64,000 bases of DNA from Kaistia geumhonensis. Its GTDB lineage: Bacteria > Pseudomonadota > Alphaproteobacteria > Rhizobiales > Kaistiaceae. The notes beneath the pieces were generated by a model. That model did no database searches, was not told the origin of the DNA, and was given only the letters and a program-made list of their open reading frames with translations. The stretch covers positions 3,488,001 through 3,552,000 of the forward strand of contig NZ_JAUSWJ010000001.1 in NCBI RefSeq assembly GCF_030815145.1, in the 5' to 3' direction. Positions 1 to 64,000 of this stretch are shown here, one piece after another (position 1 is the stretch's first letter; every line of letters begins with the position of its first letter). A program made the translations under genes and the position numbers.

Positions 1-132
1 GTCGCGCGCGGCGCGGTCGTGGTGGTCAGCGGCCAGACGTCGCGGGTGAAGACGGTGAGGATCGAAGGCGACGCCGAGGCGCTGATGGCGCGCGCGGTGG
101 CGCTCGGCGGCGAGGCTGGGCGGCGGGGCTGA
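1..132 (+). CDS. 3' end of an unidentified protein (partial)
   Basis: The window opens inside a reading frame that gives 43 residues before a TGA at 130-132. The visible part is a Val-rich strand followed by a charged helix ending Gly-Arg-Arg-Gly, as at the C-terminus of a small alpha/beta domain. Codon use is GC-rich like the neighbours. The fragment is too short to assign to a family, and the start lies outside the window. It converges on the DUF3828-like gene at 165-650. Confidence 0.45.
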   Translation, partial: VARGAVVVVSGQTSRVKTVRIEGDAEALMARAVALGGEAGRRG

Positions 133-164
133 TGCCCCGCCGGGAGGAGAGGCGCTGAGCGCGC

Positions 165-650
165 TCAGTGCGTATAGAGGCCGCGCAGCGAGCCGTTCGG
201 CCAATGGATGTCGCGGATGCGCCAGCCGGCCGGCGTTTCCACCAGCATCACGTCGACTGCGACAGGCGTTCCGGCATTGACGAAGCGCACATGGCCGGTC
301 GCCTTGCCGTCGGCGCCGTGCTCGACCGTGACCGCGAGATTCTCGATCTCCCAGTCTTGCGCGTCGATGAACGGGTCGCCGTCCAGCAACGGCACATCGT
401 CGGCCGCTTCGGCGCGGGCCCGGTCGTCGGCGATCATGCCCGCGAGGTCGGGCGTGAAATAGCTGTCGAGCGCGGCGCGGTCGCCGAGGTCGACACCGTC
501 ACCCTCGCCGCGATAGGCGCCGTAAATGGCCTCGAGGAAGGCCTCCGGAGCGGCTGCTGCGCGCGCGAGGCCGGCCGAGGACGCGGCAAGGGCCAACGCC
601 GCGGACGCGGCCAGGAGGCCGCGCCGCGAGAATGTGGGTGCAAAGGCCAC
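165..650 (-). CDS. DUF3828-like secreted protein with twin-arginine signal
   Basis: A 161-residue protein of unknown function. A GTG start at 648-650 is chosen because it lies 2 nt after the ppa stop and places a Tat-like signal (SRRGLLAAS followed by an Ala-rich hydrophobic stretch) at residues about 8-35. The mature part contains the pattern of DUF3828 proteins: a helix with AFLEAIYGAY, a Y/F-x-PDL segment, and a C-terminal strand ending WRIRDIHWPNG. Such proteins are periplasmic. It lies directly downstream of ppa on the same strand and is probably co-transcribed. Family assignment is from residue pattern only. Confidence 0.8.
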   Translation of the reverse strand: MAFAPTFSRRGLLAASAALALAASSAGLARAAAAPEAFLEAIYGAYRGEGDGVDLGDRAALDSYFTPDLAGMIADDRARAEAADDVPLLDGDPFIDAQDWEIENLAVTVEHGADGKATGHVRFVNAGTPVAVDVMLVETPAGWRIRDIHWPNGSLRGLYTH

Positions 651-652
651 GG

Positions 653-1183
653 TCAGCCCTTCTTGTAGCGCTCGATCGCCTCGACGATGAGCCTCTCGGC
701 CTCGGCCTTGTCGCCCCAGCCGGAGATCTCGACCCACTTGCCCTTCTCCAGATCCTTGTAGTGCTGGAAGAAGTGCTCGATCTGGCGCAGCGTGATCTCG
801 GGAAGGTCGGTATAGCTCTCGATCTTCTCGTAGCGGCGCGTCAGCTTGGTCGAGGGAACCGCGATGACCTTTTCGTCCTCGCCGCCCTCGTCGCGCATGC
901 GCAGCACGCCGACCGGCCGGCAATTCATGATCGCGCCGGGAATGATGGCGCGCTGGTTGGTGACGAGCACGTCGATCGGGTCGCCGTCGCCGCAAAGCGT
1001 GTGGGGGACGAAGCCGTAATTGCCCGGATAGCGCATCGGCGTATAGAGGAAGCGGTCGACATAGAGAGCGCCGGCTTCCTTGTCCATTTCATACTTGATG
1101 GGCTCGCCGCCGACCGGCACCTCGATGATCACGTTGATGTCGTGCGGAGGATTCTTGCCGATCGGCACAGCGTCGATGCGCAT
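653..1183 (-). CDS. ppa: Inorganic pyrophosphatase
   Basis: Family I soluble inorganic pyrophosphatase, 176 residues, the usual bacterial size. It hydrolyses pyrophosphate to two phosphates in the cytoplasm and so drives biosynthetic reactions forward. The Mg-binding signature is visible as DGDPIDVLV (residues about 66-74), with the substrate-binding segments EMDKEAGAL and [13 protein letters not shown] before it and the KDLEKGKWV segment near the C-terminus. The ATG at 1181-1183 follows a GAGGG ribosome site. In-frame upstream sequence is Arg/Pro-rich and not conserved, so the longer frame is rejected. Confidence 0.97.
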
Positions 1184-1422
1184 GGGATGATCCCTCAGGC
1201 GGTGTTGGCGGACTGCGAAGCGCATTGTGCGCTGCACGGGCGATCCGCTCTTAAGCGGCCGGGCGGCGGCCCGCAAGGGAGAAGCGGAAAAAGCCGCTCG
1301 GGTTCCGCCCCCCGGCGGGTCCGCGTTCAACGGTGGTACTGGCGTGCGCGTGCTGTAGTCCGGAGCGCGTGGCGGTCGAGCGGCTGGCTCATCCCGGGGA
1401 AGGGATGACGGGGAGCGAAGGA

Positions 1423-1911
1423 ATGACGAGGCGATCGCGCGGCGGACCGAGGGAGACCGCGGCCGATCCGGTTGTCGCGGCGGACGCTGCGGCGACGCCG
1501 AAGCTGCTCGCGGGCGGCAACCCGCAGATTGCGAAAGGCGACGGCGCTGCTCCCGTCGCGGCCTATATCGCGGCCATGCCGGGCTGGAAACGCGAGATCG
1601 GCGAGCGCATCGACGCGGTGATCGTCGCCGGCGTGCCGGGCCTTCGCAAGGCCGTGAAGTGGAACTCGCCCTTCTACGGAACCGACAAGGGCTGGTTCCT
1701 CTCCTTCCACTGCTTCACGTCCTACGTGAAGGTCGCCTTCTTTCGCGGCGCCGAACTCGATCCGCAGCCGCCCGGCGCCTCGAAGCAGCCGGATGTGCGC
1801 TATCTCGACATCCGCGAAGGCGACGAATTGGACGCGGCGCAGCTCGCCGACTGGGCGAGGCAGGCCGCCAGCCTTCCCGGCTGGATCATGGGCGACGACG
1901 GACGGCGGTGA
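1423..1911 (+). CDS. DUF1801 domain protein (YdhG-like)
   Basis: A 162-residue protein with a DUF1801 domain: [15 protein letters not shown], then the helix [20 protein letters not shown], then the family core [20 protein letters not shown] and YVKVAFFRG. Members are small cytoplasmic proteins of unknown biochemical role related to the YdhG/Fra-like fold. The ATG at 1423 has a GGGGAG site about 7 nt upstream; an in-frame ATG at 1405 with weaker spacing is the alternative. It stands alone, convergent with the acetyltransferase at 1981-2493. Confidence 0.85.
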
Positions 1912-1980
1912 CGGACGGGCCGGGAGAACCGCGGCCGGCACGGGTTGAGCGCTTGCGGATCGGGCTGGCGCGTTCCCGCG

Positions 1981-2493
1981 TCAGCCGCGAGCGAAGGCGA
2001 AGGCGACCTTGGCGAGCGTGACGTCGCCGAAGCGCTCGCTGCCGCGCGCCACCTTGCGGCCGCCGGCGTTCTTGTAGAAGCGGCAGGCGCCTTCGTTGTC
2101 GGCCAGCGCCCAGACGACCGCCGTGTCGAAGCCGTGCCGCGCGAGCTCGCGCCTTGCGGCGAGGAAGAGGCGGGTACCGAGGCCGATGCCCTGATATTCG
2201 GGCCGGAGATAGAGCTCGTAGACCTCGCCGCGCTGCACGAGATTGCGCGCGCGGTTGGGGCCGTAGGTGGCATAGCCGGCGATGGTGCCGCCCACCTCAA
2301 GCACAAGGATGCCGGTGCCCCGGCGGATGGCGCGGCCCCACCAGGTGTGGCCGCGTCGCGCGATCATCCGGCTCAGTTCGCGAGCCGGTATCAGGCCGTC
2401 ATAGGCCTGTCGCCAGGCAGTGTCGTGGACCGCGGTGATGGACGCCGCGTCAGTCACCTCAGCCCGGCGTACACCGATCGACAGAGTGCTCAT
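1981..2493 (-). CDS. GNAT family N-acetyltransferase
   Basis: A 170-residue GCN5-related acetyltransferase. The acetyl-CoA pyrophosphate loop is seen as YQGIGLGTRL (motif A, residues about 105-114), preceded by strand EVYELYLRP, and followed by the motif B region ADNEGACRFYKNAGG. The N-terminus has the typical motif with AVHDTAWRQAY and a central EVGGTIAGYAT strand. The substrate cannot be told from sequence. The protein is cytoplasmic and encoded alone between DUF1801 (convergent) and typA. Confidence 0.92.
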   Translation of the reverse strand: MSTLSIGVRRAEVTDAASITAVHDTAWRQAYDGLIPARELSRMIARRGHTWWGRAIRRGTGILVLEVGGTIAGYATYGPNRARNLVQRGEVYELYLRPEYQGIGLGTRLFLAARRELARHGFDTAVVWALADNEGACRFYKNAGGRKVARGSERFGDVTLAKVAFAFARG

Positions 2494-2639
2494 AAGGCAA
2501 GGATAGGTCCGCTTTCGAAGCGGGGGAAGCCCCTTTTCGCGTCCCGTGACGCTGCCGTGACAAAGCTGCGCAGGGCCTGTGGCGGCCCTGCCCGTCCATG
2601 GCAGAAAAGGGGGAAGGACGCCGCCGGGGCGGCGCCCGG

Positions 2640-4460
2640 TCAGGCCGTCTGGCGGGCGCGGTCGGCGCGCTTGCGCTCGATCGGATCCAGGATCGCCTTG
2701 CGCAGGCGGATCGACTTCGGCGTCACCTCGACCAGTTCGTCGTCCGAGATCCAGGACAGCGAGCGCTCGAGCGTCATGCGGATCGGCGGCGTGAGGCGCA
2801 CGGCCTCGTCCTTGCCGGCGGAGCGGACGTTCGAGAGCTTCTTGCCCTTGAGGACATTGACCTCGAGATCGTTGTCGCGGGTGTGCTCGCCGACGATCAT
2901 GCCCTCATAGACCTTCCAGCCCGGCTCGATCATCATCGGGCCGCGGTCCTCGAGGTTCCACAGCGCATAGGCGACGGCCTCGCCGGCCTCGTTCGCGATC
3001 AGCACGCCGTTGCGGCGGCCGGCGATCTCGCCCTTGTAGGGCTGGTAGGAGTGGAAGAGGCGGTTCATGATCGCCGTGCCGCGCGTATCGGTCAGCAGTT
3101 CGCCCTGGTAGCCGATCAGGCCGCGGGTCGGCGCGCGGAAGACGAGGCGCAGGCGATCGCCGCCGGAGGGGCGCATCTCGATCATCTCGCCCTTGCGCTC
3201 GGCCATCTTCTGCACGACGACGCCGGAATGCTCCTCGTCGACGTCGATGATGACTTCCTCGATCGGCTCCTGGATCTGGCCGCTCTCGTCCTTCTGGAAG
3301 ACGACGCGCGGGCGCGAGACGCCGAGCTCGTAGCCTTCGCGGCGCATGTTCTCGATCAGGATCGCCAGGAGAAGCTCGCCTCGGCCCGAGACGACGAAGG
3401 CATCCTTGCCGCTCGTCTCCTCGATCTTCAGCGCCACATTGCCCTCGGCCTCCTTGAACAGGCGGTCGCGGATCATGCGGCTGGTGACCTTGTCGCCCTC
3501 GGTTCCGGCGAGCGGGCTGTCATTGACCATGAAGGTCATCGACACGGTCGGCGGATCGATCGGCTGGGCCTTGATCGCCTCGGTGACCGTGGGGTCGCAG
3601 AAGGTCTCGGCGACGGTGCCCTTGGTCATGCCGGCGATGGCGACGATGTCGCCCGGAACGCCTTCCTCGATCGGCTGACGCTCGATTCCGCGGAAGGCGA
3701 GGATCTTGGAAACGCGGAACTGCTCGACGGTGGTTCCGTCCTGCGACAGCACTTTCAGCATCTGGGTCGGCTTCACCGAACCGGAGGTGATGCGGCCGGT
3801 GATGAGGCGCCCGAGATAGGGATTGGCCTCGAGCAGCGTGCCCAGCATGCGGAAGGGGCCTTCCTCGACATGCGGAGCGTCGACATGCTCGAGCACCAAG
3901 TCGAACAGCGGCGCCATGCCGTCGTCATGCGAGGCATCCGGCGAACGGCCCATCCAGCCCTGCTTGGCCGAACCGTAGAGGATCGGGAAATCGAGCTGCT
4001 CGTCGGTGGCGTCGAGGGCGGCGAAGAGGTCGAATACCTCGTTCACGACTTCCTGGACGCGCGCGTCGGGCTTGTCGACCTTGTTGATGGCGACGATCGG
4101 CTTCAGGCCGACCTTGAGCGCCTTGCCGACAACGAACTTTGTCTGCGGCATCGGCCCTTCCGCCGCATCGACGAGGACGATCACGCCGTCGACCATGTTG
4201 AGGATGCGCTCGACCTCGCCGCCGAAATCGGCATGGCCGGGGGTATCGACGATATTGATGCGCGTGTCCTTCCAGACGATCGAGGTCGCCTTGGCCAGGA
4301 TGGTGATGCCGCGCTCCTTCTCGATGTCGTTCGAATCCATCACACGCTCGGCGACGCGCTGGTTCTCTCGGAAGGAGCCGGACTGCTGCAGCAGCTTGTC
4401 GACGAGCGTGGTCTTGCCATGATCGACATGCGCGATGATGGCGATGTTGCGAAGGGACAT
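2640..4460 (-). CDS. typA: Translational GTPase TypA/BipA
   Basis: A ribosome-associated GTPase of 606 residues, full length for the family; it acts in ribosome assembly and stress or cold adaptation. The G domain shows AHVDHGKT (residues 10-17), the RGITI switch (about 50), DTPGH (72-76) and NKVD (126-129), followed by domain II and the EF-G-like domains III and V and the TypA-specific C-terminal domain. The ATG at 4458-4460 is chosen because GTPase homology starts at once (SLRNIAIIAH); the extra 78 codons upstream are low-complexity. The leader contains stem-loops (4549-4595). Confidence 0.97.
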   Translation of the reverse strand: MSLRNIAIIAHVDHGKTTLVDKLLQQSGSFRENQRVAERVMDSNDIEKERGITILAKATSIVWKDTRINIVDTPGHADFGGEVERILNMVDGVIVLVDAAEGPMPQTKFVVGKALKVGLKPIVAINKVDKPDARVQEVVNEVFDLFAALDATDEQLDFPILYGSAKQGWMGRSPDASHDDGMAPLFDLVLEHVDAPHVEEGPFRMLGTLLEANPYLGRLITGRITSGSVKPTQMLKVLSQDGTTVEQFRVSKILAFRGIERQPIEEGVPGDIVAIAGMTKGTVAETFCDPTVTEAIKAQPIDPPTVSMTFMVNDSPLAGTEGDKVTSRMIRDRLFKEAEGNVALKIEETSGKDAFVVSGRGELLLAILIENMRREGYELGVSRPRVVFQKDESGQIQEPIEEVIIDVDEEHSGVVVQKMAERKGEMIEMRPSGGDRLRLVFRAPTRGLIGYQGELLTDTRGTAIMNRLFHSYQPYKGEIAGRRNGVLIANEAGEAVAYALWNLEDRGPMMIEPGWKVYEGMIVGEHTRDNDLEVNVLKGKKLSNVRSAGKDEAVRLTPPIRMTLERSLSWISDDELVEVTPKSIRLRKAILDPIERKRADRARQTA

Positions 4461-4548
4461 ATCTCGATCCAGAAAGGCAACGGCGCCACCGGGGCTGCGC
4501 GACGGGCCGGTCCCGGAGCGCGGCCCCGGGGCGTAAACGCTGCCGGGC

Positions 4549-4595
4549 CATTTTGCGGTGCAAAATGCTTGAAACGCCTCGAAAAGGCAACAAGC
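4549..4595 (-). promoter_or_regulatory. Stem-loops in the typA 5' leader
   Basis: Two adjacent inverted repeats lie 89-135 nt upstream of typA. The first is a perfect 8-bp pair CATTTTGC / GCAAAATG (4549-4556, 4560-4567) with a 3-nt loop. The second is a two-part stem, GCTTG/CAAGC (4567-4571, 4591-4595) enclosing GCCT/AGGC. They would be transcribed as part of a typA leader, but no promoter has been located, so a regulatory role is inference. Confidence 0.4.
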
Positions 4596-4694
4596 ATCCG
4601 CAGCCAATCGATTGAGACTCGCCCGTCTGCGACGAATGGGGTGTTGCGGAGGAAGATGCGATCGCAGATAGATTGACGGCCAGTAATAGGGCAA

Positions 4695-4719
4695 ATATTA
4701 TATGGTTTACATATAATAT
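4695..4719. promoter_or_regulatory. Probable MarR operator (perfect inverted repeat)
   Basis: ATATTATATG (4695-4704) and CATATAATAT (4710-4719) form a perfect 10-bp inverted repeat around a 5-nt spacer, 19 bp before the TTG start of the MarR gene. It is strikingly AT-rich in a GC-rich genome and contains TATAAT-like hexamers on both strands, so a bound repressor would cover a -10 element. Position and symmetry fit an autoregulatory operator. Confidence 0.65.
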
Positions 4720-4737
4720 GCTACGGGGGATCAGGTT

Positions 4738-5190
4738 TTGGTAGCTACGATCGAGGATCCGCTAGGATTCGTCCTCGTCGATGTTGCGAGACTTCTGCGA
4801 CGTCGATTTGAAAAAGCACTAGAAAACGCCGGACTCGGGCTGACGGTCGCCGAGGCGAGGACGCTCGCCTTCGTCAGTCGCCGTCCGGGACTGCGCCAGT
4901 CGACGCTCGCCGACGAGCTGTCGGTCGAACCGATGACGCTGGTCGGGTTTCTCGACCGGCTGGAGGCGGCCGGTCTCGTGGAGCGCATTCCCGACCCGGC
5001 CGATCGCCGGGCCAAGCTCATCCGCCTGACGCCGGCTGCCGCCAACATCGTCCGCCGCATCCGCGCCATCGGCAAGCAGGTGCGCGAGGAGGCCGAGCGG
5101 GGCATCGATCCGGCGGTGCTGGAGACGATGCGGCTCACGCTGCTGAAGCTGCAGGACAACATCGTCAATACGCCGGAGCCGGTCGCCTGA
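4738..5190 (+). CDS. MarR family transcriptional regulator
   Basis: A 150-residue winged-helix repressor of the MarR family. The DNA-binding part is visible as GLRQSTLADELSVEPMTLV (helix-turn-helix, residues about 57-75), followed by the wing with DPADRRAKLIRLTP, which holds the DxRxxR signature of the family. Flanking helices would form the dimer interface. The start is a TTG at 4738 with a GGGGGA ribosome site 7 nt upstream; no ATG fits. It stands divergent from typA, with a perfect inverted repeat at 4695-4719 as likely autoregulatory site. Its ligand and other targets are unknown; the gene downstream is on the opposite strand. Confidence 0.93.
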   Translation: MVATIEDPLGFVLVDVARLLRRRFEKALENAGLGLTVAEARTLAFVSRRPGLRQSTLADELSVEPMTLVGFLDRLEAAGLVERIPDPADRRAKLIRLTPAAANIVRRIRAIGKQVREEAERGIDPAVLETMRLTLLKLQDNIVNTPEPVA

Positions 5191-5194
5191 CCCG

Positions 5195-6100
5195 CTACTG
5201 CGGCGCCGCCACCTCGGCGAGCAGCAGGCCGAGGCGGCGATAGGGGCCGTCGTCGACTTCGACGAAACCGCCCTCGAAGCGTGGCTCGATCGCGTCATAG
5301 GCGTCCGGATCATCTGTTCGCATCGCGACCAGCGCCCGGCGCAGCGCGTCCTTGGCCTCGGACGGCAGATCGCTCCGCACCGCATGCGGCCCGAAAGGTA
5401 TGATGTCGGAGCGCCAGACGACGCGGAGCCCGCCGGGGGGCAGGCCGCCATCCGCGGTCAGTGCCCCGATCGGGCCGCTATCGCGCGGGGCCGTCAGCGG
5501 CTCCTCGGCGCTGGACCAGGCAACGGCGAGATCCGCGTCGCCATTGCCGAGAGCCTTCAACGCCGCCAGCGGATCCTCGGTCTCGACGAGGCTCGCGAAG
5601 GTCGTCTCGGCATCGATCCCCTCCGCGGCGAGGCCGGCCAGCGGCACCAGCCGGCCCGAGAGCGAATCCTTTCGAGCGACGGCGAGACGCTTGCCGCGCG
5701 CGTCGTCGAGCGAGGCGATGCGGCTCGCGGCCGGGGCCACAATCAGGGCGCGGAAACCGCGGGCTCCATCGGCCGCCACCGGCTGGACCAGCGGCTCGGC
5801 GCAATGGCAGGCCTGGTCGAGCGCGACATAGGCGAGCGAGGACAGGATCGCATACTGGATGCGGCCCGAACTCTCGGCCTCGATGAGCGCCTGATAGGAC
5901 CGGGCGGGGAAGAGCGTCACCGGGACTGCGAGCGCGGTCTGCAGGCGCCACCGGAACTTCTCGAGCCGCGCGACCTCCTGGGTCGGGTTGTCGCCGGCGA
6001 TGAAGCCGACCTTGAGCGTCTTGACGTCGTCGCGCCAGCCGGCGAGGGCGGCGGCGGGCGAAAGGGCCAGGGCGATCAGGGCGACCAGGACGCGACGCAT
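5195..6100 (-). CDS. PhnD/SsuA-type periplasmic substrate-binding protein
   Basis: A 301-residue phosphate/phosphonate-type binding protein. Residues 1-20 (MRRVLVALIALALSPAAALA) are a Sec signal peptide; the mature part shows LKVGFIAGDNPTQ, the SYQALIEA ligand-loop segment, and the inter-domain segment SLDDARGKRLAVA, all typical of PhnD-like proteins. No cognate ATPase or permease lies next to it. It follows adenosine deaminase by 22 nt on the same strand and is probably co-transcribed, so the ligand may be linked to purine use, but that is inference. A GTGAGG ribosome site supports the ATG at 6098-6100. Confidence 0.85.
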   Translation of the reverse strand: MRRVLVALIALALSPAAALAGWRDDVKTLKVGFIAGDNPTQEVARLEKFRWRLQTALAVPVTLFPARSYQALIEAESSGRIQYAILSSLAYVALDQACHCAEPLVQPVAADGARGFRALIVAPAASRIASLDDARGKRLAVARKDSLSGRLVPLAGLAAEGIDAETTFASLVETEDPLAALKALGNGDADLAVAWSSAEEPLTAPRDSGPIGALTADGGLPPGGLRVVWRSDIIPFGPHAVRSDLPSEAKDALRRALVAMRTDDPDAYDAIEPRFEGGFVEVDDGPYRRLGLLLAEVAAPQ

Positions 6101-6122
6101 CGAAAACCTCACAAGCTCAACC

Positions 6123-7121
6123 TCACCAATCCCGCAGGCTCGCCGCGATCCGCTCGCGGGTCGGCGCGTCGACGAAGGCCGCTTCGAGCGCCGTGCGGCC
6201 GAGGGCGACGAGCTCACTATCCGAGAAATCCTGGTCGCGCGCGAGCGCCGCGTATTCGGTCCCGATCGAGGAGCCGAAATAGGGTGGGTCGTCCGAGCTC
6301 ACCGTGATCCGGACGCCGGTCGCCATCAGCGACCGCGCGGGGTGGCGTGCGACATCCGGATAGAGGCCGAGCGCGATATTGGAGAGCGGACAGAGCTCGA
6401 GGACGATGCCCTCCGCCGCGATACGGTGGACGAGGTCGGGATCCTCGATCGCGCGGACCCCGTGGCCGATGCGGGAGACCGGAAGGTGATCGAGGGCCGC
6501 GCGGACGCTTTCGGGGCCGTCGAGTTCGCCGGCATGGACGGTGAGACCGAGGCCGGCCTCTTCCGCGATCCTGAAGGCCGGCGCGAAGTCGCGCGGATGA
6601 TGGCTGCGCTCGTCCCCGGCGAGGCCGAAGCCGGTGACGAGAGCATGGGGCTGGGACGCGACCAGACGCGCCGCCGCGAGGACGCTCTCCGGACCGTGAT
6701 GCCGCACGCCGATCGCGATCATCCGCCCCTCGATGCCGGTGGCGGCCGAGGCGTCGCGAATGCCGGCGGCGAGACCATCGGCATAGGCGCGCCAGGAAAG
6801 GCCGGAGGCAGCCGCATGATCCGGAGACACGAAGATCTCGCCATAGACGGCGCCTTCGGCCGCGATGCCTGCGAAATGGTCGAAGGCGAGATCGCGGAAA
6901 TCCTCCTCGGTGCGGAAGACCCCGGCGGCGCGGTCATAGGCGCGGATGAAGGAGGAGAAATCGTGCCAGCGATAGCGGCCGGCGTCGTCGAAAAGACCTT
7001 CGAGATCGACGGCGTGGCGCGCTGCCACGCGTTGGACAAGGTCGGGCCGGGCCGCGCCCTCGATGTGGCAGTGCAGTTCGACCTTCGGCAGGCGGCGGAG
7101 ATGATCAGTACCCGGACCCAT
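6123..7121 (-). CDS. add: Adenosine deaminase family protein
   Basis: A 332-residue Zn-dependent TIM-barrel deaminase that converts adenosine (or adenine) to inosine (or hypoxanthine). The metal ligands are visible: ELHCHIEG (His17, His19), the HAGE motif in the middle with the catalytic Glu, GHGVRAI, and SSDDPP with the metal-binding Asp. The length matches bacterial Add/adenine-aminohydrolase proteins (about 330 residues), and the two cannot be separated by eye. The ATG at 7119-7121 follows GGGAG. It leads the two-gene unit with the PhnD-like protein and is divergent from upp, another salvage gene. Confidence 0.92.
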   Translation of the reverse strand: MGPGTDHLRRLPKVELHCHIEGAARPDLVQRVAARHAVDLEGLFDDAGRYRWHDFSSFIRAYDRAAGVFRTEEDFRDLAFDHFAGIAAEGAVYGEIFVSPDHAAASGLSWRAYADGLAAGIRDASAATGIEGRMIAIGVRHHGPESVLAAARLVASQPHALVTGFGLAGDERSHHPRDFAPAFRIAEEAGLGLTVHAGELDGPESVRAALDHLPVSRIGHGVRAIEDPDLVHRIAAEGIVLELCPLSNIALGLYPDVARHPARSLMATGVRITVSSDDPPYFGSSIGTEYAALARDQDFSDSELVALGRTALEAAFVDAPTRERIAASLRDW

Positions 7122-7246
7122 CGCACGCTCCCGTCGCCCTGGCCTCGACGGCATGGTAATGCGGCCATCGAGGCGTGGACAAGGCGAGGCTTGCACCCGG
7201 GGACGGGTCGGATAGGCTTGCGCAACTTTCGAGACGAGGCGGACGA

Positions 7247-7876
7247 ATGGCGAGCGTGACAGTCATCAACCATCCCCTGGTGCAGCACAAGCTGACCATC
7301 ATGCGGGACAAGCACACCTCGACCGCCGGGTTCCGGCAGCTTCTGCGCGAGATCGCGACGCTGCTCTGCTACGAGGTGACCCGCGATCTCGAGCTCACGA
7401 CGACGACGATCGAGACGCCGCTCGCGGAGATGCGGGCCCCGACGCTCGCCGGCAAGAAGCTGGTCTTCGCCTCGGTGCTGCGCGCCGGAAACGGGCTGCT
7501 CGAAGGCATGCTGGACCTCGTGCCGGCGGCGCGTGTGGCGCATATCGGCCTCTACCGCGATCCGAAGACGCTGTCGGCCGTCGAATATTACTTCAAGGCG
7601 CCCGACGATCTCGACGAGCGGCTGACCATCGTCGTCGATCCGATGCTGGCGACCGCAAATTCGGCCATCGCCGCCATCGACCGGCTGCAGGAGCGCGGCG
7701 CCAAGGACATCCGCTTCGTCTGCCTGCTCGCCGCGCCCGAGGGGATCGACAAATTCCACGGCGCGCATCCCGAAGTGCCGATCTTCACCGCCTCGGTCGA
7801 CAAATACCTGAACGACAAGGGCTATATCGTTCCCGGTCTCGGCGATGCCGGCGACCGCATGTATGGCACCAAGTGA
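7247..7876 (+). CDS. upp: Uracil phosphoribosyltransferase
   Basis: A 209-residue enzyme converting uracil and PRPP to UMP in pyrimidine salvage. The PRPP-binding loop [11 protein letters not shown] and the uracil-binding segment [16 protein letters not shown] at the C-terminus are both present, as is the N-terminal [13 protein letters not shown] typical of Upp. The length is normal. The ATG at 7247 has GAGG about 8 nt upstream. It is divergent from adenosine deaminase and is followed by the MoeB/ThiF-like gene on the same strand. Confidence 0.97.
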
Positions 7877-7901
7877 CGGGACGCCGTTCGGCGGGATTCT
7901 C

Positions 7902-8648
7902 GTGAGTTTTTCCGACGACGAAGTCGCGCGCTATGCGCGTCATCTCGTTCTGACCGAAGTCGGCGGGCCCGGCCAGCAACGGCTGAAGGCCGCGCGGGTT
8001 CTCGTCATCGGCGCCGGCGGTCTCGGGTCGCCGCTCGTCCAGTATCTGGCCGCGGCCGGCATCGGGACGATCGGCATCGTCGACGACGACGCCGTGGCGC
8101 TCTCCAACCTGCAGCGGCAGGTGCTGCACGGTACCGCGGATGTCGGCCGGCCTAAGGTGGAGAGCGCGGCGGACGCCGTGCGGGACATCAATCCGCATGT
8201 CGCCGTCGAGACGCACCGCTTGCGCCTGACGGCCGACAACGCCGATGCACTAATCGCGGCCTATGACGTGATCGCCGACGGATCGGACAATTTCGAGACG
8301 CGCTTTCTCGTCGCCGACAGGGCCGAGGCGTTGAAGCGGCCGCTGGTGACCGCGGCGGTCGGCCGCTTCGACGGCTCGCTCACCGTGCTCATGCCCTATG
8401 AGGATCGCGACGGCGCGCGCAATCCACGTTACCGGGACCTTTTCCCCGAGCCGCCGCCGCTCGGCCTCGTGCCGAGCTGCGCCGAAGCGGGCATCCTCGG
8501 CGCCGTCACCGGCATTCTCGGCACCCTGCAGGCGGCGGAAGTGCTGAAGCTCGTCCTCGGCATCGGCACGCCGCTGATCGGGCAGTTGCTGCTCGTCGAT
8601 GTGCTCTGCATGCGATTCGAGACGATTGCCTATCGCCGCCGGCGATGA
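7902..8648 (+). CDS. MoeB/ThiF/HesA-family adenylyltransferase without zinc motifs
   Basis: A 248-residue E1-like protein that would adenylate the C-terminus of a small sulphur carrier such as MoaD or ThiS. It shows the nucleotide-binding GAGGLGSP, the NLQRQ segment, GSDNFETRFL and the conserved Cys in PSCAEAG. Unlike canonical MoeB, the CxxC zinc motifs before PSCAEAG and at the C-terminus are absent, and the protein stops soon after DVLCMRFET. The GTG at 7902 with GCGGGA upstream matches where family homology starts; ATGs at 7845 and 7863 overlap or abut upp. It probably shares a transcript with upp. Confidence 0.88.
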   Translation: MSFSDDEVARYARHLVLTEVGGPGQQRLKAARVLVIGAGGLGSPLVQYLAAAGIGTIGIVDDDAVALSNLQRQVLHGTADVGRPKVESAADAVRDINPHVAVETHRLRLTADNADALIAAYDVIADGSDNFETRFLVADRAEALKRPLVTAAVGRFDGSLTVLMPYEDRDGARNPRYRDLFPEPPPLGLVPSCAEAGILGAVTGILGTLQAAEVLKLVLGIGTPLIGQLLLVDVLCMRFETIAYRRRR

Positions 8649-8830
8649 TCGGCATCCGGTCCGAGGCCGAGCGGCAGATGGGCAGCGCCGAAGGCGAAGC
8701 CGAGAATCGCCGTGGTGACGCGATCGAGGCGCGGCCGACCCGGCCAGAACGGCGGCTCGGGTTCCACGGGCTCGAGCGCCTCGAAGCGCTGGCGATAGGC
8801 GGAGCGGAAGAAATAGCTGGCTGGAATCAT
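8630..8830 (-). CDS. Small hypothetical protein (66 aa)
   Basis: A short frame starting MIPASYFFRSAYRQRFEA with an aromatic- and Pro-rich centre. The ATG at 8828-8830 has GGGGA about 9 nt upstream. Its 3' end overlaps the ThiF-like gene by 19 bp tail to tail. The first LacI-type operator-like site (8846) starts only 16 nt upstream. I do not recognise a function. The start-proximal part looks like a real peptide; the C-terminal part is Pro/Arg-rich and could be noise. Confidence 0.4.
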   Translation of the reverse strand: MIPASYFFRSAYRQRFEALEPVEPEPPFWPGRPRLDRVTTAILGFAFGAAHLPLGLGPDADHRRRR

Positions 8831-8845
8831 CACGCAAGTCCCCGA

Positions 8846-8940
8846 TTGTATCGATTCAAGTAGATGCCGCAATACGATTGAACCGGTTCAAATCTAGGAT
8901 GAGCTGGGCAGGTCGTCAAGTGGAATTTGAATCGATCCAA
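8846..8940. promoter_or_regulatory. Three LacI-type operator sites
   Basis: Three copies of a 14-bp near-palindrome with outer arms TTGAA/TTCAA lie upstream of the LacI gene: TTGTATCGATTCAA (8846-8859), TTGAACCGGTTCAA (8878-8891, perfect) and TTGAATCGATCCAA (8927-8940). The outer two each differ from perfect symmetry at one position. A central CG flanked by TTGAA/TTCAA half-sites is the classical operator form for LacI-family repressors. The array sits between the small minus-strand gene and lacI and suggests autoregulation with cooperative or looped binding. Confidence 0.7.
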
Positions 8941-9064
8941 GAGACTTGATATGTGAGCCCGTCTCGATGTCGGGGATGAAGCGCTGTTCCGCGGGGAGGG
9001 CGGTGCTTGCCTGTTTCGCCGCGGGCGTTGTTGGTTCTACAATGCGGCGACATGGAGGGTGCGG

Positions 9065-10123
9065 GTGACGCGGATCGTCAGACTGTCGGATGTCGCCAAG
9101 GCGGCTGGTGTGTCGCAGGGTACGGCATCCAATGTGTTCAACCGCCCGGACATCGTCCGCAAAGAGGTGCGCGAGCGCGTCGAGGCGGCCGCGCGCGAGC
9201 TCGGCTATGCCGGTCCGGACCCCAAGGGCCGGCTGCTGCGCGCCGGCAAGGTCAATGCGATCGGCGTCGCCACGGCCGAGCCGCTGTCCTATTTCTTCGA
9301 GGATCCGTTCGCGCGCGTGCTGATGGCCGGAATCGCCAGCGCCTGCGACATGCAGGGTGCCGGCATCTCGCTGGTGTCGGCCGCCAATGAAGAGAAGCTC
9401 GCCTGGAACATCCAGAGCGCGATCGTCGATGGCTTCGTGCTGTTCTGCGTCGAGGGCGGCAACCGCCTCGTCGAGCTGACGCGGGATCGAAAGTTGCCTT
9501 TCGTCGCGCTCGGCCTCGAACATGAGGATGCCTCCGTCTCGATGGTGGGGATCGACGACCGCGCCGGGGCCGCCGCCATCGCCGGCCATGTTGCCGATCT
9601 TGGCCATCGCCGCCTGGCGATTCTCTCGCTGCAACTCGTCGACGGACGAACCGGTCTCGTCACCGACGCGGAAATAGCGTCTGCAATCTATCACAACTCA
9701 AGGTATAGAATCGAGGGTTATCGTGCCGGGCTGGCCGAGCGTGGCATCGCCGCGGCGGGCGTCCCCGTTTACGAGACCGAGAACGACCGGATCAGCGTCG
9801 ACGCGGCGCTTGCATCGCTATTCGCCTCTCCAGAGCCGCCGACGGCGCTGCTCTGCATGTCGGACCGGATCGCGCTCTTCGCGCTCGAATGGCTGGCGGC
9901 GCGTGGCATCGCGGTGCCGGGAACCGTCTCCGTCGCCGGCTTCGACGGTGTGCCTGAAGGGCTCCTGTCCAATCCCCCGCTCACCACCATGGCGCAGCCG
10001 ATCGCGGAGATCGGCCGTATGGCTGTGCAGTCGATCTTCGAGGATGCCGGCGAGCCTCGCCATCTCCGCCTCGATGTCTCCCTGACGATCCGCGGTTCCA
10101 CAGCGCCGCCGCCCGCCGCCTGA
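9065..10123 (+). CDS. LacI family transcriptional regulator
   Basis: A 352-residue repressor with an N-terminal LacI helix-turn-helix (LSDVAKAAGVSQGTASNVFN, residues about 6-25), a hinge helix, and a periplasmic-binding-protein-like ligand domain containing VVGIDD-like and SVAGFDG motifs. A roughly 15-residue insert (about residues 195-215) lengthens the ligand domain. The GTG at 9065 is preferred to the GTG at 9059 because GGAGG at 9054-9058 is correctly spaced from it. Three operator-like palindromes upstream point to autoregulation. The ligand is probably a sugar, but it is not visible from sequence. Confidence 0.94.
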   Translation: MTRIVRLSDVAKAAGVSQGTASNVFNRPDIVRKEVRERVEAAARELGYAGPDPKGRLLRAGKVNAIGVATAEPLSYFFEDPFARVLMAGIASACDMQGAGISLVSAANEEKLAWNIQSAIVDGFVLFCVEGGNRLVELTRDRKLPFVALGLEHEDASVSMVGIDDRAGAAAIAGHVADLGHRRLAILSLQLVDGRTGLVTDAEIASAIYHNSRYRIEGYRAGLAERGIAAAGVPVYETENDRISVDAALASLFASPEPPTALLCMSDRIALFALEWLAARGIAVPGTVSVAGFDGVPEGLLSNPPLTTMAQPIAEIGRMAVQSIFEDAGEPRHLRLDVSLTIRGSTAPPPAA

Positions 10124-10139
10124 GACGGCCGCCGCGCTG

Positions 10140-11135
10140 TCAGAGCATCGAGGGCAGGACGCGATCCGGCGGCTTGTGACCGTCGAAGAAGGCGCGGATG
10201 TTGATCAGCACCTTTTCGCCCATCTCGATTCGCCCTTCGATCGTCGCCGAGCCCATATGCGGGAGCAGCACCACCTTGCCAGCCTCGGCGAGGCGGAGCA
10301 GCTTCGGATTGATCATCGGCTCGTTCTCGTAGACGTCGAGGCCGGCGCCGGCGATCGCGCCGGAGGCGATGAGCTTGATCAGCGCTGCCTCGTCGACGAT
10401 CTCGCCACGCGCGGTGTTCACGAGATAGGCTTCCGGCCGCATCAGCTTCAACCGCCGCTCGGAGAGCAGGTGATAGGTGCCGGGCGTGCGCGGGCAGTTG
10501 ATCGAGATGATGTCCATCCGGGCCAACATCTGGTCGAGACTGTCCCACCAGGTCGCCTCCAGCGCTTCCTCGACCTGCGGCGCGACGCGGTGGCGGTTAT
10601 GATAGTGGATCGAGACGCCGAAGGCCCTGGCGCGGCGGGCGACCGCCTGGCCGATCCGGCCCATGCCGACGATGCCGAGCCGCTTGCCGGTCACGCGGCG
10701 ACCCAGCATCCAGGTCGGCGTCCAGCCGGCCCAGTCGCGATCGGCCGAGAGCACCCGCGCTCCCTCGACCAGCCGGCGCGGCACGGCGAGGATCAGCGCC
10801 ATGGTCATGTCGGCGGTGTCTTCGGTCAGCACGCCGGGCGTGTTGGTGACCGCGATGCCGCGCTTCAGCGCCGCCTCGACATCGATATGGTCGAAGCCGT
10901 TCGAAAAGCTCGCGATCAGCTTCAGCTGCGGTCCCGCGGCTGCGATGAGCGCCGCGTCGATCCGGTCGGTCACCGTCGGCACCAGCACCTCGGCGCGCTG
11001 CATCGCCGCGGCGAGCGCGTCCGGCGACATCGGCACGTCGTCGATGTTGAGCTCGGTCTCGAACAGCTCCCGCATGCGGGTCTCGATCGCATCCGGCAGG
11101 CGGCGCGTCACGACGACATGCGGCCTCTTCTTCAT
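10140..11135 (-). CDS. D-2-hydroxyacid dehydrogenase (glyoxylate/hydroxypyruvate reductase type)
   Basis: A 331-residue NAD(P)-dependent dehydrogenase. The catalytic domain holds FSNGFDHIDV and TNTPGVLTEDTADM; the Rossmann motif is GMGRIGQAVA; the catalytic Arg lies in CPRTPGTYHL, Glu in YENEP and His in LLPHMGSAT. The TNTPGVLT pattern is typical of glyoxylate reductase (GyaR/GRHPR) types. Probable role is reduction of glyoxylate or hydroxypyruvate in the cytoplasm. The ATG at 11133-11135 has GGAAGG upstream. The gene converges on the LacI gene with a 16-nt gap. Confidence 0.93.
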   Translation of the reverse strand: MKKRPHVVVTRRLPDAIETRMRELFETELNIDDVPMSPDALAAAMQRAEVLVPTVTDRIDAALIAAAGPQLKLIASFSNGFDHIDVEAALKRGIAVTNTPGVLTEDTADMTMALILAVPRRLVEGARVLSADRDWAGWTPTWMLGRRVTGKRLGIVGMGRIGQAVARRARAFGVSIHYHNRHRVAPQVEEALEATWWDSLDQMLARMDIISINCPRTPGTYHLLSERRLKLMRPEAYLVNTARGEIVDEAALIKLIASGAIAGAGLDVYENEPMINPKLLRLAEAGKVVLLPHMGSATIEGRIEMGEKVLINIRAFFDGHKPPDRVLPSML

Positions 11136-11312
11136 AGCTCGCCCTTCCCATTGAGGCCGCGTTAACCACGGACCGGGCACAGTCCGATCGGGTGGCCGGG
11201 CGCGGCTGATCTTCAAGCGAAGCTTCTACCCGACGCGGCCGGACGACAAGTCCGGCGCGGCACCGGCCGTGTGATGATCGGGCTTCCCGCCCGTCTGCGG
11301 ACGAGCATCGAC

Positions 11313-11903
11313 ATGAAACGCAACACGCTCACCTCTCTCGTTCGGCGCCCGGCATGCGCGGGGGCGAATCTGGCGAAGCTGCTGCTCGTTGCGGCGGCCC
11401 TCGTGCTTTCCTCGGGGCAGGGCGTCGAACCGGCGATGGCGCAGGGCGCCGCCGGCGCGGCGCCGAAGCTCGGGCCGAGCGGACTGCCGCTGCCGCGCTT
11501 CGTGTCGCTGAAGGCGGCGCGCGTCAATGTGCGCGTCGGCCCCGGCCAGGACTACCGCATAGCCTGGGTGTTCACACGCTCCGGCCTGCCGGTGGAAGTC
11601 GTCCAGGAGTTCGACAACTGGCGGCGCATCCGCGATTCGGACGGAACAGAGGGGTGGGTCTTCCACAGCCTGCTCGCCATGAAGCGCACGGCCGTCGTGG
11701 CGCCGTGGCAGAAGGGCGATCCGCTGCCGATCCGCTCAAGCCCGGACGATACCGCTGCGATCACGGCCTATCTGCAGCCGAAGGTCGTCGCCAAGGTCAG
11801 CGAATGCGACTCCGGCTGGTGCCAGCTTTCCGACAGCCGATTCAAGGGCTGGATCCGGCAGGACCGGCTCTGGGGCGTCTATCCCGACGAGAGCTTCGAC
11901 TGA
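11313..11903 (+). CDS. Secreted protein with two bacterial SH3 domains
   Basis: A 196-residue protein. After an N-terminal signal-like segment (hydrophobic LAKLLLVAAALVLSS ending near AMAQG) two SH3b-type repeats follow: one with LKAARVNVRVGPGQDY and the WVF/WRRIRD strands, one with PLPIRSSPDD and SGWCQLS-GWIRQD. SH3b domains of this type bind cell-wall peptides or act as protein-binding modules in the periplasm. The start is uncertain: ATG 11313 gives the better signal peptide, with ATGs at 11271 and 11274 as alternatives. It converges on irr. Confidence 0.88.
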   Translation: MKRNTLTSLVRRPACAGANLAKLLLVAAALVLSSGQGVEPAMAQGAAGAAPKLGPSGLPLPRFVSLKAARVNVRVGPGQDYRIAWVFTRSGLPVEVVQEFDNWRRIRDSDGTEGWVFHSLLAMKRTAVVAPWQKGDPLPIRSSPDDTAAITAYLQPKVVAKVSECDSGWCQLSDSRFKGWIRQDRLWGVYPDESFD

Positions 11904-11930
11904 GAAAGAGAAGAAAGATGCGTCGCCGGC

Positions 11931-12380
11931 TCAGTCGGCGGCGCGACGCAGGCGGACGATGATGTCGACGCGCGCGATCTCCATGCCGGGGATCGGCTCC
12001 GGCAGGTCCTCGACCCGAAGGCCGGACACCGGGATATCGACGATCCGGTTCTCGCCCTCGATGAAGAAGTGATGGTGGTCGTCGGTGTTGGTGTCGAAAT
12101 AGGTCTTCGACCCGTCGACCGCGACCTCGCGCAACAGGCCCGCTTCCGTGAACTGGTGCAGCGTGTTGTAGACGGTGGCGAGCGATACCGGCACGCGGTG
12201 CGTCATCGCCTCCTCGTGCAGTCCCTCGGCCGAGATGTGGCGATTGCCGTCGCTGAACAGGATCTCGGCCAGCGCCACGCGCTGGCGCGTCGGCCGGAGG
12301 CCAGCCCCGCGCAGGATCGCCCGCACTTCCGATGATTTCCGGTCGGCGCGCGCGCCCCGCTTCGCCAGATCAATCCGCAT
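11931..12380 (-). CDS. irr: Iron response regulator Irr (Fur family)
   Basis: A 149-residue Fur-family regulator. Irr-type features are the RPTRQRVALAEILF winged-helix start, the VSLATVYNTLHQFTEAGL recognition helix region, and the His cluster DDHHHFF that takes the place of the usual Fur metal site and is associated with heme sensing. There is no N-terminal Cys-Pro heme-regulatory motif, so turnover may resemble the rhizobial HxH-only class. It represses heme and iron-use genes under iron limitation in relatives. The ATG at 12378-12380 matches family N-termini; the upstream frame is low quality. Confidence 0.93.
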   Translation of the reverse strand: MRIDLAKRGARADRKSSEVRAILRGAGLRPTRQRVALAEILFSDGNRHISAEGLHEEAMTHRVPVSLATVYNTLHQFTEAGLLREVAVDGSKTYFDTNTDDHHHFFIEGENRIVDIPVSGLRVEDLPEPIPGMEIARVDIIVRLRRAAD

Positions 12381-12572
12381 CAAGGAACCGTTCCGCCTGC
12401 ACAAGTCCGAGAACCGGCGGCCCTGCCCATGGCCGGCCACCGCGATGACGCTAACCTAACTTTCTCGGGAAGGTTTTGCAACGGTTGCGCATAACGATGA
12501 AAGAAGGGCCGGCGCTGGCGACGCCGACCCCCATTCTGATGCCGAGATGCGGTGCGATCGAGTCTTGCCGCG

Positions 12573-14156
12573 TCAAGCCTTGGCGGGCTGGATGTCCGTC
12601 GACCAGAGCGCCGTGTCGGCGGTGTCGTAGAGCGTCACGGTCATGACGCCGGTGTCTGCCGCGATCTTCACGTGGCCGAAGAACTGCAGGCCGGAGGCGG
12701 GAGACAGGTTGACCTGACCGGCCGGCGGCGCCTTCACATATTTCGCTTCCGGGCCGAAGGTCATGTCGAGTTCGCCCGGGCCGAAGGTGCCGGCATGGAT
12801 CGGGCCGGACACGAATTCCCAGAACGGCTCGAAATCCTGGAACTTCGCCTTGCTCGGGTCGTAGTAGTGCGCTGCCGTATAATGCACGTCGGCCGTCAGC
12901 CAGACGGTGTTCTTGATACCGGCCGCCTTGATGAAGCGCAGCAGGTCGGCGAATTCGAGTTCGCGGCCGAGCGGGGCGCCGGCATTGTTGTTCGAGACGG
13001 CCTCGAAGCCCTTGCCCTTGTTGTCGACGAACTGGTCCCAAACGACGAGCGACAGCGGCATGTCGGCGGCGATCACCTTCCAGGTCGCCTTGGAATCGAG
13101 CAGCGCCTGCTTCAGCCAGGCGAGCTGCTCCGCCCCCAGGAACGCGGCGACGCCGCCCTCGGCCGTCTCGAGATTGTCGCCGTTGGGGCCGCGATAGGTG
13201 CGCATGTCGATCATGAACACGTCGAGCATCGGACCGTAGGCGATCTTGCGGTAGACGCGCTGCGGCTCCGCCATCGTCGTCGCGATCGGCATCCACTCGT
13301 GGAAGGCCTTGGCGGCACGGGCGGCGAGGACGTGGATGTTCTTCTCGGTGTAGGCGGCGCCGAGCTGCTTGGAATCCGACCAGTTATTGGTGACCTCGTG
13401 GTCGTCCCATTGCGTCAGCACCGGCACGGCCTCGTAGAGGGCGCGGACATTGTCGTCCATGAAGTTGTATTTGTACTGGCCGCGGAACTCGTCGAGCGTC
13501 TCGGCGACCTTCGACTTTTCCGGCGTGACGATGTTCTTCCACTTGGTGCCGTCGGGCAGGCCGACCTCGGCCTTGATCACGCCGTCGGCATAGACGTTGT
13601 CGCCGGAGTGGATGAAGAAGTCCGGGTCGTGCTTCAGCATGGTGGCATAGCCCTTCATGCCACCGGCGTCCGGGTTGATGCCCCAGCCCTGACCCACGGT
13701 ATCGCCCGACCAGACGAAGGAGATGTCGCGGCGGCCGGCCGGCGCTGTGCGCAAATGGCCGGTGACGGGATCGGCGGTGATGTTCGGGTCGGCGAGATCG
13801 GCGAAGCGGACGCGGTAGAAGATCTCCTCGCCGGCGGGCAGGTCCTCGGCGAGGATCTTCACCGTGTAGTCGTTCTCGGGCAGCGCGGTCAGCGTCGGCA
13901 GGCGGCGCGGATCGGCGAAGCTTTCGGTGGTCGACCACTCGAACACCGCGCGCGCCGGACGATCGGTGCGCGACCACAGCACGGCGCGGCCTTCGCTCAC
14001 GTCACCGGACTGGACGCCATGCGTGACGACCGGGCGGTCGGCGGCGCGGCTGATGCCCGGGAGGGCGAGGCCGGAGGCGGCGACGAGGCCGGTCGCCGCC
14101 GTCGAGCGCAGGAATGCTCGGCGCGACAGACGGTTTTCAGTGAGGCGGATGGCCAT
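12573..14156 (-). CDS. phoD: Alkaline phosphatase D family protein (PhoD-like)
   Basis: A 527-residue secreted phosphodiesterase or phosphatase. A Tat signal lies at residues 11-36 (SRRAFLRST followed by a hydrophobic core, ending near ISRAAD). It is followed by the PhoD N-terminal domain (GVQSGDVSEGRAVLWSR) and the metallophosphatase domain with FVWSGDTVGQG, IHSGDNVYADG, WDDHEVTNNW and TADVHYTAA metal-binding segments. It probably releases phosphate from phosphodiesters in the periplasm. The start has AAGGA about 7 nt upstream. It follows argG on the same strand at 125 nt, too far to assume co-transcription. Confidence 0.94.
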   Translation of the reverse strand: MAIRLTENRLSRRAFLRSTAATGLVAASGLALPGISRAADRPVVTHGVQSGDVSEGRAVLWSRTDRPARAVFEWSTTESFADPRRLPTLTALPENDYTVKILAEDLPAGEEIFYRVRFADLADPNITADPVTGHLRTAPAGRRDISFVWSGDTVGQGWGINPDAGGMKGYATMLKHDPDFFIHSGDNVYADGVIKAEVGLPDGTKWKNIVTPEKSKVAETLDEFRGQYKYNFMDDNVRALYEAVPVLTQWDDHEVTNNWSDSKQLGAAYTEKNIHVLAARAAKAFHEWMPIATTMAEPQRVYRKIAYGPMLDVFMIDMRTYRGPNGDNLETAEGGVAAFLGAEQLAWLKQALLDSKATWKVIAADMPLSLVVWDQFVDNKGKGFEAVSNNNAGAPLGRELEFADLLRFIKAAGIKNTVWLTADVHYTAAHYYDPSKAKFQDFEPFWEFVSGPIHAGTFGPGELDMTFGPEAKYVKAPPAGQVNLSPASGLQFFGHVKIAADTGVMTVTLYDTADTALWSTDIQPAKA

Positions 14157-14252
14157 GGGGGTGTCCTTGTTCGCGGGGGAGAGGCTGGAACACCTCCAGC
14201 CTAGCCGGCGCGAATGACACCCCCTTCAAGGGCGTGTAACGCTTCGATGACG

Positions 14253-14269
14253 CCGCGGCGGGGCCGCGG
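14253..14269 (-). terminator. GC hairpin after argG
   Basis: CCGCGGC / GCCGCGG (14253-14259, 14263-14269) is a perfect 7-bp all-GC stem with a GGG loop, starting 13 nt past the argG stop. No U-run follows, so intrinsic termination is only possible. Confidence 0.3.
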
Positions 14270-14281
14270 CGCCGGCTTCAC

Positions 14282-15502
<1,221 letters not shown>

Positions 15503-15574
15503 GGAAGGGCTGTTCCGCAAGGTTTCCGCTGGCCCGGCGTTATAGACGCACGCCCTTGCCGCGGCAACCGCGCC

Positions 15575-16378
15575 TCAGAGCCGTGCCAGCGTTCCGCGCA
15601 GCAGGCGGCGCAGCTTCAGCCCCGCCCGGCCGAGACCCGTCTCCACGGCGGCATCGAGCCGGTCGCCGAGCGGCCCCCTCACCATCACGCGGTAGAGGAT
15701 GAGCACCACGCCCGCGGTCATGCCCCAGGACAGCATCACGTCGGAGAGGTAATGCCCGCCGAAGGCGAGGCGGTTCAGCGACAGGGCGAGGCCGACCAGC
15801 GCGACCGGGATGCCGACCGGAAGCCGCAGCGAGGCCGGCAGCAGCAGCACCGGCGCCAGCAGCCAGATCGCCGTCGATGCCTCGCCGGAGACGAAGGAGC
15901 AGTTCGAGATGCAGGCGCCGTCGAAGTGCCAGGCCGGCACGAAGCTCCAGTCGCCGCCGAAGAGGTCGGTCTGGATCGGGCGCGGCCGGCCCGACCAGCT
16001 CTTGAAGATCGCGTTGACGACGAGGCCTGGCCCGAGCGCGAGGCTCGCCAGCAGGAAGAGCGTCGAGCGCGGGCGGATCGCCATTGGCCGCGCCGGCCAG
16101 ACGAGCTTGCCGACGAGGCTCGCCGCGAGCACGACGAGCACCAGGATCACGAGCTGGTCGCCGAGGCGGCGCAGCGCCATCAGCGAGGCGAGCTTCGTCG
16201 CCGGGAATCCGCTGGCATCATGAAACCAGCCGGCAACGGCCGTGTCGATCGCCGGGAAGGCGATGAACACGGCCGAGCAGGCCAGGAGATAGAGGGCGAC
16301 CCACAGGAGCGGCTCACCGGCCGGCGCCCCCAGACCGCGCCGCCCGCTATCCTCGCCGCTCACCCTCTCATCCGCCAT
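15575..16378 (-). CDS. PAP2-family membrane phosphatase
   Basis: A 267-residue integral membrane phosphatase. The three PAP2 motifs are visible: KSWSGRPRP (motif 1), CSFVSGEAS (motif 2, with Glu where the usual PSGH has His) and SLNRLAFGGHYLSDV (motif 3 with His and Asp). About six hydrophobic segments are predicted by eye. Probable substrates are lipid phosphates such as phosphatidic acid or undecaprenyl pyrophosphate, or in some LpxE/LpxF-like members the phosphates of lipid A. The change of the motif 2 His is worth noting but is seen in relatives with the FVSGE form. Confidence 0.87.
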   Translation of the reverse strand: MADERVSGEDSGRRGLGAPAGEPLLWVALYLLACSAVFIAFPAIDTAVAGWFHDASGFPATKLASLMALRRLGDQLVILVLVVLAASLVGKLVWPARPMAIRPRSTLFLLASLALGPGLVVNAIFKSWSGRPRPIQTDLFGGDWSFVPAWHFDGACISNCSFVSGEASTAIWLLAPVLLLPASLRLPVGIPVALVGLALSLNRLAFGGHYLSDVMLSWGMTAGVVLILYRVMVRGPLGDRLDAAVETGLGRAGLKLRRLLRGTLARL

Positions 16379-16446
16379 CGTCCGCCCTCGTCACCGCCGA
16401 AGACGGCTAGCCGTCCCTGATGGCGAAGGCAAGGCGCCGGCCCGGA

Positions 16447-17364
16447 TCAGAAGGCGCGGTTGATCGAGATCGACAGCGTCTGCGTCGTGATCGTGTTCGA
16501 GAAATCGCCGCTGAGGATGCCCGTCTCCTGCCAGCCATAGGCGTTGCGGACGAAGGGGGCCGAGAAGTCGCCGCTAGCGCCCTCCGTGAAGTTCACGGCA
16601 TAGCTCGCATCGATGAACCAGTCGCGCGTCAGGAAGTAGGTGCCGCCCAGCGTCAGCGACGCGCCCCAGACCCAATCGGAACTGGAAAAATCGTCCGACG
16701 GACCCGTCATGTCGTAGGTCTTGCCGCTCATCCGCGCCAGCCCGACCATGTTGTTGAGATTGGTCGTCGTCTGGGAGAGCGAGGGGCCGCCGCCGCCATA
16801 GATGAAGCCGCGGCCGAACGAGCGGCCGATGAACGGCATCAGCGCGAACTGCTGGTTGAGCTCGGTCTCGTAGGACCCGACCACGACATGGCCGCTGACC
16901 GTGCCGTCCGTCGTGCCGTAATAGCGCCCGTTCTGCGGCACCGCGACACCATCGGCCTCGCTGGAGGCGCCGAGATAGGCATATGAGAGCTTCGCACCCC
17001 AGAGCCAGTCCGTACCCTGGAACTGGTGATAATAGCCGAGCTGCGCGAAGCCCGAGAGGGTCGTGTCCGAGCCGGACGGCGGATAGGTGGTGCCGCCCGC
17101 CGCGCCATAGGCATAGGGGACGCCGCCCTCATACATATGCGACACGCCCTGCGCATAGAGGCTCTGGTCGGTGACCGACAGGAAGCCGAGGCCGAGGCCA
17201 AGGCCGCCGAAGAAAGCCTCGTTCGGCATCAGCTGGGCCGGCGCCGCGGCCTCCACCGGAGCCGGCGGGGTGATCGTGAGATCCGCCGCCGTTGCGGCCG
17301 TCAGGCCCGAAAGGCCAGCCGCCATCGTTCCGGCGAGAGCCGGAATCGCAATCCTCATCCGCAT
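16447..17364 (-). CDS. Outer-membrane beta-barrel protein (Omp25/31-like)
   Basis: A 305-residue protein with a signal peptide (residues 1-27, ending TAATAAD), then alternating amphipathic strands rich in Gly, Tyr and Trp (GFAQLGYYHQF, WLWGAKLSYAYLG, WVWGASLTLGGTYFL) and a C-terminal Phe, as expected for a barrel folded by the BAM complex. Repeats of the porin-family type suggest 8-12 strands. Transport or structural role is unknown. It lies downstream of the aldo/keto reductase gene but separated by a strong hairpin (17502-17542), so it probably has its own promoter. Confidence 0.82.
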   Translation of the reverse strand: MRMRIAIPALAGTMAAGLSGLTAATAADLTITPPAPVEAAAPAQLMPNEAFFGGLGLGLGFLSVTDQSLYAQGVSHMYEGGVPYAYGAAGGTTYPPSGSDTTLSGFAQLGYYHQFQGTDWLWGAKLSYAYLGASSEADGVAVPQNGRYYGTTDGTVSGHVVVGSYETELNQQFALMPFIGRSFGRGFIYGGGGPSLSQTTTNLNNMVGLARMSGKTYDMTGPSDDFSSSDWVWGASLTLGGTYFLTRDWFIDASYAVNFTEGASGDFSAPFVRNAYGWQETGILSGDFSNTITTQTLSISINRAF

Positions 17365-17501
17365 GATTAGTCCCCGTCTTGCCCCATATCGGTCCCGCCG
17401 CTCGGAGCGGGACGCTGGCCACGCGGCTGCAAATCAGCAAGCGCGACCAATGACTTGAGGCTCGCATGCGTCCTCGATTCGCGACAATGGCAAATTTTGA
17501 C

Positions 17502-17542
17502 CATATCGGGCGGCGCCGCCGGGGAGCGCGCCGCCCGATATG
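17502..17542 (-). terminator. Strong hairpin after the aldo/keto reductase gene
   Basis: A perfect 15-bp stem (arms 17502-17516 and 17528-17542, CATATCGGGCGGCGC and its complement) with an 11-nt loop begins 7 nt beyond the stop of the minus-strand reductase. On that strand it is followed by GGTCAAAATTTG, which holds a short T tract. It is the best intrinsic-terminator candidate in the window. Confidence 0.65.
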
Positions 17543-17549
17543 TCCGAGC

Positions 17550-18554
17550 TCAGCGGCGGCGCTGCTGCGCGTGGAACGAATGCGGGTAGGGGAGGCGCAT
17601 GGCGCTCGCGCCGTCGAGCTTCTCCATCTGCTCGGATGTGAGCGCGATGTCGCTCGCCGCCAGCGTCGCCTCGAGCTGCTCGACCGAGCGTGCGCCGAGG
17701 ATCGGCGACGTCACGCCCTCCTTGGCGAGCAGCCAGGCGATGGCGATGCCGGCCGGCGGCTTGCCCGTCTCCCCGGCGACCGCGTGCAGCGCATCCAGCG
17801 TCGCCCAGGTTCGCTCGTTGTCATAGTCGGTCCAGTTCTCCGACCAGCCCTCGGCCTCCGCCTTCTCGATGCGCGAGCCTTCGAGCGGCTTGGTCATGCC
17901 GCGCTTGAACTTGCCCGACAGCCACCCGCCGCGCAGCGGGCTCCACGGCATGATGCCGAGCCCCTCCGAGACGGCGAGCGGCACGATGTCCCATTCGAGC
18001 TCGCGGTCGAGCAGATTGTAGAGCGGCTGGATCGAGACGAAGGGCGCGAGGCCGCCGGCGCGCTGCAGGCCGACCGCCTTCATGATCTGCCAGGCGGCGA
18101 AATTGGAGAGGCCGAGATAGCGCACCTTGCCGGCCTTCACGAGATCGTCGAGCGCGGAAATCGTCTCCTCGATCGGCGTCTCGAAATCCCACATATGCAC
18201 CTGGTAGAGGTCGATATAGTCGGCCTGCAACCGCTTCAGGCTGGCGTCGCATTCGGCCATGATGTGCTTGCGGCCGAGGCCGCGCTGGTTGGCGCCGGCG
18301 CGCGTGCCGAAGCGGACCTTGGTGGCGAGCACGACATCGTCGCGATTCTGATTCACCAGCCAGGTGCCGATGATCGTCTCCGAGACGCCGGCGGTATAGA
18401 CATCGGCGGTATCGATGAAATTGCCGCCGGCCGCGACGAAGCGATCGAGCATCGCATGGCTGCCGGCCTCGTCAGCCTCGCGGCCGAAGGTCATGGTGCC
18501 GAGGCAGAGCCGCGAAACCTCGAGGCCCGTCCGGCCGAGACGTGCATATTGCAT
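17550..18554 (-). CDS. Aldo/keto reductase
   Basis: A 334-residue NADPH-dependent TIM-barrel oxidoreductase. Catalytic residues appear in order: Asp and Tyr in [10 protein letters not shown], Lys in LATKVRFG and His in YQVHMWD; the coenzyme-phosphate segment is [15 protein letters not shown]. Best fit is the AKR subfamily that includes YajO/YdjH-like and plant-type members acting on sugars or aldehydes. GAGGAG lies about 8 nt before the ATG. A LacI-type palindrome 28 bp upstream (18582-18595) suggests repression by a LacI protein, perhaps the one at 9065-10123. Confidence 0.94.
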
Positions 18555-18581
18555 GGGAATTCTCCTCGCCTGTCGTCATGA

Positions 18582-18595
18582 TTGAAACGGTTCAA
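18582..18595. promoter_or_regulatory. LacI-type operator before the aldo/keto reductase
   Basis: TTGAAACGGTTCAA has TTGAA/TTCAA half-sites around a central CG; the symmetric arms extend to GATTGAA/TTCAATC. It differs at one base from the perfect site at 8878-8891 upstream of the LacI gene and sits 28 bp before the reductase start codon, a repressor position. Confidence 0.6.
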
Positions 18596-19223
18596 TCGGA
18601 CAGTAGGCGTCGGAGCAGGCGGGGTCAAGCGCGGCGGCTGCGTGGGCAGCGAGCGGCAGAGAGGCGCGCGGGGCGGCTCGGCCTGCCGGCGCACGGGCGG
18701 CGCGCCGGCGGGAGAGAATGAGTGGTGGGGTTGCCCGTACCGCCCGATCCGGCGGCCGGCGCCCCGCGCCCGAAAGTTGGACGGCCTGTTCCCGAGGGAC
18801 CGTGGGTGTTTACGGTTGCTTTCGGTCGCCCGGCGACGAATCCCGCGCGCCATCTCGCGATCGCGCGCCGTCGCTGTCCCGCCTCGACGGGGCCGGCGCC
18901 TCAGGCTTGGCCGCCTTCCGCCCCGCGCTCGTGACACGCGGAAGGGAAGGCCCTCGCATCCCCGCCCGCGAACGGAACGACCGGTTCGCCCTCTTCGGTG
19001 GGCGGGGACGGGGGAAGTATAGGCGCGCCCGGACAAGCGGGGATTGTTATTTTTCGCCTCCCCCCGGCGATCCGCCGCAGCGCCCGGACTCCTCTCCGGG
19101 GGGTGAAGACTTGCCTCCGCCGCAAGGCCGCCGCAATCTCGCCCGATGGGGAAGGGGACGTGCCGGGAAACGTATTCGGGCAGCGTGATCGCGCCGGCCG
19201 GCTGACGAAGAAAGACGACGCTC
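18596..19223. other. Intergenic region, no gene seen
   Basis: About 630 bp of GC-rich DNA between divergently oriented genes. The open frames here are Arg/Pro-rich and lack ribosome sites or family motifs. One AT-rich patch (TTATTTTT near 19048-19055) could belong to a promoter of the L,D-transpeptidase. An 8-bp GC inverted repeat (19060-19067, 19096-19103) is present but of unclear meaning. Confidence 0.4.
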
Positions 19224-19913
19224 ATGATGACCAGTGACCGCATCGCCGCCGGCGCCATGCCGAAGGCCGCCGCAGGCGGGCTCAGCCGCCGCTCCTTCCT
19301 CGTCGGCGCGGGCGCCGGCATCAGCGCGCTGGCCCTTTCCGGCTGCGTCACGGGCGGCATGAGCATGGCCGAGGCGGAGCGCGTCTATGGCCCGGTGCCG
19401 ACCGAGAAGTTCCCGATCCCGGCGGTGAACCTTTCCAAGGTGAACCCGAAATATTTCCGCCGCACGGTGAAATACGACACCAAGGAAGCGCCGGGCACGA
19501 TCATCATCGACCCCAAGAACTACTATGTCTACCGGGTCGAGGAGGGCGGGCTGGCGACGCGCTACGGCGCCAATGTCGGCCGCGACGGCTTCCGCTGGAA
19601 CGGCGACGTCTATGTCGGCCGCAAGGGCGAATGGGCGACCTGGACGCCGCCCAAGGAGATGATCGCCCGCCAGCCGGAAGCGGCGAAATACGCCAAGGGC
19701 ATGCCCGGCGGCCTCGGCAACCCGCTCGGCGCGCGCACGCTCTATCTCTACCAGGACGGCGTCTACACGCTCTACACGATCTACGCGACCATCCATCCGG
19801 ACTCGATCGGCAAGGGCGTCACCTCCGGCTGCACGGGCCTGCTCAGCCAGGACATGATCGACCTTTACAACAAGACCCCGGTCGGCACGAAGGTCGTGAT
19901 GCTGCCGAGCTGA
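19224..19913 (+). CDS. L,D-transpeptidase (YkuD/ErfK family) lipoprotein
   Basis: A 229-residue cell-wall enzyme that makes 3-3 peptidoglycan cross-links or links proteins to peptidoglycan. The YkuD core is visible as IIIDPKNYYVYRVE, then the active-site segment with HPDSIGKGVTSGC, whose SGC Cys is the nucleophile. The N-terminus carries both a twin-arginine-like motif (SRRSFLVG, about residues 21-28) and a lipobox (LALSGC) directly after the hydrophobic core, so the protein is probably a Tat-exported lipoprotein. Rhizobiales have many paralogues of this type. It stands alone. Confidence 0.93.
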   Translation: MMTSDRIAAGAMPKAAAGGLSRRSFLVGAGAGISALALSGCVTGGMSMAEAERVYGPVPTEKFPIPAVNLSKVNPKYFRRTVKYDTKEAPGTIIIDPKNYYVYRVEEGGLATRYGANVGRDGFRWNGDVYVGRKGEWATWTPPKEMIARQPEAAKYAKGMPGGLGNPLGARTLYLYQDGVYTLYTIYATIHPDSIGKGVTSGCTGLLSQDMIDLYNKTPVGTKVVMLPS

Positions 19914-20474
19914 GGGGCGTTTCTCTCCTTGCGTTTCGGGGCTCGCTGACTGGCCCGCGAGGGCGGGTTGAAGGTGCGGGCTGTGGGCGCCGTCGATCCA
20001 CGCCAGGCATACCCCCCTCTCCATCTCTCCCCACGAGGTGGGAGAGCGTAGGCTGCGGCACGGCATCGACGCCCGGCGCTAATCGGGAAACGCGCCGAAC
20101 TTCTGCCGCCGGGGACGTGCCCCTCTTCCCTCCGCGCAAGGGGGAAGGAGGCGGCGTGTGTCGGGGCTGCCGCTTGGCGGACGGCGAGCGGCTCACTTTC
20201 TACCGCCTTGGCCGGGCTCGACCCGGTCGCCCGCGAAATCCCGAAGCAACCAGAGCAAGACGTGGATGGCCGCAACAAGTGCGGCCATGACGCGCGGAGG
20301 GGATGTTCGGGGTCGGAAAGGGAGTTGCTTTCCTCAGCGTTGCGTTCTCGCACCGCCCCAACGCCCGTCATGGCCGGGCTTGACCCGGCCATCCACGTCT
20401 TGCTTCGAGGGCCGATCGCACCGAACCAGCCAACCTCCGCTTGCAACAAGCCGTATCTTGCGCTCCGCTGAGGC
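19914..20474. other. Intergenic region with small repeats
   Basis: No gene is seen. It contains imperfect inverted repeats around CTCTCC-CACGAGG-GGGAGAG (about 20018-20046) and CTTCCC-GGGGAAG (about 20123-20146), and two copies of the dispersed palindromic repeat (20255-20292 and 20366-20403). Open frames across it encode only repeat-derived peptides. Confidence 0.5.
20255..20403. repeat. Dispersed palindromic repeat, two copies
   Basis: Copy 1 (20255-20292) reads GCAAGACGTGGATGGCC - loop - GGCCATGACG. Copy 2 (20366-20403) is the same element in the opposite orientation. Each forms a hairpin through GGCC-type arms; the arm and loop bases differ between copies (GGCCGC/GCGGCC in one, GGCCGGG/CCCGGCC in the other) with pairing kept. 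Confidence 0.8.
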
Positions 20475-20762
20475 ATGGGCGGCTACGTCTATCTCATGTC
20501 GAACCGCAAGGATGGGACGCTCTATCTCGGCGTCACCAACAACATCGCGCGCCGCGCCTTCGAGCATCGCGAGGGCATCCTCGAGGGCTTCACCAAGCGC
20601 TACGGCATCGCGCGGCTCGTCTGGGCGGAATGGCACGACGACATCCGATCCGCCATCCAGCGGGAGCGCACCATGAAGCACTGGCCGCGCGCCTGGAAGG
20701 TCCGCCTTATTCACCAGATGAACCCGGACTGGGATGATCTGTATGAAGTGCTGAACGGGTAG
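20475..20762 (+). CDS. GIY-YIG nuclease family protein
   Basis: A 95-residue single-domain GIY-YIG protein. The core is GYVYLMSNRKDGTLYLGVT (residues 3-21: YVY and YLG form the GIY and YIG strands), followed by the Arg in NNIARRAFEHREG and the Glu-containing helix later. Single-domain members of this UPF0213/YhbQ-like group are common in Rhizobiales, and their substrate is unknown. It is embedded in palindromic repeats on both sides. The ATG at 20475 lies soon after repeat copy 2; the ribosome site is weak (CGCTGAGGC). Confidence 0.9.
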   Translation: MGGYVYLMSNRKDGTLYLGVTNNIARRAFEHREGILEGFTKRYGIARLVWAEWHDDIRSAIQRERTMKHWPRAWKVRLIHQMNPDWDDLYEVLNG

Positions 20763-21176
20763 AGCGGCGGTCTGCGTGCGGCTCCTACGGCGACCACTGG
20801 GGCGCCGCCGCAGCAGCCGTCATTGCGGGGCTCGTCCCGGTCATCCACGCCTCACCCTGCTTCGTGTAGCGGCGCAAGCAAGACGTGGATGGCCGCAACA
20901 AGTGCGGCCATGACGCGGAGGGGAAGGAAGGGCTCTGACGGCGCTTGGGGCTTTGTCAACGGCGTCAGCCACGCTCTGGCATCTCAGCCCGTCATGGCCG
21001 GGCTTGACCCGGCCATCCACGTCTTCCTTTTCTACGCGTCAGACTCCGCAAGCAAGACGTGGATGGCCGCAACAAGTGCGGCCATGACGGCGGGCAAGAT
21101 CCGGCTCTGAAGTACGCACAGCTTCTTCCAAGCTGCCCGTCGAGCGTTGCCCGACATTGCAGGGTAAAAGGCGCGG
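20763..21176. other. Repeat-filled intergenic region
   Basis: About 414 bp without a gene. It is made mostly of four copies of the dispersed palindromic repeat, arranged as two inverted pairs, and ends at the AT-rich gene at 21177. The frames that give MAGLDPAIHV and KTWMAATSAAMT are translations of the repeat, not proteins. Confidence 0.6.
20818..21089. repeat. Dispersed palindromic repeats, two inverted pairs
   Basis: Pair A: 20818-20853 (degenerate) and 20878-20915. Pair B: 20990-21026 and 21052-21089. In each pair the first copy reads CGTCAT...CACG and the second reads GCAAGACGTGG...CATGACG, separated by about 25 bp, so the pair could fold as two hairpins or one long cruciform. This is the organisation of bacterial REP/BIME elements. 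Confidence 0.8.
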
Positions 21177-22556
21177 CTACTGAACATTGTCGGGCTGCAC
21201 AGCGTCTCCGGCTTTTCGCGGGAACTTTCTGAGATGCTCAAGAAAAGTACGTCGAGGGGCGTATATATACTCGTCTCCTACATTCTGTCGCAAGTGCTCT
21301 TTCAGGAGTTCCATCTTGGTCTGAGTGCGAAGGTCATATTTTTCTTCAGTCGTCAGATCAAGGTCGTCCTGAGACGCGTAAGAAACGTCTTGAGATATGA
21401 TGCTGATCTTATATAGCTCTTGTCGCCGTCTATTGATTGCAATTATCTCATATAATATGTACTTTATCATAGCATAACATATACCAAGTATCGTTATGGA
21501 GACAGATACATATGGGGCGCGAGATAATAGAAAATCAAATATACTTATCCCTTGAAGCTGCGAAACAGTGTCGAGCAATCTCTCCGAATTGCTGAAAAGA
21601 CGTAGAGTGACTCCTACTATAACGAGCAACGGTATTACAGCCAATGCGGCGTACAATCGAACATTGCGCGCTCCTTGGCGAACATATCCATTTAGATCTG
21701 TTGGAAATAGATTTATATTTGATTTCAGCTCGCTCAATTGGCGCTCTGCGTCAACGATCTGTTCGGTAAGAATTCTCCTTTCTTGAGAGGTCTTATCAAT
21801 AGATTGCGTCAGATTTTCAAGTCTGGCTGACTGTTCATTAATTACAGTCTTTGCTACCTCAATTTCTTCCTGACTTTTCTTGTAGCTAAATGAAGCAGAC
21901 TCTATTTTTTCTTCAAGCTCTAGCAACGAATTCTTGCTTGATTCAATGTGCTGATCGATGCGATCAAGTTGGCGTTGGTGCTCCTGCACTTGATCGTAAG
22001 CGACCTTGGCTTTCTCCTGATAGGAACTAAATTGCGCTAAAGCCGAATTCTTCTCGAAATCAATATTGTCCACAAATCTGACAATATCCGAGATCAGGTG
22101 TCTCTCTACGCCTCTTACGTCTATTTTCAACAACTCAGCTGACCTAATTAGGGGCTCAGTGGGGCGCAGGCCAAACCCCTTCGTAAAGTCATTAATCTTG
22201 AACGTAAAAGAACCGTCCAGAAATGTCTCCGTTAATTTAACTTCGTTGTCATTGTCCAGATAGGGAACATAACTCAGCTCCATTCTGTGATACGGTTCGT
22301 ACTCAGTGGCAAATATCCTTATTTCCGTAACATATATTACTTCATTGAAATCAAAGTCGAGCCAAGCTCGCCTAGCTTTCATGTTGTTTTCTGGAAGTAC
22401 ATTTCCGATTAATAGTGTAGATTTACGATTCTTATACGAGAAGAAGCTTATGTCGATTTTAATCGGCCTCGGATAGTCCTTCTCGAACGCCGCCTCTAAA
22501 TTGCGGGAGTTCAATTCGTCGGGGGGCTGTAATGTCGAATTGGGCTCGGATGACAT
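21177..22556 (-). CDS. Coiled-coil membrane protein in AT-rich DNA
   Basis: A 459-residue protein of unknown function (465 if it starts at the ATG at 22574). Four parts are visible: a soluble N-terminal region (about 1-185) rich in beta-like segments; a long heptad-type helix (about 190-300) with many Gln/Glu/Lys and repeated Ile/Leu; two membrane segments (LYAALAVIPLLVIVGV and VSVSITILGICYAMIKYI); and a charged C-terminal tail. The gene is far more AT-rich than its neighbours and uses TTA, ATA and AGA codons rare elsewhere, so it was probably acquired. AAGG about 9 nt before the ATG at 22554-22556 decides the start. Confidence 0.75.
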   Translation of the reverse strand: MSSEPNSTLQPPDELNSRNLEAAFEKDYPRPIKIDISFFSYKNRKSTLLIGNVLPENNMKARRAWLDFDFNEVIYVTEIRIFATEYEPYHRMELSYVPYLDNDNEVKLTETFLDGSFTFKINDFTKGFGLRPTEPLIRSAELLKIDVRGVERHLISDIVRFVDNIDFEKNSALAQFSSYQEKAKVAYDQVQEHQRQLDRIDQHIESSKNSLLELEEKIESASFSYKKSQEEIEVAKTVINEQSARLENLTQSIDKTSQERRILTEQIVDAERQLSELKSNINLFPTDLNGYVRQGARNVRLYAALAVIPLLVIVGVTLRLFSNSERLLDTVSQLQGISIFDFLLSRAPYVSVSITILGICYAMIKYILYEIIAINRRRQELYKISIISQDVSYASQDDLDLTTEEKYDLRTQTKMELLKEHLRQNVGDEYIYAPRRTFLEHLRKFPRKAGDAVQPDNVQ

Positions 22557-22735
22557 TCGTAGCACCTTGGCCATCTATAACAAGAGTGTAGCGCCACGAT
22601 TTCGCTTATGCCACTGTCGGAGCCGCGCGATGGCCGTTATTTGTGAAGATAGGCGACCAAGTGTTCGCTAGACAGCGCTATCCGGCAAGCCTTGGGGGCA
22701 GCGCTTTGACAGCAGCTAAAGCTTGAATTGGCTAC

Positions 22736-22985
<250 letters not shown>

Positions 22986-23010
22986 CCATGCTACCGGCCG
23001 CTCGGCGCCT

Positions 23011-23577
23011 TCAAGGTTGCGAGGCCAAGCCCAGCGCCGATGTCAGGGTCTCCAGCCGCCCCGGCCGCGTGCCCGTCACCTCGATCACGCGCGTTCGTCC
23101 GGATAACAGACCGAGATCGTCGTCGCGGATCATGCTCTTCATTCGCGCGTCGACGCGGCGGCGGAGCGTTGCGAGTTCGATGGGGCTCGCGATCTCGTCG
23201 GGCTGGACGAGCGGGATGAAGACGATGCGGTCGAGGCTGGCCAGCGCGCGGCTGATGCGCGCGAGCAGCTTGCCTTGCGGCAGCCATTCGAAGCCTTCGC
23301 CGGCGCCGATGACATCGAGATAGGCAAGGAAATCGAGCGGGCAGCGATCGAAAACGACATTTTCGCCATGCGCCTCGTCGAGGATCAGGCGGCAGCTCTC
23401 GCCGAGCTGCGCCTCGAAATCGGCGATCACTGGCCTGGCCGCGAAGGCGACGCCCCGTTCCACAAGCGTCCAGTACGGCTCGGACACGGCCTCGAAGTCG
23501 GGAAAGGCGGCGACGAAATCCTCGATCAGCGTGGACTTGCCGGTGTCATGCGTTCCGCTGACGGCGATGCGCATCAT
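23011..23577 (-). CDS. P-loop ATPase/kinase-like protein (AAA_28 type)
   Basis: A 188-residue P-loop protein. The Walker A is GTHDTGKST (residues 8-16); a conserved VVFDRCPLDFLAYLD segment (residues about 74-88) looks like the Walker B/DRxxxD region of nucleotide kinases; and a DRIVFIPL strand with a C-terminal nucleoside-monophosphate-kinase-like lid follows. Related proteins are annotated as AAA family ATPases or NadR-type nucleotide kinases, with unproven substrates. It starts 15 nt after the ispG stop and ends 26 nt before the ispG fragment, so it sits exactly between the two ispG 3' ends. Confidence 0.85.
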   Translation of the reverse strand: MMRIAVSGTHDTGKSTLIEDFVAAFPDFEAVSEPYWTLVERGVAFAARPVIADFEAQLGESCRLILDEAHGENVVFDRCPLDFLAYLDVIGAGEGFEWLPQGKLLARISRALASLDRIVFIPLVQPDEIASPIELATLRRRVDARMKSMIRDDDLGLLSGRTRVIEVTGTRPGRLETLTSALGLASQP

Positions 23578-23592
23578 GGCGCGCTCCGCGCG

Positions 23593-24858
<1,266 letters not shown>

Positions 24859-24898
24859 GACGGCCTCATGGGGGAGAAGAAGGTGGAGCGGACCGGCA

Positions 24899-25462
24899 TC
24901 ACGCGCCCTGCCGGCAGCGGGCGCAGAGGCCGCGGATCTCGATGACGGGGGCGCGCGGGGCGAAGGAGGCGCTGTCCGCGATGGCGGCGAGCGCACCGGC
25001 GAGCGCGGGCGAGGAGGCCTCCGCCGCCGCGCCGCAGCCCTCGCAGAGCAGGAACACCGTCGGCCCGTCATGCGCGCTCGAATGGGCGGCATGCTCGTGC
25101 GCGTGATCGTGGCCGGCCTGGCCGCGCGTGCAGGCGATATAGGCGTTGCGGCTCTCGATGCGGTGGGCGAAGCCGTTCTCGACGAGGAATTCCAGCGCGC
25201 GATAGACGCTGACCGGCGCCGGGCGCGGGCCGTCGCGGGCGAGGCGGTCGATCACCTCATAGGCGCTGGCGGGCACATGGCTCTCGGCGAGCGCGGCCAG
25301 CACCTTGCGCCGCTGCTCCGTGAAGCGCAGGCCCGTCGCCGCCGACACCGCCTCGGCATGGGCGATGGCGCCGCGCTCGCAGCTGTCATGGTCGTGCTCG
25401 CCATGCTCGTGTGGCGCCTGTTGCGGCGTCCCTGCCTCGCTGGTCAGCCCGGCCTCGTCCAT
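24899..25462 (-). CDS. zur: Fur-family zinc regulator (Zur type)
   Basis: A 187-residue Fur-family repressor. The winged helix runs from [18 protein letters not shown] to [22 protein letters not shown]. His-rich stretches flank it (HEHGEHDHD at the N-terminus, [10 protein letters not shown] in the middle) and two Cys pairs (LLCEGCG and LCARCRQ) would hold the structural zinc, which favours Zur over Fur, Mur or Irr. It represses zinc uptake genes in relatives. The ATG at 25460-25462 has GAGGCGG upstream. No znuABC genes are in the window. Confidence 0.88.
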
Positions 25463-25619
25463 CGCGTTCCGCCTCAAATGCCGCGCGCGGGTCGTCTTCC
25501 CATGCCGCGGCGCCGCGTTCTACCATGAGCGAGGCCGCCTCGGCGCGCCCGTCTCGCCCGGAATATAGTCGCGGGCGCGGCGCTTCTCACCCCTCTTCTT
25601 CACGCGGGAGCCTCTTCTC

Positions 25620-26417
25620 ATGCCGAACGACCGCCATCTCGCCGGCAAGACCGCGCTCGTCACCGGCTCCACCTCGGGGATCGGGCTCGGCATCGCCCGC
25701 GCCTTCGCGGCGGCCGGCGCCAATGTCGTGCTGAACGGCTTCGGCGATGCGCCGGCGATCGAGACGCTGCGCGCCGGCATCGCGGCCGAGCACGGCGTCG
25801 AGGTCCGCTACAGCGCCGCCGATCTCACCCGCGTCGACGAGATCGAGACCATGGTCGCCGACGCCGTCGAGGCCTTCGGCGCCGTCGACGTGCTCGTCAA
25901 CAATGCCGGCATCCAGCATGTCGCGCCGGTGCACGAGTTTCCGACCGACAAGTGGGACCTCGTGATCGCGCTCAACCTCTCGGCCGCCTTCCACGCCATG
26001 CGGCTCGTCATCCCCGGCATGAAGGCGAAGCGCTGGGGCCGCATCATCTCGACCGCCTCGGCGCATGCGCTGGTTGCCTCGCCCTACAAGGCGGCCTATG
26101 TCGCGGCGAAGCACGGCATCGCCGGGCTCACCAAGACGGTGGCGCTCGAGGTCGCCGAAAGCGGCATCACGGTCAACGCCATCTCGCCCGGCTATGTCTG
26201 GACGCCGCTCGTCGAGAAGCAGATCCCCGCCACCATGAAGGCGCGCGGCATGACCGAGGAACAGGTGAAGCGCGACGTGCTGCTCGCCGCGCAGCCGACG
26301 CGCCAGTTCGTCACCGTCGAGGAGATCGCCGGGCTCGCGCTCTACCTCACCACCGACGGCGCCCGCAACATCACCGGCGCGCTGCAGGTGATCGACGGCG
26401 GCTGGACCGCGGCATGA
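25620..26417 (+). CDS. bdhA: 3-hydroxybutyrate dehydrogenase
   Basis: A 265-residue short-chain dehydrogenase oxidising D-3-hydroxybutyrate to acetoacetate in polyhydroxybutyrate use. The NAD motif TGSTSGIGLGIA, NNAGIQHVAPV, catalytic Ser in STASAHALVASPYKAAYVAAKHG with Tyr and Lys, and the family-specific C-terminal part (GYVWTPLVEKQIP, AAQPTRQFVTVEE) match BdhA closely. Its stop overlaps the start of the next SDR gene by ATGA. It is divergent from zur. Confidence 0.93.
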   Translation: MPNDRHLAGKTALVTGSTSGIGLGIARAFAAAGANVVLNGFGDAPAIETLRAGIAAEHGVEVRYSAADLTRVDEIETMVADAVEAFGAVDVLVNNAGIQHVAPVHEFPTDKWDLVIALNLSAAFHAMRLVIPGMKAKRWGRIISTASAHALVASPYKAAYVAAKHGIAGLTKTVALEVAESGITVNAISPGYVWTPLVEKQIPATMKARGMTEEQVKRDVLLAAQPTRQFVTVEEIAGLALYLTTDGARNITGALQVIDGGWTAA

Positions 26418-27160
26418 CCAGCCTTTCAGGACGCGTCGCCGCCGTCACGGGCGCGGCGAGCGGGATCGGCCGCGGCATCGCGCTGCGCTTCGCCGCCGCG
26501 GGCGCGGCGCTCGCCGTGCTCGACCGAGACGAAGCGGGCGCCGAGCGGGTGGCGGGCGAGATCGCGGCGGCGGGCGGCCGCGCGGCGGCGTTTGCCTGCG
26601 ACATCGCCGACGAGGCCTCGGTCGCTTCCGCCTTCGCGGCGGCAGACAGCGCGCTCGGTCCCGTCGATATCCTCGTCAACAATGCCGGCGTGCTGCGCGA
26701 TACGCCGATCGCCGAGATGACGGCGGGCGAATGGGACCGCGTGATGGGCGTCAACCTGCGCGGCGCGTTCCTGGCGACGCAGGCCGTCTTGCCGGGCATG
26801 CGGGCGCGCGGCCATGGGCGGATCATCAACATCGCCTCGCAGCTGGCGCTGAAGGGCGCGCCGCTGCTCGCCCATTACGTCGCCTCCAAGGCCGGGCTGA
26901 TCGGCTTCACCCGCGCGCTCGCGCTCGAAGTGGCGCGCGAGGGGGTGACGGTCAACGCGATCGCGCCCGGCATCATCGAGACGCCGATGAGCGCCGGCGT
27001 GCCGCCCGACATCAAGGCGCGCGTCGCCGGGGCGCTGCCCATCGGTCGCTTCGGCCGTGTCGACGAGATCACCGGCGCCGCGCTGCTGCTCGCCTCCGAC
27101 GAGGCCAGCTATTTCATCGGCGCGACGCTGAACGTCTCCGGCGGCGACGTGATGGGCTGA
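26414..27160 (+). CDS. SDR-family oxidoreductase (FabG-like)
   Basis: A 248-residue classical short-chain dehydrogenase. It has TGAASGIGRGIA, DILVNNAGVL, the catalytic set Ser (NIASQLAL), Tyr and Lys (HYVASKAG), and a C-terminal GATLNVSGGDVMG tail that resembles 3-oxoacyl-ACP reductases and cyclic-alcohol or sugar-alcohol dehydrogenases. Its ATG overlaps the bdhA stop (ATGA), so the two are translationally coupled. The substrate is unknown; a role in hydroxyacid metabolism is inferred from the neighbour. Confidence 0.92.
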   Translation: MTSLSGRVAAVTGAASGIGRGIALRFAAAGAALAVLDRDEAGAERVAGEIAAAGGRAAAFACDIADEASVASAFAAADSALGPVDILVNNAGVLRDTPIAEMTAGEWDRVMGVNLRGAFLATQAVLPGMRARGHGRIINIASQLALKGAPLLAHYVASKAGLIGFTRALALEVAREGVTVNAIAPGIIETPMSAGVPPDIKARVAGALPIGRFGRVDEITGAALLLASDEASYFIGATLNVSGGDVMG

Positions 27161-27163
27161 GCG

Positions 27164-27910
27164 TCAGCCGGCGAGCGCCACGGCATCGGCGCCGGCCGGG
27201 ATGAGGAGCGGCGCTTCGGGATCCTCCACCGCCCGGCGGACGGCCGCGACGACATCCTCCTCGCGGGTCGAGGGCGCATCCGCGTCGGAGAAGCCCGCCA
27301 TGAAGGCGGCGACGAGCGGCGCATAGGGCGCGGGGAAGGGGCTCTCGGCCGGCAGCAGCGCCCTCGCATTCTCGCCGAAGCGGGTCGCCGGCGCGCGGCC
27401 GGGCAGCACGGTCACGACGCGGATGCCGAAGGACGCGAGTTCCTCCGCCAGCACGGCGGAGAAGCCGTTCACCGCATGCTTGCTGGCCGTATAGACCGAG
27501 AGCAGCGGCAGCGGCTTCAGCGTCACGCTGGAGCCGATATTGACGATGATGCCGGCGCCGCGCTCGCGCATGGCGGGCACGACCGCCTGCGTCATCGCGA
27601 CGAGGCCGAGAACATTGGTCTCGAACAGCGCCCGCGCCGTCTCGACCGGCGTCGCCTCCAGCGCGTTCAAAAGGCCGATGCCGGCATTGTTGACGAGAAC
27701 GTCGACCGGCCCGGCCGCCGCGACGGCGCGGGCGATGCTCGCCGCATCGGTCACGTCGAGCTCCAGCAGCGTGAGACGGTCGGAGGCGGGGAGGAGGCCT
27801 TCCTTCGGCCTCCGCATGGTGGCGACGACGCGCCAGCCGCGCTCCAGGAAATCGCGCGCGATGGCGAGGCCGAAGCCGGACGAGCAGCCGGTGACGAGAG
27901 CGGTCTTCAT
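27164..27910 (-). CDS. SDR-family oxidoreductase
   Basis: A 248-residue short-chain dehydrogenase of the retinol/17-beta-type group: TGCSSGFGLAIA, PVDVLVNNAGIG, catalytic Ser in NIGSSVTLKP and YTASKHAVNG. The insert and C-terminal region (PGRAPATRFGENA) match enzymes often found next to AraC regulators. The ATG at 27908-27910 has GGAG 7 nt upstream. It is divergent from an AraC-type regulator, with an inverted repeat between them, and its 3' end converges on the FabG-like gene 3 nt away. Confidence 0.92.
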   Translation of the reverse strand: MKTALVTGCSSGFGLAIARDFLERGWRVVATMRRPKEGLLPASDRLTLLELDVTDAASIARAVAAAGPVDVLVNNAGIGLLNALEATPVETARALFETNVLGLVAMTQAVVPAMRERGAGIIVNIGSSVTLKPLPLLSVYTASKHAVNGFSAVLAEELASFGIRVVTVLPGRAPATRFGENARALLPAESPFPAPYAPLVAAFMAGFSDADAPSTREEDVVAAVRRAVEDPEAPLLIPAGADAVALAG

Positions 27911-27959
27911 GGGTGGCTCCAGGGGTTGGAGAGGATGGCCGCAGCCTAGACGGGGAGGG

Positions 27960-28007
27960 CCGGACTCCCTATCATCAGAAATCCGGCTTTCATGATCGAG
28001 AGTCCGG
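27960..28007. promoter_or_regulatory. Inverted repeat in the SDR-AraC divergent promoter region
   Basis: CCGGACTC (27960-27967) and GAGTCCGG (28000-28007) form a perfect 8-bp inverted repeat with a 32-bp spacer that also holds an ATCCGG half-site. It lies in the gap between the SDR gene (start 27910) and the AraC gene (start 28025). Spaced half-sites of this kind suit an AraC-family dimer. It supports the start at 28025 rather than 27992. Confidence 0.45.
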
Positions 28008-28024
28008 TTTTGCTTGGAGCAGGC

Positions 28025-29083
28025 ATGGACGGCGGAGCGGCGAGCCACCCGAAATCGAGCGACAGGCGCAAAGCCGGGGCGGACGGTGGCGCCGGCTCGC
28101 CCCGTCCTGCGCAAGCCGGCGACGAGGCCGCGCGTGATGTGGCTGCCGGCGACGCCGCGTCTGGCGACGTCGCGTCTGGTGATGTTGAGCCTGGCGACGT
28201 TCTTGGCGATGTCGTGCGGCTGCTGCAGCCGCGCGCACCGCTCGGCAAGCTGGTGAGCGGGGCCGGCGCCTGGCGGGTCGAGCGGCCGGCGAGCTGCCAG
28301 CCCTTCTATGCCGTGGTCATGGACGGCGCCGTGCGGCTGACGGCGGAGCGGCAGGCGCCGCTGGAGCTGACGCGCGGCGATTTCGTGCTGATCCCGGCCG
28401 TCTGCGGCTTCGCGGTCGCCAGTCTCGATGCCTCCGGGCCGCCGCTCGGCGCCGACGCGGTGCACTGCCTCGACGGCGAGATGCGCCATGGCGATCCGGA
28501 CGCGCCGCCGAATGCCCGCCTCCTCGTCGGCCATTTCGACTTCGCCTCGCCCGATGCGGCGCTGCTCGTCTCGCTGCTGCCGGAAATCATCCATGTCACC
28601 GGCGAGGAACGGCTCGGGGCCCTCGTGGCGCTGGTCAATGACGAGGCGCGCAAGAAGCGCCCGGCGCGCGAGGTGGTGCTCGAACGGCTGATGGAGGTGC
28701 TGCTCGTCGAGGCGCTGCGCGACTCGTCAGGCCCGAACGCGCCGCCCGGCCTGTTGCGCGGCCTCGCCGATCCGCGCCTCGCGCCGGTGCTGCGCGCGCT
28801 GCACGAGCGCCCCGCCGAACCCTGGAGCGTCGCCGCGCTCGCCCGCGAAGCCGCGCTCTCGCGCTCCGCCTTCTTCGACCGCTTCACCCGCACCCTCGGC
28901 CTCGCGCCGATGGAATATCTCCTCGCCTGGCGCATGGCGCTGGCGAAGAACCTGCTTCGCCGGGAGGCGGCCGGCGTCGCGGAAATCGCCGCGCGCGTCG
29001 GCTATGGCTCGGCAAGCGCGTTCACGACGGCGTTCACGCGGGTGGTGGGGGTGAGCCCGGTGCGGTTTGGGAAGGAGGGGTAG
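28025..29083 (+). CDS. AraC family regulator with cupin-type sensor
   Basis: A 352-residue regulator. After a low-complexity N-terminal region holding pentapeptide-like repeats, a cupin_6-type domain spans about residues 65-225 (WRVERPASCQPFYAVVMDG, RGDFVLIPA, LLVGHFDF), followed by the AraC DNA-binding domain (PWSVAALAREAALSRSAFFDRF and AEIAARVGYGSASAFTTAFTR). The ATG at 28025 with GGAG 7 nt before it is chosen; an in-frame ATG at 27992 lies inside a likely operator. It probably regulates the divergent SDR gene, as is usual for this gene pair. Confidence 0.9.
   Translation: MDGGAASHPKSSDRRKAGADGGAGSPRPAQAGDEAARDVAAGDAASGDVASGDVEPGDVLGDVVRLLQPRAPLGKLVSGAGAWRVERPASCQPFYAVVMDGAVRLTAERQAPLELTRGDFVLIPAVCGFAVASLDASGPPLGADAVHCLDGEMRHGDPDAPPNARLLVGHFDFASPDAALLVSLLPEIIHVTGEERLGALVALVNDEARKKRPAREVVLERLMEVLLVEALRDSSGPNAPPGLLRGLADPRLAPVLRALHERPAEPWSVAALAREAALSRSAFFDRFTRTLGLAPMEYLLAWRMALAKNLLRREAAGVAEIAARVGYGSASAFTTAFTRVVGVSPVRFGKEG
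28118..28216 (+). repeat. Short tandem repeat inside the AraC gene
   Basis: Five degenerate 15-bp units followed by two 12-bp units encode a run of GDVAS-like peptides (GDEAA, RDVAA, GDAAS, GDVAS, GDVEP, GDVL, GDVV). The copies differ mostly at the third codon position. It lies before the cupin domain and probably forms a flexible linker. Confidence 0.7.
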
Positions 29084-29098
29084 GGGGAGGCACTCTAC

Positions 29099-31270
29099 TC
29101 AACTCCGCTCGCCGCGTTCGAACATCTCAAGCAGTTCGCCGGCCTTCGTTTGAAGCTCTGGACTTGTAGAACTCATGGCAAGCGCTTGGATACGATCGCG
29201 GCATAGATCGTAGTCTAGCAGATGAGATAGAGTTGTCCGTTGGAGGGTTGGTCGAGATCCTTTTGCCGTAAAAACTCTAGACGATAATAATTCGAGGACG
29301 GCTACAAAACCATCGTCGGTGCGGCTCGCCGTTTTGAGGAATGCTTTAGGTTCGTCAGGGTCCCCCGCTTGAAGCCAGGCAAATAGACCATTAAGGGGAC
29401 GTTTTAGATTGCGCCAGCTAGCGAGATCCATTCTTCGGTATCGATCGATCATCAAGCGCGAGACCATATCTAGTTCATGCGGTTCTAGCAGCGTTTCGGA
29501 ACTCCTCGGCCTCTGATCGACCCTGCCATGCGCGAATAGATCGCTGCGCAGTATTGTCGTCAGCCATTCAATCGCACGACCTTGGAACAAACGCTTCAGA
29601 GTCTCTTCCCGCTCATGGCCAAGTCCCCCTATTATGCGCTTCGTCAGCCGTCGCCCCTCCGACCATATATTTGGCTCATCCATATTCATATTGCTAGTCA
29701 AGTCCAGATTATTGCTCATAGCAAAGAGAATGGACTCGGATATGTGGAAGCTCGAATTAGTATAGCTGTCCGATAGTCGTGCTATTATAATCTCGGCCTT
29801 GCTAATCCCTGTTGAGAGTCGTATTTGAAGCCATTCTATAAGTATAGACTCCACACGTTCGCTTGAATCTGCTGCAGCTTCAATTAAGGCTGCGTAGTCA
29901 TCGTTTGTCGGAGAGTTTTTTGGCTGGTCAAGCGCGAAATACAGCCGGTAGTGATCTGGGCTTGAGAGCCTCTTGGCTCGTATAAAATTATATAGTGTCT
30001 CTCGTGAGAAATCGGCAAAGATATCTAGTTTTGTGGTTCCGCCGATGATATTATCTTCTATTCCCAATAGAAATTCGACTAGACGATCCGCTACTGCATC
30101 GGCTTGTCCGCCTTCGACTGATAGAGCGAGTTGCAATCTATTGATCAATTCAGCTTTGTCGCCTTCGTCTACTAAATACTGTCCGGTAGCGTACACCGAT
30201 ACAATTGAAATGTACCGTTCTATCCAGTTATAAAGATCTATATTGCCGGCCTTTATTACATTAATCCAAACGAGATCAACAATGTCTACTTTATAAATCA
30301 ATAGATCCCAAAAAATTCTGATGCTGTCGAGGCATCTTACGACCTGTCGTGGAGTCTTTAGGTAGCGACCAACCTCAAAATCGATGATCGAATCGAAGTT
30401 AGATATTTGAGTGAGATCATCTATTGGGGCGGGTAGTAAGGCCTCTATTTCCGATCGAAACCAAAATCGTAGATCAAGGGGCTCGGGCTTTGGGACATTT
30501 ATACTGACTTGGACTATCTTTTCAAGATATTGTTGGCCACTGTCCAGTTGTATGACACTTCCGATCGATTTCTTGACAATATCTGCGTCGTATCCCAATA
30601 TGTAAATTACGTTCGGAAAGTCGGCGACAGAACGAATTAGTCGAAATACCTCTAGTATCTCAATTGGCTCAAGCCTGTCAACGTCGTCAATTACAACGAC
30701 TATCCGTTTCTTCAATTTCGACAATCGCTTACGGATATCGTTCTTCTCACCGAGTAGAGAACGATCACTGAGCCAGTCATTTGAAGTCGCTGCTAGTGCT
30801 TGAAGTATGTCACCTGCAATTGCGGCGCCCGGTACTAGCACTCCCGCCGCTCTTGCTAGCATGCCAACACCGCCAAGACGTCGAGCAAACCGAGTGATTT
30901 GCGTTGCAGTATCTCCGACTTGCCGACGGTTTTGGCTAGATGGATCGCCGTCGATAGCTTCTATTGCGTCGACAGCAATTGCCAAATCGGCAAATAGAGA
31001 CAATAGCATGTCTTTACTATCGCCGATGAGCCATGGACGATATTCGATAGCGTATGTAAATGAATTTATATCAGAGCGAAGTATTGCGACTACCATGTTT
31101 AAGAAGCTGGACTTTCCAGATCCCCATGGTCCCTCTACGCCGACAACTAAGCCGTCAACGGCCCGTTGGTTGAGCAAGGAGCGAGCAAGGGCGTCTGCTC
31201 CTGCCCTAAAACCGAGTCTATCACTATCTGGTCCGTTAAGGGGTTTATCTCCACTCAACTGATCGAACAT
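29099..31270 (-). CDS. KAP family P-loop NTPase
   Basis: A 723-residue STAND-related KAP NTPase of the kind found in mobile and defence contexts. Walker A is GPWGSGKSS (residues 47-55) and Walker B is VVVIDDVDRL (191-200); between them lies a hydrophobic stretch (about 136-162), where KAP proteins often carry membrane segments. The C-terminal 400 residues are helical with no recognised domain. The DNA is AT-rich, with TTA, ATA and AGT codons unlike the neighbours, so it was probably transferred. GGAG lies about 8 nt before the ATG at 31268-31270; a TTG at 31399 would extend it. Confidence 0.88.
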   Translation of the reverse strand: MFDQLSGDKPLNGPDSDRLGFRAGADALARSLLNQRAVDGLVVGVEGPWGSGKSSFLNMVVAILRSDINSFTYAIEYRPWLIGDSKDMLLSLFADLAIAVDAIEAIDGDPSSQNRRQVGDTATQITRFARRLGGVGMLARAAGVLVPGAAIAGDILQALAATSNDWLSDRSLLGEKNDIRKRLSKLKKRIVVVIDDVDRLEPIEILEVFRLIRSVADFPNVIYILGYDADIVKKSIGSVIQLDSGQQYLEKIVQVSINVPKPEPLDLRFWFRSEIEALLPAPIDDLTQISNFDSIIDFEVGRYLKTPRQVVRCLDSIRIFWDLLIYKVDIVDLVWINVIKAGNIDLYNWIERYISIVSVYATGQYLVDEGDKAELINRLQLALSVEGGQADAVADRLVEFLLGIEDNIIGGTTKLDIFADFSRETLYNFIRAKRLSSPDHYRLYFALDQPKNSPTNDDYAALIEAAADSSERVESILIEWLQIRLSTGISKAEIIIARLSDSYTNSSFHISESILFAMSNNLDLTSNMNMDEPNIWSEGRRLTKRIIGGLGHEREETLKRLFQGRAIEWLTTILRSDLFAHGRVDQRPRSSETLLEPHELDMVSRLMIDRYRRMDLASWRNLKRPLNGLFAWLQAGDPDEPKAFLKTASRTDDGFVAVLELLSSRVFTAKGSRPTLQRTTLSHLLDYDLCRDRIQALAMSSTSPELQTKAGELLEMFERGERS

Positions 31271-31887
31271 TGAATCACTCCGTTGAACAGCAAACCAATT
31301 TAGCCCTTTAGCTGTACCTTTCACGACAGCGCGGCGTCTGTCACTGGAGCCTGTGAGCATCAACCTTTCGAAAGGTTGCTCTACGTCAGGGCTTGCCAAG
31401 TCTCGTACATAATTTCACAGACGGTAGCCGCTGTCTTCACCTCTGGTTGCGTGGCGGCAGACGGCCAGCCGGAGAACTGGCTCCAGGTTGCTGCCTATCC
31501 GGAGTGGCCGAAGACCCTCACCCGACGCGCTTGGCGCGGCGGCCTCTCCCTGAGGGAGAGGCGGTGACGGGCCGGCGCCCTTGCAAGACAGGCGGTGGCG
31601 GGGCATCACCTTTCTGCCCACCGCGCAGTCATGGCCGCGCTTGTCGCGGCCATCCACGTCTTTCTTGTCCGATCGTCCGCAAGCAAGACGTGGATGGCCG
31701 GGTCGAGCCCGGCCATGACGAGCTGAGGGGTGTTTCACGGCCCAAGCAAGACGTGGATGGCCGGGTCGGGCCCGGCCATGACGGCCTGAAGGGGTGTTTC
31801 ACGCCCCAAGCAAGACATGGATGGCCGGGTCGAGCCCGGCCATGACGGATGGGATGCATGGCGAGGCAGCGCGCGCCGGCCGATCCG
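31271..31887. other. Intergenic region with repeats
   Basis: About 620 bp without a recognised gene. The first 130 bp are AT-rich like the KAP gene and probably hold its promoter. The remainder is GC-rich and carries four copies of the dispersed palindromic repeat. The GC shift at about 31420-31450 may be the edge of the acquired segment. Confidence 0.5.
31628..31847. repeat. Dispersed palindromic repeats, four copies
   Basis: Copies at 31628-31663 (inverted orientation), 31683-31720, 31746-31783 and 31810-31847 (all direct). The first two form an inverted pair; the last three are near-identical tandem copies every 63-64 bp (GCAAGACGTGGATGGCC with GGGTCGAGCCC or GGGTCGGGCCC centres), so part of the cluster has been tandemly duplicated. 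Confidence 0.85.
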
Positions 31888-32406
31888 CTAGCCGCAGCGG
31901 CGGAGGATTTCGTCCACGACCGCTGTGAGCGGAGCGGTGGCGTCGATGGGGATCGCGGCTTCGGGACGGCTTTCGCGCCTCTCGTGATGATGGAAGATCA
32001 GGGCGCGCTCGGCCGGCTCGGAGCCCCATTCATTCGCCCGCCCTTCGAGGCGGCGCTCCAGCGTGGCGCGGTCGATTTCGAGCACGAAGACGGCATCGAA
32101 GAGATGGATCAAGCGGCCGGTGTTGCGCGCGCCGCCGCAGAAGAAGGTGGCGGCGTGGGTGCGGTCGGCGACGAGGGCTTCGACGCGCGCGACGTCCCAG
32201 ATGTGATGGTCGTGGACGAAGGCCGGATCGCTGCCATGCGCCGCGATCAGGCCTGGGTCGAGCCTTGCGCCCGTCTCGGGATCGCCCTGGCAGGCGAGCA
32301 CGCGGTCGCCATGCACGGTGTGATGGCCGCGCCGTTCGAGCTCCGTCGCGACCGAGGTCTTGCCGGTGCCCGAGCCGCCTTCGACCAGATAATTCCGGAT
32401 GCCCAT
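31888..32406 (-). CDS. P-loop nucleotide kinase-like ATPase
   Basis: A 172-residue protein with Walker A GGSGTGKTS (residues about 9-17), a conserved HGDRVLACQ segment, a DAVFVLEIDRATLERRL region typical of nucleoside/shikimate-kinase-like lid helices and a C-terminal PIDATAPLTAVVDEIL helix. Similar proteins are annotated as nucleoside kinases or AAA ATPases; the phosphate acceptor is not known. The ATG at 32404-32406 is favoured (MGIRNYLVEG). It lies between two repeat clusters. Confidence 0.8.
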   Translation of the reverse strand: MGIRNYLVEGGSGTGKTSVATELERRGHHTVHGDRVLACQGDPETGARLDPGLIAAHGSDPAFVHDHHIWDVARVEALVADRTHAATFFCGGARNTGRLIHLFDAVFVLEIDRATLERRLEGRANEWGSEPAERALIFHHHERRESRPEAAIPIDATAPLTAVVDEILRRCG

Positions 32407-32469
32407 CGCAGTCCTGCCCTTGCGGCGCGCCAGCCCGCCGCGCAAGCGCCCTTACCGCCTTCTCGTCGC

Positions 32470-32544
32470 GGCGGCCATCCATGTCTTCCTTTGCGACTGG
32501 TCTCAGGCAAGACGTGGATGGCCGGGTCGGGCCCGGCCATGACG
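32470..32544. repeat. Dispersed palindromic repeat, inverted pair
   Basis: A partial copy (GGCGGCCATCCATGTCTT, 32470-32487) and a full copy in the opposite orientation (32507-32544, GGGTCGGGCCC centre) form an inverted pair between the kinase-like gene and the NmrA-like gene. Confidence 0.75.
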
Positions 32545-32605
32545 AAGCTGGTAGGGTGTCGCGGGCCAAGGGCGGGGTCGCCGGCGCGATCCTCCCGCCG
32601 CCGCC

Positions 32606-33499
32606 TCAGCGCTCGCTTCCCGCAAACCGCGCCCGCAGGAACGTGTCCGCGCTCACCGGCTTGCGGCCGAGGAGGGTTGCGAGGTCGCCGGGGGCGCCGT
32701 TCCAGGCGCCTTCATTGATGCCCTGCACCCAGGCGAGGGCGAAGGCGGCGGCGGGTTCCGGGAGGCCCTTGGCGACGAGGCGCGCGATGTAGTCGGCGTC
32801 CGGGACGGTGACGTAAGGCACGTCGCGGCCGGCGAGGGTCGAGAGGAGGGCGGCGGTGTCGGCGAAGGAGACGGCGGGGTCGCCATAAAGCGCATAGGCC
32901 CGGCTGTCATGGCGCCTCTCGCCGTCCGCGATTTCGCCCAGCACCACCGCATGCGCCTCGGCGAGATCATCGCGCGCGGCGAAGCCCGCCTTGCCGGCGC
33001 CGGGCGGGACACGGACGCCGCTTTCGAGCGCGTCGCCGCCGACAAAAAACTCGATGCTGTCCAGAAAGGGCGGGTGGGCGAGGAGCGTCCAGCCGAGGCC
33101 GGAGGCCTCGAGCCGCTCCTCCATGAAGCGATCCTCCCGTGTCACCTGCGGCATCACGAAGGTCGAACCCGGCTCGCGGATGATCGGCATGGCGACGACA
33201 TGGCGGACGCCCGCCGCGACCGCCGCCTCGACGGCGCTCCGATGCTGCGTGTCGCGGTCGGTGAACGCCGTGGCGGAGACGAGCATCAGCGTGTCGATGC
33301 CCGCGAAGGCGCGCGCCAGCCCCTCGCGGTCGAAATAGTCGCCCCGGCGGATCTCGATGCCGGCGGCGGCGAGGTCGGCCGCCTTCGCGGGATCGCGGGC
33401 GAGGCCGACGAGATCGCCGGCCGGGCGGCGCTTCAGGAGATGGCGGAGGGTCAGGCGGCCGATATTGCCGGTGGCGCCGGTGACGAGGATGCGGGGCAT
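32606..33499 (-). CDS. NmrA-like NAD(P)H-binding protein (QorB/YtfG-like)
   Basis: A 297-residue atypical short-chain dehydrogenase: TGATGNIGRLTLRHLL Rossmann motif at the N-terminus, the DRDTQHRSAVEAAVAAGVRHVV segment and a small C-terminal substrate domain as in NmrA and quinone oxidoreductase QorB. It may reduce quinones with NADPH. It is divergent from an HxlR regulator, the same arrangement as qorB (ytfG) and ytfH in Escherichia coli, so quinone or electrophile stress is the likely signal. Confidence 0.9.
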   Translation of the reverse strand: MPRILVTGATGNIGRLTLRHLLKRRPAGDLVGLARDPAKAADLAAAGIEIRRGDYFDREGLARAFAGIDTLMLVSATAFTDRDTQHRSAVEAAVAAGVRHVVAMPIIREPGSTFVMPQVTREDRFMEERLEASGLGWTLLAHPPFLDSIEFFVGGDALESGVRVPPGAGKAGFAARDDLAEAHAVVLGEIADGERRHDSRAYALYGDPAVSFADTAALLSTLAGRDVPYVTVPDADYIARLVAKGLPEPAAAFALAWVQGINEGAWNGAPGDLATLLGRKPVSADTFLRARFAGSER

Positions 33500-33643
33500 G
33501 ATGGTCTTTCGCTGGGGGTGGTCCGCTCGGTGCGCGCCGGCGCGTCTCCTGCCGGTCGACATCGCCGCCCGTTCCAGCTAGGACGAAACGAACCTCCGCT
33601 CCAGTACCGACTATTTTGTAAGTATCCAGACGAGGAGATCGTC

Positions 33644-34018
33644 GTGACCGGCAGGACCTATCCCGGCAAGACCTACCGATGCGGCCTCGAGGCGGTCCTC
33701 GACATCATGGGCGGCAAGTGGAAGCCGCTGATCCTCTATCATCTCGCCCCGGGCGCGAAGCGGACGGGGGAGCTTCGCCGGCTGGTGACCAATGTCAGCG
33801 AGAAGATGCTGATCCAGCATCTGAAGGAACTCGCCGAGGACGGCATCGTGCGCCGCATCGATTTCCAGACCGTGCCGCCGCATGTCGAATACGAGCTGAC
33901 GGCGTTCGGCCGGAGCCTCGCCGAGGTGCTGGCGCCGCTCTGCGAATGGGGAACCGCCCACACCGACGAGGTCGCCTTCATCGTCCAGCGGCGGGACGGC
34001 ACGACGCGCGCGGCGTAA
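33644..34018 (+). CDS. HxlR family transcriptional regulator
   Basis: A 124-residue winged-helix regulator: CGLEAVLDIMGGKWKPLILYHL at the start, the ELRRLVTNVSEKMLIQHLKELAEDGIV helix-turn-helix, and a wing with VPPHVEYELTAFG. HxlR proteins respond to aldehydes, quinones or disulphide stress. The GTG at 33644 has GAGGAG about 7 nt upstream and gives the usual length. It is divergent from the QorB-like gene and probably represses it; an AT-rich stretch with partial dyad symmetry near 33602-33627 is a possible operator. Confidence 0.92.
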   Translation: MTGRTYPGKTYRCGLEAVLDIMGGKWKPLILYHLAPGAKRTGELRRLVTNVSEKMLIQHLKELAEDGIVRRIDFQTVPPHVEYELTAFGRSLAEVLAPLCEWGTAHTDEVAFIVQRRDGTTRAA

Positions 34019-34178
34019 GCGGCGTGACGGCCGCGGCCGCGTTCGTGGCTTCTCGAAATACACTCGCGCTCACGGCTGCGAATAACTTGCCTACGATCAT
34101 TGATCAGTCGGCGTCCCTGGCGGCGTCCAGAAAATCGATCATCGATGTCGACAACGCCAATCCAATAAAGGCAAGACC

Positions 34179-34739
34179 GTGAAAATCATTTCTGACAAGC
34201 TTCTTTCGAAATCCGCCTATACGGCCGAGATGGACGCTCCGATCGCCAGCATCGATATTGCCGAGTGGCTGTTTCACCTGCCGGAAGCCGAATATCTGCG
34301 CTGCTGCCCGCCCGACCATATCGGCTCCGGCATCACGACGACCGACGACGGCCGTCCGATGGTCATCAATGTCGAGATGATCGGCACCGGGCTGGTCATC
34401 CAGCACTACATCGCCGAGGAAGCGACGGCCCATTACTGCCGGATGAACTCGATCTCCGACGTGTTCACGCCGGTCGGGCGCACGCAGGTGAACGTCATCT
34501 GGGAACTTTCCGCCGAAGCCATCGAGGGCGGGCGCGCGCGCTATACCAACAGCGTGACGTCGCACCCGACCGACGTGTTCATGGACTTCATCGCGGCGCA
34601 TGGCCAGAGCTTCGAGCAGGCGGCGGCCGCCCGGCAGGAGGCCGGCGGCGACCACAACCGCCGCGAGACGCCGCTCTTCGCCGCCAGCATCGCCCGCCGC
34701 GCGATCGCCCGGTCGCAAGCCAAGTCGCAGGCGAAGTAG
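34179..34739 (+). CDS. Conserved protein, possibly SRPBCC/START-like
   Basis: A 186-residue protein. The first 150 residues look like a ligand-binding helix-grip fold (a polyketide-cyclase-like pattern of strands and a C-terminal helix with DVFMDFIAAHGQSFEQAAA), followed by a tail RRETPLFAASIARRAI. Close relatives seem to be present in other Hyphomicrobiales, but I know of no function. The GTG at 34179 has AAGG 8 nt upstream. It stands alone and converges on the alpha/beta hydrolase. Confidence 0.72.
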   Translation: MKIISDKLLSKSAYTAEMDAPIASIDIAEWLFHLPEAEYLRCCPPDHIGSGITTTDDGRPMVINVEMIGTGLVIQHYIAEEATAHYCRMNSISDVFTPVGRTQVNVIWELSAEAIEGGRARYTNSVTSHPTDVFMDFIAAHGQSFEQAAAARQEAGGDHNRRETPLFAASIARRAIARSQAKSQAK

Positions 34740-34754
34740 GAAGGGCGCAGCCCC

Positions 34755-35618
34755 TCAGACGCCGAGGCGTTTCAGCACCGCGGCGTTGAGGGGGCTGCCC
34801 CTGTCGGCGATGGTCTCGATCACCGCGAAGTGGTGATGGGCCGGAACTTCGAGGGTTTCGACGGTGTTGCCGAGCGCTGTGGCGGCGGCGGCGAAGCTCG
34901 CCTGCTGGCGCTTGAACTCGTCGGATTCGTCGCCGCCGACGACGAGGGTGAGCGGCGGCATGCCGGCATGGACGGCATGGAGCGGGCTGTTGCGCCCGGC
35001 CATGGCCGCGTCGAGGCCGACCGTCTCGTTGAGATAGGAGAGGCGGATCGGCTCGAGATCGTAGATGCCCGAGACGGCGACGCCGCCGGCGAGGATCGCG
35101 GGCGGCAGCTCCGGGTCGAAGGCGGGCCAGTCCGTCGTGGTGACGACGGCGGTCAGATGACCGCCCGCCGAATGGCCGGCGGCGAAGATGCGGTTCCGAT
35201 CGCCGGGGACGAGGCCGCCGGCGTTCTTCCATGTGAAGGCGAGGGCGGCGCGGACCTGGCGGGTGATCTCGTCCATGTCATGGTCCGGCGTCAGCGCATA
35301 GTTGATGACGACCAGCGTGACGCCGGCATCGACGACGCCCTCGGCGACGAAGCGGAAATCCGCCTTGTCCTTCCAGATCCAGTAGCCGCCATGGATATAG
35401 ACGAGGATCGGCGCGGCGGGATCGGCGGCGGGGAAGATGTCGAGCTTTTCCGTCCCGGACGGTCCATAGGCGATGTCGAGGCGGGCCGGCCTGCGGGCGG
35501 CTGTCTCGTCGCTGCGCGCCCGCCAGCGGTCGAAGGTCTCGAAGGCGTCGTCGGCGACGAGCCGCTCATACTGCTTGTCGAGGCCTTCCTGGTCGTAGCC
35601 GCGATAGATCGCCGTCAT
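34755..35618 (-). CDS. Alpha/beta hydrolase (kynurenine formamidase/esterase type)
   Basis: A 287-residue serine hydrolase. The oxyanion HGGYW (about residue 75), the nucleophile elbow GHSAGG, the acid near DESDEF and the catalytic His in HHHFAVIE match bacterial formamidases and hormone-sensitive-lipase-like esterases. It is the last gene of the seven-gene amidohydrolase-hydantoinase operon; its ATG overlaps the stop of the epimerase gene (ATGA). In context it may open an ester or N-formyl amide produced earlier in the pathway, which is inference. Confidence 0.9.
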   Translation of the reverse strand: MTAIYRGYDQEGLDKQYERLVADDAFETFDRWRARSDETAARRPARLDIAYGPSGTEKLDIFPAADPAAPILVYIHGGYWIWKDKADFRFVAEGVVDAGVTLVVINYALTPDHDMDEITRQVRAALAFTWKNAGGLVPGDRNRIFAAGHSAGGHLTAVVTTTDWPAFDPELPPAILAGGVAVSGIYDLEPIRLSYLNETVGLDAAMAGRNSPLHAVHAGMPPLTLVVGGDESDEFKRQQASFAAAATALGNTVETLEVPAHHHFAVIETIADRGSPLNAAVLKRLGV

Positions 35619-36616
35619 GCGCCGCCCTCCTCGAAGCCGAAGCGCTGGTGCCGCGCCTGCCATTCCATGAGATGCGCGAAGGCGGCGTCGAGATCGTAGA
35701 GGCCGGTCGGCCCGAACTCCTCGGTGAAGCGCTCCCAGGAGAGAACGCCGCCGTCATGATCGCCATAGAGATTGATCTCGGTCGCCTCGCCCGGATCGCC
35801 GCCGATCGCAATCGAGAAATCGGGGAAGAGCGCGGCCAGCCGCTCGCACCAGTCGCCGATCGACCAGAGATAGGGCGTGCCGAGATTGTAGACCGCGTGG
35901 CGATGGGCCGGCGCGCGCAGCAGCGTGATCAGCGAGGCGGCGGCATCGCGCGAGAAATGCCAGTTGCTGTGGCCGGGCCGCGGGAGCCAGGCGGGCCGGC
36001 CGGCGAAGGCGAGGCCGTTCGCCTGGAAGACCGGGTTCATCGTGTCGCGGATGCCGGTGCGGTGCTCCCAGGGGCCGAACACGCCGGCGAGGCGGCCGGC
36101 GACCCAGTCGAGCCCGGTCGCGGCGCCGATCTTGTCGAGGATCATCTCGCCCTGCCATTTGGTGAGGGCGTAGAGATTGCCGGGGTCCTTCGGATAGTCC
36201 TCGTCCAGCATGACGTAATCGGGCGTCGCGCCGCCGAAGATGGCGTTGGACGAGACGAAGACGAAGCGCTCGACGCCCTCGGCCGCGCTGGCGGCGGCGA
36301 CCGCGGCGAGGCCGCCGAGATTGACCGAGACGACGCGCCCGCTCTCCGTCCGCTCGCGCGCGACATTGGAGGTGATCGCCGCCGCATGCAGCACATGCGT
36401 CACCTGCTCGCCGGCGATGAGGCGGCGGATCGGGTCTTCCTGGCGGACATCGCAGACCGCCTCGGTGAGCCGGCCCGGCAATTCCGAGAAGACGCTGGTC
36501 GCGAGGAGCGGCAGCGGCTTGTCCGCCACCGCGACGACGCTTTCGCCCTCGGCGAGGAGTTGCTCGAGGATGTTGAGGCCGAGAAACCCGCTCGCGCCGG
36601 TGACAAGGATGCTCAT
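35615..36616 (-). CDS. NAD-dependent epimerase/dehydratase
   Basis: A 333-residue extended SDR: TGASGFLGLNIL at the N-terminus, SSNAIFGG with the catalytic Ser, YALTKWQGE (Tyr-x-x-x-Lys), and a C-terminal substrate domain. This type includes UDP-sugar epimerases and D-erythronate-type dehydrogenases. It overlaps both neighbours by ATGA, so it is part of the seven-gene operon. A substrate related to the hydantoinase product is inferred only from context. Confidence 0.9.
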   Translation of the reverse strand: MSILVTGASGFLGLNILEQLLAEGESVVAVADKPLPLLATSVFSELPGRLTEAVCDVRQEDPIRRLIAGEQVTHVLHAAAITSNVARERTESGRVVSVNLGGLAAVAAASAAEGVERFVFVSSNAIFGGATPDYVMLDEDYPKDPGNLYALTKWQGEMILDKIGAATGLDWVAGRLAGVFGPWEHRTGIRDTMNPVFQANGLAFAGRPAWLPRPGHSNWHFSRDAAASLITLLRAPAHRHAVYNLGTPYLWSIGDWCERLAALFPDFSIAIGGDPGEATEINLYGDHDGGVLSWERFTEEFGPTGLYDLDAAFAHLMEWQARHQRFGFEEGGA

Positions 36617-37311
36617 GGTCGCGGCGCCTCCAGCGCGGGTTTGGTATTTCGCGCGGCTTCCTCGCCGAGCGCCTTCAGCGCCACGGCCCGCGCGGCCTCG
36701 ATATGCAGCGTGCTGAGACGGGACGCCTCCGCGCCGTCGCCGGCCTTCAGCGCGGCGAGGATCGCCTTCAGTTCGCCGAGGCTCTGAAGCGGCCGCCCGC
36801 CCTGCGACATCGAGAGCGAGCGAAGATAGGACACGCGGCCATGCAGCGCATGCAGGATCTGGCCGAGAACAACGTTATCCGCAGCCTCGAAGATCGCCTC
36901 GTAGAAGGCGGTGTTTGTGCGGCGCTGCGCCTCGCGGTCGCCCGACATCGCGGCGGACTCGATCGCCTCCATGGCGGCGTCGAGCCGGCGTGCGAGCTCC
37001 TCTGTCATCGCGGCGGCGCAGAGCGCGCAGGCCCGCGCCTCGAGCAGGATGCGGACCTCGTAGAGATCGGCGACCTCCTTGAGGCTCATGGCGGCGACGA
37101 CGAAGCCGTGGCGGCGATTGCTCTCGACGAGGCGCTCGGCCTCCAGTTCGCGGATCACCTCGCGGGCGATGGTGCGCGAGACGCCGGCCCGCTCGCAGAT
37201 CTGCCGCTCGGTGAGCCGCGCGCCGGGCTTCAGCTCGCCGTCGAAGATCGCGGCGCGGATGGCGGCCGAGACCTGCTGGCGCACGGAGAGCAAAGAAAGG
37301 CCGGCCGTCAT
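36613..37311 (-). CDS. GntR family regulator (FCD-type)
   Basis: A 232-residue regulator with a GntR winged helix (ARLTERQICERAGVSRTIAREVIRELEAE, residues about 31-59) and an FCD all-helical ligand domain (ADLYEVRILLEARA, then a metal-binding helix set). FCD-type regulators respond to organic acids and amino acid derivatives. It sits fourth from the 3' end inside the operon it probably controls; the likely operator TTGTCA/TGACAA lies at 42491-42509 in front of the first gene. Overlaps: ATGA at the 3' end, TGATG at the 5' end. Confidence 0.93.
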   Translation of the reverse strand: MTAGLSLLSVRQQVSAAIRAAIFDGELKPGARLTERQICERAGVSRTIAREVIRELEAERLVESNRRHGFVVAAMSLKEVADLYEVRILLEARACALCAAAMTEELARRLDAAMEAIESAAMSGDREAQRRTNTAFYEAIFEAADNVVLGQILHALHGRVSYLRSLSMSQGGRPLQSLGELKAILAALKAGDGAEASRLSTLHIEAARAVALKALGEEAARNTKPALEAPRP

Positions 37312-37907
37312 CAGGTGAGCCCGTCCTCGCCGCGGATGGCGTCCGCGTCGAGGCCGCCGAGGCGATGGTTGAGGCGGCCGCGATTGGCGAAGGCGGCGAT
37401 GATCGCCACCTCGTCCGGCAGCGGCGCGTCGGCAAGATGCACGGTCACGCCGTCATAGTGCGAGCGGACATAGAGAGCGTCCTTGTGGGCGAGCGGCACG
37501 TCGATCGTGGCGCCGGGAGCGGCGCGCTTGGAGAAGGACGAGATCCAGGCGCGGCCGCCGCCGACGCCGCGGCGCAGCGCGTCGCCGAAAGGCGTCGTGA
37601 TCAGCGCGATGCCGTGGTCCTGCTCGCCGGCAAGGCCGATGACGGCGCCCTTGCCGTAGCTTTCGACCGTGTAGGGCGCCATGGCCGCGACGGCCTCCGC
37701 CGCCATGGCCTCGCCGAGCGCCGCGCTCGCCGCCACGAAGGCGCCGAGATCGGCCTCGAAGCGGCCGGCATAGGGATTGGCGATCACGGCCACGACCGCG
37801 ACCTTGCGCAGCGGCGGCTCGCCGGGCCGGCCCATCTCGGAGAAGGTCGTTTCGGCGAAGACGAACTGGCGGCGCAGGGAAAGGCCGGGGAGAGAGGAAA
37901 GGGTCAT
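37311..37907 (-). CDS. Amino acid synthesis family protein (DUF1185)
   Basis: A 198-residue PF06684-type protein: LRRQFVFAETTFSEMGRPGEPPLRKVAVVAV at the start (a run of the family signature; only its pieces are cited here), NPYAGRFEADLG, SYGKGAVIGLAGEQDHG and PLAHKDALYVRSHYD. The family has a chorismate-mutase-like fold and an unproven role in amino acid metabolism. It is coupled by overlaps to HyuB (ATGA) and GntR (TGATG). Its steady presence beside hydantoinase-type genes is what suggests a role in the same pathway. Confidence 0.9.
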   Translation of the reverse strand: MTLSSLPGLSLRRQFVFAETTFSEMGRPGEPPLRKVAVVAVIANPYAGRFEADLGAFVAASAALGEAMAAEAVAAMAPYTVESYGKGAVIGLAGEQDHGIALITTPFGDALRRGVGGGRAWISSFSKRAAPGATIDVPLAHKDALYVRSHYDGVTVHLADAPLPDEVAIIAAFANRGRLNHRLGGLDADAIRGEDGLT

Positions 37908-39664
37908 CGTGCCGCCGCCATTCCGGCGCGCAGCGCCTCCGTCGCCTCGTGGTCGATGCGCATCGCGTCGTCGATGACGACACCATAGGCGCTGCGGGCA
38001 TAGGCGATCGTGCAGAAGCCGTCGAGCACGTCGTCGAGCACCGTCGACACCGGCCGGTCGAGGGGATCGCCGAAGCCGCCGCCGCAGGGCGAATAGAAGG
38101 CCATGGTATCGCCCGGCTTCATCACGACGCCGGAGATCTTGGCATGCTGCGGCTCGGTGGTCCCGGCCGGATCGGCATGATTGAAGATGTCGACGCGGCC
38201 CTCGGCCCCGTCATGGCCGCCGAAAAGGCCCCAGGGCTTGTCGGTGTGGCGCTCGGCCTCGTGGGTCAGCCAGCCGCCTTCGAGCAGGCGCTGATGCTTG
38301 ACGACGCCGATGCCGCCGCGGAACCGGCCGGCGCCGCATTCGACATCGTCGCGCAGCTCGTAGCGGTCGCAGATCATCGGCAGATGCATGCCGAGATCCT
38401 CGATCGGGTTGTTGCGGGTATTGGCCATCAGATTGTCGATCGAATCCGGCCCGTCCGAGCGCGGGCGGCCGCCATAGGCGCCCTCGTTGACCTCGATGAA
38501 CACCCAGTAGTCGCCGCTGGTCTTCCTGAGACCCGAATAGGCGACGAAAGACAGCGAGGCCGAGGAGCCGGCGATGGCGGCCTCGGGCAGCACGGGCGAG
38601 AGCGCGCGGATGATGCAGTCGATCATGCGGTTGCACTGCGAGAACCGCGCCGAGGCGGCGGTCGGGAAGATCGGATTGAAGATCGTGCCCTTCGGCGCCG
38701 TCACCTTGATCGGCCGGAACGAGCCCTCGTTGGCGGGGATCGGGACGCTGGCCGTGAAGGTGTCGAGCAGCAGCGAGCGGAAGGCGACGTAGCAGGCGAC
38801 CTTGGTCGAGCCCTCGAAGGGCACGTTGAAGGCGGTCGGCACCTGCGGCGAGGAACCGGTCAGGTCGACCTCGGCCTCGTCGCCGCGGATGCGCACGCAG
38901 ACGCGGATCGGCAGGCGCACGCCGCGATTGCGGCCATCGTCGTCGAGCCAGCTTTCGGCGACATAGTCGCCGTCCGGAATCTCGGCGATGCGCTTGCGGA
39001 GCATCCGCTCGGTATAGGCCATGAGCTCGGCCGAGGCGGCCTCGACGGTCTCGGCGCCATAGGTGGCGTAGAGCTCCTGGAAGCGGCGGGCGCCGAGCTG
39101 CGCCGAGGCGATCTGCGCGCCGAGATCGTCCTGAAGCTGGCGGCCGACGCGGGAATTGTTGGCGAGATAATTCCAGACCGTCTCGTTGCGGACGCCGCCC
39201 TCGTAGAGCTTCACGGCCTTGAGCAGCATGCCCTCGCCGAAGATGTCCTGGATGTCGACGATGAGGCCGGGCGTCGCCGAGCCGATATCGACGTGATGGG
39301 CGGTGTTGGCGGCGAAGCCGATATGGCGGCCCTCGAAGAAGACCGGCACCACCACCGCGATGTCGGGCGAATGGCTCGCGCCGAAATAGGGATGGTTGTG
39401 GATGACGACGTCGCCCTCGCGCCAGGGCGTCGTCATCGACGCCTCGATGCCGCGCAGATAGCCGGGGATCGAGCCGATATGCAGCGGGGTGTTGTCGCTC
39501 TCGCACAGCGTCGCGAAGGAGCGGTCGAAGAGACCGGCGCCGAGATCCTCGCTCTCGCGGATGATCGAGGAGAAGGACATCCGGTAGAGGACATAGGCCA
39601 TTTCGCGGGCGATGGTGTGCAGCGCGCCGCCGATGACCTGAAGCGTGACGGGATCGATGCTCAT
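37904..39664 (-). CDS. hyuB: Hydantoinase B/oxoprolinase family protein
   Basis: A 586-residue HyuB subunit: DPVTLQVIGGALHTIAREM at the N-terminus, FSSIIRESEDLGAGLFD, GDVVIHNHPYFGASHSPDI with metal-binding His and Asp, and NNPIEDLGMHLPM further down. Together with HyuA it would form an ATP-dependent cyclic-amide (N-methylhydantoin- or 5-oxoproline-type) hydrolase. The ATG at 39662-39664 overlaps the HyuA stop by ATGA. The length is normal for the family. Confidence 0.94.
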   Translation of the reverse strand: MSIDPVTLQVIGGALHTIAREMAYVLYRMSFSSIIRESEDLGAGLFDRSFATLCESDNTPLHIGSIPGYLRGIEASMTTPWREGDVVIHNHPYFGASHSPDIAVVVPVFFEGRHIGFAANTAHHVDIGSATPGLIVDIQDIFGEGMLLKAVKLYEGGVRNETVWNYLANNSRVGRQLQDDLGAQIASAQLGARRFQELYATYGAETVEAASAELMAYTERMLRKRIAEIPDGDYVAESWLDDDGRNRGVRLPIRVCVRIRGDEAEVDLTGSSPQVPTAFNVPFEGSTKVACYVAFRSLLLDTFTASVPIPANEGSFRPIKVTAPKGTIFNPIFPTAASARFSQCNRMIDCIIRALSPVLPEAAIAGSSASLSFVAYSGLRKTSGDYWVFIEVNEGAYGGRPRSDGPDSIDNLMANTRNNPIEDLGMHLPMICDRYELRDDVECGAGRFRGGIGVVKHQRLLEGGWLTHEAERHTDKPWGLFGGHDGAEGRVDIFNHADPAGTTEPQHAKISGVVMKPGDTMAFYSPCGGGFGDPLDRPVSTVLDDVLDGFCTIAYARSAYGVVIDDAMRIDHEATEALRAGMAAAR

Positions 39665-41778
39665 GACGCCACCTCGGCGGAAGGCTGCTGGTTGCGGGCG
39701 ATGCGGATATTGCCGGCCTTCTCGATGCGCGCGGTGAAGCCGGGCGGCACCAGAGTCGTCGAGTTGTGCTGCAGGATGATCGCCGGGCCGGGCACGACAT
39801 GGCCAGCCTTCAGGCGGTCGCGGTCGTAGCGGGGCGTGTCGAGACGCTGGCGATCGTCGAAGGTCGTCGGCCGGACATAGAGAAGCGCCTCCGCCGGATC
39901 GGGCGAGGCGGCATCGGCGAGGCCCGGCCAGGTGAGTGGCGGCACCTCGGCGGAGCCGATCACCCGGAGCGTCACGATCTCGACCTGCGTATCGTCGAAG
40001 CGATAGCCGTAGTCGCGCTCGTGCACGCCGTGGAAGGCCGCGACGATCGCCCCGGCACTCTCGGCCGTCACGGGACCATCGGGAAGCGGGGTGCGCAGCT
40101 CGAAGCCCTGGCCCTGATAGCGGCATTCGGCGACGCGCTCGAAGATCATCGCCTCGGGCGCGACGCCGTCTGCGGCGAGCCGCTCGGCTGCGAGCGCCGT
40201 GAGATCGGCGAGCGTCGCGTTGGCGGCGCCGAAATCGCCCATCGCCGGACCGCTGACGAGGGTCGGCGTCGAGCGCGTGAACTCGTAGGCGAGCTTTGTC
40301 GCGAGCAGGCCCATGGCGGCGGTGATGCCCGGCGCCGGCGGCACGATGACGTCGCGCGCCGCGACGGCTTCGGCCAGCGCCACGCCATGCAGCGGGCCGG
40401 CGCCGCCGAACGGCATCAGCGAGAAGCGGCGCGGGTCGAAGCCGCGCGCCACCGAATTGGAGCGGATGGCGAGCGCCATATTGGCGTTGACGATGGTGAC
40501 GATGCCGAGCGCGGCTTCTTCCAGCGTCATGCCGAAGGGCTCGGCGATCTTTTCACGCACCGCCCTCTCGGCGAGCGAGGGATCGATCGCCATGTCGCCG
40601 CCGAGGAAGCGCTCGGGATCGAGCCGGCCGAGCACGACATGGGCGTCGGTGACGGTGGGCTCGGTGCCGCCCTTGCCGTAGCAGGCCGGACCCGGCATGG
40701 CGCCGGCCGAGCGCGGGCCGACGCGGAACGCGCCGCCTTCGTCGCGGAAGGCGATGGAGCCCCCGCCGGCGCCGATCGTGTCGAGATCGAGCATCGGCGC
40801 AAGCACCGGATGCTGGCCGACGACCGTGTCGCGCGGGTTCATGATGCGGATGGCGCCATCGGCGATGACGCCGATATCAGCCGAGGTGCCGCCGATGTCG
40901 ATGGTGATGACGTCGCCGACGCCGGACATCGCGCCGGCCCAGCGGCCGCCGATGACGCCGCCGGCCGGGCCGGACATGAGGATGGTGACCGGACGCTCGG
41001 AGCAGGTGGCGACGGTTCCGATGCCGCCATTCGACTGCATGATGCGCAGCTCCGCATCCATGCCCTCGTCGCGCAGGCGCGTCTCGAGATTGCGCAGATA
41101 GCGGGCGGTGCGCGGGCCGACATAGGCGTTCATCGCCGTGGTCGAGAAGCGCTCGAACTCGCGGATGACGTTCGCCACCTCGGAAGAGGCCGAGGCGAAG
41201 GCCTCCGGCATCTCCTCGCGGACGATGGCGAGCGCCGCCTTCTCATGCGCGTCGTTGAGGAACGAGAACAGGAAGCAGACGATCACCGCCTCGACGCCGC
41301 GCGCCTTCATCTCGCGCACGGCGGCGCGCACCTCGTCGAGGTCGATCGGCGTCTCGACGCGGCCGTCCGGCGGCATGATCCGCTCGGTGATCGGCATGCG
41401 GTTGCGCCGCTTCACCAGCGGATCGGACTGCCAGGGCACGTCGAAATGCAGCGAAAAATTGTGCGGACGCTTGTGGCGCGCGATGTGCAGCAGGTCGCGG
41501 AAGCCCTTCGTCGTCAGCATGCCGACTTCGGCGCCGTTCTTCTCGATCGTGATGTTGGTCGCGACCGTCGTGCCGTGCACGACGCGGCGGACCGCCTTCG
41601 GATCGAGGCCGGCGATGCGGCAGATCGCGAGGATGCCGTCGACGACGCCCACCGACTGGTCGGCCGGGGTCGAGGGGACCTTGTGGACGAAGACGCGGCG
41701 GCCGCCGGGGCCGTCGTCGTCGCGCTCGAGAACGAGGTCGGTGAAGGTGCCGCCGACGTCGACGCCGATCGAGGCCAT
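39661..41778 (-). CDS. hyuA: Hydantoinase A/oxoprolinase family protein
   Basis: A 705-residue HyuA subunit of the actin-like ATPase fold: GVDVGGTFTDLVL at the N-terminus (phosphate 1), RRVVHGTTVATNITIEK, and IDIGGTSADIGVI (phosphate 2), then GPACYGKGGTEPTVTDA. It would couple ATP hydrolysis to opening of a five-membered cyclic amide bound with HyuB. The ATG shares one base with the stop of the amidohydrolase gene (TGATG). Length and order (A before B) are typical. 5-Oxoprolinase, N-methylhydantoinase and acetone carboxylase subunits cannot be told apart by eye. Confidence 0.95.
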   Translation of the reverse strand: MASIGVDVGGTFTDLVLERDDDGPGGRRVFVHKVPSTPADQSVGVVDGILAICRIAGLDPKAVRRVVHGTTVATNITIEKNGAEVGMLTTKGFRDLLHIARHKRPHNFSLHFDVPWQSDPLVKRRNRMPITERIMPPDGRVETPIDLDEVRAAVREMKARGVEAVIVCFLFSFLNDAHEKAALAIVREEMPEAFASASSEVANVIREFERFSTTAMNAYVGPRTARYLRNLETRLRDEGMDAELRIMQSNGGIGTVATCSERPVTILMSGPAGGVIGGRWAGAMSGVGDVITIDIGGTSADIGVIADGAIRIMNPRDTVVGQHPVLAPMLDLDTIGAGGGSIAFRDEGGAFRVGPRSAGAMPGPACYGKGGTEPTVTDAHVVLGRLDPERFLGGDMAIDPSLAERAVREKIAEPFGMTLEEAALGIVTIVNANMALAIRSNSVARGFDPRRFSLMPFGGAGPLHGVALAEAVAARDVIVPPAPGITAAMGLLATKLAYEFTRSTPTLVSGPAMGDFGAANATLADLTALAAERLAADGVAPEAMIFERVAECRYQGQGFELRTPLPDGPVTAESAGAIVAAFHGVHERDYGYRFDDTQVEIVTLRVIGSAEVPPLTWPGLADAASPDPAEALLYVRPTTFDDRQRLDTPRYDRDRLKAGHVVPGPAIILQHNSTTLVPPGFTARIEKAGNIRIARNQQPSAEVAS

Positions 41779-42461
41779 CAGCGCGCCTCCGGCGAGAGGC
41801 TATCGAGATAGGCGAGGACGCCTTCGAGCGGCTCGACATCGCCGAACTTGGCGTCGATGTCGAAGAGGTTCCATTCCACCGCCCCGGCGATGCGGTCGCC
41901 GACGCATTCGCGCACGACGATCGGGCGGAAGCCGTTCCACAGCGCGTCCTCGCAGGAGAGGCGCACGCAGGACGACAAGGTGACGCCGGTCAGGATCACG
42001 GTGTCGACGCCGAGCGAGGTGAGGTAGCCGGCGAGATCGGTGCCCTGGAAGGCGCTCGCCCGCTTCTTGACGACGAGGAGTTCGTCGGCCCGCCGCTCGA
42101 GGCGGTCGTCGATCTCGCAGAGCGGGCTGCCGGCCTTCAGATGTTCCAGCGGGATCTTCTTGCCCCAGAGGCCGGTGTCGGCGAAGGGGCCGTCCACGAT
42201 CTCGTAGGCGCAGGTGGTGAACACGATCGGCAGGCCGAGCGCGCGGCCGGCTGCGATGAGCCGCTGCGTCGCCGGAATGATCGTCTCCATGCCGTCGCAG
42301 GCGAAGGCGCTGCCCTTCGTCGTCCAGGCCTTGGCGAGATCGACATTCACGATCGCCGGACGCTTGCCATAGCCGAGGCGCCGCATGAAGCCGCGTCCCT
42401 TGTAGAAGGCCGCATATTCCTTGAACGCCGTCCGGAGGGCCTGCTCGAAGTCCTGCTGCAT
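41778..42461 (-). CDS. Isochorismatase-fold amidohydrolase (N-carbamoylsarcosine amidase-like)
   Basis: A 227-residue cysteine hydrolase of the isochorismatase superfamily. The catalytic triad is visible as Asp in VNVDLAKAW, Lys in LLVVKKRASAF and Cys in LTGVTLSSCVRLSCEDAL. N-carbamoylsarcosine amidase and nicotinamidase-like enzymes share this layout; the ASAFQGTDL segment with context of HyuAB favours an N-carbamoyl amide. It is the first gene of the seven-gene operon, with GAGGAAA before the ATG at 42459-42461 and a likely GntR operator 30-48 bp upstream. Confidence 0.88.
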   Translation of the reverse strand: MQQDFEQALRTAFKEYAAFYKGRGFMRRLGYGKRPAIVNVDLAKAWTTKGSAFACDGMETIIPATQRLIAAGRALGLPIVFTTCAYEIVDGPFADTGLWGKKIPLEHLKAGSPLCEIDDRLERRADELLVVKKRASAFQGTDLAGYLTSLGVDTVILTGVTLSSCVRLSCEDALWNGFRPIVVRECVGDRIAGAVEWNLFDIDAKFGDVEPLEGVLAYLDSLSPEAR

Positions 42462-42490
42462 GGATTTTCCTCGTGCTCGTTCGGTAAGCA

Positions 42491-42509
42491 TTGTCAGATT
42501 GTATGACAA
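42491..42509. promoter_or_regulatory. Candidate GntR operator
   Basis: TTGTCA (42491-42496) and TGACAA (42504-42509) form a perfect 6-bp inverted repeat with a 7-bp spacer, 30 bp before the first gene of the hydantoinase operon and 156 bp before ade. The size and TTGT/ACAA ends fit FadR/FCD-type operators, and the operon itself encodes such a regulator. Confidence 0.6.
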
Positions 42510-42664
42510 AGTCAATGCGGTTGTCGGATGGCGCGCGGCACTGGACAGATGCGCCGGCTCGGCTACGGTCGGGCTTCCGCGCCGGCGCTCGCAAAGGCCG
42601 GCGCGGCGGACGGGTGGCAAGGGTCTTCGGGGCGGCGAAGGACTTCGGGGTGGCAAGGACCGGG

Positions 42665-44377
42665 ATGACGGATGCTGACGGGCTGAAGCGGATGATCCGC
42701 GCGGGGCAGGGCGCGGAGCCTGCCGACCTCGTGATCCGCGACGTGGCGCTGCTCGATCTCGTCACCGGCGCGGTCGAGACGACCGACATCGCGATCGTCG
42801 CCGACCGCATCGTCGGCACGCATGGCCGCTACGAGGGCGAGCACGTCATCGACGGGGCCGGCCGCTACGCGGTGCCGGGCTTTATCGACACGCATCTCCA
42901 TGTCGAATCGTCGCTGGTGACGCCGTTCGAGTTCGACCGCTGCGTGTTGCCGCATGGCGTGACGACGGCGATCTGCGATCCGCACGAGATCGCCAATGTG
43001 CTCGGCGGCGCGGGCATCCGCTATTTCCTCGACGCGGCCGAGCGGACGGTGATGGACCTCCGCGTCAACCTCTCGTCCTGCGTCCCGGCAACCGCCTTCG
43101 AGACGGCGGGCGCTGCGCTATCGATCGACGATCTGTTGCCCTTCGCCGACCATCCGAAGGTGATCGGCCTCGCCGAGATGATGAATTTTCCCGGCGTGCT
43201 CGCGACCGATCCGGGCGTGCTGGCGAAGCTCGCGGCCTTCCAGGGCCGGCATATCGACGGCCATGCGCCGCTTCTGCGCGGCATGGCGCTGAACGGCTAT
43301 CTCGCGGCCGGCATCCGCACCGATCACGAGGCGACCAGCGCCGCCGAGGCGCGCGAGAAGCTCGCCAAGGGCATGGCGGTGCTCATCCGCGAGGGCTCGG
43401 TCTCGAAGGATCTCGCGGCGCTCGCCGAGGTGCTGGACGAGAATTCCTCGAGCTTCATGGCGCTCTGCACCGACGACCGCAACCCGCTCGACATCGCCGA
43501 GGAAGGCCATCTCGATGCGCTGATCCGCATGCTCGTCGCCCGCGGCCGGCCGCTGCATCACGTCTATCGCGCGGCGAGCTGGTCGGCGGCGCGCATCTTC
43601 GGGCTGCGCGATCGCGGCCTCGTCGCGCCCGGCTGGCGGGCCGACATCGTCCTTCTCGACGATCTCGGCGAGTGCCGCGTCTCTGAGGTGATCGCCGCCG
43701 GACGGCCGGTCACGGACGCGCTGTTCGCCGCGCGCGACAGCGTCCCGCCGGTCGGCTTCGGCTCGGTCAAGGCGCCGGAGGTCACCGCCGCGTCCTTCGC
43801 CGTCTCGGGACGGCGCGGCAACCAGGAGACCTCGGTCATCGGCGTGAAGGCCGGGCTCATCATCACCAGCCACGAGAAGGCGGTGCTGCCGGTCGAGAAC
43901 GGCGAGAGCAAGCCCGACCTCGGCCGCGACATCGTCAAGGTGGCCGTGGTCGAGCGGCACGGCAAGAACGGCAATATCGGGCGCGGCTTCGTCACCGGCT
44001 TCGGGCTGAAGCGCGGCGCCATCGCCTCCTCGGTCGGCCATGACAGCCACAACATCACTGTCATCGGCGCCTCGGATGCCGACATGGCGGTGGCCGTCAA
44101 CCGGCTGCGCGAGACGGGCGGCGGCTTCGTCGTGGGGGTGGACGGCGCGGTCGTCGCCGAACTGGCGCTTCCGATCGCCGGGCTGATGTCGGACCTCTCC
44201 TTCGACGCGGTGCGCGACAAGCTGCATCACCTGCGCGAGGCGGCCTATGGCCTCGGCTGCACGCTGCCCGAGCCGTTCCTGCAGATCGCCTTCCTGCCGC
44301 TGCCCGTCATTCCGCATCTGAAGATCACCGACCGCGGCATGTTCGACGTCGACGCGTTCCGGCTGATCGAGGAATGA
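42665..44377 (+). CDS. ade: Adenine deaminase
   Basis: A 570-residue two-metal amidohydrolase converting adenine to hypoxanthine and ammonia. Metal and catalytic motifs: [33 protein letters not shown] and [10 protein letters not shown]; the C-terminal domain shows [19 protein letters not shown]. Length is standard for bacterial Ade (about 570-590). The ATG at 42665 ([11 protein letters not shown]) has AAGG upstream; 58 extra codons in frame upstream are low-complexity. It leads a probable three-gene salvage cassette with the PfkB kinase and ADP-ribosylglycohydrolase, although a repeat pair lies after it. Confidence 0.96.
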
Positions 44378-44408
44378 CGGTCCTTTCGGAAGGCAATACC
44401 GTTTCAGC

Positions 44409-44497
44409 CGTCATGCGTGGGCTTGGCCCGGGCATCCACGTCGTCCTGTCTCGTCGAGAGCAAGTCGTGGATGGCCGGGACAAGCCCGGCCATGACG
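44409..44497. repeat. Dispersed palindromic repeat, inverted pair
   Basis: A diverged copy (44409-44444, TCATGCGTGGGC variant) and a full copy in the opposite orientation (44460-44497, GGGACAAGCCC centre), 15 bp apart. The pair sits between ade and the PfkB gene, so it could shape the transcript between them. Confidence 0.8.
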
Positions 44498-44524
44498 GCC
44501 CCCCGGGTCTGTGAGACAATTTCC

Positions 44525-45424
44525 ATGAGCCGCATCTATTGCCTTTCCACCGTCGATCTCGACCGCGTCTTCGAGCTCGATCATCTGCCGGGCCATGACG
44601 AGAAGATTTTCGCGACCGGCTTTCACGAGGGCGCGGGCGGGCAGGGCGTGTTCGTCGCGCGGGCGCTGGCGGCGCTTCGGGCGCCCGTGACCTATGTCGG
44701 CTCGGTGGGCGACGATCTCGCCGGGGCCGGGCTGATCGCCGAGCTCTCGGCCGTGCCGGGGCTTTCCGTCGACATCGCGCGGCTGCCGGGCATCGCGACG
44801 GCCAATTGCGCGATCCTCGTCGACCGCACCGGCGAGAAGGCGATCGTGCTGGCGCCGATCGCCAGGGAACTGGTCGAGACGCTCGGCGAGGGCCTCGCGC
44901 CCGAGGCGGGCGACATCGTCACGGCGAACTTCTTCCATCCCGAGCAGATCGTCCGCGTCTTCGGCCGCGCCCGCGCGGCCGGCGCGACGACGATCATCGA
45001 CATGGAGGCGACCGGCATCGGCATCTTCGGCTGGGACGCCGCCTTCGCCGTCACCGCCGCCGCCGACATCACCTGCACCAACCAGCCGACGCTCGACGCC
45101 TGGTCGAAGCGCGAGGGCCTCGAGGGGCCGCTGCTCGCCCGCGCCGAACGTTTCGCGCGGCGCGTCGCCGGCGCCGAGGGCCGCGCCTGCGTCACGCTCG
45201 GCGCAGAGGGCGTGCTCGCCTTCGACGGAAAGGAGGCGCGGCATGTGCCGGCGGTCAAGGTGAAGGCGGTCAACACCACCGGCGCCGGCGACACCTTCCT
45301 CGCCGGCCTCGCCTTCGGCCTGTCGCATGGCCATGATCTCTTCGCCGCAGCCGGCCTCGCCACGCGCGTTGCCGCCGATTTCCTCGCCCATGGCAGGGTC
45401 GATCCCGCCCGCCTCGGCCTTTGA
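44525..45424 (+). CDS. PfkB family carbohydrate/nucleoside kinase
   Basis: A 299-residue ribokinase-fold kinase. The N-terminal GGxG-type segment is HEGAGGQGVFVARALAAL (about residues 38-55) and the C-terminal signature with the catalytic Asp is NTTGAGDTFLAGLA. Ligand-specific loops do not show which sugar or nucleoside is used. It lies between ade and an ADP-ribosylglycohydrolase gene on the same strand, so phosphorylation of ribose or a nucleoside is a fair guess. The ATG at 44525 follows a repeat pair. Confidence 0.9.
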   Translation: MSRIYCLSTVDLDRVFELDHLPGHDEKIFATGFHEGAGGQGVFVARALAALRAPVTYVGSVGDDLAGAGLIAELSAVPGLSVDIARLPGIATANCAILVDRTGEKAIVLAPIARELVETLGEGLAPEAGDIVTANFFHPEQIVRVFGRARAAGATTIIDMEATGIGIFGWDAAFAVTAAADITCTNQPTLDAWSKREGLEGPLLARAERFARRVAGAEGRACVTLGAEGVLAFDGKEARHVPAVKVKAVNTTGAGDTFLAGLAFGLSHGHDLFAAAGLATRVAADFLAHGRVDPARLGL

Positions 45425-45447
45425 CCCCGCTTTCATCAGGAGTCCCC

Positions 45448-46482
45448 ATGACCGACACCCTCGCCGACCGCATCGAACGCGTGATCGCCGCCGCCTGTCT
45501 CGGCGACGCGCTGGGCGCCCCGCCCGAGGCGATGCATCCGGAGGAGATCCGCAAGGTCTTCGGCGGCCGCATCACCAGCTTCGTGCCGGCACCGCCGCTC
45601 GCGCCCTTCTCGAACGGCGCCGCGCCGGGCTCGCTTACCGACGACGCGACGCAGATGCTGGCGATGGCGCGGATCATCATCGAGGCGAATGGCGATCCGA
45701 CCATCGAGGACGCGGCGCGGGCACTGATCGCCTGGGCCGACGATCCGCGCGGCTTCGGCAAGTTCGCCGGTCCCTCGACGCAGGCCGCCATCGACCGCAT
45801 GCGCGCCGGCGAGGACCCGCGCCTCGTCGCGACGCCGCCGCGCTATTCGGTCGCGATGGGGACCACCAATGGCGCGGCCATGCGCGCGCCGGTGGCGGGC
45901 TGCGTGCGGCCGGGCGACATAGAGGGCGCCGTCGACGTGGCGGCGACGCTGTCGGCGCCGACCCACAACACGCAGATCGCCTATGCCGGCGCGGGCGCCG
46001 TGGCGGCGGCCGTGGCGATGGGGCTCACGGGCGTGCGCGGCGTTTCAGTGGCGGATGTGGCGATGGCCGGCGCCGAAGCGGGCCTGAAGCTCGCGGAAAC
46101 GCGCGGTCGCCTCGCGGCCGGACCGAGCGTCCTGAAGCGGATCGAACTCGCGGCGGCGATCGGCGAGCGCTATCGCGGCGACGCGGAAGGTGCGATGACG
46201 GAACTGGGCGCGGTAATCGGTGCCGGTCTGCCGATGGCCGAGGCCGTTCCGACGGCGATCGGTCTCGCGGTCGCAGTCGGCGAGGATCCGTTCGGCGCCA
46301 TCGTCGCCGCCGCGAACGAGGGCGCCGACAGCGATACGGTCGCCCTCATCGCAGGGGCCATCGTCGCCGCCTGGTCGCCGACGCTGAACGCGCCGGGCGA
46401 CATGATGGCGACGCTGGAGCTCGTCAACGGCGTCAATCTCGGCGAGATCGCCGCCGGCCTCGCCGCGGTCGCCCGGGGCTGA
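45448..46482 (+). CDS. ADP-ribosylglycohydrolase family protein
   Basis: A 344-residue member of the all-helical ARH/DraG fold that cleaves N-glycosidic bonds to ribose. Di-metal motifs: GDALGAPPEAMHPEE, SLTDDATQM (the TDDT-like motif with Ala in the last place) and GADSDTVALIAGAIV near the C-terminus. Members in salvage clusters are thought to act on free nucleoside derivatives rather than proteins. AGGAG lies before the ATG at 45448, 23 nt after the PfkB stop. A strong hairpin (46489-46518) follows. Confidence 0.92.
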   Translation: MTDTLADRIERVIAAACLGDALGAPPEAMHPEEIRKVFGGRITSFVPAPPLAPFSNGAAPGSLTDDATQMLAMARIIIEANGDPTIEDAARALIAWADDPRGFGKFAGPSTQAAIDRMRAGEDPRLVATPPRYSVAMGTTNGAAMRAPVAGCVRPGDIEGAVDVAATLSAPTHNTQIAYAGAGAVAAAVAMGLTGVRGVSVADVAMAGAEAGLKLAETRGRLAAGPSVLKRIELAAAIGERYRGDAEGAMTELGAVIGAGLPMAEAVPTAIGLAVAVGEDPFGAIVAAANEGADSDTVALIAGAIVAAWSPTLNAPGDMMATLELVNGVNLGEIAAGLAAVARG

Positions 46483-46488
46483 GGCGAA

Positions 46489-46518
46489 GGAGCCTTTCCG
46501 ATTCTCCGGAAAGGCTCC
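46489..46518. terminator. Bidirectional terminator-like hairpin
   Basis: A perfect 12-bp stem, GGAGCCTTTCCG (46489-46500) and CGGAAAGGCTCC (46507-46518), with a 6-nt loop, lies between two convergent genes (ADP-ribosylglycohydrolase and DUF2171). No long T tract follows on either side, but the position fits transcription termination in both directions. The arm shares AGCCTTTCC with the inverted-repeat element at 46885-47154. Confidence 0.55.
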
Positions 46519-46566
46519 GGCCGTCGTCGTCTCGCGCTCGATCATGATCGAGCGCCATCCCGCCGC

Positions 46567-46830
46567 TCAGCCGGTGACCGTGTTGCCGGTCTCTTCTTCT
46601 TCGAGCGTCACGGCGACGTCGGCATTGGCCGAGAGGCGGACGGTGCCGTTCTCGACGTCGGCGACGAGGCCGAGCGGGATGAAATGGTGATGGCCGCGAT
46701 GGTGGCCCTCGCCGCTATCCTTCTTCACCAGCTTGATGCGGTCGCCCTCGATCTTGTCGACGGTCCCGATATGGACGCCGTCGGCGCCGATGATTTCGGC
46801 ATGTTCGCGGATTTCCGATGTGATGGACAT
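46567..46830 (-). CDS. DUF2171 domain protein
   Basis: An 87-residue protein with the DUF2171/PRC-barrel-like pattern: MSITSEIREHAEIIGADG, HIGTVDKIEGDRIKLVK and HHFIPLGLVADVENGTVRLS. Proteins of this kind are small, cytoplasmic, often stress-induced and of unknown function. AGGAG lies 7 nt before the ATG at 46828-46830. It stands alone. Confidence 0.88.
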   Translation of the reverse strand: MSITSEIREHAEIIGADGVHIGTVDKIEGDRIKLVKKDSGEGHHRGHHHFIPLGLVADVENGTVRLSANADVAVTLEEEETGNTVTG

Positions 46831-47152
46831 GGCGCGTCTCCTGTTGATGCAGGACCAACGCCGTGCCGCCCGGAAGGATGCGCAAGAGCCTTTCCTGGTT
46901 TGATGGAAGCGCTCTGTTTCTCCGCTGGCGCGCGCGATCCGCAAGGAGGGTGCCGCAGCCCGATGCCTTCGCATCGGACAAGGCAGCCGACACGGCGGGC
47001 GCCCGCCAGCGGGAAACCCGAAGGGCCGGCCTGCTCCGGGCCAAATCCTTCGGTCTTCGTCTCGGCCGTACCCCGGGTACGGCCTTCGCCAAAGCCCTCG
47101 ACCTTGGCCCGGATCAGACCGGCAGAGCGCTTCCAGCAAGCCAGGAAAGGCT
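46831..47152. other. Intergenic region occupied by a structured repeat
   Basis: About 320 bp without a gene. Most of it is the inverted-repeat element at 46885-47154 described separately. The open frames here are Arg/Pro-rich and have no ribosome site. Confidence 0.5.
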
Positions 47153-47154
47153 CT
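46885..47154. repeat. 270-bp element bounded by 32-bp inverted repeats
   Basis: Arms at 46885-46916 and 47123-47154 are complementary at 30 of 32 positions (starting AGAGCCTTTCCTGG). Inside lie two perfect hairpins: CCGATGC/GCATCGG with a CTTC loop (46960-46977) and GGCCGTACCC/GGGTACGGCC with a 1-nt centre (47064-47084). It encodes no protein, and its right arm covers the stop codon of the SDR gene. It looks like a non-autonomous palindromic element or a highly folded RNA. Confidence 0.7.
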
Positions 47155-47929
47155 AGTCGTGATAGAGCACCGAGCGGCCGCCATCGATGACGATGCAGGC
47201 CGCGTTGATGAACGGCGCCTCGTCCGAGGCGAGGAACAGCGCGGTCATCGCCACTTCCTCGGGCCGACCGATGCGCTTCGGCGGGTGCATGTCGAAGACG
47301 CGACGCCGCTCCGCCTCGGGGTCTGGGAAGGTGTTCCAGTAGTCGAGGGCGAGATCGGTCTCGATGTAGCCGGGCGCAATGGCGTTCACGCGGATGCCCT
47401 CGGCGGCATAGTCGATGCCAAGCGCCCGCGTCAGGCCGAGCAGCCCGTGCTTCGCCACCGGATAGGGGAAGCAGCCGGGAATGATCGTGAAGGAATGCGA
47501 GGAGGCGATGTTGACGATCGCGCCGGCCTTCGCGGCCCGCATCGCCGGCAGCACCGCCTTCGACATCCGCCACACGCCGTCGAGATCGACATCGAAGCAG
47601 CGGCGCCATTCGGCCTCCGTCGTCTCGTGCGGCTTGTGGAAGACATTGATGCCGGCATTGTTGACGAGGATGTCGATGCGGCCGTGGCGGGCCACCACCG
47701 CCTCCGCCGTCGCCTCGACGCTCCCGGCGCCGGTCACGTCGGTCGCGAGGAACTCGGCGGCGCCGCCGGCCGCGGTGATCGCCGCCGCGGTGGCCGGACC
47801 CGTCGCCGGGTCCTTCTCGGCGACGACGACCCGGGCGCCTTCCCGTGCGAAGGCGTGGGCGATGGCGGCGCCGATGCCGCGTCCGGCGCCGGTGACGATG
47901 GCGACCTTGTCCTGAAGCCGTCCGGTCAT
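47153..47929 (-). CDS. SDR-family oxidoreductase
   Basis: A 258-residue classical short-chain dehydrogenase: TGAGRGIGAAIA, DILVNNAGINVFHK, catalytic Ser (NIASSHSF), Tyr and Lys (YPVAKHGLLG) and C-terminal INAACIVIDGGRSV. Close types act on sugar lactones or sugar acids. It starts 5 nt after the dehydratase stop, so the two form an operon, probably for a sugar acid such as galactonate or fuconate. Its TAG stop lies in the right arm of an inverted-repeat element. Confidence 0.93.
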   Translation of the reverse strand: MTGRLQDKVAIVTGAGRGIGAAIAHAFAREGARVVVAEKDPATGPATAAAITAAGGAAEFLATDVTGAGSVEATAEAVVARHGRIDILVNNAGINVFHKPHETTEAEWRRCFDVDLDGVWRMSKAVLPAMRAAKAGAIVNIASSHSFTIIPGCFPYPVAKHGLLGLTRALGIDYAAEGIRVNAIAPGYIETDLALDYWNTFPDPEAERRRVFDMHPPKRIGRPEEVAMTALFLASDEAPFINAACIVIDGGRSVLYHD

Positions 47930-47934
47930 GCTTG

Positions 47935-49110
47935 TCACCAGTCCACGATCGTGCCGTCGGGGAGGGCTGCCGCGCGGGTCGGGAACGGCTCCTGCCTGAA
48001 GGGATGACGCGCGGCCACCGCGAGATCGACCTCGACGCCGAGGCCGGGCGCCTCGGGCAGTTGCCAGTAGCCGTCGACGCGGCGGATCGGGCCCTCGACG
48101 ACCTCGAAATACCACGGAACCGCGCCGGTCATCTCTTCCTGGATGACGACATTGGGCGTCGCGATGTCGAAATGCAGCGCCGCGACGCCGGCGATCGGGC
48201 CGAGCGGATTGTGGGGCGCGAGGCCGATGCCGGCCACCTCCGCGAGGGCTGCGATGCGGCGGGCCTCGCTGAAGCCGCCGCAATGGCAGAGATCGGGCTG
48301 CGCGACCGTCATAGCGCGGGCTTCGATATAGGGCGCGAAGTCCTGCGCGCTGGTCAGCCGCTCGCCATGGGCGATCGGCACGCGCGAGGCCATGGCGATC
48401 GCCTTCATCGAGGCGACGTCGCCGGGCGGGATCGGCTCCTCGGCGAACATGACGCCGAACGGCTCCAGCACCTTGAGGAAGGCCAGCGCGGCGCCGGCCG
48501 AGGCGCAGCGGCCGTGGAAATCGACCATCAGCTCGATCTCGGGGCCGACCGCCTCGCGCAGCGCGCCCATGCTGGCCTCGAAATCGGCGAGCGCGCGCGG
48601 CGTCGCGGTGTAGTGCGTATAGGGCACGTTGACGACCTTCATCGCCCGGTAGCCCTTTTCCTTGACGGCGAGGCCGCGCTCGACCAGCGAGGACGCGTCC
48701 ATGGTGTTGTAGACGGCGTTCATCTCGCCGAGGCCGAGATGGGTGTAGACGGGCACGCGGTCGCGCACCTTGCCGCCGAGCAGGCGCCAGACCGGCACGC
48801 CGAGCGACTTGCCGAGAATATCCCACAGCGCCATCTCGATGCCCGACAGCGCCGTCATGCCGATGACGCCGAGCGGCTGCCAGAAGCCGTGCTTCCTGAC
48901 CGCGCGGGCTGCGTTCTCGATGTCGCGCGGGTCATGGCCGATCAGGATCGGCGCGAGATCGGCGATGGCGCCCTCGACCGCGCGCGATTTCCATTCCAGC
49001 GTCGCCTCGCCCCAGCCATAAAGGCCGGCCTCGTCCGTCTCGACGCGCACGAACAGCCAGTTGCGCAGTTCGGCGTTGACGACATGCGTCGTGATCGCGG
49101 TGATCTTCAT
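47935..49110 (-). CDS. Mandelate racemase/galactonate dehydratase-like enolase-superfamily enzyme
   Basis: A 391-residue acid-sugar dehydratase. The N-terminal capping domain ends about residue 125; the barrel shows the metal ligands Asp (ELMVDFHGRC), Glu (MFAEEPIPPGD) and Glu (IAHGERLTS), and the catalytic His in GLAPHNPLGPIAG. This pattern matches D-galactonate dehydratase types. GGAGAG lies before the ATG at 49108-49110. With the SDR 5 nt downstream it probably forms a short catabolic operon for a sugar acid. Confidence 0.92.
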   Translation of the reverse strand: MKITAITTHVVNAELRNWLFVRVETDEAGLYGWGEATLEWKSRAVEGAIADLAPILIGHDPRDIENAARAVRKHGFWQPLGVIGMTALSGIEMALWDILGKSLGVPVWRLLGGKVRDRVPVYTHLGLGEMNAVYNTMDASSLVERGLAVKEKGYRAMKVVNVPYTHYTATPRALADFEASMGALREAVGPEIELMVDFHGRCASAGAALAFLKVLEPFGVMFAEEPIPPGDVASMKAIAMASRVPIAHGERLTSAQDFAPYIEARAMTVAQPDLCHCGGFSEARRIAALAEVAGIGLAPHNPLGPIAGVAALHFDIATPNVVIQEEMTGAVPWYFEVVEGPIRRVDGYWQLPEAPGLGVEVDLAVAARHPFRQEPFPTRAAALPDGTIVDW

Positions 49111-49220
49111 CGGCTCTCCACCCGGATGCCCGGCGCTTCGAGGGCCGGTTGAGCCAAGGATTAGCGCGGCCGGAGGAGGGGAGCCAGCGCAGGGCGGCGA
49201 CACCCGCGCCGAAAATGAAC

Positions 49221-49240
49221 CGGGCGCCCGCAGGCGCCCG
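49221..49240 (-). terminator. Terminator-like hairpin after gnd
   Basis: CGGGCGCC/GGCGCCCG, a perfect 8-bp stem with a 4-nt loop, begins 22 nt past the gnd stop. On the minus strand GTTCATTTTCGG follows, a weak T-rich tail. Confidence 0.5.
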
Positions 49241-49262
49241 ATCCGGTCGTCAGGATCGCCGC

Positions 49263-50240
49263 CTATTGCGGGATTTCGACATGACCGCCGAAACCGAAGC
49301 GCATCGCCGAGAGCATGCGGTCGGCATAGGTGTGCTCCTCGCGCGAGCGGAAGCGGGCGAAGAGCGCGGTGGCGAGCACCGGGATCGGCACGGCCTCCTC
49401 GACGGCGGCCTCGACCGTCCAGCGGCCCTCGCCGCTGTCGGCCACGGAGCCCGAATATTTCGACAGCTCGGCGTCGTTGGCGAGCGCCAGCGCGGTCAGG
49501 TCGAGCAGCCAGGACGAGATCACGCTGCCGCGGCGCCAGACCTCGGCGATGTCGGCCATGTCGAGCGTGTAGCGCTGCTCCGGCGGCAGGTGGTCCGAGC
49601 CCTTCATCTTCAGGACGTCGAAGCCTTCGGCATAGGCCTGCATGATGCCGTATTCGATGCCGTTGTGGACCATCTTGACGAAATGGCCGGCGCCGGCCGG
49701 GCCGGCATGGATATAGCCGTGCTCGGCGCGGTCGTCGGCCTTGTTGCGGCCGGCGGTGCGGTCGATCGTGCCGAGGCCGGGGGCGAGCGTGCGGAAGATC
49801 GGGTCGAGGCGCTGCACCTCGGCCGCGTCGCCGCCGATCATCATGCAGTAGCCGCGCTCGAGGCCCCAGACGCCGCCCGACGTGCCGACATCGATATAGT
49901 TGAGGCCCTTGGGCTCCAGTGTCTTCGCGCGGCGGATGTCGTCCTTGTAGAAGGTATTGCCGCCGTCGATGATCGTGTCGCCCGGCTTCAGGATGCCGGC
50001 GAGGGCGGTGATCGTGTCCTCCGTCGGCGCGCCGGCCGGAAGCATGACCCAGACGGCCGCCGGCTTCTCGAGCTTGGCGACGAGATCCTCGAGCCCGGAC
50101 GCGCCCGTCGCGCCATCGGCCGCAAGGGCGCTCACCGCATCGGCGCTACGGTCGTAGACGACGGTGGTATGGCCGTCCTTCATCAGCCGCCGCGCGATGT
50201 TGCCGCCCATCCGGCCAAGTCCGATGATCCCAAGCTGCAT
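49263..50240 (-). CDS. gnd: 6-Phosphogluconate dehydrogenase (decarboxylating), short form
   Basis: A 325-residue enzyme making ribulose 5-phosphate, CO2 and NAD(P)H from 6-phosphogluconate. It has [42 protein letters not shown] and catalytic Lys/Asn in [16 protein letters not shown]. It is the short tetrameric type (about 300-330 residues, GndA/YqeC-like) rather than the 470-residue form; many of these prefer NAD. GAGGAAA lies before the ATG at 50238-50240. A hairpin follows the stop. Confidence 0.94.
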
Positions 50241-50393
50241 AGTCCGTTTCCTCACATGGTGGCGCCGCCGGCGCGGCCCTGGCCGTGATCGTACCAGCAC
50301 TAGACTAGAATTCATTACCGGATATGACGCTTTTCAAACCGCTCGCCCTTCCCTAGAGCCTTTCCGACACGGGTTTTGGCAGGGGGATTCGGA

Positions 50394-51647
50394 ATGCTGT
50401 CGAGCTTCGACTACGGTTCGATGCTCTTCGTCCTCGCGACGGTGATCGGCCTCCTCAACGAGCGCTTCATCCGCATCCCGCGCCCGATCGCGCTCCTGAT
50501 CGGCGCGCTGGCCGTCTCGCTCGGGCTCATTCTCTTCTCGGCCCTCGTGCCCGGCGTTCATCTCGCGGCGCGCACCGAGGCGAGGCTGGCCGATTCCGAC
50601 CTCTCCGCCGTGCTGCTCGACGGCGTGCTGGCGCTGCTCCTGTTCGCGACGAGCCTCGGCACCGACGTCACCGGCCTCAAGCGTCGCGCCCGGCCGATCT
50701 TCCTGCTGGCGACACTCGGCGTCGTCCTGGCGATGGTGATCTTCGCCTTCGGCATCCACGCCGCCCTTGCGTTCGCGGGCGTCCAGGTGCCGCTCGGCTG
50801 GTGCCTCGTGCTCGGCGCGATCCTGGCGCCGACCGACGCGGTGGTGGTCGAGCAGTTGCTGGAGCGGGTCAACCTTCCCCAGGAAATCCGCGACATCATC
50901 ACCGGCGAGAGCCTGTTCAACGATGGCGCCGCCGTCGTGCTCTATTTCGCCGCGCTCGCGACCGCCACCGGCGCCGACTCGGTCGTCGGCCATGGCCGCC
51001 TCGTCGGCACGATGCTCTATGCCGGCGGCGGCGGCGCGCTGCTCGGCCTCGCCACCGGCTGGCTCGCGCTGAAGGCGATGCAGCGCGTGCGCGCCGAGCA
51101 TCTCGTGGTCACGCTGTCGCTGGCGCTGGTCCTCGCGACCTATCGCATCGCCGTCTGGCTGGAGCTGTCCGGACCGATCGCGGTCGTCGTATCGGGCCTG
51201 GTGCTGACGCAGTTCCGCGCCGCCGGCGACGAGGCGGCCCCCTGGCGGCGGCGGATCAAGGATTTCTGGTCGATGATCGACGAGATCATCAACACGCTGC
51301 TCTTCATGCTGATGGGCTTCGAGGTGCTGCAGATTCCGCTCGGCGCCGCCGGGTTCTGGCCGGTGCTGGCGGCGATCCCGCTGGCGCTCGCCGCCCGCCT
51401 CGTCAGCGTCGCGGTGCCGCTCTCGCTCGGCCGCCGTCAACCGCGCGACGCGGCCGCGGCCGTCTCGATCCTCACCTGGACGGGCCTGCGCGGCGGCATC
51501 TCGATCGCGCTGGCGCTCGCGCTGCCGCCGAGCGCCTATCACGAGATCCTCACCGCCATCTGCTACGCCGTGGTGATCTTCAGCGTGATCGTGCAGGGGC
51601 TCTCGACAGGCTGGGTCGCGAGGCTGCTTTATGGCGGCAAACACTGA
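50394..51647 (+). CDS. CPA1 family sodium/proton antiporter
   Basis: A 417-residue integral membrane antiporter with about 12 hydrophobic segments. CPA1 signatures are visible: GAILAPTDAVVVEQLLERV and GESLFNDGAAVVLYF (the ND motif in TM5), plus GLRGGISIALALALP in TM11. It would exchange Na+ or K+ for H+ across the inner membrane. The ATG at 50394 with AGGGGG upstream is preferred to the TTG at 50376. The TIM-barrel gene follows 16 nt later on the same strand. Confidence 0.93.
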   Translation: MLSSFDYGSMLFVLATVIGLLNERFIRIPRPIALLIGALAVSLGLILFSALVPGVHLAARTEARLADSDLSAVLLDGVLALLLFATSLGTDVTGLKRRARPIFLLATLGVVLAMVIFAFGIHAALAFAGVQVPLGWCLVLGAILAPTDAVVVEQLLERVNLPQEIRDIITGESLFNDGAAVVLYFAALATATGADSVVGHGRLVGTMLYAGGGGALLGLATGWLALKAMQRVRAEHLVVTLSLALVLATYRIAVWLELSGPIAVVVSGLVLTQFRAAGDEAAPWRRRIKDFWSMIDEIINTLLFMLMGFEVLQIPLGAAGFWPVLAAIPLALAARLVSVAVPLSLGRRQPRDAAAAVSILTWTGLRGGISIALALALPPSAYHEILTAICYAVVIFSVIVQGLSTGWVARLLYGGKH

Positions 51648-51663
51648 ACGGGAGGGGACCGCC

Positions 51664-52497
51664 ATGCAGAAGCTGATCGTGATGCAGTCGCTCTGGGCGA
51701 TGGAGCGCCGGCAGCCGGACGGAATGGAGCGGACGCTCGAGAAGAATGTCGAGATCATCATCGAGGCCGGCTATGGCGGCGTCTCGACCGACTGGCGCGA
51801 CCGCGAGCGCTCGAAGCGGATCGCCGCCATGCTGAAGCCGCATGGCATGGTCGCCGAGGGCCAGTGCTTCCCCAGGACGGTCGACGATCTCAAGAGCGTG
51901 CTCGAGATCGCCACCGAGACGGGCCTGCACCATCTCGACATCCAGCCCGATGTCCGCCCGCGCACCATCGCCGAATGCGTGCCGCTGATCGAGGGCTGGC
52001 TGCGCCTCGCCGAGGAGGTCGACTTCCCGGTCTATATCGAGACGCATCGCGACCGGATGACCACCGATCTCTATTTCGTCCTCGATCTCCTCGACCGCTT
52101 CCCCGAGCTGCCGCTGCTCGCCGACCTGTCGCATTTCCTCGTCGGGCGCGAATTCGCCGATCCGGTCGACGACGAGAACCACGCCTATATCCACCGCGTG
52201 CTCGACAATTCCTGGGCGCTGCACGGCCGCGTGGCGAGCCGCGAGCAGGTTCAGGTCGAGGTGTCGTTCCCCCATCACCGGAAATGGCTCGATCTCTTCC
52301 TCGCCTGGTGGGACTACGGCATCCGAAGCTGGCGGCGCCGCTCCGCGGCAGACGCGGAACTTTCCTTCGTCTGCGAACTTGGGCCCCAACCCTATGCGAT
52401 CTCCGGTCCGGACGGACGCGACCTGTCCGACCGCTGGGGCGACGCGCTGATCCTGCGCGACGAGATCAGGGCAGTCTTTGCGAAGAGCGGCGGCTGA
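51664..52497 (+). CDS. Sugar phosphate isomerase/epimerase-like TIM-barrel protein
   Basis: A 277-residue xylose-isomerase-like (AP endonuclease 2) TIM barrel. Metal-site segments: HHLDIQPDVR, PVYIETHRDR and LLADLSHF, with a C-terminal FVCELGP. Proteins of this type isomerise or epimerise keto sugars. GGGAGGGG lies 7 nt before the ATG at 51664; it is probably co-transcribed with the antiporter. AAGGCCGC/GCGGCCTT at 52516-52545 after the stop is a possible terminator. Confidence 0.85.
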   Translation: MQKLIVMQSLWAMERRQPDGMERTLEKNVEIIIEAGYGGVSTDWRDRERSKRIAAMLKPHGMVAEGQCFPRTVDDLKSVLEIATETGLHHLDIQPDVRPRTIAECVPLIEGWLRLAEEVDFPVYIETHRDRMTTDLYFVLDLLDRFPELPLLADLSHFLVGREFADPVDDENHAYIHRVLDNSWALHGRVASREQVQVEVSFPHHRKWLDLFLAWWDYGIRSWRRRSAADAELSFVCELGPQPYAISGPDGRDLSDRWGDALILRDEIRAVFAKSGG

Positions 52498-52590
52498 GGC
52501 GCTGCGGGGCTCGAAAAGGCCGCGCTTGGTCCTTGCGGCGGCCTTCGCTATCGTGAGCCGAATCACGGTCGCGGAGGAGGGAACGCTACA

Positions 52591-53397
52591 GTGGTGACCA
52601 TCGCGCGGCTTGCCGCCCTCATTCTGCTCGGCGCCTCGCTGGTGCTTCTCCCGGTTGCGGACGGCGAGGCCCTGGAGCAGCAGACCGCGTCGGCGGCGAC
52701 ACGGTCGGGCACCGCATCGGCCAATTCCGCGCAGGCCCTCGTCACGACGGCTTCGGCCTCGACCGATCCGGCCAGGACGAAGGCCAGGCAGGCGAAGCCG
52801 AGAAAGTCGGCCGGAAGGAAATCGCAGCCCGTCGTGCAGCCGACCAAGGCCGCCAGCGTCTATCTGATGCGCGGCTTCCTCGGCATCTTCTCGCTCGGCA
52901 TGGACCGCCTCAACGACCAGCTGAAGGCGGCGGGCGTCAAGACGAAGATCATCGGCCATACCCGCTGGCCGGGCGTCGTTTCGGAGATCGCGGCCGAGCA
53001 GGCGCTGCATCCCGGCCAGCATGCGCCGGTCGTCATCATCGGCCATTCGCTCGGTGCCAATGCCGCGCTGCTGGCGGGCTACGAGCTCGGCAAGCAGGGC
53101 ATCCCGGTCGATCTCGTCGTCACCGTCGACCCGACCTCGTCGCGGCCTATCAGCCCGGTGGTCAAGCGCTACCTCAACATCTATCTGCCCGGCGACGGCT
53201 TCGGCGCGAAGCTCGCCGCGACCGGAAGCGGCGTCGACAACGACGACATCCGCGCCAATCCCGAGCTGAACCGCCCCGGAGTCAACCATTTCACGATGGA
53301 CGAGCATCCGGTCGTGCTGAAGCAGATCTTCGACGCGACCATGCCGATCGTGAAGCCGGGCGCCCGGAAAGGCGCCGGAAAGGGGCGGAAGGGATGA
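52591..53397 (+). CDS. Secreted alpha/beta hydrolase (lipase-like)
   Basis: A 268-residue protein: signal peptide (about 1-27, ending VADGEA), a 60-residue Ala/Ser/Thr then Lys/Arg-rich linker, and a hydrolase domain with YLMRGFLGIFSLGMD, the nucleophile motif GHSLGANAA and a Lys-rich tail. The catalytic Asp is likely in TVDPTSSR and His in GVNHFTMDE. The substrate is unknown. The GTG at 52591 (or 52594) follows GGAGGAGGG. Its stop overlaps the start of the reductase gene (ATGA). Confidence 0.82.
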   Translation: MVTIARLAALILLGASLVLLPVADGEALEQQTASAATRSGTASANSAQALVTTASASTDPARTKARQAKPRKSAGRKSQPVVQPTKAASVYLMRGFLGIFSLGMDRLNDQLKAAGVKTKIIGHTRWPGVVSEIAAEQALHPGQHAPVVIIGHSLGANAALLAGYELGKQGIPVDLVVTVDPTSSRPISPVVKRYLNIYLPGDGFGAKLAATGSGVDNDDIRANPELNRPGVNHFTMDEHPVVLKQIFDATMPIVKPGARKGAGKGRKG

Positions 53398-54476
53398 CGG
53401 GCGGGCGGCGGAGGAGGCCGGCCGCGCTGCCGTTGCCAGCGGGGCGCGAGGACTGGCCGCGCCGCGTGGTCGTCACGGGCGCCGGCGGCCATCTCGGCGG
53501 CTGGATCGCCTCGATCCTCGCCTCCGGCGGCGTTGGCGTCACGGCGACGGCCGGACCCGGCGAGGATCCGGGGCGCCTTTCGGCAGAGCTCGTCGCCGCC
53601 GGCGTCGATCCCGCCCGTCTCTCGGTCGCCGCCTGCGACCTGCTCGACGATCCCTGCTGGCCGGCCATCCTCGAGGGGCATGACGCCCTCGTCCATGCCG
53701 CGGCGCCGATGCCGCATGTCCTGCCGGAACAGGCCGATACGCTGATGGCCTGCGCGCGCCACGGCACGCTGAAGGTGATGGAGGCGGCCGCCGCCGCCGG
53801 CATCCGGCGGGTGGTCGCGACCTCGTCGATCATGGCGGCGCTCTATGACGAGCAGCGGGCGGCGGGCGAAGTGGTGACCGAGGCGCACTGGTCGGCGGTC
53901 GGACGCGATCCGATGACGGCCTATGCGGAGGCGAAGACGGTCGCGGAGCGGGAATTGTGGGCGGCGGCCGGGCGCCTCGGCATCGCGACGACGGCGATCA
54001 ATCCCGGCATCCTCCTCGGACCCGGCCTCACCTCGTCGATCTCGCCCTCGCTCCACCTCTTTCGCGAGATCCTCTCCGGCAAGGCACTGTTCGCGCCGCG
54101 CATCCTGCTGCCGCTCGCTGACGTTCGCGACGTCGCCTGGCTGCATGTCGCGGCGCTCGCCTCGGACGCGGCGATCGGCGAGCGCATCTTCGCGGTCGCC
54201 GACCAGATCTGGCTTGCCGATCTCATCGCCCGCATCCGCGCCCGCGGCCACGAGCATCTGCCGCAGCCGCGAGCGCTCGACGACGAGCGGGCGATGAAGC
54301 TCGCCGACAGCTTCTCGATCCTCGGCTATCTGCGCTACGACATCGGTGCCGAGCGCTGGGTCGCCCGCGACAAGGCGGCGCGGCTGCTGAAGCTCAACTG
54401 GCGCGCCACCGACGACACCATCGCCGAGACCATCCGCTATCTGGAAGGCCGGCCGGCGACCCGTCACGCCGCCTGA
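53394..54476 (+). CDS. NAD-dependent epimerase/reductase (extended SDR)
   Basis: A 360-residue extended SDR: TGAGGHLGGWIASIL (residues about 28-42), SSIMAALYDE, and YAEAKTVAERELWAAAGR with the Tyr-x-x-x-Lys pair. It resembles dihydroflavonol-4-reductase and cinnamoyl-CoA reductase-like enzymes. The start overlaps the hydrolase stop by ATGA; the 3' end overlaps the convergent flavin monooxygenase gene by 13 bp. Confidence 0.88.
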   Translation: MTGGRRRRPAALPLPAGREDWPRRVVVTGAGGHLGGWIASILASGGVGVTATAGPGEDPGRLSAELVAAGVDPARLSVAACDLLDDPCWPAILEGHDALVHAAAPMPHVLPEQADTLMACARHGTLKVMEAAAAAGIRRVVATSSIMAALYDEQRAAGEVVTEAHWSAVGRDPMTAYAEAKTVAERELWAAAGRLGIATTAINPGILLGPGLTSSISPSLHLFREILSGKALFAPRILLPLADVRDVAWLHVAALASDAAIGERIFAVADQIWLADLIARIRARGHEHLPQPRALDDERAMKLADSFSILGYLRYDIGAERWVARDKAARLLKLNWRATDDTIAETIRYLEGRPATRHAA

Positions 54477-55798
54477 CCGCGACGCCCGGCCCGGGCCGGC
54501 AAGGTCTCCCCCGTCCAGGCATCGCCGATCTCGCGGCGCAGTTCGGCTTCGAAATCATAGATGTCGATCTCGATGGCGTGGCGCGGCGAGCGCTCGAAAT
54601 TCCAGTGCGGATGCGCGACCTCGCGGGCGATGCGGGCGTCGAGATCGGCCGGGCGGGCGAGAACGCCTTTCGCCTGCAGCGCCACGATGCGGGCCTGCAG
54701 CTCGGCCAGCGGCCAGATGCAGCCGATCGGCTGGAAGAGGCCCACGAAATCGAGCGTCGGATGGCCGGCCGGCATCATCTTGAGATAGAGCGGCACCGAG
54801 ACGGCGTCCGACCAGTCGAAACCGCTGCCGGCGAGGAACGGGAAGCGGGTGCGATAGCCGGTGGCGAAGATCACGTCGTCGAAGGCTTCGAGCCGGGCGT
54901 CGGAATAGCGCACATTGGGGCCTTCGAAGCCGGCGAGGCCCGGCCGCGTCTCCACCGCGCCGTGGCGGAGGCGGTCGAGCAGCTCGGAATTCAGCGTCGG
55001 GTGCATCTCCAGCACGGGCCGTGCCGGCTCCGGCAGGCCGTAGCGCCTGTACGGGCCGACGAGAAGCTTCAGCATCAAGGCGAGCAGCCGCTGCCGCACG
55101 GGCTTCGGAACATGGCGCAGCCGTCGATAGGCGACGTCGACCGGCATGCCGAACACGATCTTGGGCACGATGTGATAGCCGCGGCGCATGCTGATCGCCG
55201 TCTGGCGGGCGACGCGCGATATGGCGACGGCGATGTCGCAGGCGGAGTTGCCGCCCCCGACGACGAGAACGCGGCGGTCGCGGAAGGGCTCGGCGCGGCG
55301 ATAGTCGTGCGCATGCATGACGCGGCCGTCGAAGGCGCCGGGAAGGTCTGGCAGGGCCGGATCCCAGTGATGGCCCGAGCAGACGACGAGGCGGTCGAAG
55401 ACCTCCTCGCCGGCGCCGTCGGGACCCTCGATCGCGACGCGCCAGCGGTCGCCGTCAACAGGCGTCGCCGCGACGACGCGCGTCTCGAAGCGGATATGCG
55501 GCGCGAGACCAAAATGCGCGGCATAGGCCTGGAAATAGGCCAGCATCTGGCCGTGCGAGGGGAAGTCCGGATAGGCATCCGGCATCGCGAAGTCGGAATA
55601 TTGCGACAGCCGCTTCGAGGAGATGATGTGCGTCGTCTCGTAGACGCTGGCATGGCCGGTCGTGTCGCGGAACACCCAGTTGCCGCCGAGCTCGGCCTGT
55701 GCCTCGAAGCAGGTGATATCGCGAAGGCCGGCCTCGCGCAGCGTCTTGAGCACAGCGAGCCCGGATGGTCCGGCGCCGATGACGGCAATCTTGGACAT
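54464..55798 (-). CDS. Flavin-containing monooxygenase
   Basis: A 444-residue FAD/NADPH enzyme that oxygenates nitrogen or sulphur (or ketones). FAD motif GAGPSGL (residues 8-14), the FMO identifier FDGRVMHAHDY (FxGxxxHxxxY), NADPH motif VVGGGNSACDIA and the FATGYRTRFPFL segment are all present. It lies 71 nt behind the ABC permease genes on the same strand, so it may act on the imported compound, for example a trimethylamine-like or S-containing solute; this is inference. Ribosome site is weak. Confidence 0.92.
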   Translation of the reverse strand: MSKIAVIGAGPSGLAVLKTLREAGLRDITCFEAQAELGGNWVFRDTTGHASVYETTHIISSKRLSQYSDFAMPDAYPDFPSHGQMLAYFQAYAAHFGLAPHIRFETRVVAATPVDGDRWRVAIEGPDGAGEEVFDRLVVCSGHHWDPALPDLPGAFDGRVMHAHDYRRAEPFRDRRVLVVGGGNSACDIAVAISRVARQTAISMRRGYHIVPKIVFGMPVDVAYRRLRHVPKPVRQRLLALMLKLLVGPYRRYGLPEPARPVLEMHPTLNSELLDRLRHGAVETRPGLAGFEGPNVRYSDARLEAFDDVIFATGYRTRFPFLAGSGFDWSDAVSVPLYLKMMPAGHPTLDFVGLFQPIGCIWPLAELQARIVALQAKGVLARPADLDARIAREVAHPHWNFERSPRHAIEIDIYDFEAELRREIGDAWTGETLPARAGRRGQAA

Positions 55799-55869
55799 GA
55801 TTTCGGTGTCCCCCTCCACCGGCTCGCGACCTCGGCCCCCATCCGGCTTCGCGCGGGCCTTGCGTGAAG

Positions 55870-56814
55870 TCAACGCTCTCCGCGGCGGAAGGGCTGCATC
55901 AGCGCCTGCGGGACACGGGCGCGGCGGGCCATCACGAGCAGCGCCAGGATCGACATCAGATAGGGGATCATCAGGAAGAGCTGGTAGGGGATCGCCTTGC
56001 CGACGACATGCGAGAGCCGCAGCTGATAGGCGTCGAACAGGGCGAAGAGCAGCGCGCCGAGCAGAGCGAGGCCCGGCCGCCAGGAGGCGAACACGACGAG
56101 GGCGATGCAGACCCAGCCGCGGCCCTGCACCATGGTCGGGAAGAAGGAATTGAAGGCCGAGAGCGTCAGGAAGGCGCCGCCGACCGCCATCAGCGCGCTG
56201 CCGGCCACGACGGCGCCGATGCGAAGGCGGATCGGGTCGATGCCCTGCGCCTCGGCCGCATGCGGGTTCTCGCCCACGATGCGCACCGCGAGGCCGAGCG
56301 GCGTGCGCGCCAGCGCCACCGCCGCCGCCAGCGCGAGAAGGACCGCCAGATAGGTCGGCGCCGTCTGGCTGAACAACGCCTCGCCGAGAAACGGGATGTC
56401 CGACAGGCCAGGAATCGCGATCGGCTGAAAGGGCACGATGGTCGGCGGGGAGCCGGAGACGGGGATCGACAGGCGGAAGATGTAATAGGACAGCGATGAG
56501 GCGAAGAGCGTGATGCCGAGCCCGGTCACATGCTGCGACAGGCCGAGCGGCACCGTCATCGCCGCATGCAGGAGGCCGAACATCGCGCCCGAGAGAGCGG
56601 CGACCGCGATGCCGGCCCAGAGGTCGCCGCCGTGATAGACGGTCATCCAGCCGATCATGGCGCCGAAGGTCATGATGCCCTCGATGCCGAGATTGAGGAC
56701 GCCCGAGCGCTCGCAGATGAGCGCGCCCAGCGTTCCGAAGATGAGCGGCGTCGCGATGCGCAGCACCGCCGCCCACAGGCCCGCCGAGGCGAAGATGTCG
56801 AGCGCTTCCATCAT
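55870..56814 (-). CDS. ABC transporter permease (BMP/nucleoside-type), second permease
   Basis: A 314-residue inner-membrane permease of the BPD_transp_2 type: ATPLIFGTLGALICERSGVLNLGIEGIM at the start, about eight to nine membrane segments, and the GENPHAAEAQGID segment that contacts the ATPase. With the first permease, the double ATPase and the BMP binding protein it forms an uptake system of the kind that imports purine nucleosides in relatives. Its ATG overlaps the first permease stop by ATGA. Confidence 0.93.
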   Translation of the reverse strand: MMEALDIFASAGLWAAVLRIATPLIFGTLGALICERSGVLNLGIEGIMTFGAMIGWMTVYHGGDLWAGIAVAALSGAMFGLLHAAMTVPLGLSQHVTGLGITLFASSLSYYIFRLSIPVSGSPPTIVPFQPIAIPGLSDIPFLGEALFSQTAPTYLAVLLALAAAVALARTPLGLAVRIVGENPHAAEAQGIDPIRLRIGAVVAGSALMAVGGAFLTLSAFNSFFPTMVQGRGWVCIALVVFASWRPGLALLGALLFALFDAYQLRLSHVVGKAIPYQLFLMIPYLMSILALLVMARRARVPQALMQPFRRGER

Positions 56815-57863
56815 CGGCGGATCCGGTAGTTGGCGAGCGACAGCGCAACCAGCATGGCCAGCAGCGACAGCGCCACGATCACATCGGCGATGAAGCTCGG
56901 CACGCCGAGCGCCCGGCTCATCGAATCGGCGCCGACGAACATGGTCGCGACGAAGAGCGCGGCGAAGACGACGCCGATCGGATCGAGCGCCGCCAGCATC
57001 GCGACCACGATGCCGGTATAGCCGAAGCCGGGCGAGAGATCGGTGGTGACATAGCCCTTGACGCCCATCACCTCGATCGCGCCGGCGAGGCCGGCGAGCC
57101 CGCCCGAGAGGCAGGCGACGAGAACGAGGATTCGCGTGAGGCCGATGCCGGCGAAGCGGGCGGCCGCCGGATTGAGGCCGGCGGCGCGGCTCTCCATGCC
57201 GAAGACGGTGCGCGCCTGGACGAGCGCGACGAGAAGGGCCAGGCCGACCGCGACAAGGAGGCCGATATGGAGGCGCGAGCGCGGCAGGAGCTTCGGAAGA
57301 AGCGCATCGCCCACCACCGGCACCGATTGCGGCCAGCCGAAGGCGAGCGGGTCCTTGAGCACACCCTCGATCATCATCGAGACGAAGAGGAGGGCGACGA
57401 AATTGAGCAGCAGCGTCGTCACCACCTCGTCGACGCCGAAGCGCAGACGCAGGGCCAGAGGGCCGAGCAGCATCAGCGCACCGGCGACCGCGCCGCCGAC
57501 CATCAGCGCCGGGATCAGCAGCGGCGCCGGCAGGTGCAGCCCGTGCTGCGAGCCGAGCGCGGCGGCGGCCAGCGCGCCGACGAGGAACTGGCCCTCGGCG
57601 CCGATGTTCCAGAGCCGCGCGCGGAAGGCGACCGCGGCGGCGAGACCGGTGAGGATCAGCGGGACCGTGCGCGTCAGCGTCTCGGTGATCGAGAGGCGCG
57701 AGCCGAAGGCGCCGATGAGCATGCGCCGATAGGCTTCGAGGACCGGGGCGCCGGCGAGCGCGATGAGAATGCCGGCCAGCGCCAGCGCGACGACGACGGC
57801 GGCGATCGGTGCGCCGATGCGGGCGGCCAGCGGCACATGGGCGCGGCGTTCGAGACGGATCAC
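56811..57863 (-). CDS. ABC transporter permease (BMP/nucleoside-type), first permease
   Basis: A 350-residue permease with about nine to ten hydrophobic segments. Family markers are RTVPLILTGLAAAVAFRARLWNIGAEGQFLVGA (shown in part) and AAGLNPAAARFAGIGL, the coupling loop. It overlaps the ATPase gene upstream (ATGA) and the second permease gene downstream (ATGA), so all three are translated together. Confidence 0.93.
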   Translation of the reverse strand: MIRLERRAHVPLAARIGAPIAAVVVALALAGILIALAGAPVLEAYRRMLIGAFGSRLSITETLTRTVPLILTGLAAAVAFRARLWNIGAEGQFLVGALAAAALGSQHGLHLPAPLLIPALMVGGAVAGALMLLGPLALRLRFGVDEVVTTLLLNFVALLFVSMMIEGVLKDPLAFGWPQSVPVVGDALLPKLLPRSRLHIGLLVAVGLALLVALVQARTVFGMESRAAGLNPAAARFAGIGLTRILVLVACLSGGLAGLAGAIEVMGVKGYVTTDLSPGFGYTGIVVAMLAALDPIGVVFAALFVATMFVGADSMSRALGVPSFIADVIVALSLLAMLVALSLANYRIRR

Positions 57864-59365
57864 GCGGCCTCCTCCCAGATGCCGGCCATCATCAGGCCGA
57901 GACGGCGCGGATCGGCGGCGGCGACGGGAATGGGCGGCGACAGGCGGCCCTTCACGATCGCCTGCACGCGGTCGGCGAGCGCCAGCACCTCGTCGAGATC
58001 CTCCGAGATCAGCAGCACCGCCGTGCCGGCGCCGCGCGCCGCGAGAATCTCGCCATGCACGCTCGCCACCGCGCCTTCGTCGAGGCCGCGGGTCGGCTGC
58101 GCCGCGACGAGCAGCTTCGGCGCCTCCGCGAGGTTGCGGCCGAGGATCAGTTTCTGGACATTGCCGCCCGAGAGCAGGCGGATCGGGCTGTCGGGACCGC
58201 CGCCGCGCACGTCGAAGCGCTCGACGACGGAGCGGGCGAAGAGACGGCCGGCGGCGCGGTCGACGAAGCCGGCCCGCGAGAAGCGCGGCTCGCGCAGCCG
58301 CTCCAGCACGGCATTTTCCCAGAGCGCCATCTCGCCGACGACGCCGTCGCCATTGCGATCCTCCGGCACGCGCCCGACGCCGGCGGCGACGAAGCCGCGC
58401 GGGCTCGGATCCTCGACCGGGCGGCCATAGAGCGTGAGATGTCCGGCGCTCGGCCTCTCCAGCCCGCAGGCGAGGCGCACGAGCGTCGCCTGGCCGTTGC
58501 CGGAGACGCCGATGATGCCGAGCGTCTCGCCGGCGCGGACAGCGAAATCGAGGCCCTTCAGCCGGCCGCCGGCATCGAGGCCGCGGGCCTCCAGCACGAC
58601 CTCGCCCGGCTGCTGGCTCTCGCGGCGCGGGCGGGCGACGCGGCGGCCGACCATCAGTTCGGCCAGTTCCTCGCGGCTGGTGGCAGAGGCGGCGCGCTCG
58701 GCGACGACGCGTCCGCCGCGCAGCACGACGACGCGATCGGCGGCGGCCATCACCTCGTGCAGCTTGTGCGAGATGAAGATGATCGAGAGCCCGAGCTGCG
58801 CCATGCCGCGCAGCGTCGCATAGAGCTGTTCGGCCTCCTGATGGGTGAGGACGGCGGTCGGCTCGTCGAGGATCAGGATGCGGGCGTCGCGATAGAGCGC
58901 CTTCAGGATCTCGACCCGCTGCCGTTCGCCGACGGAGAGATCGCCGACACGGGCATCGGGATCGACGGCGAGGCCGAAGCGCTCCGCGAGCGCGGCGAGG
59001 CGTTTGCGGGCGCCACCGGCGCCGAGCCCGAGCGAGAACAGGCGCCGCGTCCCTGCGATGACGTTCTCCAGCACCGAGAGATTGGCGGCGAGCGCGAAAT
59101 GCTGATGCACCATGCCGATGCCGGCCGCGATCGCGGCGCGCGGCTTGCCGGGCGGGAGTTCCCGCCCGAAAGCGACTGCCCGGCCCGAATCGGCGGTGTA
59201 ATGGCCGAACAGGATGTTCATCAGCGTCGTCTTGCCGGCGCCGTTCTCGCCGAGCAGCGCCAGGAGTTCGCCCTGCCGCAGCTCCAGCGTCACGTCGTCA
59301 TTGGCCGTCAGCGATCCGAAGCGCTTGGTGATGCCTTCGAGGCTGAGGACGACGGGCGCGCTCAT
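57860..59365 (-). CDS. ABC transporter ATP-binding protein with two nucleotide-binding domains
   Basis: A 501-residue fused ATPase of the sugar/nucleoside (MglA/RbsA/NupO) type. Domain 1 has Walker A GENGAGKTT (about residues 39-47), signature LSVGERQRV and Walker B ILILDEPTAVL. Domain 2 has the degenerate Walker A GVSGNGQATL and LLSGGNVQKLIL with a Walker B that lacks the Glu (LLVAAQPTRGL), as is typical of the second site. It powers the permeases downstream. The start overlaps the amidase stop (ATGA). Confidence 0.95.
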   Translation of the reverse strand: MSAPVVLSLEGITKRFGSLTANDDVTLELRQGELLALLGENGAGKTTLMNILFGHYTADSGRAVAFGRELPPGKPRAAIAAGIGMVHQHFALAANLSVLENVIAGTRRLFSLGLGAGGARKRLAALAERFGLAVDPDARVGDLSVGERQRVEILKALYRDARILILDEPTAVLTHQEAEQLYATLRGMAQLGLSIIFISHKLHEVMAAADRVVVLRGGRVVAERAASATSREELAELMVGRRVARPRRESQQPGEVVLEARGLDAGGRLKGLDFAVRAGETLGIIGVSGNGQATLVRLACGLERPSAGHLTLYGRPVEDPSPRGFVAAGVGRVPEDRNGDGVVGEMALWENAVLERLREPRFSRAGFVDRAAGRLFARSVVERFDVRGGGPDSPIRLLSGGNVQKLILGRNLAEAPKLLVAAQPTRGLDEGAVASVHGEILAARGAGTAVLLISEDLDEVLALADRVQAIVKGRLSPPIPVAAADPRRLGLMMAGIWEEAA

Positions 59366-60798
59366 GCCGGCAGCCCCGCGAGCGAATGGCGGAACGCCCA
59401 GGGCTGCGCCCTCTGCAGGACCCGCGCGAGGCGGATGAGAAGGCCGTCGCTCGCCATGGGGCCGATGAGCTGGACGGGCAGCGGCAGGCCGGCGGCGTCG
59501 CTGCCATGCGGCACGGTCAGCGCCGGCGTGCCGGCGACATTGGCGAGCATCGCATAAGGTGCGAAATCGCCCATGCGCCGCCATTGCAGCTCGACATCGT
59601 CATGGTCGAAGGGGAAGGCGCCGATGGCGAGCGGCGGGCCGGACAGCATCGGCGTCAGAAGGATGTCGACCTCGTCGAACAGCCGCCAGAGCGCATGGGC
59701 CGTGCGCACCGCGGTCATCTCCGCTTCCTGATAATCGCGCGCCGTCATGGCGAGGCCGCGCCGCGCGACTGCGGCCGTCAACGGCTCGACCTTCGAAAGA
59801 TCTGGCATGTTGCGGGCGAGATTGGTGCAGATGATGCGGTCGAAGACGAGGGTCGAGGCGCGGCCAAGCGGCGCGAGACGGGCCGGGTCGATCCCATGGA
59901 GGCTGTGGCCGGCGGAAGCGAGCACCGAGGCGGCATGGCGGACGGCCTCCGCGCGCTCCGCATCGATCGGCCTGCCCTCGGCGACCTCGGCGACGACGCC
60001 GATCCTGAGCGGCTCCACCGCTTCGTCGAGGCGCCCGGCCACCGGAAGGTCGAGCTCGGGGTCGGGCGAGAAGCCTTCGGCGGCGCCCGAAAGGCGGTCG
60101 AGCGCCAGCGCCGTATCGCGCAGCGAGCGGCTGACGACGAGTTCGGCGGCGACACCGCCGATATGGTTGCCGAAATCGGGGCCGGACGGCATGGCGCCGC
60201 GTGTCGGCTTCAGGCCGACAAGGCCGCAGCAGGCGGCGGGAACGCGGGTCGAGCCTCCGGCGTCGGTGGCATGGGCGATCGCGACGATGCCGGCCGCCAC
60301 CGCGCTCGCGGCGCCGCCGGACGACCCGCCGGCCGTCCGCTCGGGATCGAGCGGGTTGCGCGCCAACGGGCCGATCGCTGGCTCGCTCGACAGCGAGAGG
60401 CCGAACTCCGGCACGGTGGTAAGGCCGAAAGGTGCGAGGCCGGCGGCCTTGAAGCGCCGGCCGAGCTCGGAATCGGTTTCCGGAGCGATGGCGGGGATCG
60501 AGGCGGAGCCGCAGACGACCGGCAGGCCGGCGACGGTGGCGCCGAGATCCTTCATCAGGAAGGGGACGCCGGTGAAGGGCTTGATCCGGTAGTAGTTCGG
60601 CCGCCGCGCGAGGCCGGCATCGAGCGCCTCGGCCGCCGCGCGGCCGAGATCGGCGTCGAGACGGGAGATCGCTCCGAGACCGCGCATCGCGTCGGCACGC
60701 GCAAGAGCGGCCTCCATCGCCGCGACGGCGCTGGTGCGCCCCGAGCGGATCGCCTCGGCGAGATCGGCGGCGTCGGAGGAATCCTCTGCACTCGTCAT
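59362..60798 (-). CDS. Amidase (amidase signature family) within the transporter operon
   Basis: A 478-residue Ser-cisSer-Lys amidase. The triad is Lys83 (PFLMKDLGA), Ser159 (TAGGSSGG) and Ser183 (AGGSTRVPAACCG), with spacings of 76 and 24 residues like FAAH-type enzymes. It hydrolyses a carboxamide or imide-type C-N bond. It is placed between the BMP binding protein and the ATPase, coupled to the ATPase by ATGA overlap, so the imported solute is likely an amide that it cleaves. No signal peptide is present, so it acts in the cytoplasm. Confidence 0.94.
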   Translation of the reverse strand: MTSAEDSSDAADLAEAIRSGRTSAVAAMEAALARADAMRGLGAISRLDADLGRAAAEALDAGLARRPNYYRIKPFTGVPFLMKDLGATVAGLPVVCGSASIPAIAPETDSELGRRFKAAGLAPFGLTTVPEFGLSLSSEPAIGPLARNPLDPERTAGGSSGGAASAVAAGIVAIAHATDAGGSTRVPAACCGLVGLKPTRGAMPSGPDFGNHIGGVAAELVVSRSLRDTALALDRLSGAAEGFSPDPELDLPVAGRLDEAVEPLRIGVVAEVAEGRPIDAERAEAVRHAASVLASAGHSLHGIDPARLAPLGRASTLVFDRIICTNLARNMPDLSKVEPLTAAVARRGLAMTARDYQEAEMTAVRTAHALWRLFDEVDILLTPMLSGPPLAIGAFPFDHDDVELQWRRMGDFAPYAMLANVAGTPALTVPHGSDAAGLPLPVQLIGPMASDGLLIRLARVLQRAQPWAFRHSLAGLPA

Positions 60799-60853
60799 GG
60801 AAATGGTCCTGCCTCCGACGAGAGCATTCTCTTTGGCGTCTGGCCCGCCCTGG

Positions 60854-60886
60854 CCGTCATGGCCGGGACAGGCCCGGCCATGACGG
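60854..60886. repeat. Perfect palindromic repeat between BMP gene and amidase gene
   Basis: CCGTCATGGCCGGG (60854-60867) and its exact complement (60873-60886) form a 14-bp stem with a 5-nt loop. It is a copy of the dispersed repeat in which both ends have become symmetric. Inside an operon such a hairpin could protect the upstream BMP mRNA or reduce downstream expression. Confidence 0.85.
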
Positions 60887-60913
60887 TTTCGGGAAACTCC
60901 GCGGGCAATCCGA

Positions 60914-61897
60914 TCAGGTCGGCTCGGACGGATCGACCGGGACCTTGAAGCTGCCGTCCTTGATCGCCTTGCGCTTCTCCTCCATGGCCGGGATCGAATC
61001 CTTGATGACCATGGTCTCGCTGAAGACGATGTCGTTGCCGCCTTCCTTCATGAAGGAATAAGGGCTGTAGTCCTTGCCGGTCTTCTGTCCCGCCTGCACG
61101 TCCTTGACGGCGGCGTCGAGGATCGGGCGGAAATACCACATCGCATTGGCGAACACGGTCTCGGGATAGCGCGGCGTGTAGTCGAGCAGCGAGCCGACCG
61201 ACTTGATGCCCTTCTCCTTGGCGGCGTCGGCCGTACCGATGCGCTCGCCGAACAGGATGTCGGCGCCGGCGTCGATCTGGGCGAGGCCGGATTCGCGCGC
61301 CTTGGGCGGATCGAAGAAGGTGCCGATGAAGCCGACCAGGAACTTGGCGTCGGGCCGCGCTTCCTTCACGCCGGCGCGGAAGGCGTTGATGAGGATGTTG
61401 ACCTCGGGGATCGGGATCGCGCCGACCGCGCCGAAGGTGCCGGTCTTGGACATCGGGGCCGCCAGCATGCCGGCGAGATAGGCCGCCTCGTGGTTCCAGG
61501 TGCCGAAGGTGCCGAAGTTATCGCCGGCCGGGCCGCCCGAGGAGCCCATGAGGAAGGCGGTGTCCGGGTAATCCGCCGCGACCTGGCGCGCCTCGGTCTC
61601 CACCGCATAGGACTCGCCGACGATCAGCTTGTTGCCTGCCTCGGCATATTCGCGCATCGCGCGCGGATAATCCGTGCCCGAGACGCCTTCGGAGAAGGTG
61701 TATTCGATCACGCCGTCCTTGGCGGCGGCGAGCAGCGCCTCGTGCAGGCGCGAGTTCCACGCATTCTCGACCGGCGAGGCGTGGATGCCTGCGACCTTCA
61801 GCTTCTCGGCGGCTGCGGCGACGCGCGACGTGGCGAGAGCGAGCGTGCCGGCGGCCGTGCCGAGCAGGAAGGCGCGGCGGGAGACTGCGATGGACAT
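60914..61897 (-). CDS. BMP family ABC transporter substrate-binding protein
   Basis: A 327-residue binding protein of the basic-membrane-protein (PnrA/Med) family, whose characterised members bind purine nucleosides. It has a Tat-type signal (SRRAFLLGT, residues 6-14, hydrophobic core to about 29) instead of the usual lipoprotein signal. Mature segments KVAGIHASPVENAWN, EGVSGTDYPRAM, FLMGSSGG, and GADILFGERIGTADAAKEKGIKSVG match the family. It is first in the operon with amidase, ATPase and two permeases. A strong CTTGACA -35 lies upstream (61981-62024). Confidence 0.92.
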   Translation of the reverse strand: MSIAVSRRAFLLGTAAGTLALATSRVAAAAEKLKVAGIHASPVENAWNSRLHEALLAAAKDGVIEYTFSEGVSGTDYPRAMREYAEAGNKLIVGESYAVETEARQVAADYPDTAFLMGSSGGPAGDNFGTFGTWNHEAAYLAGMLAAPMSKTGTFGAVGAIPIPEVNILINAFRAGVKEARPDAKFLVGFIGTFFDPPKARESGLAQIDAGADILFGERIGTADAAKEKGIKSVGSLLDYTPRYPETVFANAMWYFRPILDAAVKDVQAGQKTGKDYSPYSFMKEGGNDIVFSETMVIKDSIPAMEEKRKAIKDGSFKVPVDPSEPT

Positions 61898-61980
61898 GAC
61901 TGTTCCCCTCTGGTGCGCGTTCGACGCGCCGGCTGGCGGGATGATCCCGGGCCTGCCGACCCTTTTTTCCAGGCGGTCAA

Positions 61981-62024
61981 AGTCCAGCGCCTGCCCAGGA
62001 AATTGTCAAGCCCAGCGGCTGGGC
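61981..62024 (-). promoter_or_regulatory. Candidate promoter and operator of the BMP operon
   Basis: On the minus strand a perfect TTGACA (62004-62009) is followed after 17 bp by TGGACT (61981-61986), a weak -10, about 85 bp before the BMP start. Directly upstream lies the palindrome GCCCAGC-G-GCTGGGC (62010-62024), 7-bp perfect arms with a single central base, a likely regulator site. Confidence 0.4.
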
Positions 62025-62115
62025 ATCCACGACTCTTCCTGCGCCGCCCGGCTGCCGGGGAACCCATGCCGGAGCGGGGGGTTGGGCAGCGTCGAGTTGG
62101 TCGGACGAGGGTGAA

Positions 62116-64000
62116 ATGACGGCAGAGGCACAGACGGCGGCGCGCGCGGGGCGCTTCCGCGCGACCTACCGGGTTCAGTTCAACGACAACTTCACCTTCG
62201 CCGACGCGGAGCGGCTGGCCCCCTATCTCGCCGCGCTCGGGATCAGCCATCTCTATGCCTCACCGATCTTCGCGGCCAGAGCGGGGTCCGCGCATGGCTA
62301 CGACATGGTCGACCCGACGCGCATCAGCGACGCGCTCGGCGGCGAGGCCGGATTTCGGCGCCTCGCAGCCGCGCTGAGGGCCAAGGGCATCGGCATCATC
62401 CTCGACATCGTGCCCAACCACATGGCGGCCGACGCGGCCAATCCGTACTGGATGGACGTGCTCGAATTCGGCAAGGCAGCGGCGAGCGCCGGCGTGTTCG
62501 ACATCGACTTCTCGCGGCCGATCGCGCTGCCATGGGTGGGCGACGACGTGAGCGAGCCGATCGAGAGCCTTCGCCTCGATGCCGCCGCAGGCCGCATCGA
62601 GGCGGTCGTCGCCGGCAACGGCGTGCCGCTCCGCCCCGCCAGCGTCGCGCTGCTTCTCGACCGGATCGGCGCGCTCGAAGCGGCGGAGGCGTTCCGTTCC
62701 CTCGAGGCCGAGGCAGACGAGGCGGCGATCGCCGCCGCGCGCGCTGCGCTCCGCACCGCCGCAGCCGCCGCGCCGGACGCTTTTGCCCGCGCGCTCCAAA
62801 GCGCCGACCTGACGGCGCTCCACACCACGCAGCATTGGCGGGCCGTTCCCTGGCGCCGGACCGAGGCGCTCAACTATCGGCGCTTCTTCGAGGTCTCGCA
62901 TCTCGTCGGCGTGCGCGCCGAGGATCCGGCGGTGTTCGAGATGGTGCACAGGCTGCCGCTCGCGCTGGTCCGCGAAGGCCTCGTGCAGGGCCTCCGCGTC
63001 GACCATATCGACGGTCTCTGCGACCCCGCCGGCTATGCGGGCGCGTTGCGGGACGCCGCCGGCGAGGACACGCTGATCCTCATCGAGAAGATCCTCGGCC
63101 GCGACGAGCCGCTGCGCGACTGGCCGATCGACGGCACGACCGGTTACGAGCGCCTCAACCTCATCAACGCCGCCTTCGTCTCCGCCAGGGGGCGCGCGCG
63201 GCTGCAACGGGCGCTGGAGGATGAGGGGCTCATCGAAGGCAGCCCGGAGCGGCGTCTCTTCGACGCCAAGCATGCGGTGCTCGACCGCAGCTTCCGGCCC
63301 GAACTCGCGCGGCTCGCCGATCGCGCGGCGAAGCTGCCCGGGCTCGAAGCCGTGCCGCGCGGCGCGCTGACGGCGACGCTCGCCGCGCTGCTCGCCGCCT
63401 TTCCCGTCTATCGCTCCTATATCGACGCGCTGCCGGCGTCGCTTGAAGACGAGGCGCTGTGGCGCGAGGCCTTGCGGCGGCTGGAACACCTTTCGCCCGG
63501 CGATGCCGCGGCCGCCGGCCAGATCGTCGAAGCGGCGCTCGGCGCCGGAGGCGAGCCCGGCGACCTCTTCCGCACCGCGTTCCAGCAGCTCTCCGGCCCC
63601 GCGATGGCGAAGGGCTACGAGGATACCGAACTCTATCGCAGCGTCGCGCTCACCTCGGTCAACGAGGTCGGCTCCGATCTCGGCGCCGAGACCCCGGCCG
63701 GCGATGCGCTGCATGCGAGCTTCGCGGCCTTCTCGCTCGGCGGCCAGACGCCGCTCGCGACCCACGACACCAAGCGCGGCGCCGATACGAGGGCACGGCT
63801 GAACCTCCTCTCGCACGATCCCGAAGACTGGCTCGCCCATGTGAAGCGTTGGCGCGAGCGCCATGCCGGCCTGAAGCAAAACGATGCGCCGGACGCGCTC
63901 GACGAGTGGCTGATCTACCAGACGCTGTTCGCCGCCTGGCCGATCACCACCGAGCGGGCGCGCGGCTATTTCGAGAAGGCGTTGCGCGAGGCGAAGCGGC
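62116..64000 (+). CDS. treY: Malto-oligosyltrehalose synthase (partial, 3' end outside window)
   Basis: The first 628 residues of a GH13 enzyme that turns the reducing end of maltodextrin into a trehalose unit, the first step of the TreY-TreZ trehalose route. It begins FRATYRVQFNDNFTFADAERLAPYLAALG, the TreY start (only part needed). Further motifs are DIVPNHMAAD, the catalytic Asp in LRVDHIDGLCDP (Asp296) and the acid/base Glu in LILIEKILGRDE (Glu324), then INAAFV. The ATG at 62116 lies close behind GAGGGTGA. It is divergent from the BMP operon, separated by 218 bp. TreZ and other trehalose genes would lie outside. Confidence 0.95.
   Translation, partial: MTAEAQTAARAGRFRATYRVQFNDNFTFADAERLAPYLAALGISHLYASPIFAARAGSAHGYDMVDPTRISDALGGEAGFRRLAAALRAKGIGIILDIVPNHMAADAANPYWMDVLEFGKAAASAGVFDIDFSRPIALPWVGDDVSEPIESLRLDAAAGRIEAVVAGNGVPLRPASVALLLDRIGALEAAEAFRSLEAEADEAAIAAARAALRTAAAAAPDAFARALQSADLTALHTTQHWRAVPWRRTEALNYRRFFEVSHLVGVRAEDPAVFEMVHRLPLALVREGLVQGLRVDHIDGLCDPAGYAGALRDAAGEDTLILIEKILGRDEPLRDWPIDGTTGYERLNLINAAFVSARGRARLQRALEDEGLIEGSPERRLFDAKHAVLDRSFRPELARLADRAAKLPGLEAVPRGALTATLAALLAAFPVYRSYIDALPASLEDEALWREALRRLEHLSPGDAAAAGQIVEAALGAGGEPGDLFRTAFQQLSGPAMAKGYEDTELYRSVALTSVNEVGSDLGAETPAGDALHASFAAFSLGGQTPLATHDTKRGADTRARLNLLSHDPEDWLAHVKRWRERHAGLKQNDAPDALDEWLIYQTLFAAWPITTERARGYFEKALREAKR

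Follow-up and report, generated by a model that had tools for sequence, protein, structure and literature searches.

A Kaistia operon of overlapping genes encodes a HyuAB-type cyclic-amide hydrolase, an N-carbamoyl amidase-type protein and a DUF1185 protein: a candidate hydantoin-like or creatinine-like catabolic cluster

INTRODUCTION

What does a soil bacterium degrade with an operon in which an ATP-dependent cyclic-amide hydrolase, an N-carbamoyl amidase-type protein and a DUF1185 protein are encoded by overlapping genes? The question is raised by positions 34755-42461 of a 64,000-nucleotide stretch of Kaistia geumhonensis DNA (the window, meaning the whole stretch analysed). DUF1185 has solved structures, and we know of no defined reaction for the family. 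We agree with an earlier, sequence-only reading of this DNA that the substrate cannot be named from the sequence; what we offer, at about even confidence, is that the locus is a locally regulated Kaistia catabolic cluster for a creatinine-like or hydantoin-like compound. No description of the operon was found in the literature searched, which covered DUF1185, hydantoinase, creatinine, trigonelline and Kaistia topics, with most subscription journals outside its scope.

RESULTS AND DISCUSSION

Operon layout and conservation

Coordinates, strand and order of the seven minus-strand genes are as the sequence-only reading gave them, and Pfam backs every label (7/7):

g1, 41778..42461, minus strand: isochorismatase-family amidohydrolase, N-carbamoylsarcosine amidohydrolase type (Pfam Isochorismatase; nearest solved chain 1nba; residues)
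g2, 39661..41778, minus strand: HyuA, ATP-binding subunit of an ATP-dependent cyclic-amide hydrolase (Pfam Hydantoinase_A, Hydant_A_N and Hydant_A_C; nearest solved chain 7hk5; residues)
g3, 37904..39664, minus strand: HyuB, metal-site subunit (Pfam Hydantoinase_B; nearest solved chain 7hk5; metal tetrad)
g4, 37311..37907, minus strand: DUF1185/AA_synth protein, family of TgnF and HcdD (Pfam AA_synth, 212 bits, cut-off 27)
g5, 36613..37311, minus strand: GntR-family regulator with FCD domain (Pfam GntR and FCD)
g6, 35615..36616, minus strand: extended-SDR NAD-dependent epimerase/dehydrogenase (Pfam Epimerase; GASGFLG and YALTK motifs)
g7, 34755..35618, minus strand: alpha/beta hydrolase, esterase or formamidase-like (Pfam Abhydrolase_3; GHSAG and HGGY motifs)

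The start of g7 is most likely 35618, with an ATGA overlap, rather than the upstream ATG at 35663 of the longest-ORF list. All six junctions overlap, as had been claimed, by 1, 4, 4, 1, 4 and 4 nt in order (two TGATG and four ATGA), an arrangement from which one may infer that the products are made in step.

The gene order is kept in 7/14 Kaistia genomes, and 34 of the 42 junctions in these seven genomes overlap, with start codons chosen by homology in a script. The g3-g4, g4-g5 and g6-g7 junctions overlap in 7/7 genomes, g4 always overlapping hyuB by 4 nt, while gaps occur at g1-g2, g2-g3 and g5-g6 in some genomes, where overlap is not fixed. The script also returned one in-frame stop each within the aligned span of g2 in genome G001 and of g5 in genome G005; both are probably alignments overrunning the gene end; in G001, the frame of g2 stays open over 699 codons. 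A named-genome scan with g1, made to look beyond the genus, gave all seven genes in 5 of the best 80 of 381 relatives (L087-L091), a count that may miss further copies, many of these 80 loci being short contigs; of the remaining 75 loci, 18 have HyuA and 18 have HyuB no more than 7 kb from g1.

A two-step core formed by g1, HyuA and HyuB

The nearest solved chain to g1 is 1nba, an N-carbamoylsarcosine amidohydrolase (E 1.1e-68). The protein carries D41, K132, C165 and R190, the equivalents of which in 1nba we take to be catalytic, and D41, K132 and C165 are the Asp-Lys-Cys of the isochorismatase fold. For HyuA and HyuB alike the nearest solved chain is the N-methylhydantoinase 7hk5 (E 2e-207 and 4e-178, respectively), a single chain of 1288 aa, whereas the Kaistia subunits are separate; their genes are adjacent with a 4-nt overlap and score 302.8 bits against Hydantoinase_A (cut-off 22.9) and 520.9 bits against Hydantoinase_B (cut-off 26.8). 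Caprolactamase CapAB belongs to the same HyuAB superfamily, and the active sites are conserved, with HyuA D7 and D294 matching the ATP-site aspartates and HyuB D40, H98, D101 and H123 matching the Asp-His-Asp-His metal tetrad named for caprolactamase in passages of PMC8453981. The Kaistia proteins are nevertheless far below the CapA and CapB models (557.6 and 271.5 bits, each cut-off 1000).

Solved relatives and intact active-site residues thus support the sequence-only reading of an ATP-dependent cyclic-amide hydrolase working with an N-carbamoyl amidase, and g1-g3 are an already known kind of gene set. Their chemistry is probably the ATP-dependent opening of a hydantoin-type ring, followed by carbamoyl removal. 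N-Methylhydantoin, given the nearest solved relative by sequence, is a candidate substrate of HyuAB, and N-carbamoylsarcosine is one of g1.

Relatives of HyuAB and the creatinine route

In the creatinine route via N-methylhydantoin, enzymes of these two families act one after the other in the order assumed here, and the nearest solved relatives of g1-g3 come from that route. Conversion of N-methylhydantoin to sarcosine has been proposed for CshA and HyuB of Corynebacterium glutamicum ATCC 14067 (in passages of PMC8864220). The sequence-only reading had set creatinine-type chemistry aside, a step that we would reverse: both catalysts have their nearest solved relatives in that route, and sarcosine oxidase or creatininase genes adjoin HyuAB in 3/6 opened plasmid relatives (59-67% identity). 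In two Mesorhizobium plasmid relatives, HyuAB is accompanied by genes for sarcosine oxidase and SHMT, by an isochorismatase-family gene and by an NCS1 permease. An Ancylobacter plasmid has a creatininase that scores 372 bits (cut-off 235) together with a CDA-fold deaminase, and on an Azoarcus plasmid an NCS1 permease occurs along with an isochorismatase-family gene. The Aminobacter and Agrobacterium plasmid relatives have amidases, with no homologue of g1 in the flanking sequence retrieved. The two Mesorhizobium iso-hyuA-hyuB clusters (L272 and L276) contain homologues of g1, HyuA and HyuB (47%, 60-61% and 64-65%) in the same order; they differ from the Kaistia operon in having a LysR instead of a GntR regulator and sarcosine and serine genes upstream, and no DUF1185 is annotated in the stretch.

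A plain creatinine/N-methylhydantoin pathway to sarcosine, with the extra genes as bystanders, is unlikely all the same. In the genome, no soxB passes the curated cut-off (for the heterotetrameric sarcosine oxidase, TIGR01373 reaches at most 111 bits against a cut-off of 529.45), and neither a creatininase nor a CDA-type deaminase was found among the 7 operon and 12 other window genes scanned; the N-methylated branch is therefore unsupported in this genome. The g3-g4, g4-g5 and g6-g7 overlaps, kept throughout the operon-bearing genomes, argue against a bystander role, and the Kaistia locus adds to the creatinine route a DUF1185 protein, an SDR, an alpha/beta hydrolase, an Ade-type protein, a PfkB kinase and an ADP-ribosylglycohydrolase-family protein (see below).

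In the HyuB tree, Kaistia falls inside the clade that holds the annotated plasmid clusters (support 95/94) and outside the subclade with sarcosine-oxidase/creatininase neighbours, the joining fork being weak (81/73). Four of the annotated clusters include a counterpart of g1, and the Kaistia protein is only 47-50% identical to these. The sequence-only reading had offered a cyclic imide or a nucleobase-derived ring as substrate, and the imide part of this offer is not favoured, as HyuB groups with hydantoin-type clusters. HyuAB family members do act on varied cyclic amides (in passages of PMC8453981), and yet maleimide or succinimide is a highly improbable substrate of this operon, the more so as the same genome has another HyuAB cluster (L084) whose partners could fit an imide route. 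That reading of L084 is itself unsure because its LeuC-/LeuD-like genes pass leucine-biosynthesis models.

A divergent arm and a candidate operator

A second set of genes reads away from the operon, with a palindrome between the two arms:

42499..42509, no strand: palindrome TTGTATGACAA (TTGTCATACAA on the operon strand), GntR-type, proposed g5 operator, beginning 48 nt upstream of g1
42692..44377, plus strand: divergent gene 1, adenine-deaminase (Ade) family amidohydrolase (TIGR01178, 586.4 bits, cut-off 472.5)
44525..45424, plus strand: divergent gene 2, PfkB-family kinase, ribokinase-like (Pfam PfkB)
45448..46482, plus strand: divergent gene 3, ADP-ribosylglycohydrolase family protein (Pfam ADP_ribosyl_GH)

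Neither the divergent arm nor the inter-arm palindrome figured in the sequence-only reading. The palindrome core TGTCATACAAT is present in 7/7 operon genomes, the full palindrome in 5/7, and the core occurs once in the 4.59-Mb genome (reversed control, 0).

We observe that the Ade gene is present in 6/14 genomes of the genus, namely in 6/7 operon-bearing and 0/7 operon-less ones (Fisher P = 0.005, with rows that are not independent), and lies beside the operon every time. The exception among operon-bearing genomes, G005, has a katG-like gene where ade would sit and keeps pfkB and adprh. Orthologues of the PfkB protein (at least 63%) and of the ADP-ribosylglycohydrolase-family protein (at least 69%) are found in 7/7 operon genomes; more distant homologues (42% and 54%, respectively) occur in the operon-less G006, and second PfkB homologues (43-44%) elsewhere in G004, G005 and G008.

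These patterns bear on the claim that a creatinine deaminase is lacking, which the sequence-only reading had raised against creatinine along with the lack of sarcosine oxidase. The latter objection holds, no soxB having passed its cut-off; the former is weakened because an Ade-type gene lies divergent to the operon and is confined, within the genus, to operon-bearing genomes. On the plain reading, the Ade protein would convert adenine to hypoxanthine, as it passes TIGR01178; it is below the PRK10027 cut-off (585.5 of 768). The divergent arm could accordingly be a purine-salvage set with no functional tie to the operon, simply carried along with it on a single genomic island, which we regard as a real possibility, if short of an even chance. 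The adenine-deaminase equivalog match, the absence of ade, but not of pfkB and adprh, from G005 and the pfkB/adprh homologues without an operon in G006 are all consistent with it, while the restriction of the genus Ade gene to the flank of the operon speaks against it.

The arm might instead act on the same compound, if the substrate were a ribosylated hydantoin-like one: the ADP-ribosylglycohydrolase-family protein would free the base, PfkB would phosphorylate the sugar and Ade would deaminate, ahead of HyuAB and g1. The constancy of the pfkB-adprh pair in the operon genomes favours this, as does Escherichia coli, where a comparable pair (yegU-yegV) is controlled by GgaR, a GntR regulator (passages of PMC10819704). 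We nevertheless consider such a substrate decidedly unlikely, given that a diverged pair exists in G006 without the operon, that G005 has no ade, that the palindrome is near g1 and about 180 nt from ade, and that E. coli yegTUV is tied in the same source to glycogen and ADP-glucose, not to ring breakdown. The E. coli locus shares with the Kaistia one an ADP-ribosylglycohydrolase-family gene, a putative sugar kinase and a GntR regulator (GgaR, also YegW) and, as described in those passages of PMC10819704, is without a deaminase or HyuAB.

The DUF1185 protein

The predicted model of g4 (pLDDT 95.4) aligns to 3byq with Z 28.1, and near-invariant PF06684 positions are kept in the 4 Kaistia rows, apart from E97, for which the window protein, and no other of these rows, has D. 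In Foldseek, solely chains of the two DUF1185 structures fall below E 0.001. We did not favour g4 as a RidA homologue, the Rid, RutC and chorismate mutase rows (Z 4.7-5.7) not standing out, and retained the relation as part of a rival explanation: a Rut-like pyrimidine or unsaturated-ring pathway in which HyuAB opens the ring, g1 is RutB, DUF1185 is a RutC-like enamine/imine deaminase, g7 is RutD and g6 is an aldehyde reductase. What we take to be a one-for-one match of gene roles between Rut and the operon counts for it, as do the alignments of the model to Rid proteins (Z 5.1-5.7) and RutC (Z 4.7). Two HyuAB loci also point this way: a related iso-HyuAB module (L125) follows GTP cyclohydrolase II-like, DUF1688 and uracil phosphoribosyltransferase genes, and in L108 HyuAB lies near a dihydropyrimidinase gene. 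However, the tool rates Z values of this size as common, PurM-type folds align better (Z 6.4), and g1 is far from RutB (TIGR03614 32.6 bits, cut-off 377.95; E 2.4e-6 to RutB). We find the Rut-like pathway very doubtful.

The sequence-only reading had proposed surveying operons with both DUF1185 and HyuAB. A survey of 107 DUF1185 loci does not bear out a frequent pairing of the two. It took in 87 loci from the family search, from which five others were left out (G082 and two loci each from G001 and G013), the 19 loci L063-L081, which include selected close relatives, and the window. HyuA or HyuB lies within 7 kb in 9/107 loci, the window counted, and both in 3/107. HyuB is rarer there than in a comparison set (8/107 versus 18/75, P = 0.002), a deficit that is expected because the comparison set was chosen by g1. 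Molybdenum-hydroxylase (XDH; 34/107 versus 6/75), SSADH (26/107 versus 2/75) and enamidase-like genes (22/107 versus 0/75) are more frequent near DUF1185, in a survey in which the panel queries for these three families came from DUF1185 loci and favour matches there, the comparison loci are from other, not organism-matched organisms and are shorter (mean 11.8 kb versus 13.9 kb), some loci end at contig ends, and panel families alone are visible. The label "enamidase-like" is our presumption from the start of the sequence; one such protein matches general amidohydrolase models only in Pfam, and two scanned against NCBIfam pass no listed model.

The statement that the operon "would give DUF1185 a pathway" was consequently too strong, as HyuA or HyuB is seldom near and other contexts are published. 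The members TgnF and HcdD had been placed in ring-degradation clusters, for trigonelline and 7-hydroxycoumarin catabolism, respectively; in the passages of PMC7913881 available to us, the effect named is stimulation (proposed for HcdD), with no defined reaction, and HyuAB is not mentioned.

The dehydrogenase and the alpha/beta hydrolase

The g6 protein scores above the cut-off of none of the best 25 of 26 NCBIfam models, and in a search that scored up to 5 candidates per genome it matches 4/385 genomes of the class at E 1e-60, one of them its own and the other three with 36-41%. Plasmid relatives comprise 4 records for g6 at E 1e-40 (best 44%) and 12 for g7 (best 43%). Among these 16, the neighbourhood opened was that of the distant Paracoccus yeei g6 homologue (44%), where opposite-strand genes are annotated as N-carbamoyl-D-amino-acid hydrolase, Zn-dependent hydrolase and aspartate/glutamate racemase. 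The nearest solved chain to g7 is 9n8r, Lipase 1 (E 2.2e-38).

Proposed pathway and its meaning

In the catabolic scheme that we favour, the divergent Ade-type deaminase may convert an imino (cyclic guanidine) ring into an oxo (hydantoin) ring. HyuA with ATP would then activate the ring amide, HyuB with its metal would open the ring to an N-carbamoyl amino acid, and g1 would release the free amino acid, CO2 and ammonia, steps suggested by family, intact active sites and the neighbourhood of the relatives. The DUF1185 protein and the products of g6 and g7 might, more tentatively, process a side chain or else a product that is reactive, and g5 would exert its control, probably repression, at the palindrome that precedes g1. 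The full scheme is less certain than the two-step core, which is well supported: both arms may merely travel together as one island, and the SDR and alpha/beta hydrolase are not explained by anything found.

A bolder version, which we think quite unlikely, would make all ten genes one regulon for an undescribed cyclic guanidine, perhaps ribosylated, with a glycosidase, a kinase and an Ade-type deaminase, the last recruited to make a hydantoin that HyuAB and the carbamoylase take to an amino acid. DUF1185 would then be a general ring-opening auxiliary, resolving the reactive enamine, imine or enol released, whichever enzyme opens the ring.

What is new here is the divergent arm that accompanies the operon through the genus, with a GntR-type palindrome between the arms. 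As the core most likely belongs to a hydantoin/ureide route, an operon of unnamed substrate is narrowed to hydantoins, creatinine-like rings and N-carbamoyl amino acids as first candidates, and DUF1185 gains a testable theme, its loci being richer in molybdenum-hydroxylase, SSADH and enamidase-like genes than the comparison set, with the caveats on set and panel given above. If it is true that the Ade-type protein deaminates a cyclic guanidine, this would be a new entry point to the hydantoin/ureide route.

Operon architecture and conservation

The seven genes proved to lie in the order, on the minus strand and at the coordinates that the sequence-only reading had given:

41778-42461, minus strand, isochorismatase-family gene (g1)
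39661-41778, minus strand, HyuA (g2)
37904-39664, minus strand, HyuB (g3)
37311-37907, minus strand, DUF1185 (g4)
36613-37311, minus strand, GntR-FCD regulator (g5)
35615-36616, minus strand, SDR epimerase/dehydrogenase (g6)
34755-35618, minus strand, alpha/beta hydrolase (g7)

Successive genes overlap by 1, 4, 4, 1, 4 and 4 nt. A search of 101 genomes with g1 (E 1e-40) returned matches in 12, and 7 of the 14 genus genomes carry g1 at 87% or more, all seven with the complete g1-g7 order. The operon is real and is found in half of the genus genomes compared, a genus that we infer to be Kaistia; the same operon also occurs in a K. soli record. Across the seven operon genomes overlap is kept at 34 of 42 junctions, with g3-g4, g4-g5 and g6-g7 overlapping in every one. 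The best conserved proteins are g1, HyuA and HyuB (85-98%); DUF1185, the regulator, the SDR and the hydrolase are more variable (67-96%). Over the aligned span, DUF1185 of genus genome G013 (L051, 7150-7677) is about 22 codons shorter than that of the window.

The enzymatic core and its relatives

By sequence, the solved structure nearest to HyuA and HyuB is N-methylhydantoinase (7hk5) and that nearest to g1 is N-carbamoylsarcosine amidohydrolase (1nba); g1 carries its Asp, Lys, Cys and Arg. The ATP-site aspartates and metal tetrad named for caprolactamase (PMC8453981) are present in the window's HyuA and HyuB by residue comparison; the proteins score far below the curated caprolactamase cut-offs. 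In pathway terms the core is of a type already known.

Scanning named genomes with g1 (loci from the best 80 of 381 relatives), we observe the g1-HyuA-HyuB module without the four tail genes in other bacteria, with HyuAB at about 60-70% (L101, L108, L112, L122, L125, L127, L147, L152, L159, and L155 at a contig end). Further loci have HyuAB of 45-50% near g1; in three of them, the actinobacterial L104, L146 and L165, the two subunits are fused into one protein of about 1285 aa. By eye, glycine-cleavage-like genes adjoin HyuAB in L104. In L125 (2563-10694), the g1-HyuA-HyuB module comes immediately after a URC-type set of genes (GTP cyclohydrolase II-like, DUF1688, uracil phosphoribosyltransferase).

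Neighbourhoods were examined on annotated plasmids for six HyuAB relatives (59-67%). HyuAB adjoins sarcosine oxidase, SHMT, serine ammonia-lyase and an NCS1 permease in two Mesorhizobium records, creatininase and a CDA-fold deaminase in Ancylobacter, an NCS1 permease in Azoarcus, and amidases in Aminobacter and Agrobacterium, where no g1 homologue was found in the stretches around HyuAB. A Rhodococcus relative (48-51%) likewise has an amidase alongside; a seventh close relative, from Paracoccus denitrificans (68%), lies outside the six neighbourhoods. In the HyuB tree, whose outgroup has long branches flagged by the tool, Kaistia HyuB falls within a 16-row clade with proteobacterial modules (support 95/94) and, with weak support (81/73), is sister to a group of Azoarcus, L122, L125, L108 and creatinine-type clusters. 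The neighbourhoods of the HyuAB relatives speak for hydantoin-type chemistry, though they do not settle it.

The window's own genome has a second HyuAB cluster (L084, C1:3572000-3590000, at 2279-9926), divergent to genes for a LeuC/LeuD-type hydratase, an isochorismatase-family hydrolase and a PrpB-like lyase. This cluster might serve a cyclic-imide route that runs from the imide through maleamate, maleate and malate to a cleavage step, but its LeuC and LeuD score above the cut-offs of the leucine-biosynthesis models (712 and 182 bits, cut-offs 560 and 116), and the lyase scores below the PrpB cut-off (253 of 354 bits). HyuA, HyuB and an isochorismatase-family gene likewise lie together in G015 (L054). 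Elsewhere in the window, at 55870-61897, a gene for a PnrA-like substrate-binding protein lies with ABC-transporter-like genes (the latter by eye) and an amidase-family gene among them.

DUF1185 and its neighbours

The near-invariant DUF1185 residues are kept in Kaistia, except that E97 is D in the window protein. Structure comparison matches the model to both solved DUF1185 structures, at Z 28.1 and Z 20.4, with no clear match besides these. The DUF1185 protein TgnF is reported to stimulate TgnE-dependent oxidation, and HcdD has been proposed to act in a like way when 7-hydroxycoumarin is broken down (PMC7913881). The structure paper suggests amino-acid metabolism for the family (PMC2954203).

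The family occurs in 66 of 199 order genomes. Within 7 kb of DUF1185 we observe a molybdenum hydroxylase in 34 of 107 loci versus 6 of 75 comparison loci, SSADH in 26 versus 2 and an enamidase-like amidohydrolase in 22 versus 0, differences whose size is not trustworthy since the comparison set, from other organisms, was unmatched and the query genes were drawn from DUF1185 loci. HyuA or HyuB is near DUF1185 in 9 of the 107 loci, and both are in 3. The window's own genome also has a tandem DUF1185 pair (L081, C1:1558000-1575000, at 8089-14793), with an amidohydrolase gene and one of the isochorismatase family nearby, and nucleoside-hydrolase-like genes and ABC permeases there by eye; L080 is similarly arranged.

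The divergent arm and the intervening palindrome

On the plus strand, ade, pfkB and adprh form a divergent arm (42692-46482). Orthologues of pfkB and adprh (ADP-ribosylglycohydrolase family) are present in all seven operon genomes, and ade, whose product passes TIGR01178, in 6 of the 14 genus genomes, all six operon-bearing. A katG-like gene (by eye) occupies the ade position in G005 (L049, 12863-15040). A diverged pfkB-adprh pair occurs in G006, which is without the operon. In three operon genomes there is a second pfkB homologue (43-44%) at another place. The link between arm and operon is an association only, with related genomes as data points, and one shared island would give the same pattern.

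Between the arms, starting 48 nt before g1, lies TTGTCATACAA, which is whole in five of the seven operon genomes; its core TGTCATACAAT is in all seven and has a single copy in the window's genome of 4.59 Mb. FCD-type GntR proteins bind TNGTNNNACNA palindromes of this kind, and the palindrome upstream of g1 is a candidate GntR-FCD site.

What is new is the combination of overlapping-frame DUF1185, SDR and esterase-like genes behind the core with an Ade-PfkB-ADPRH arm and a private palindrome.
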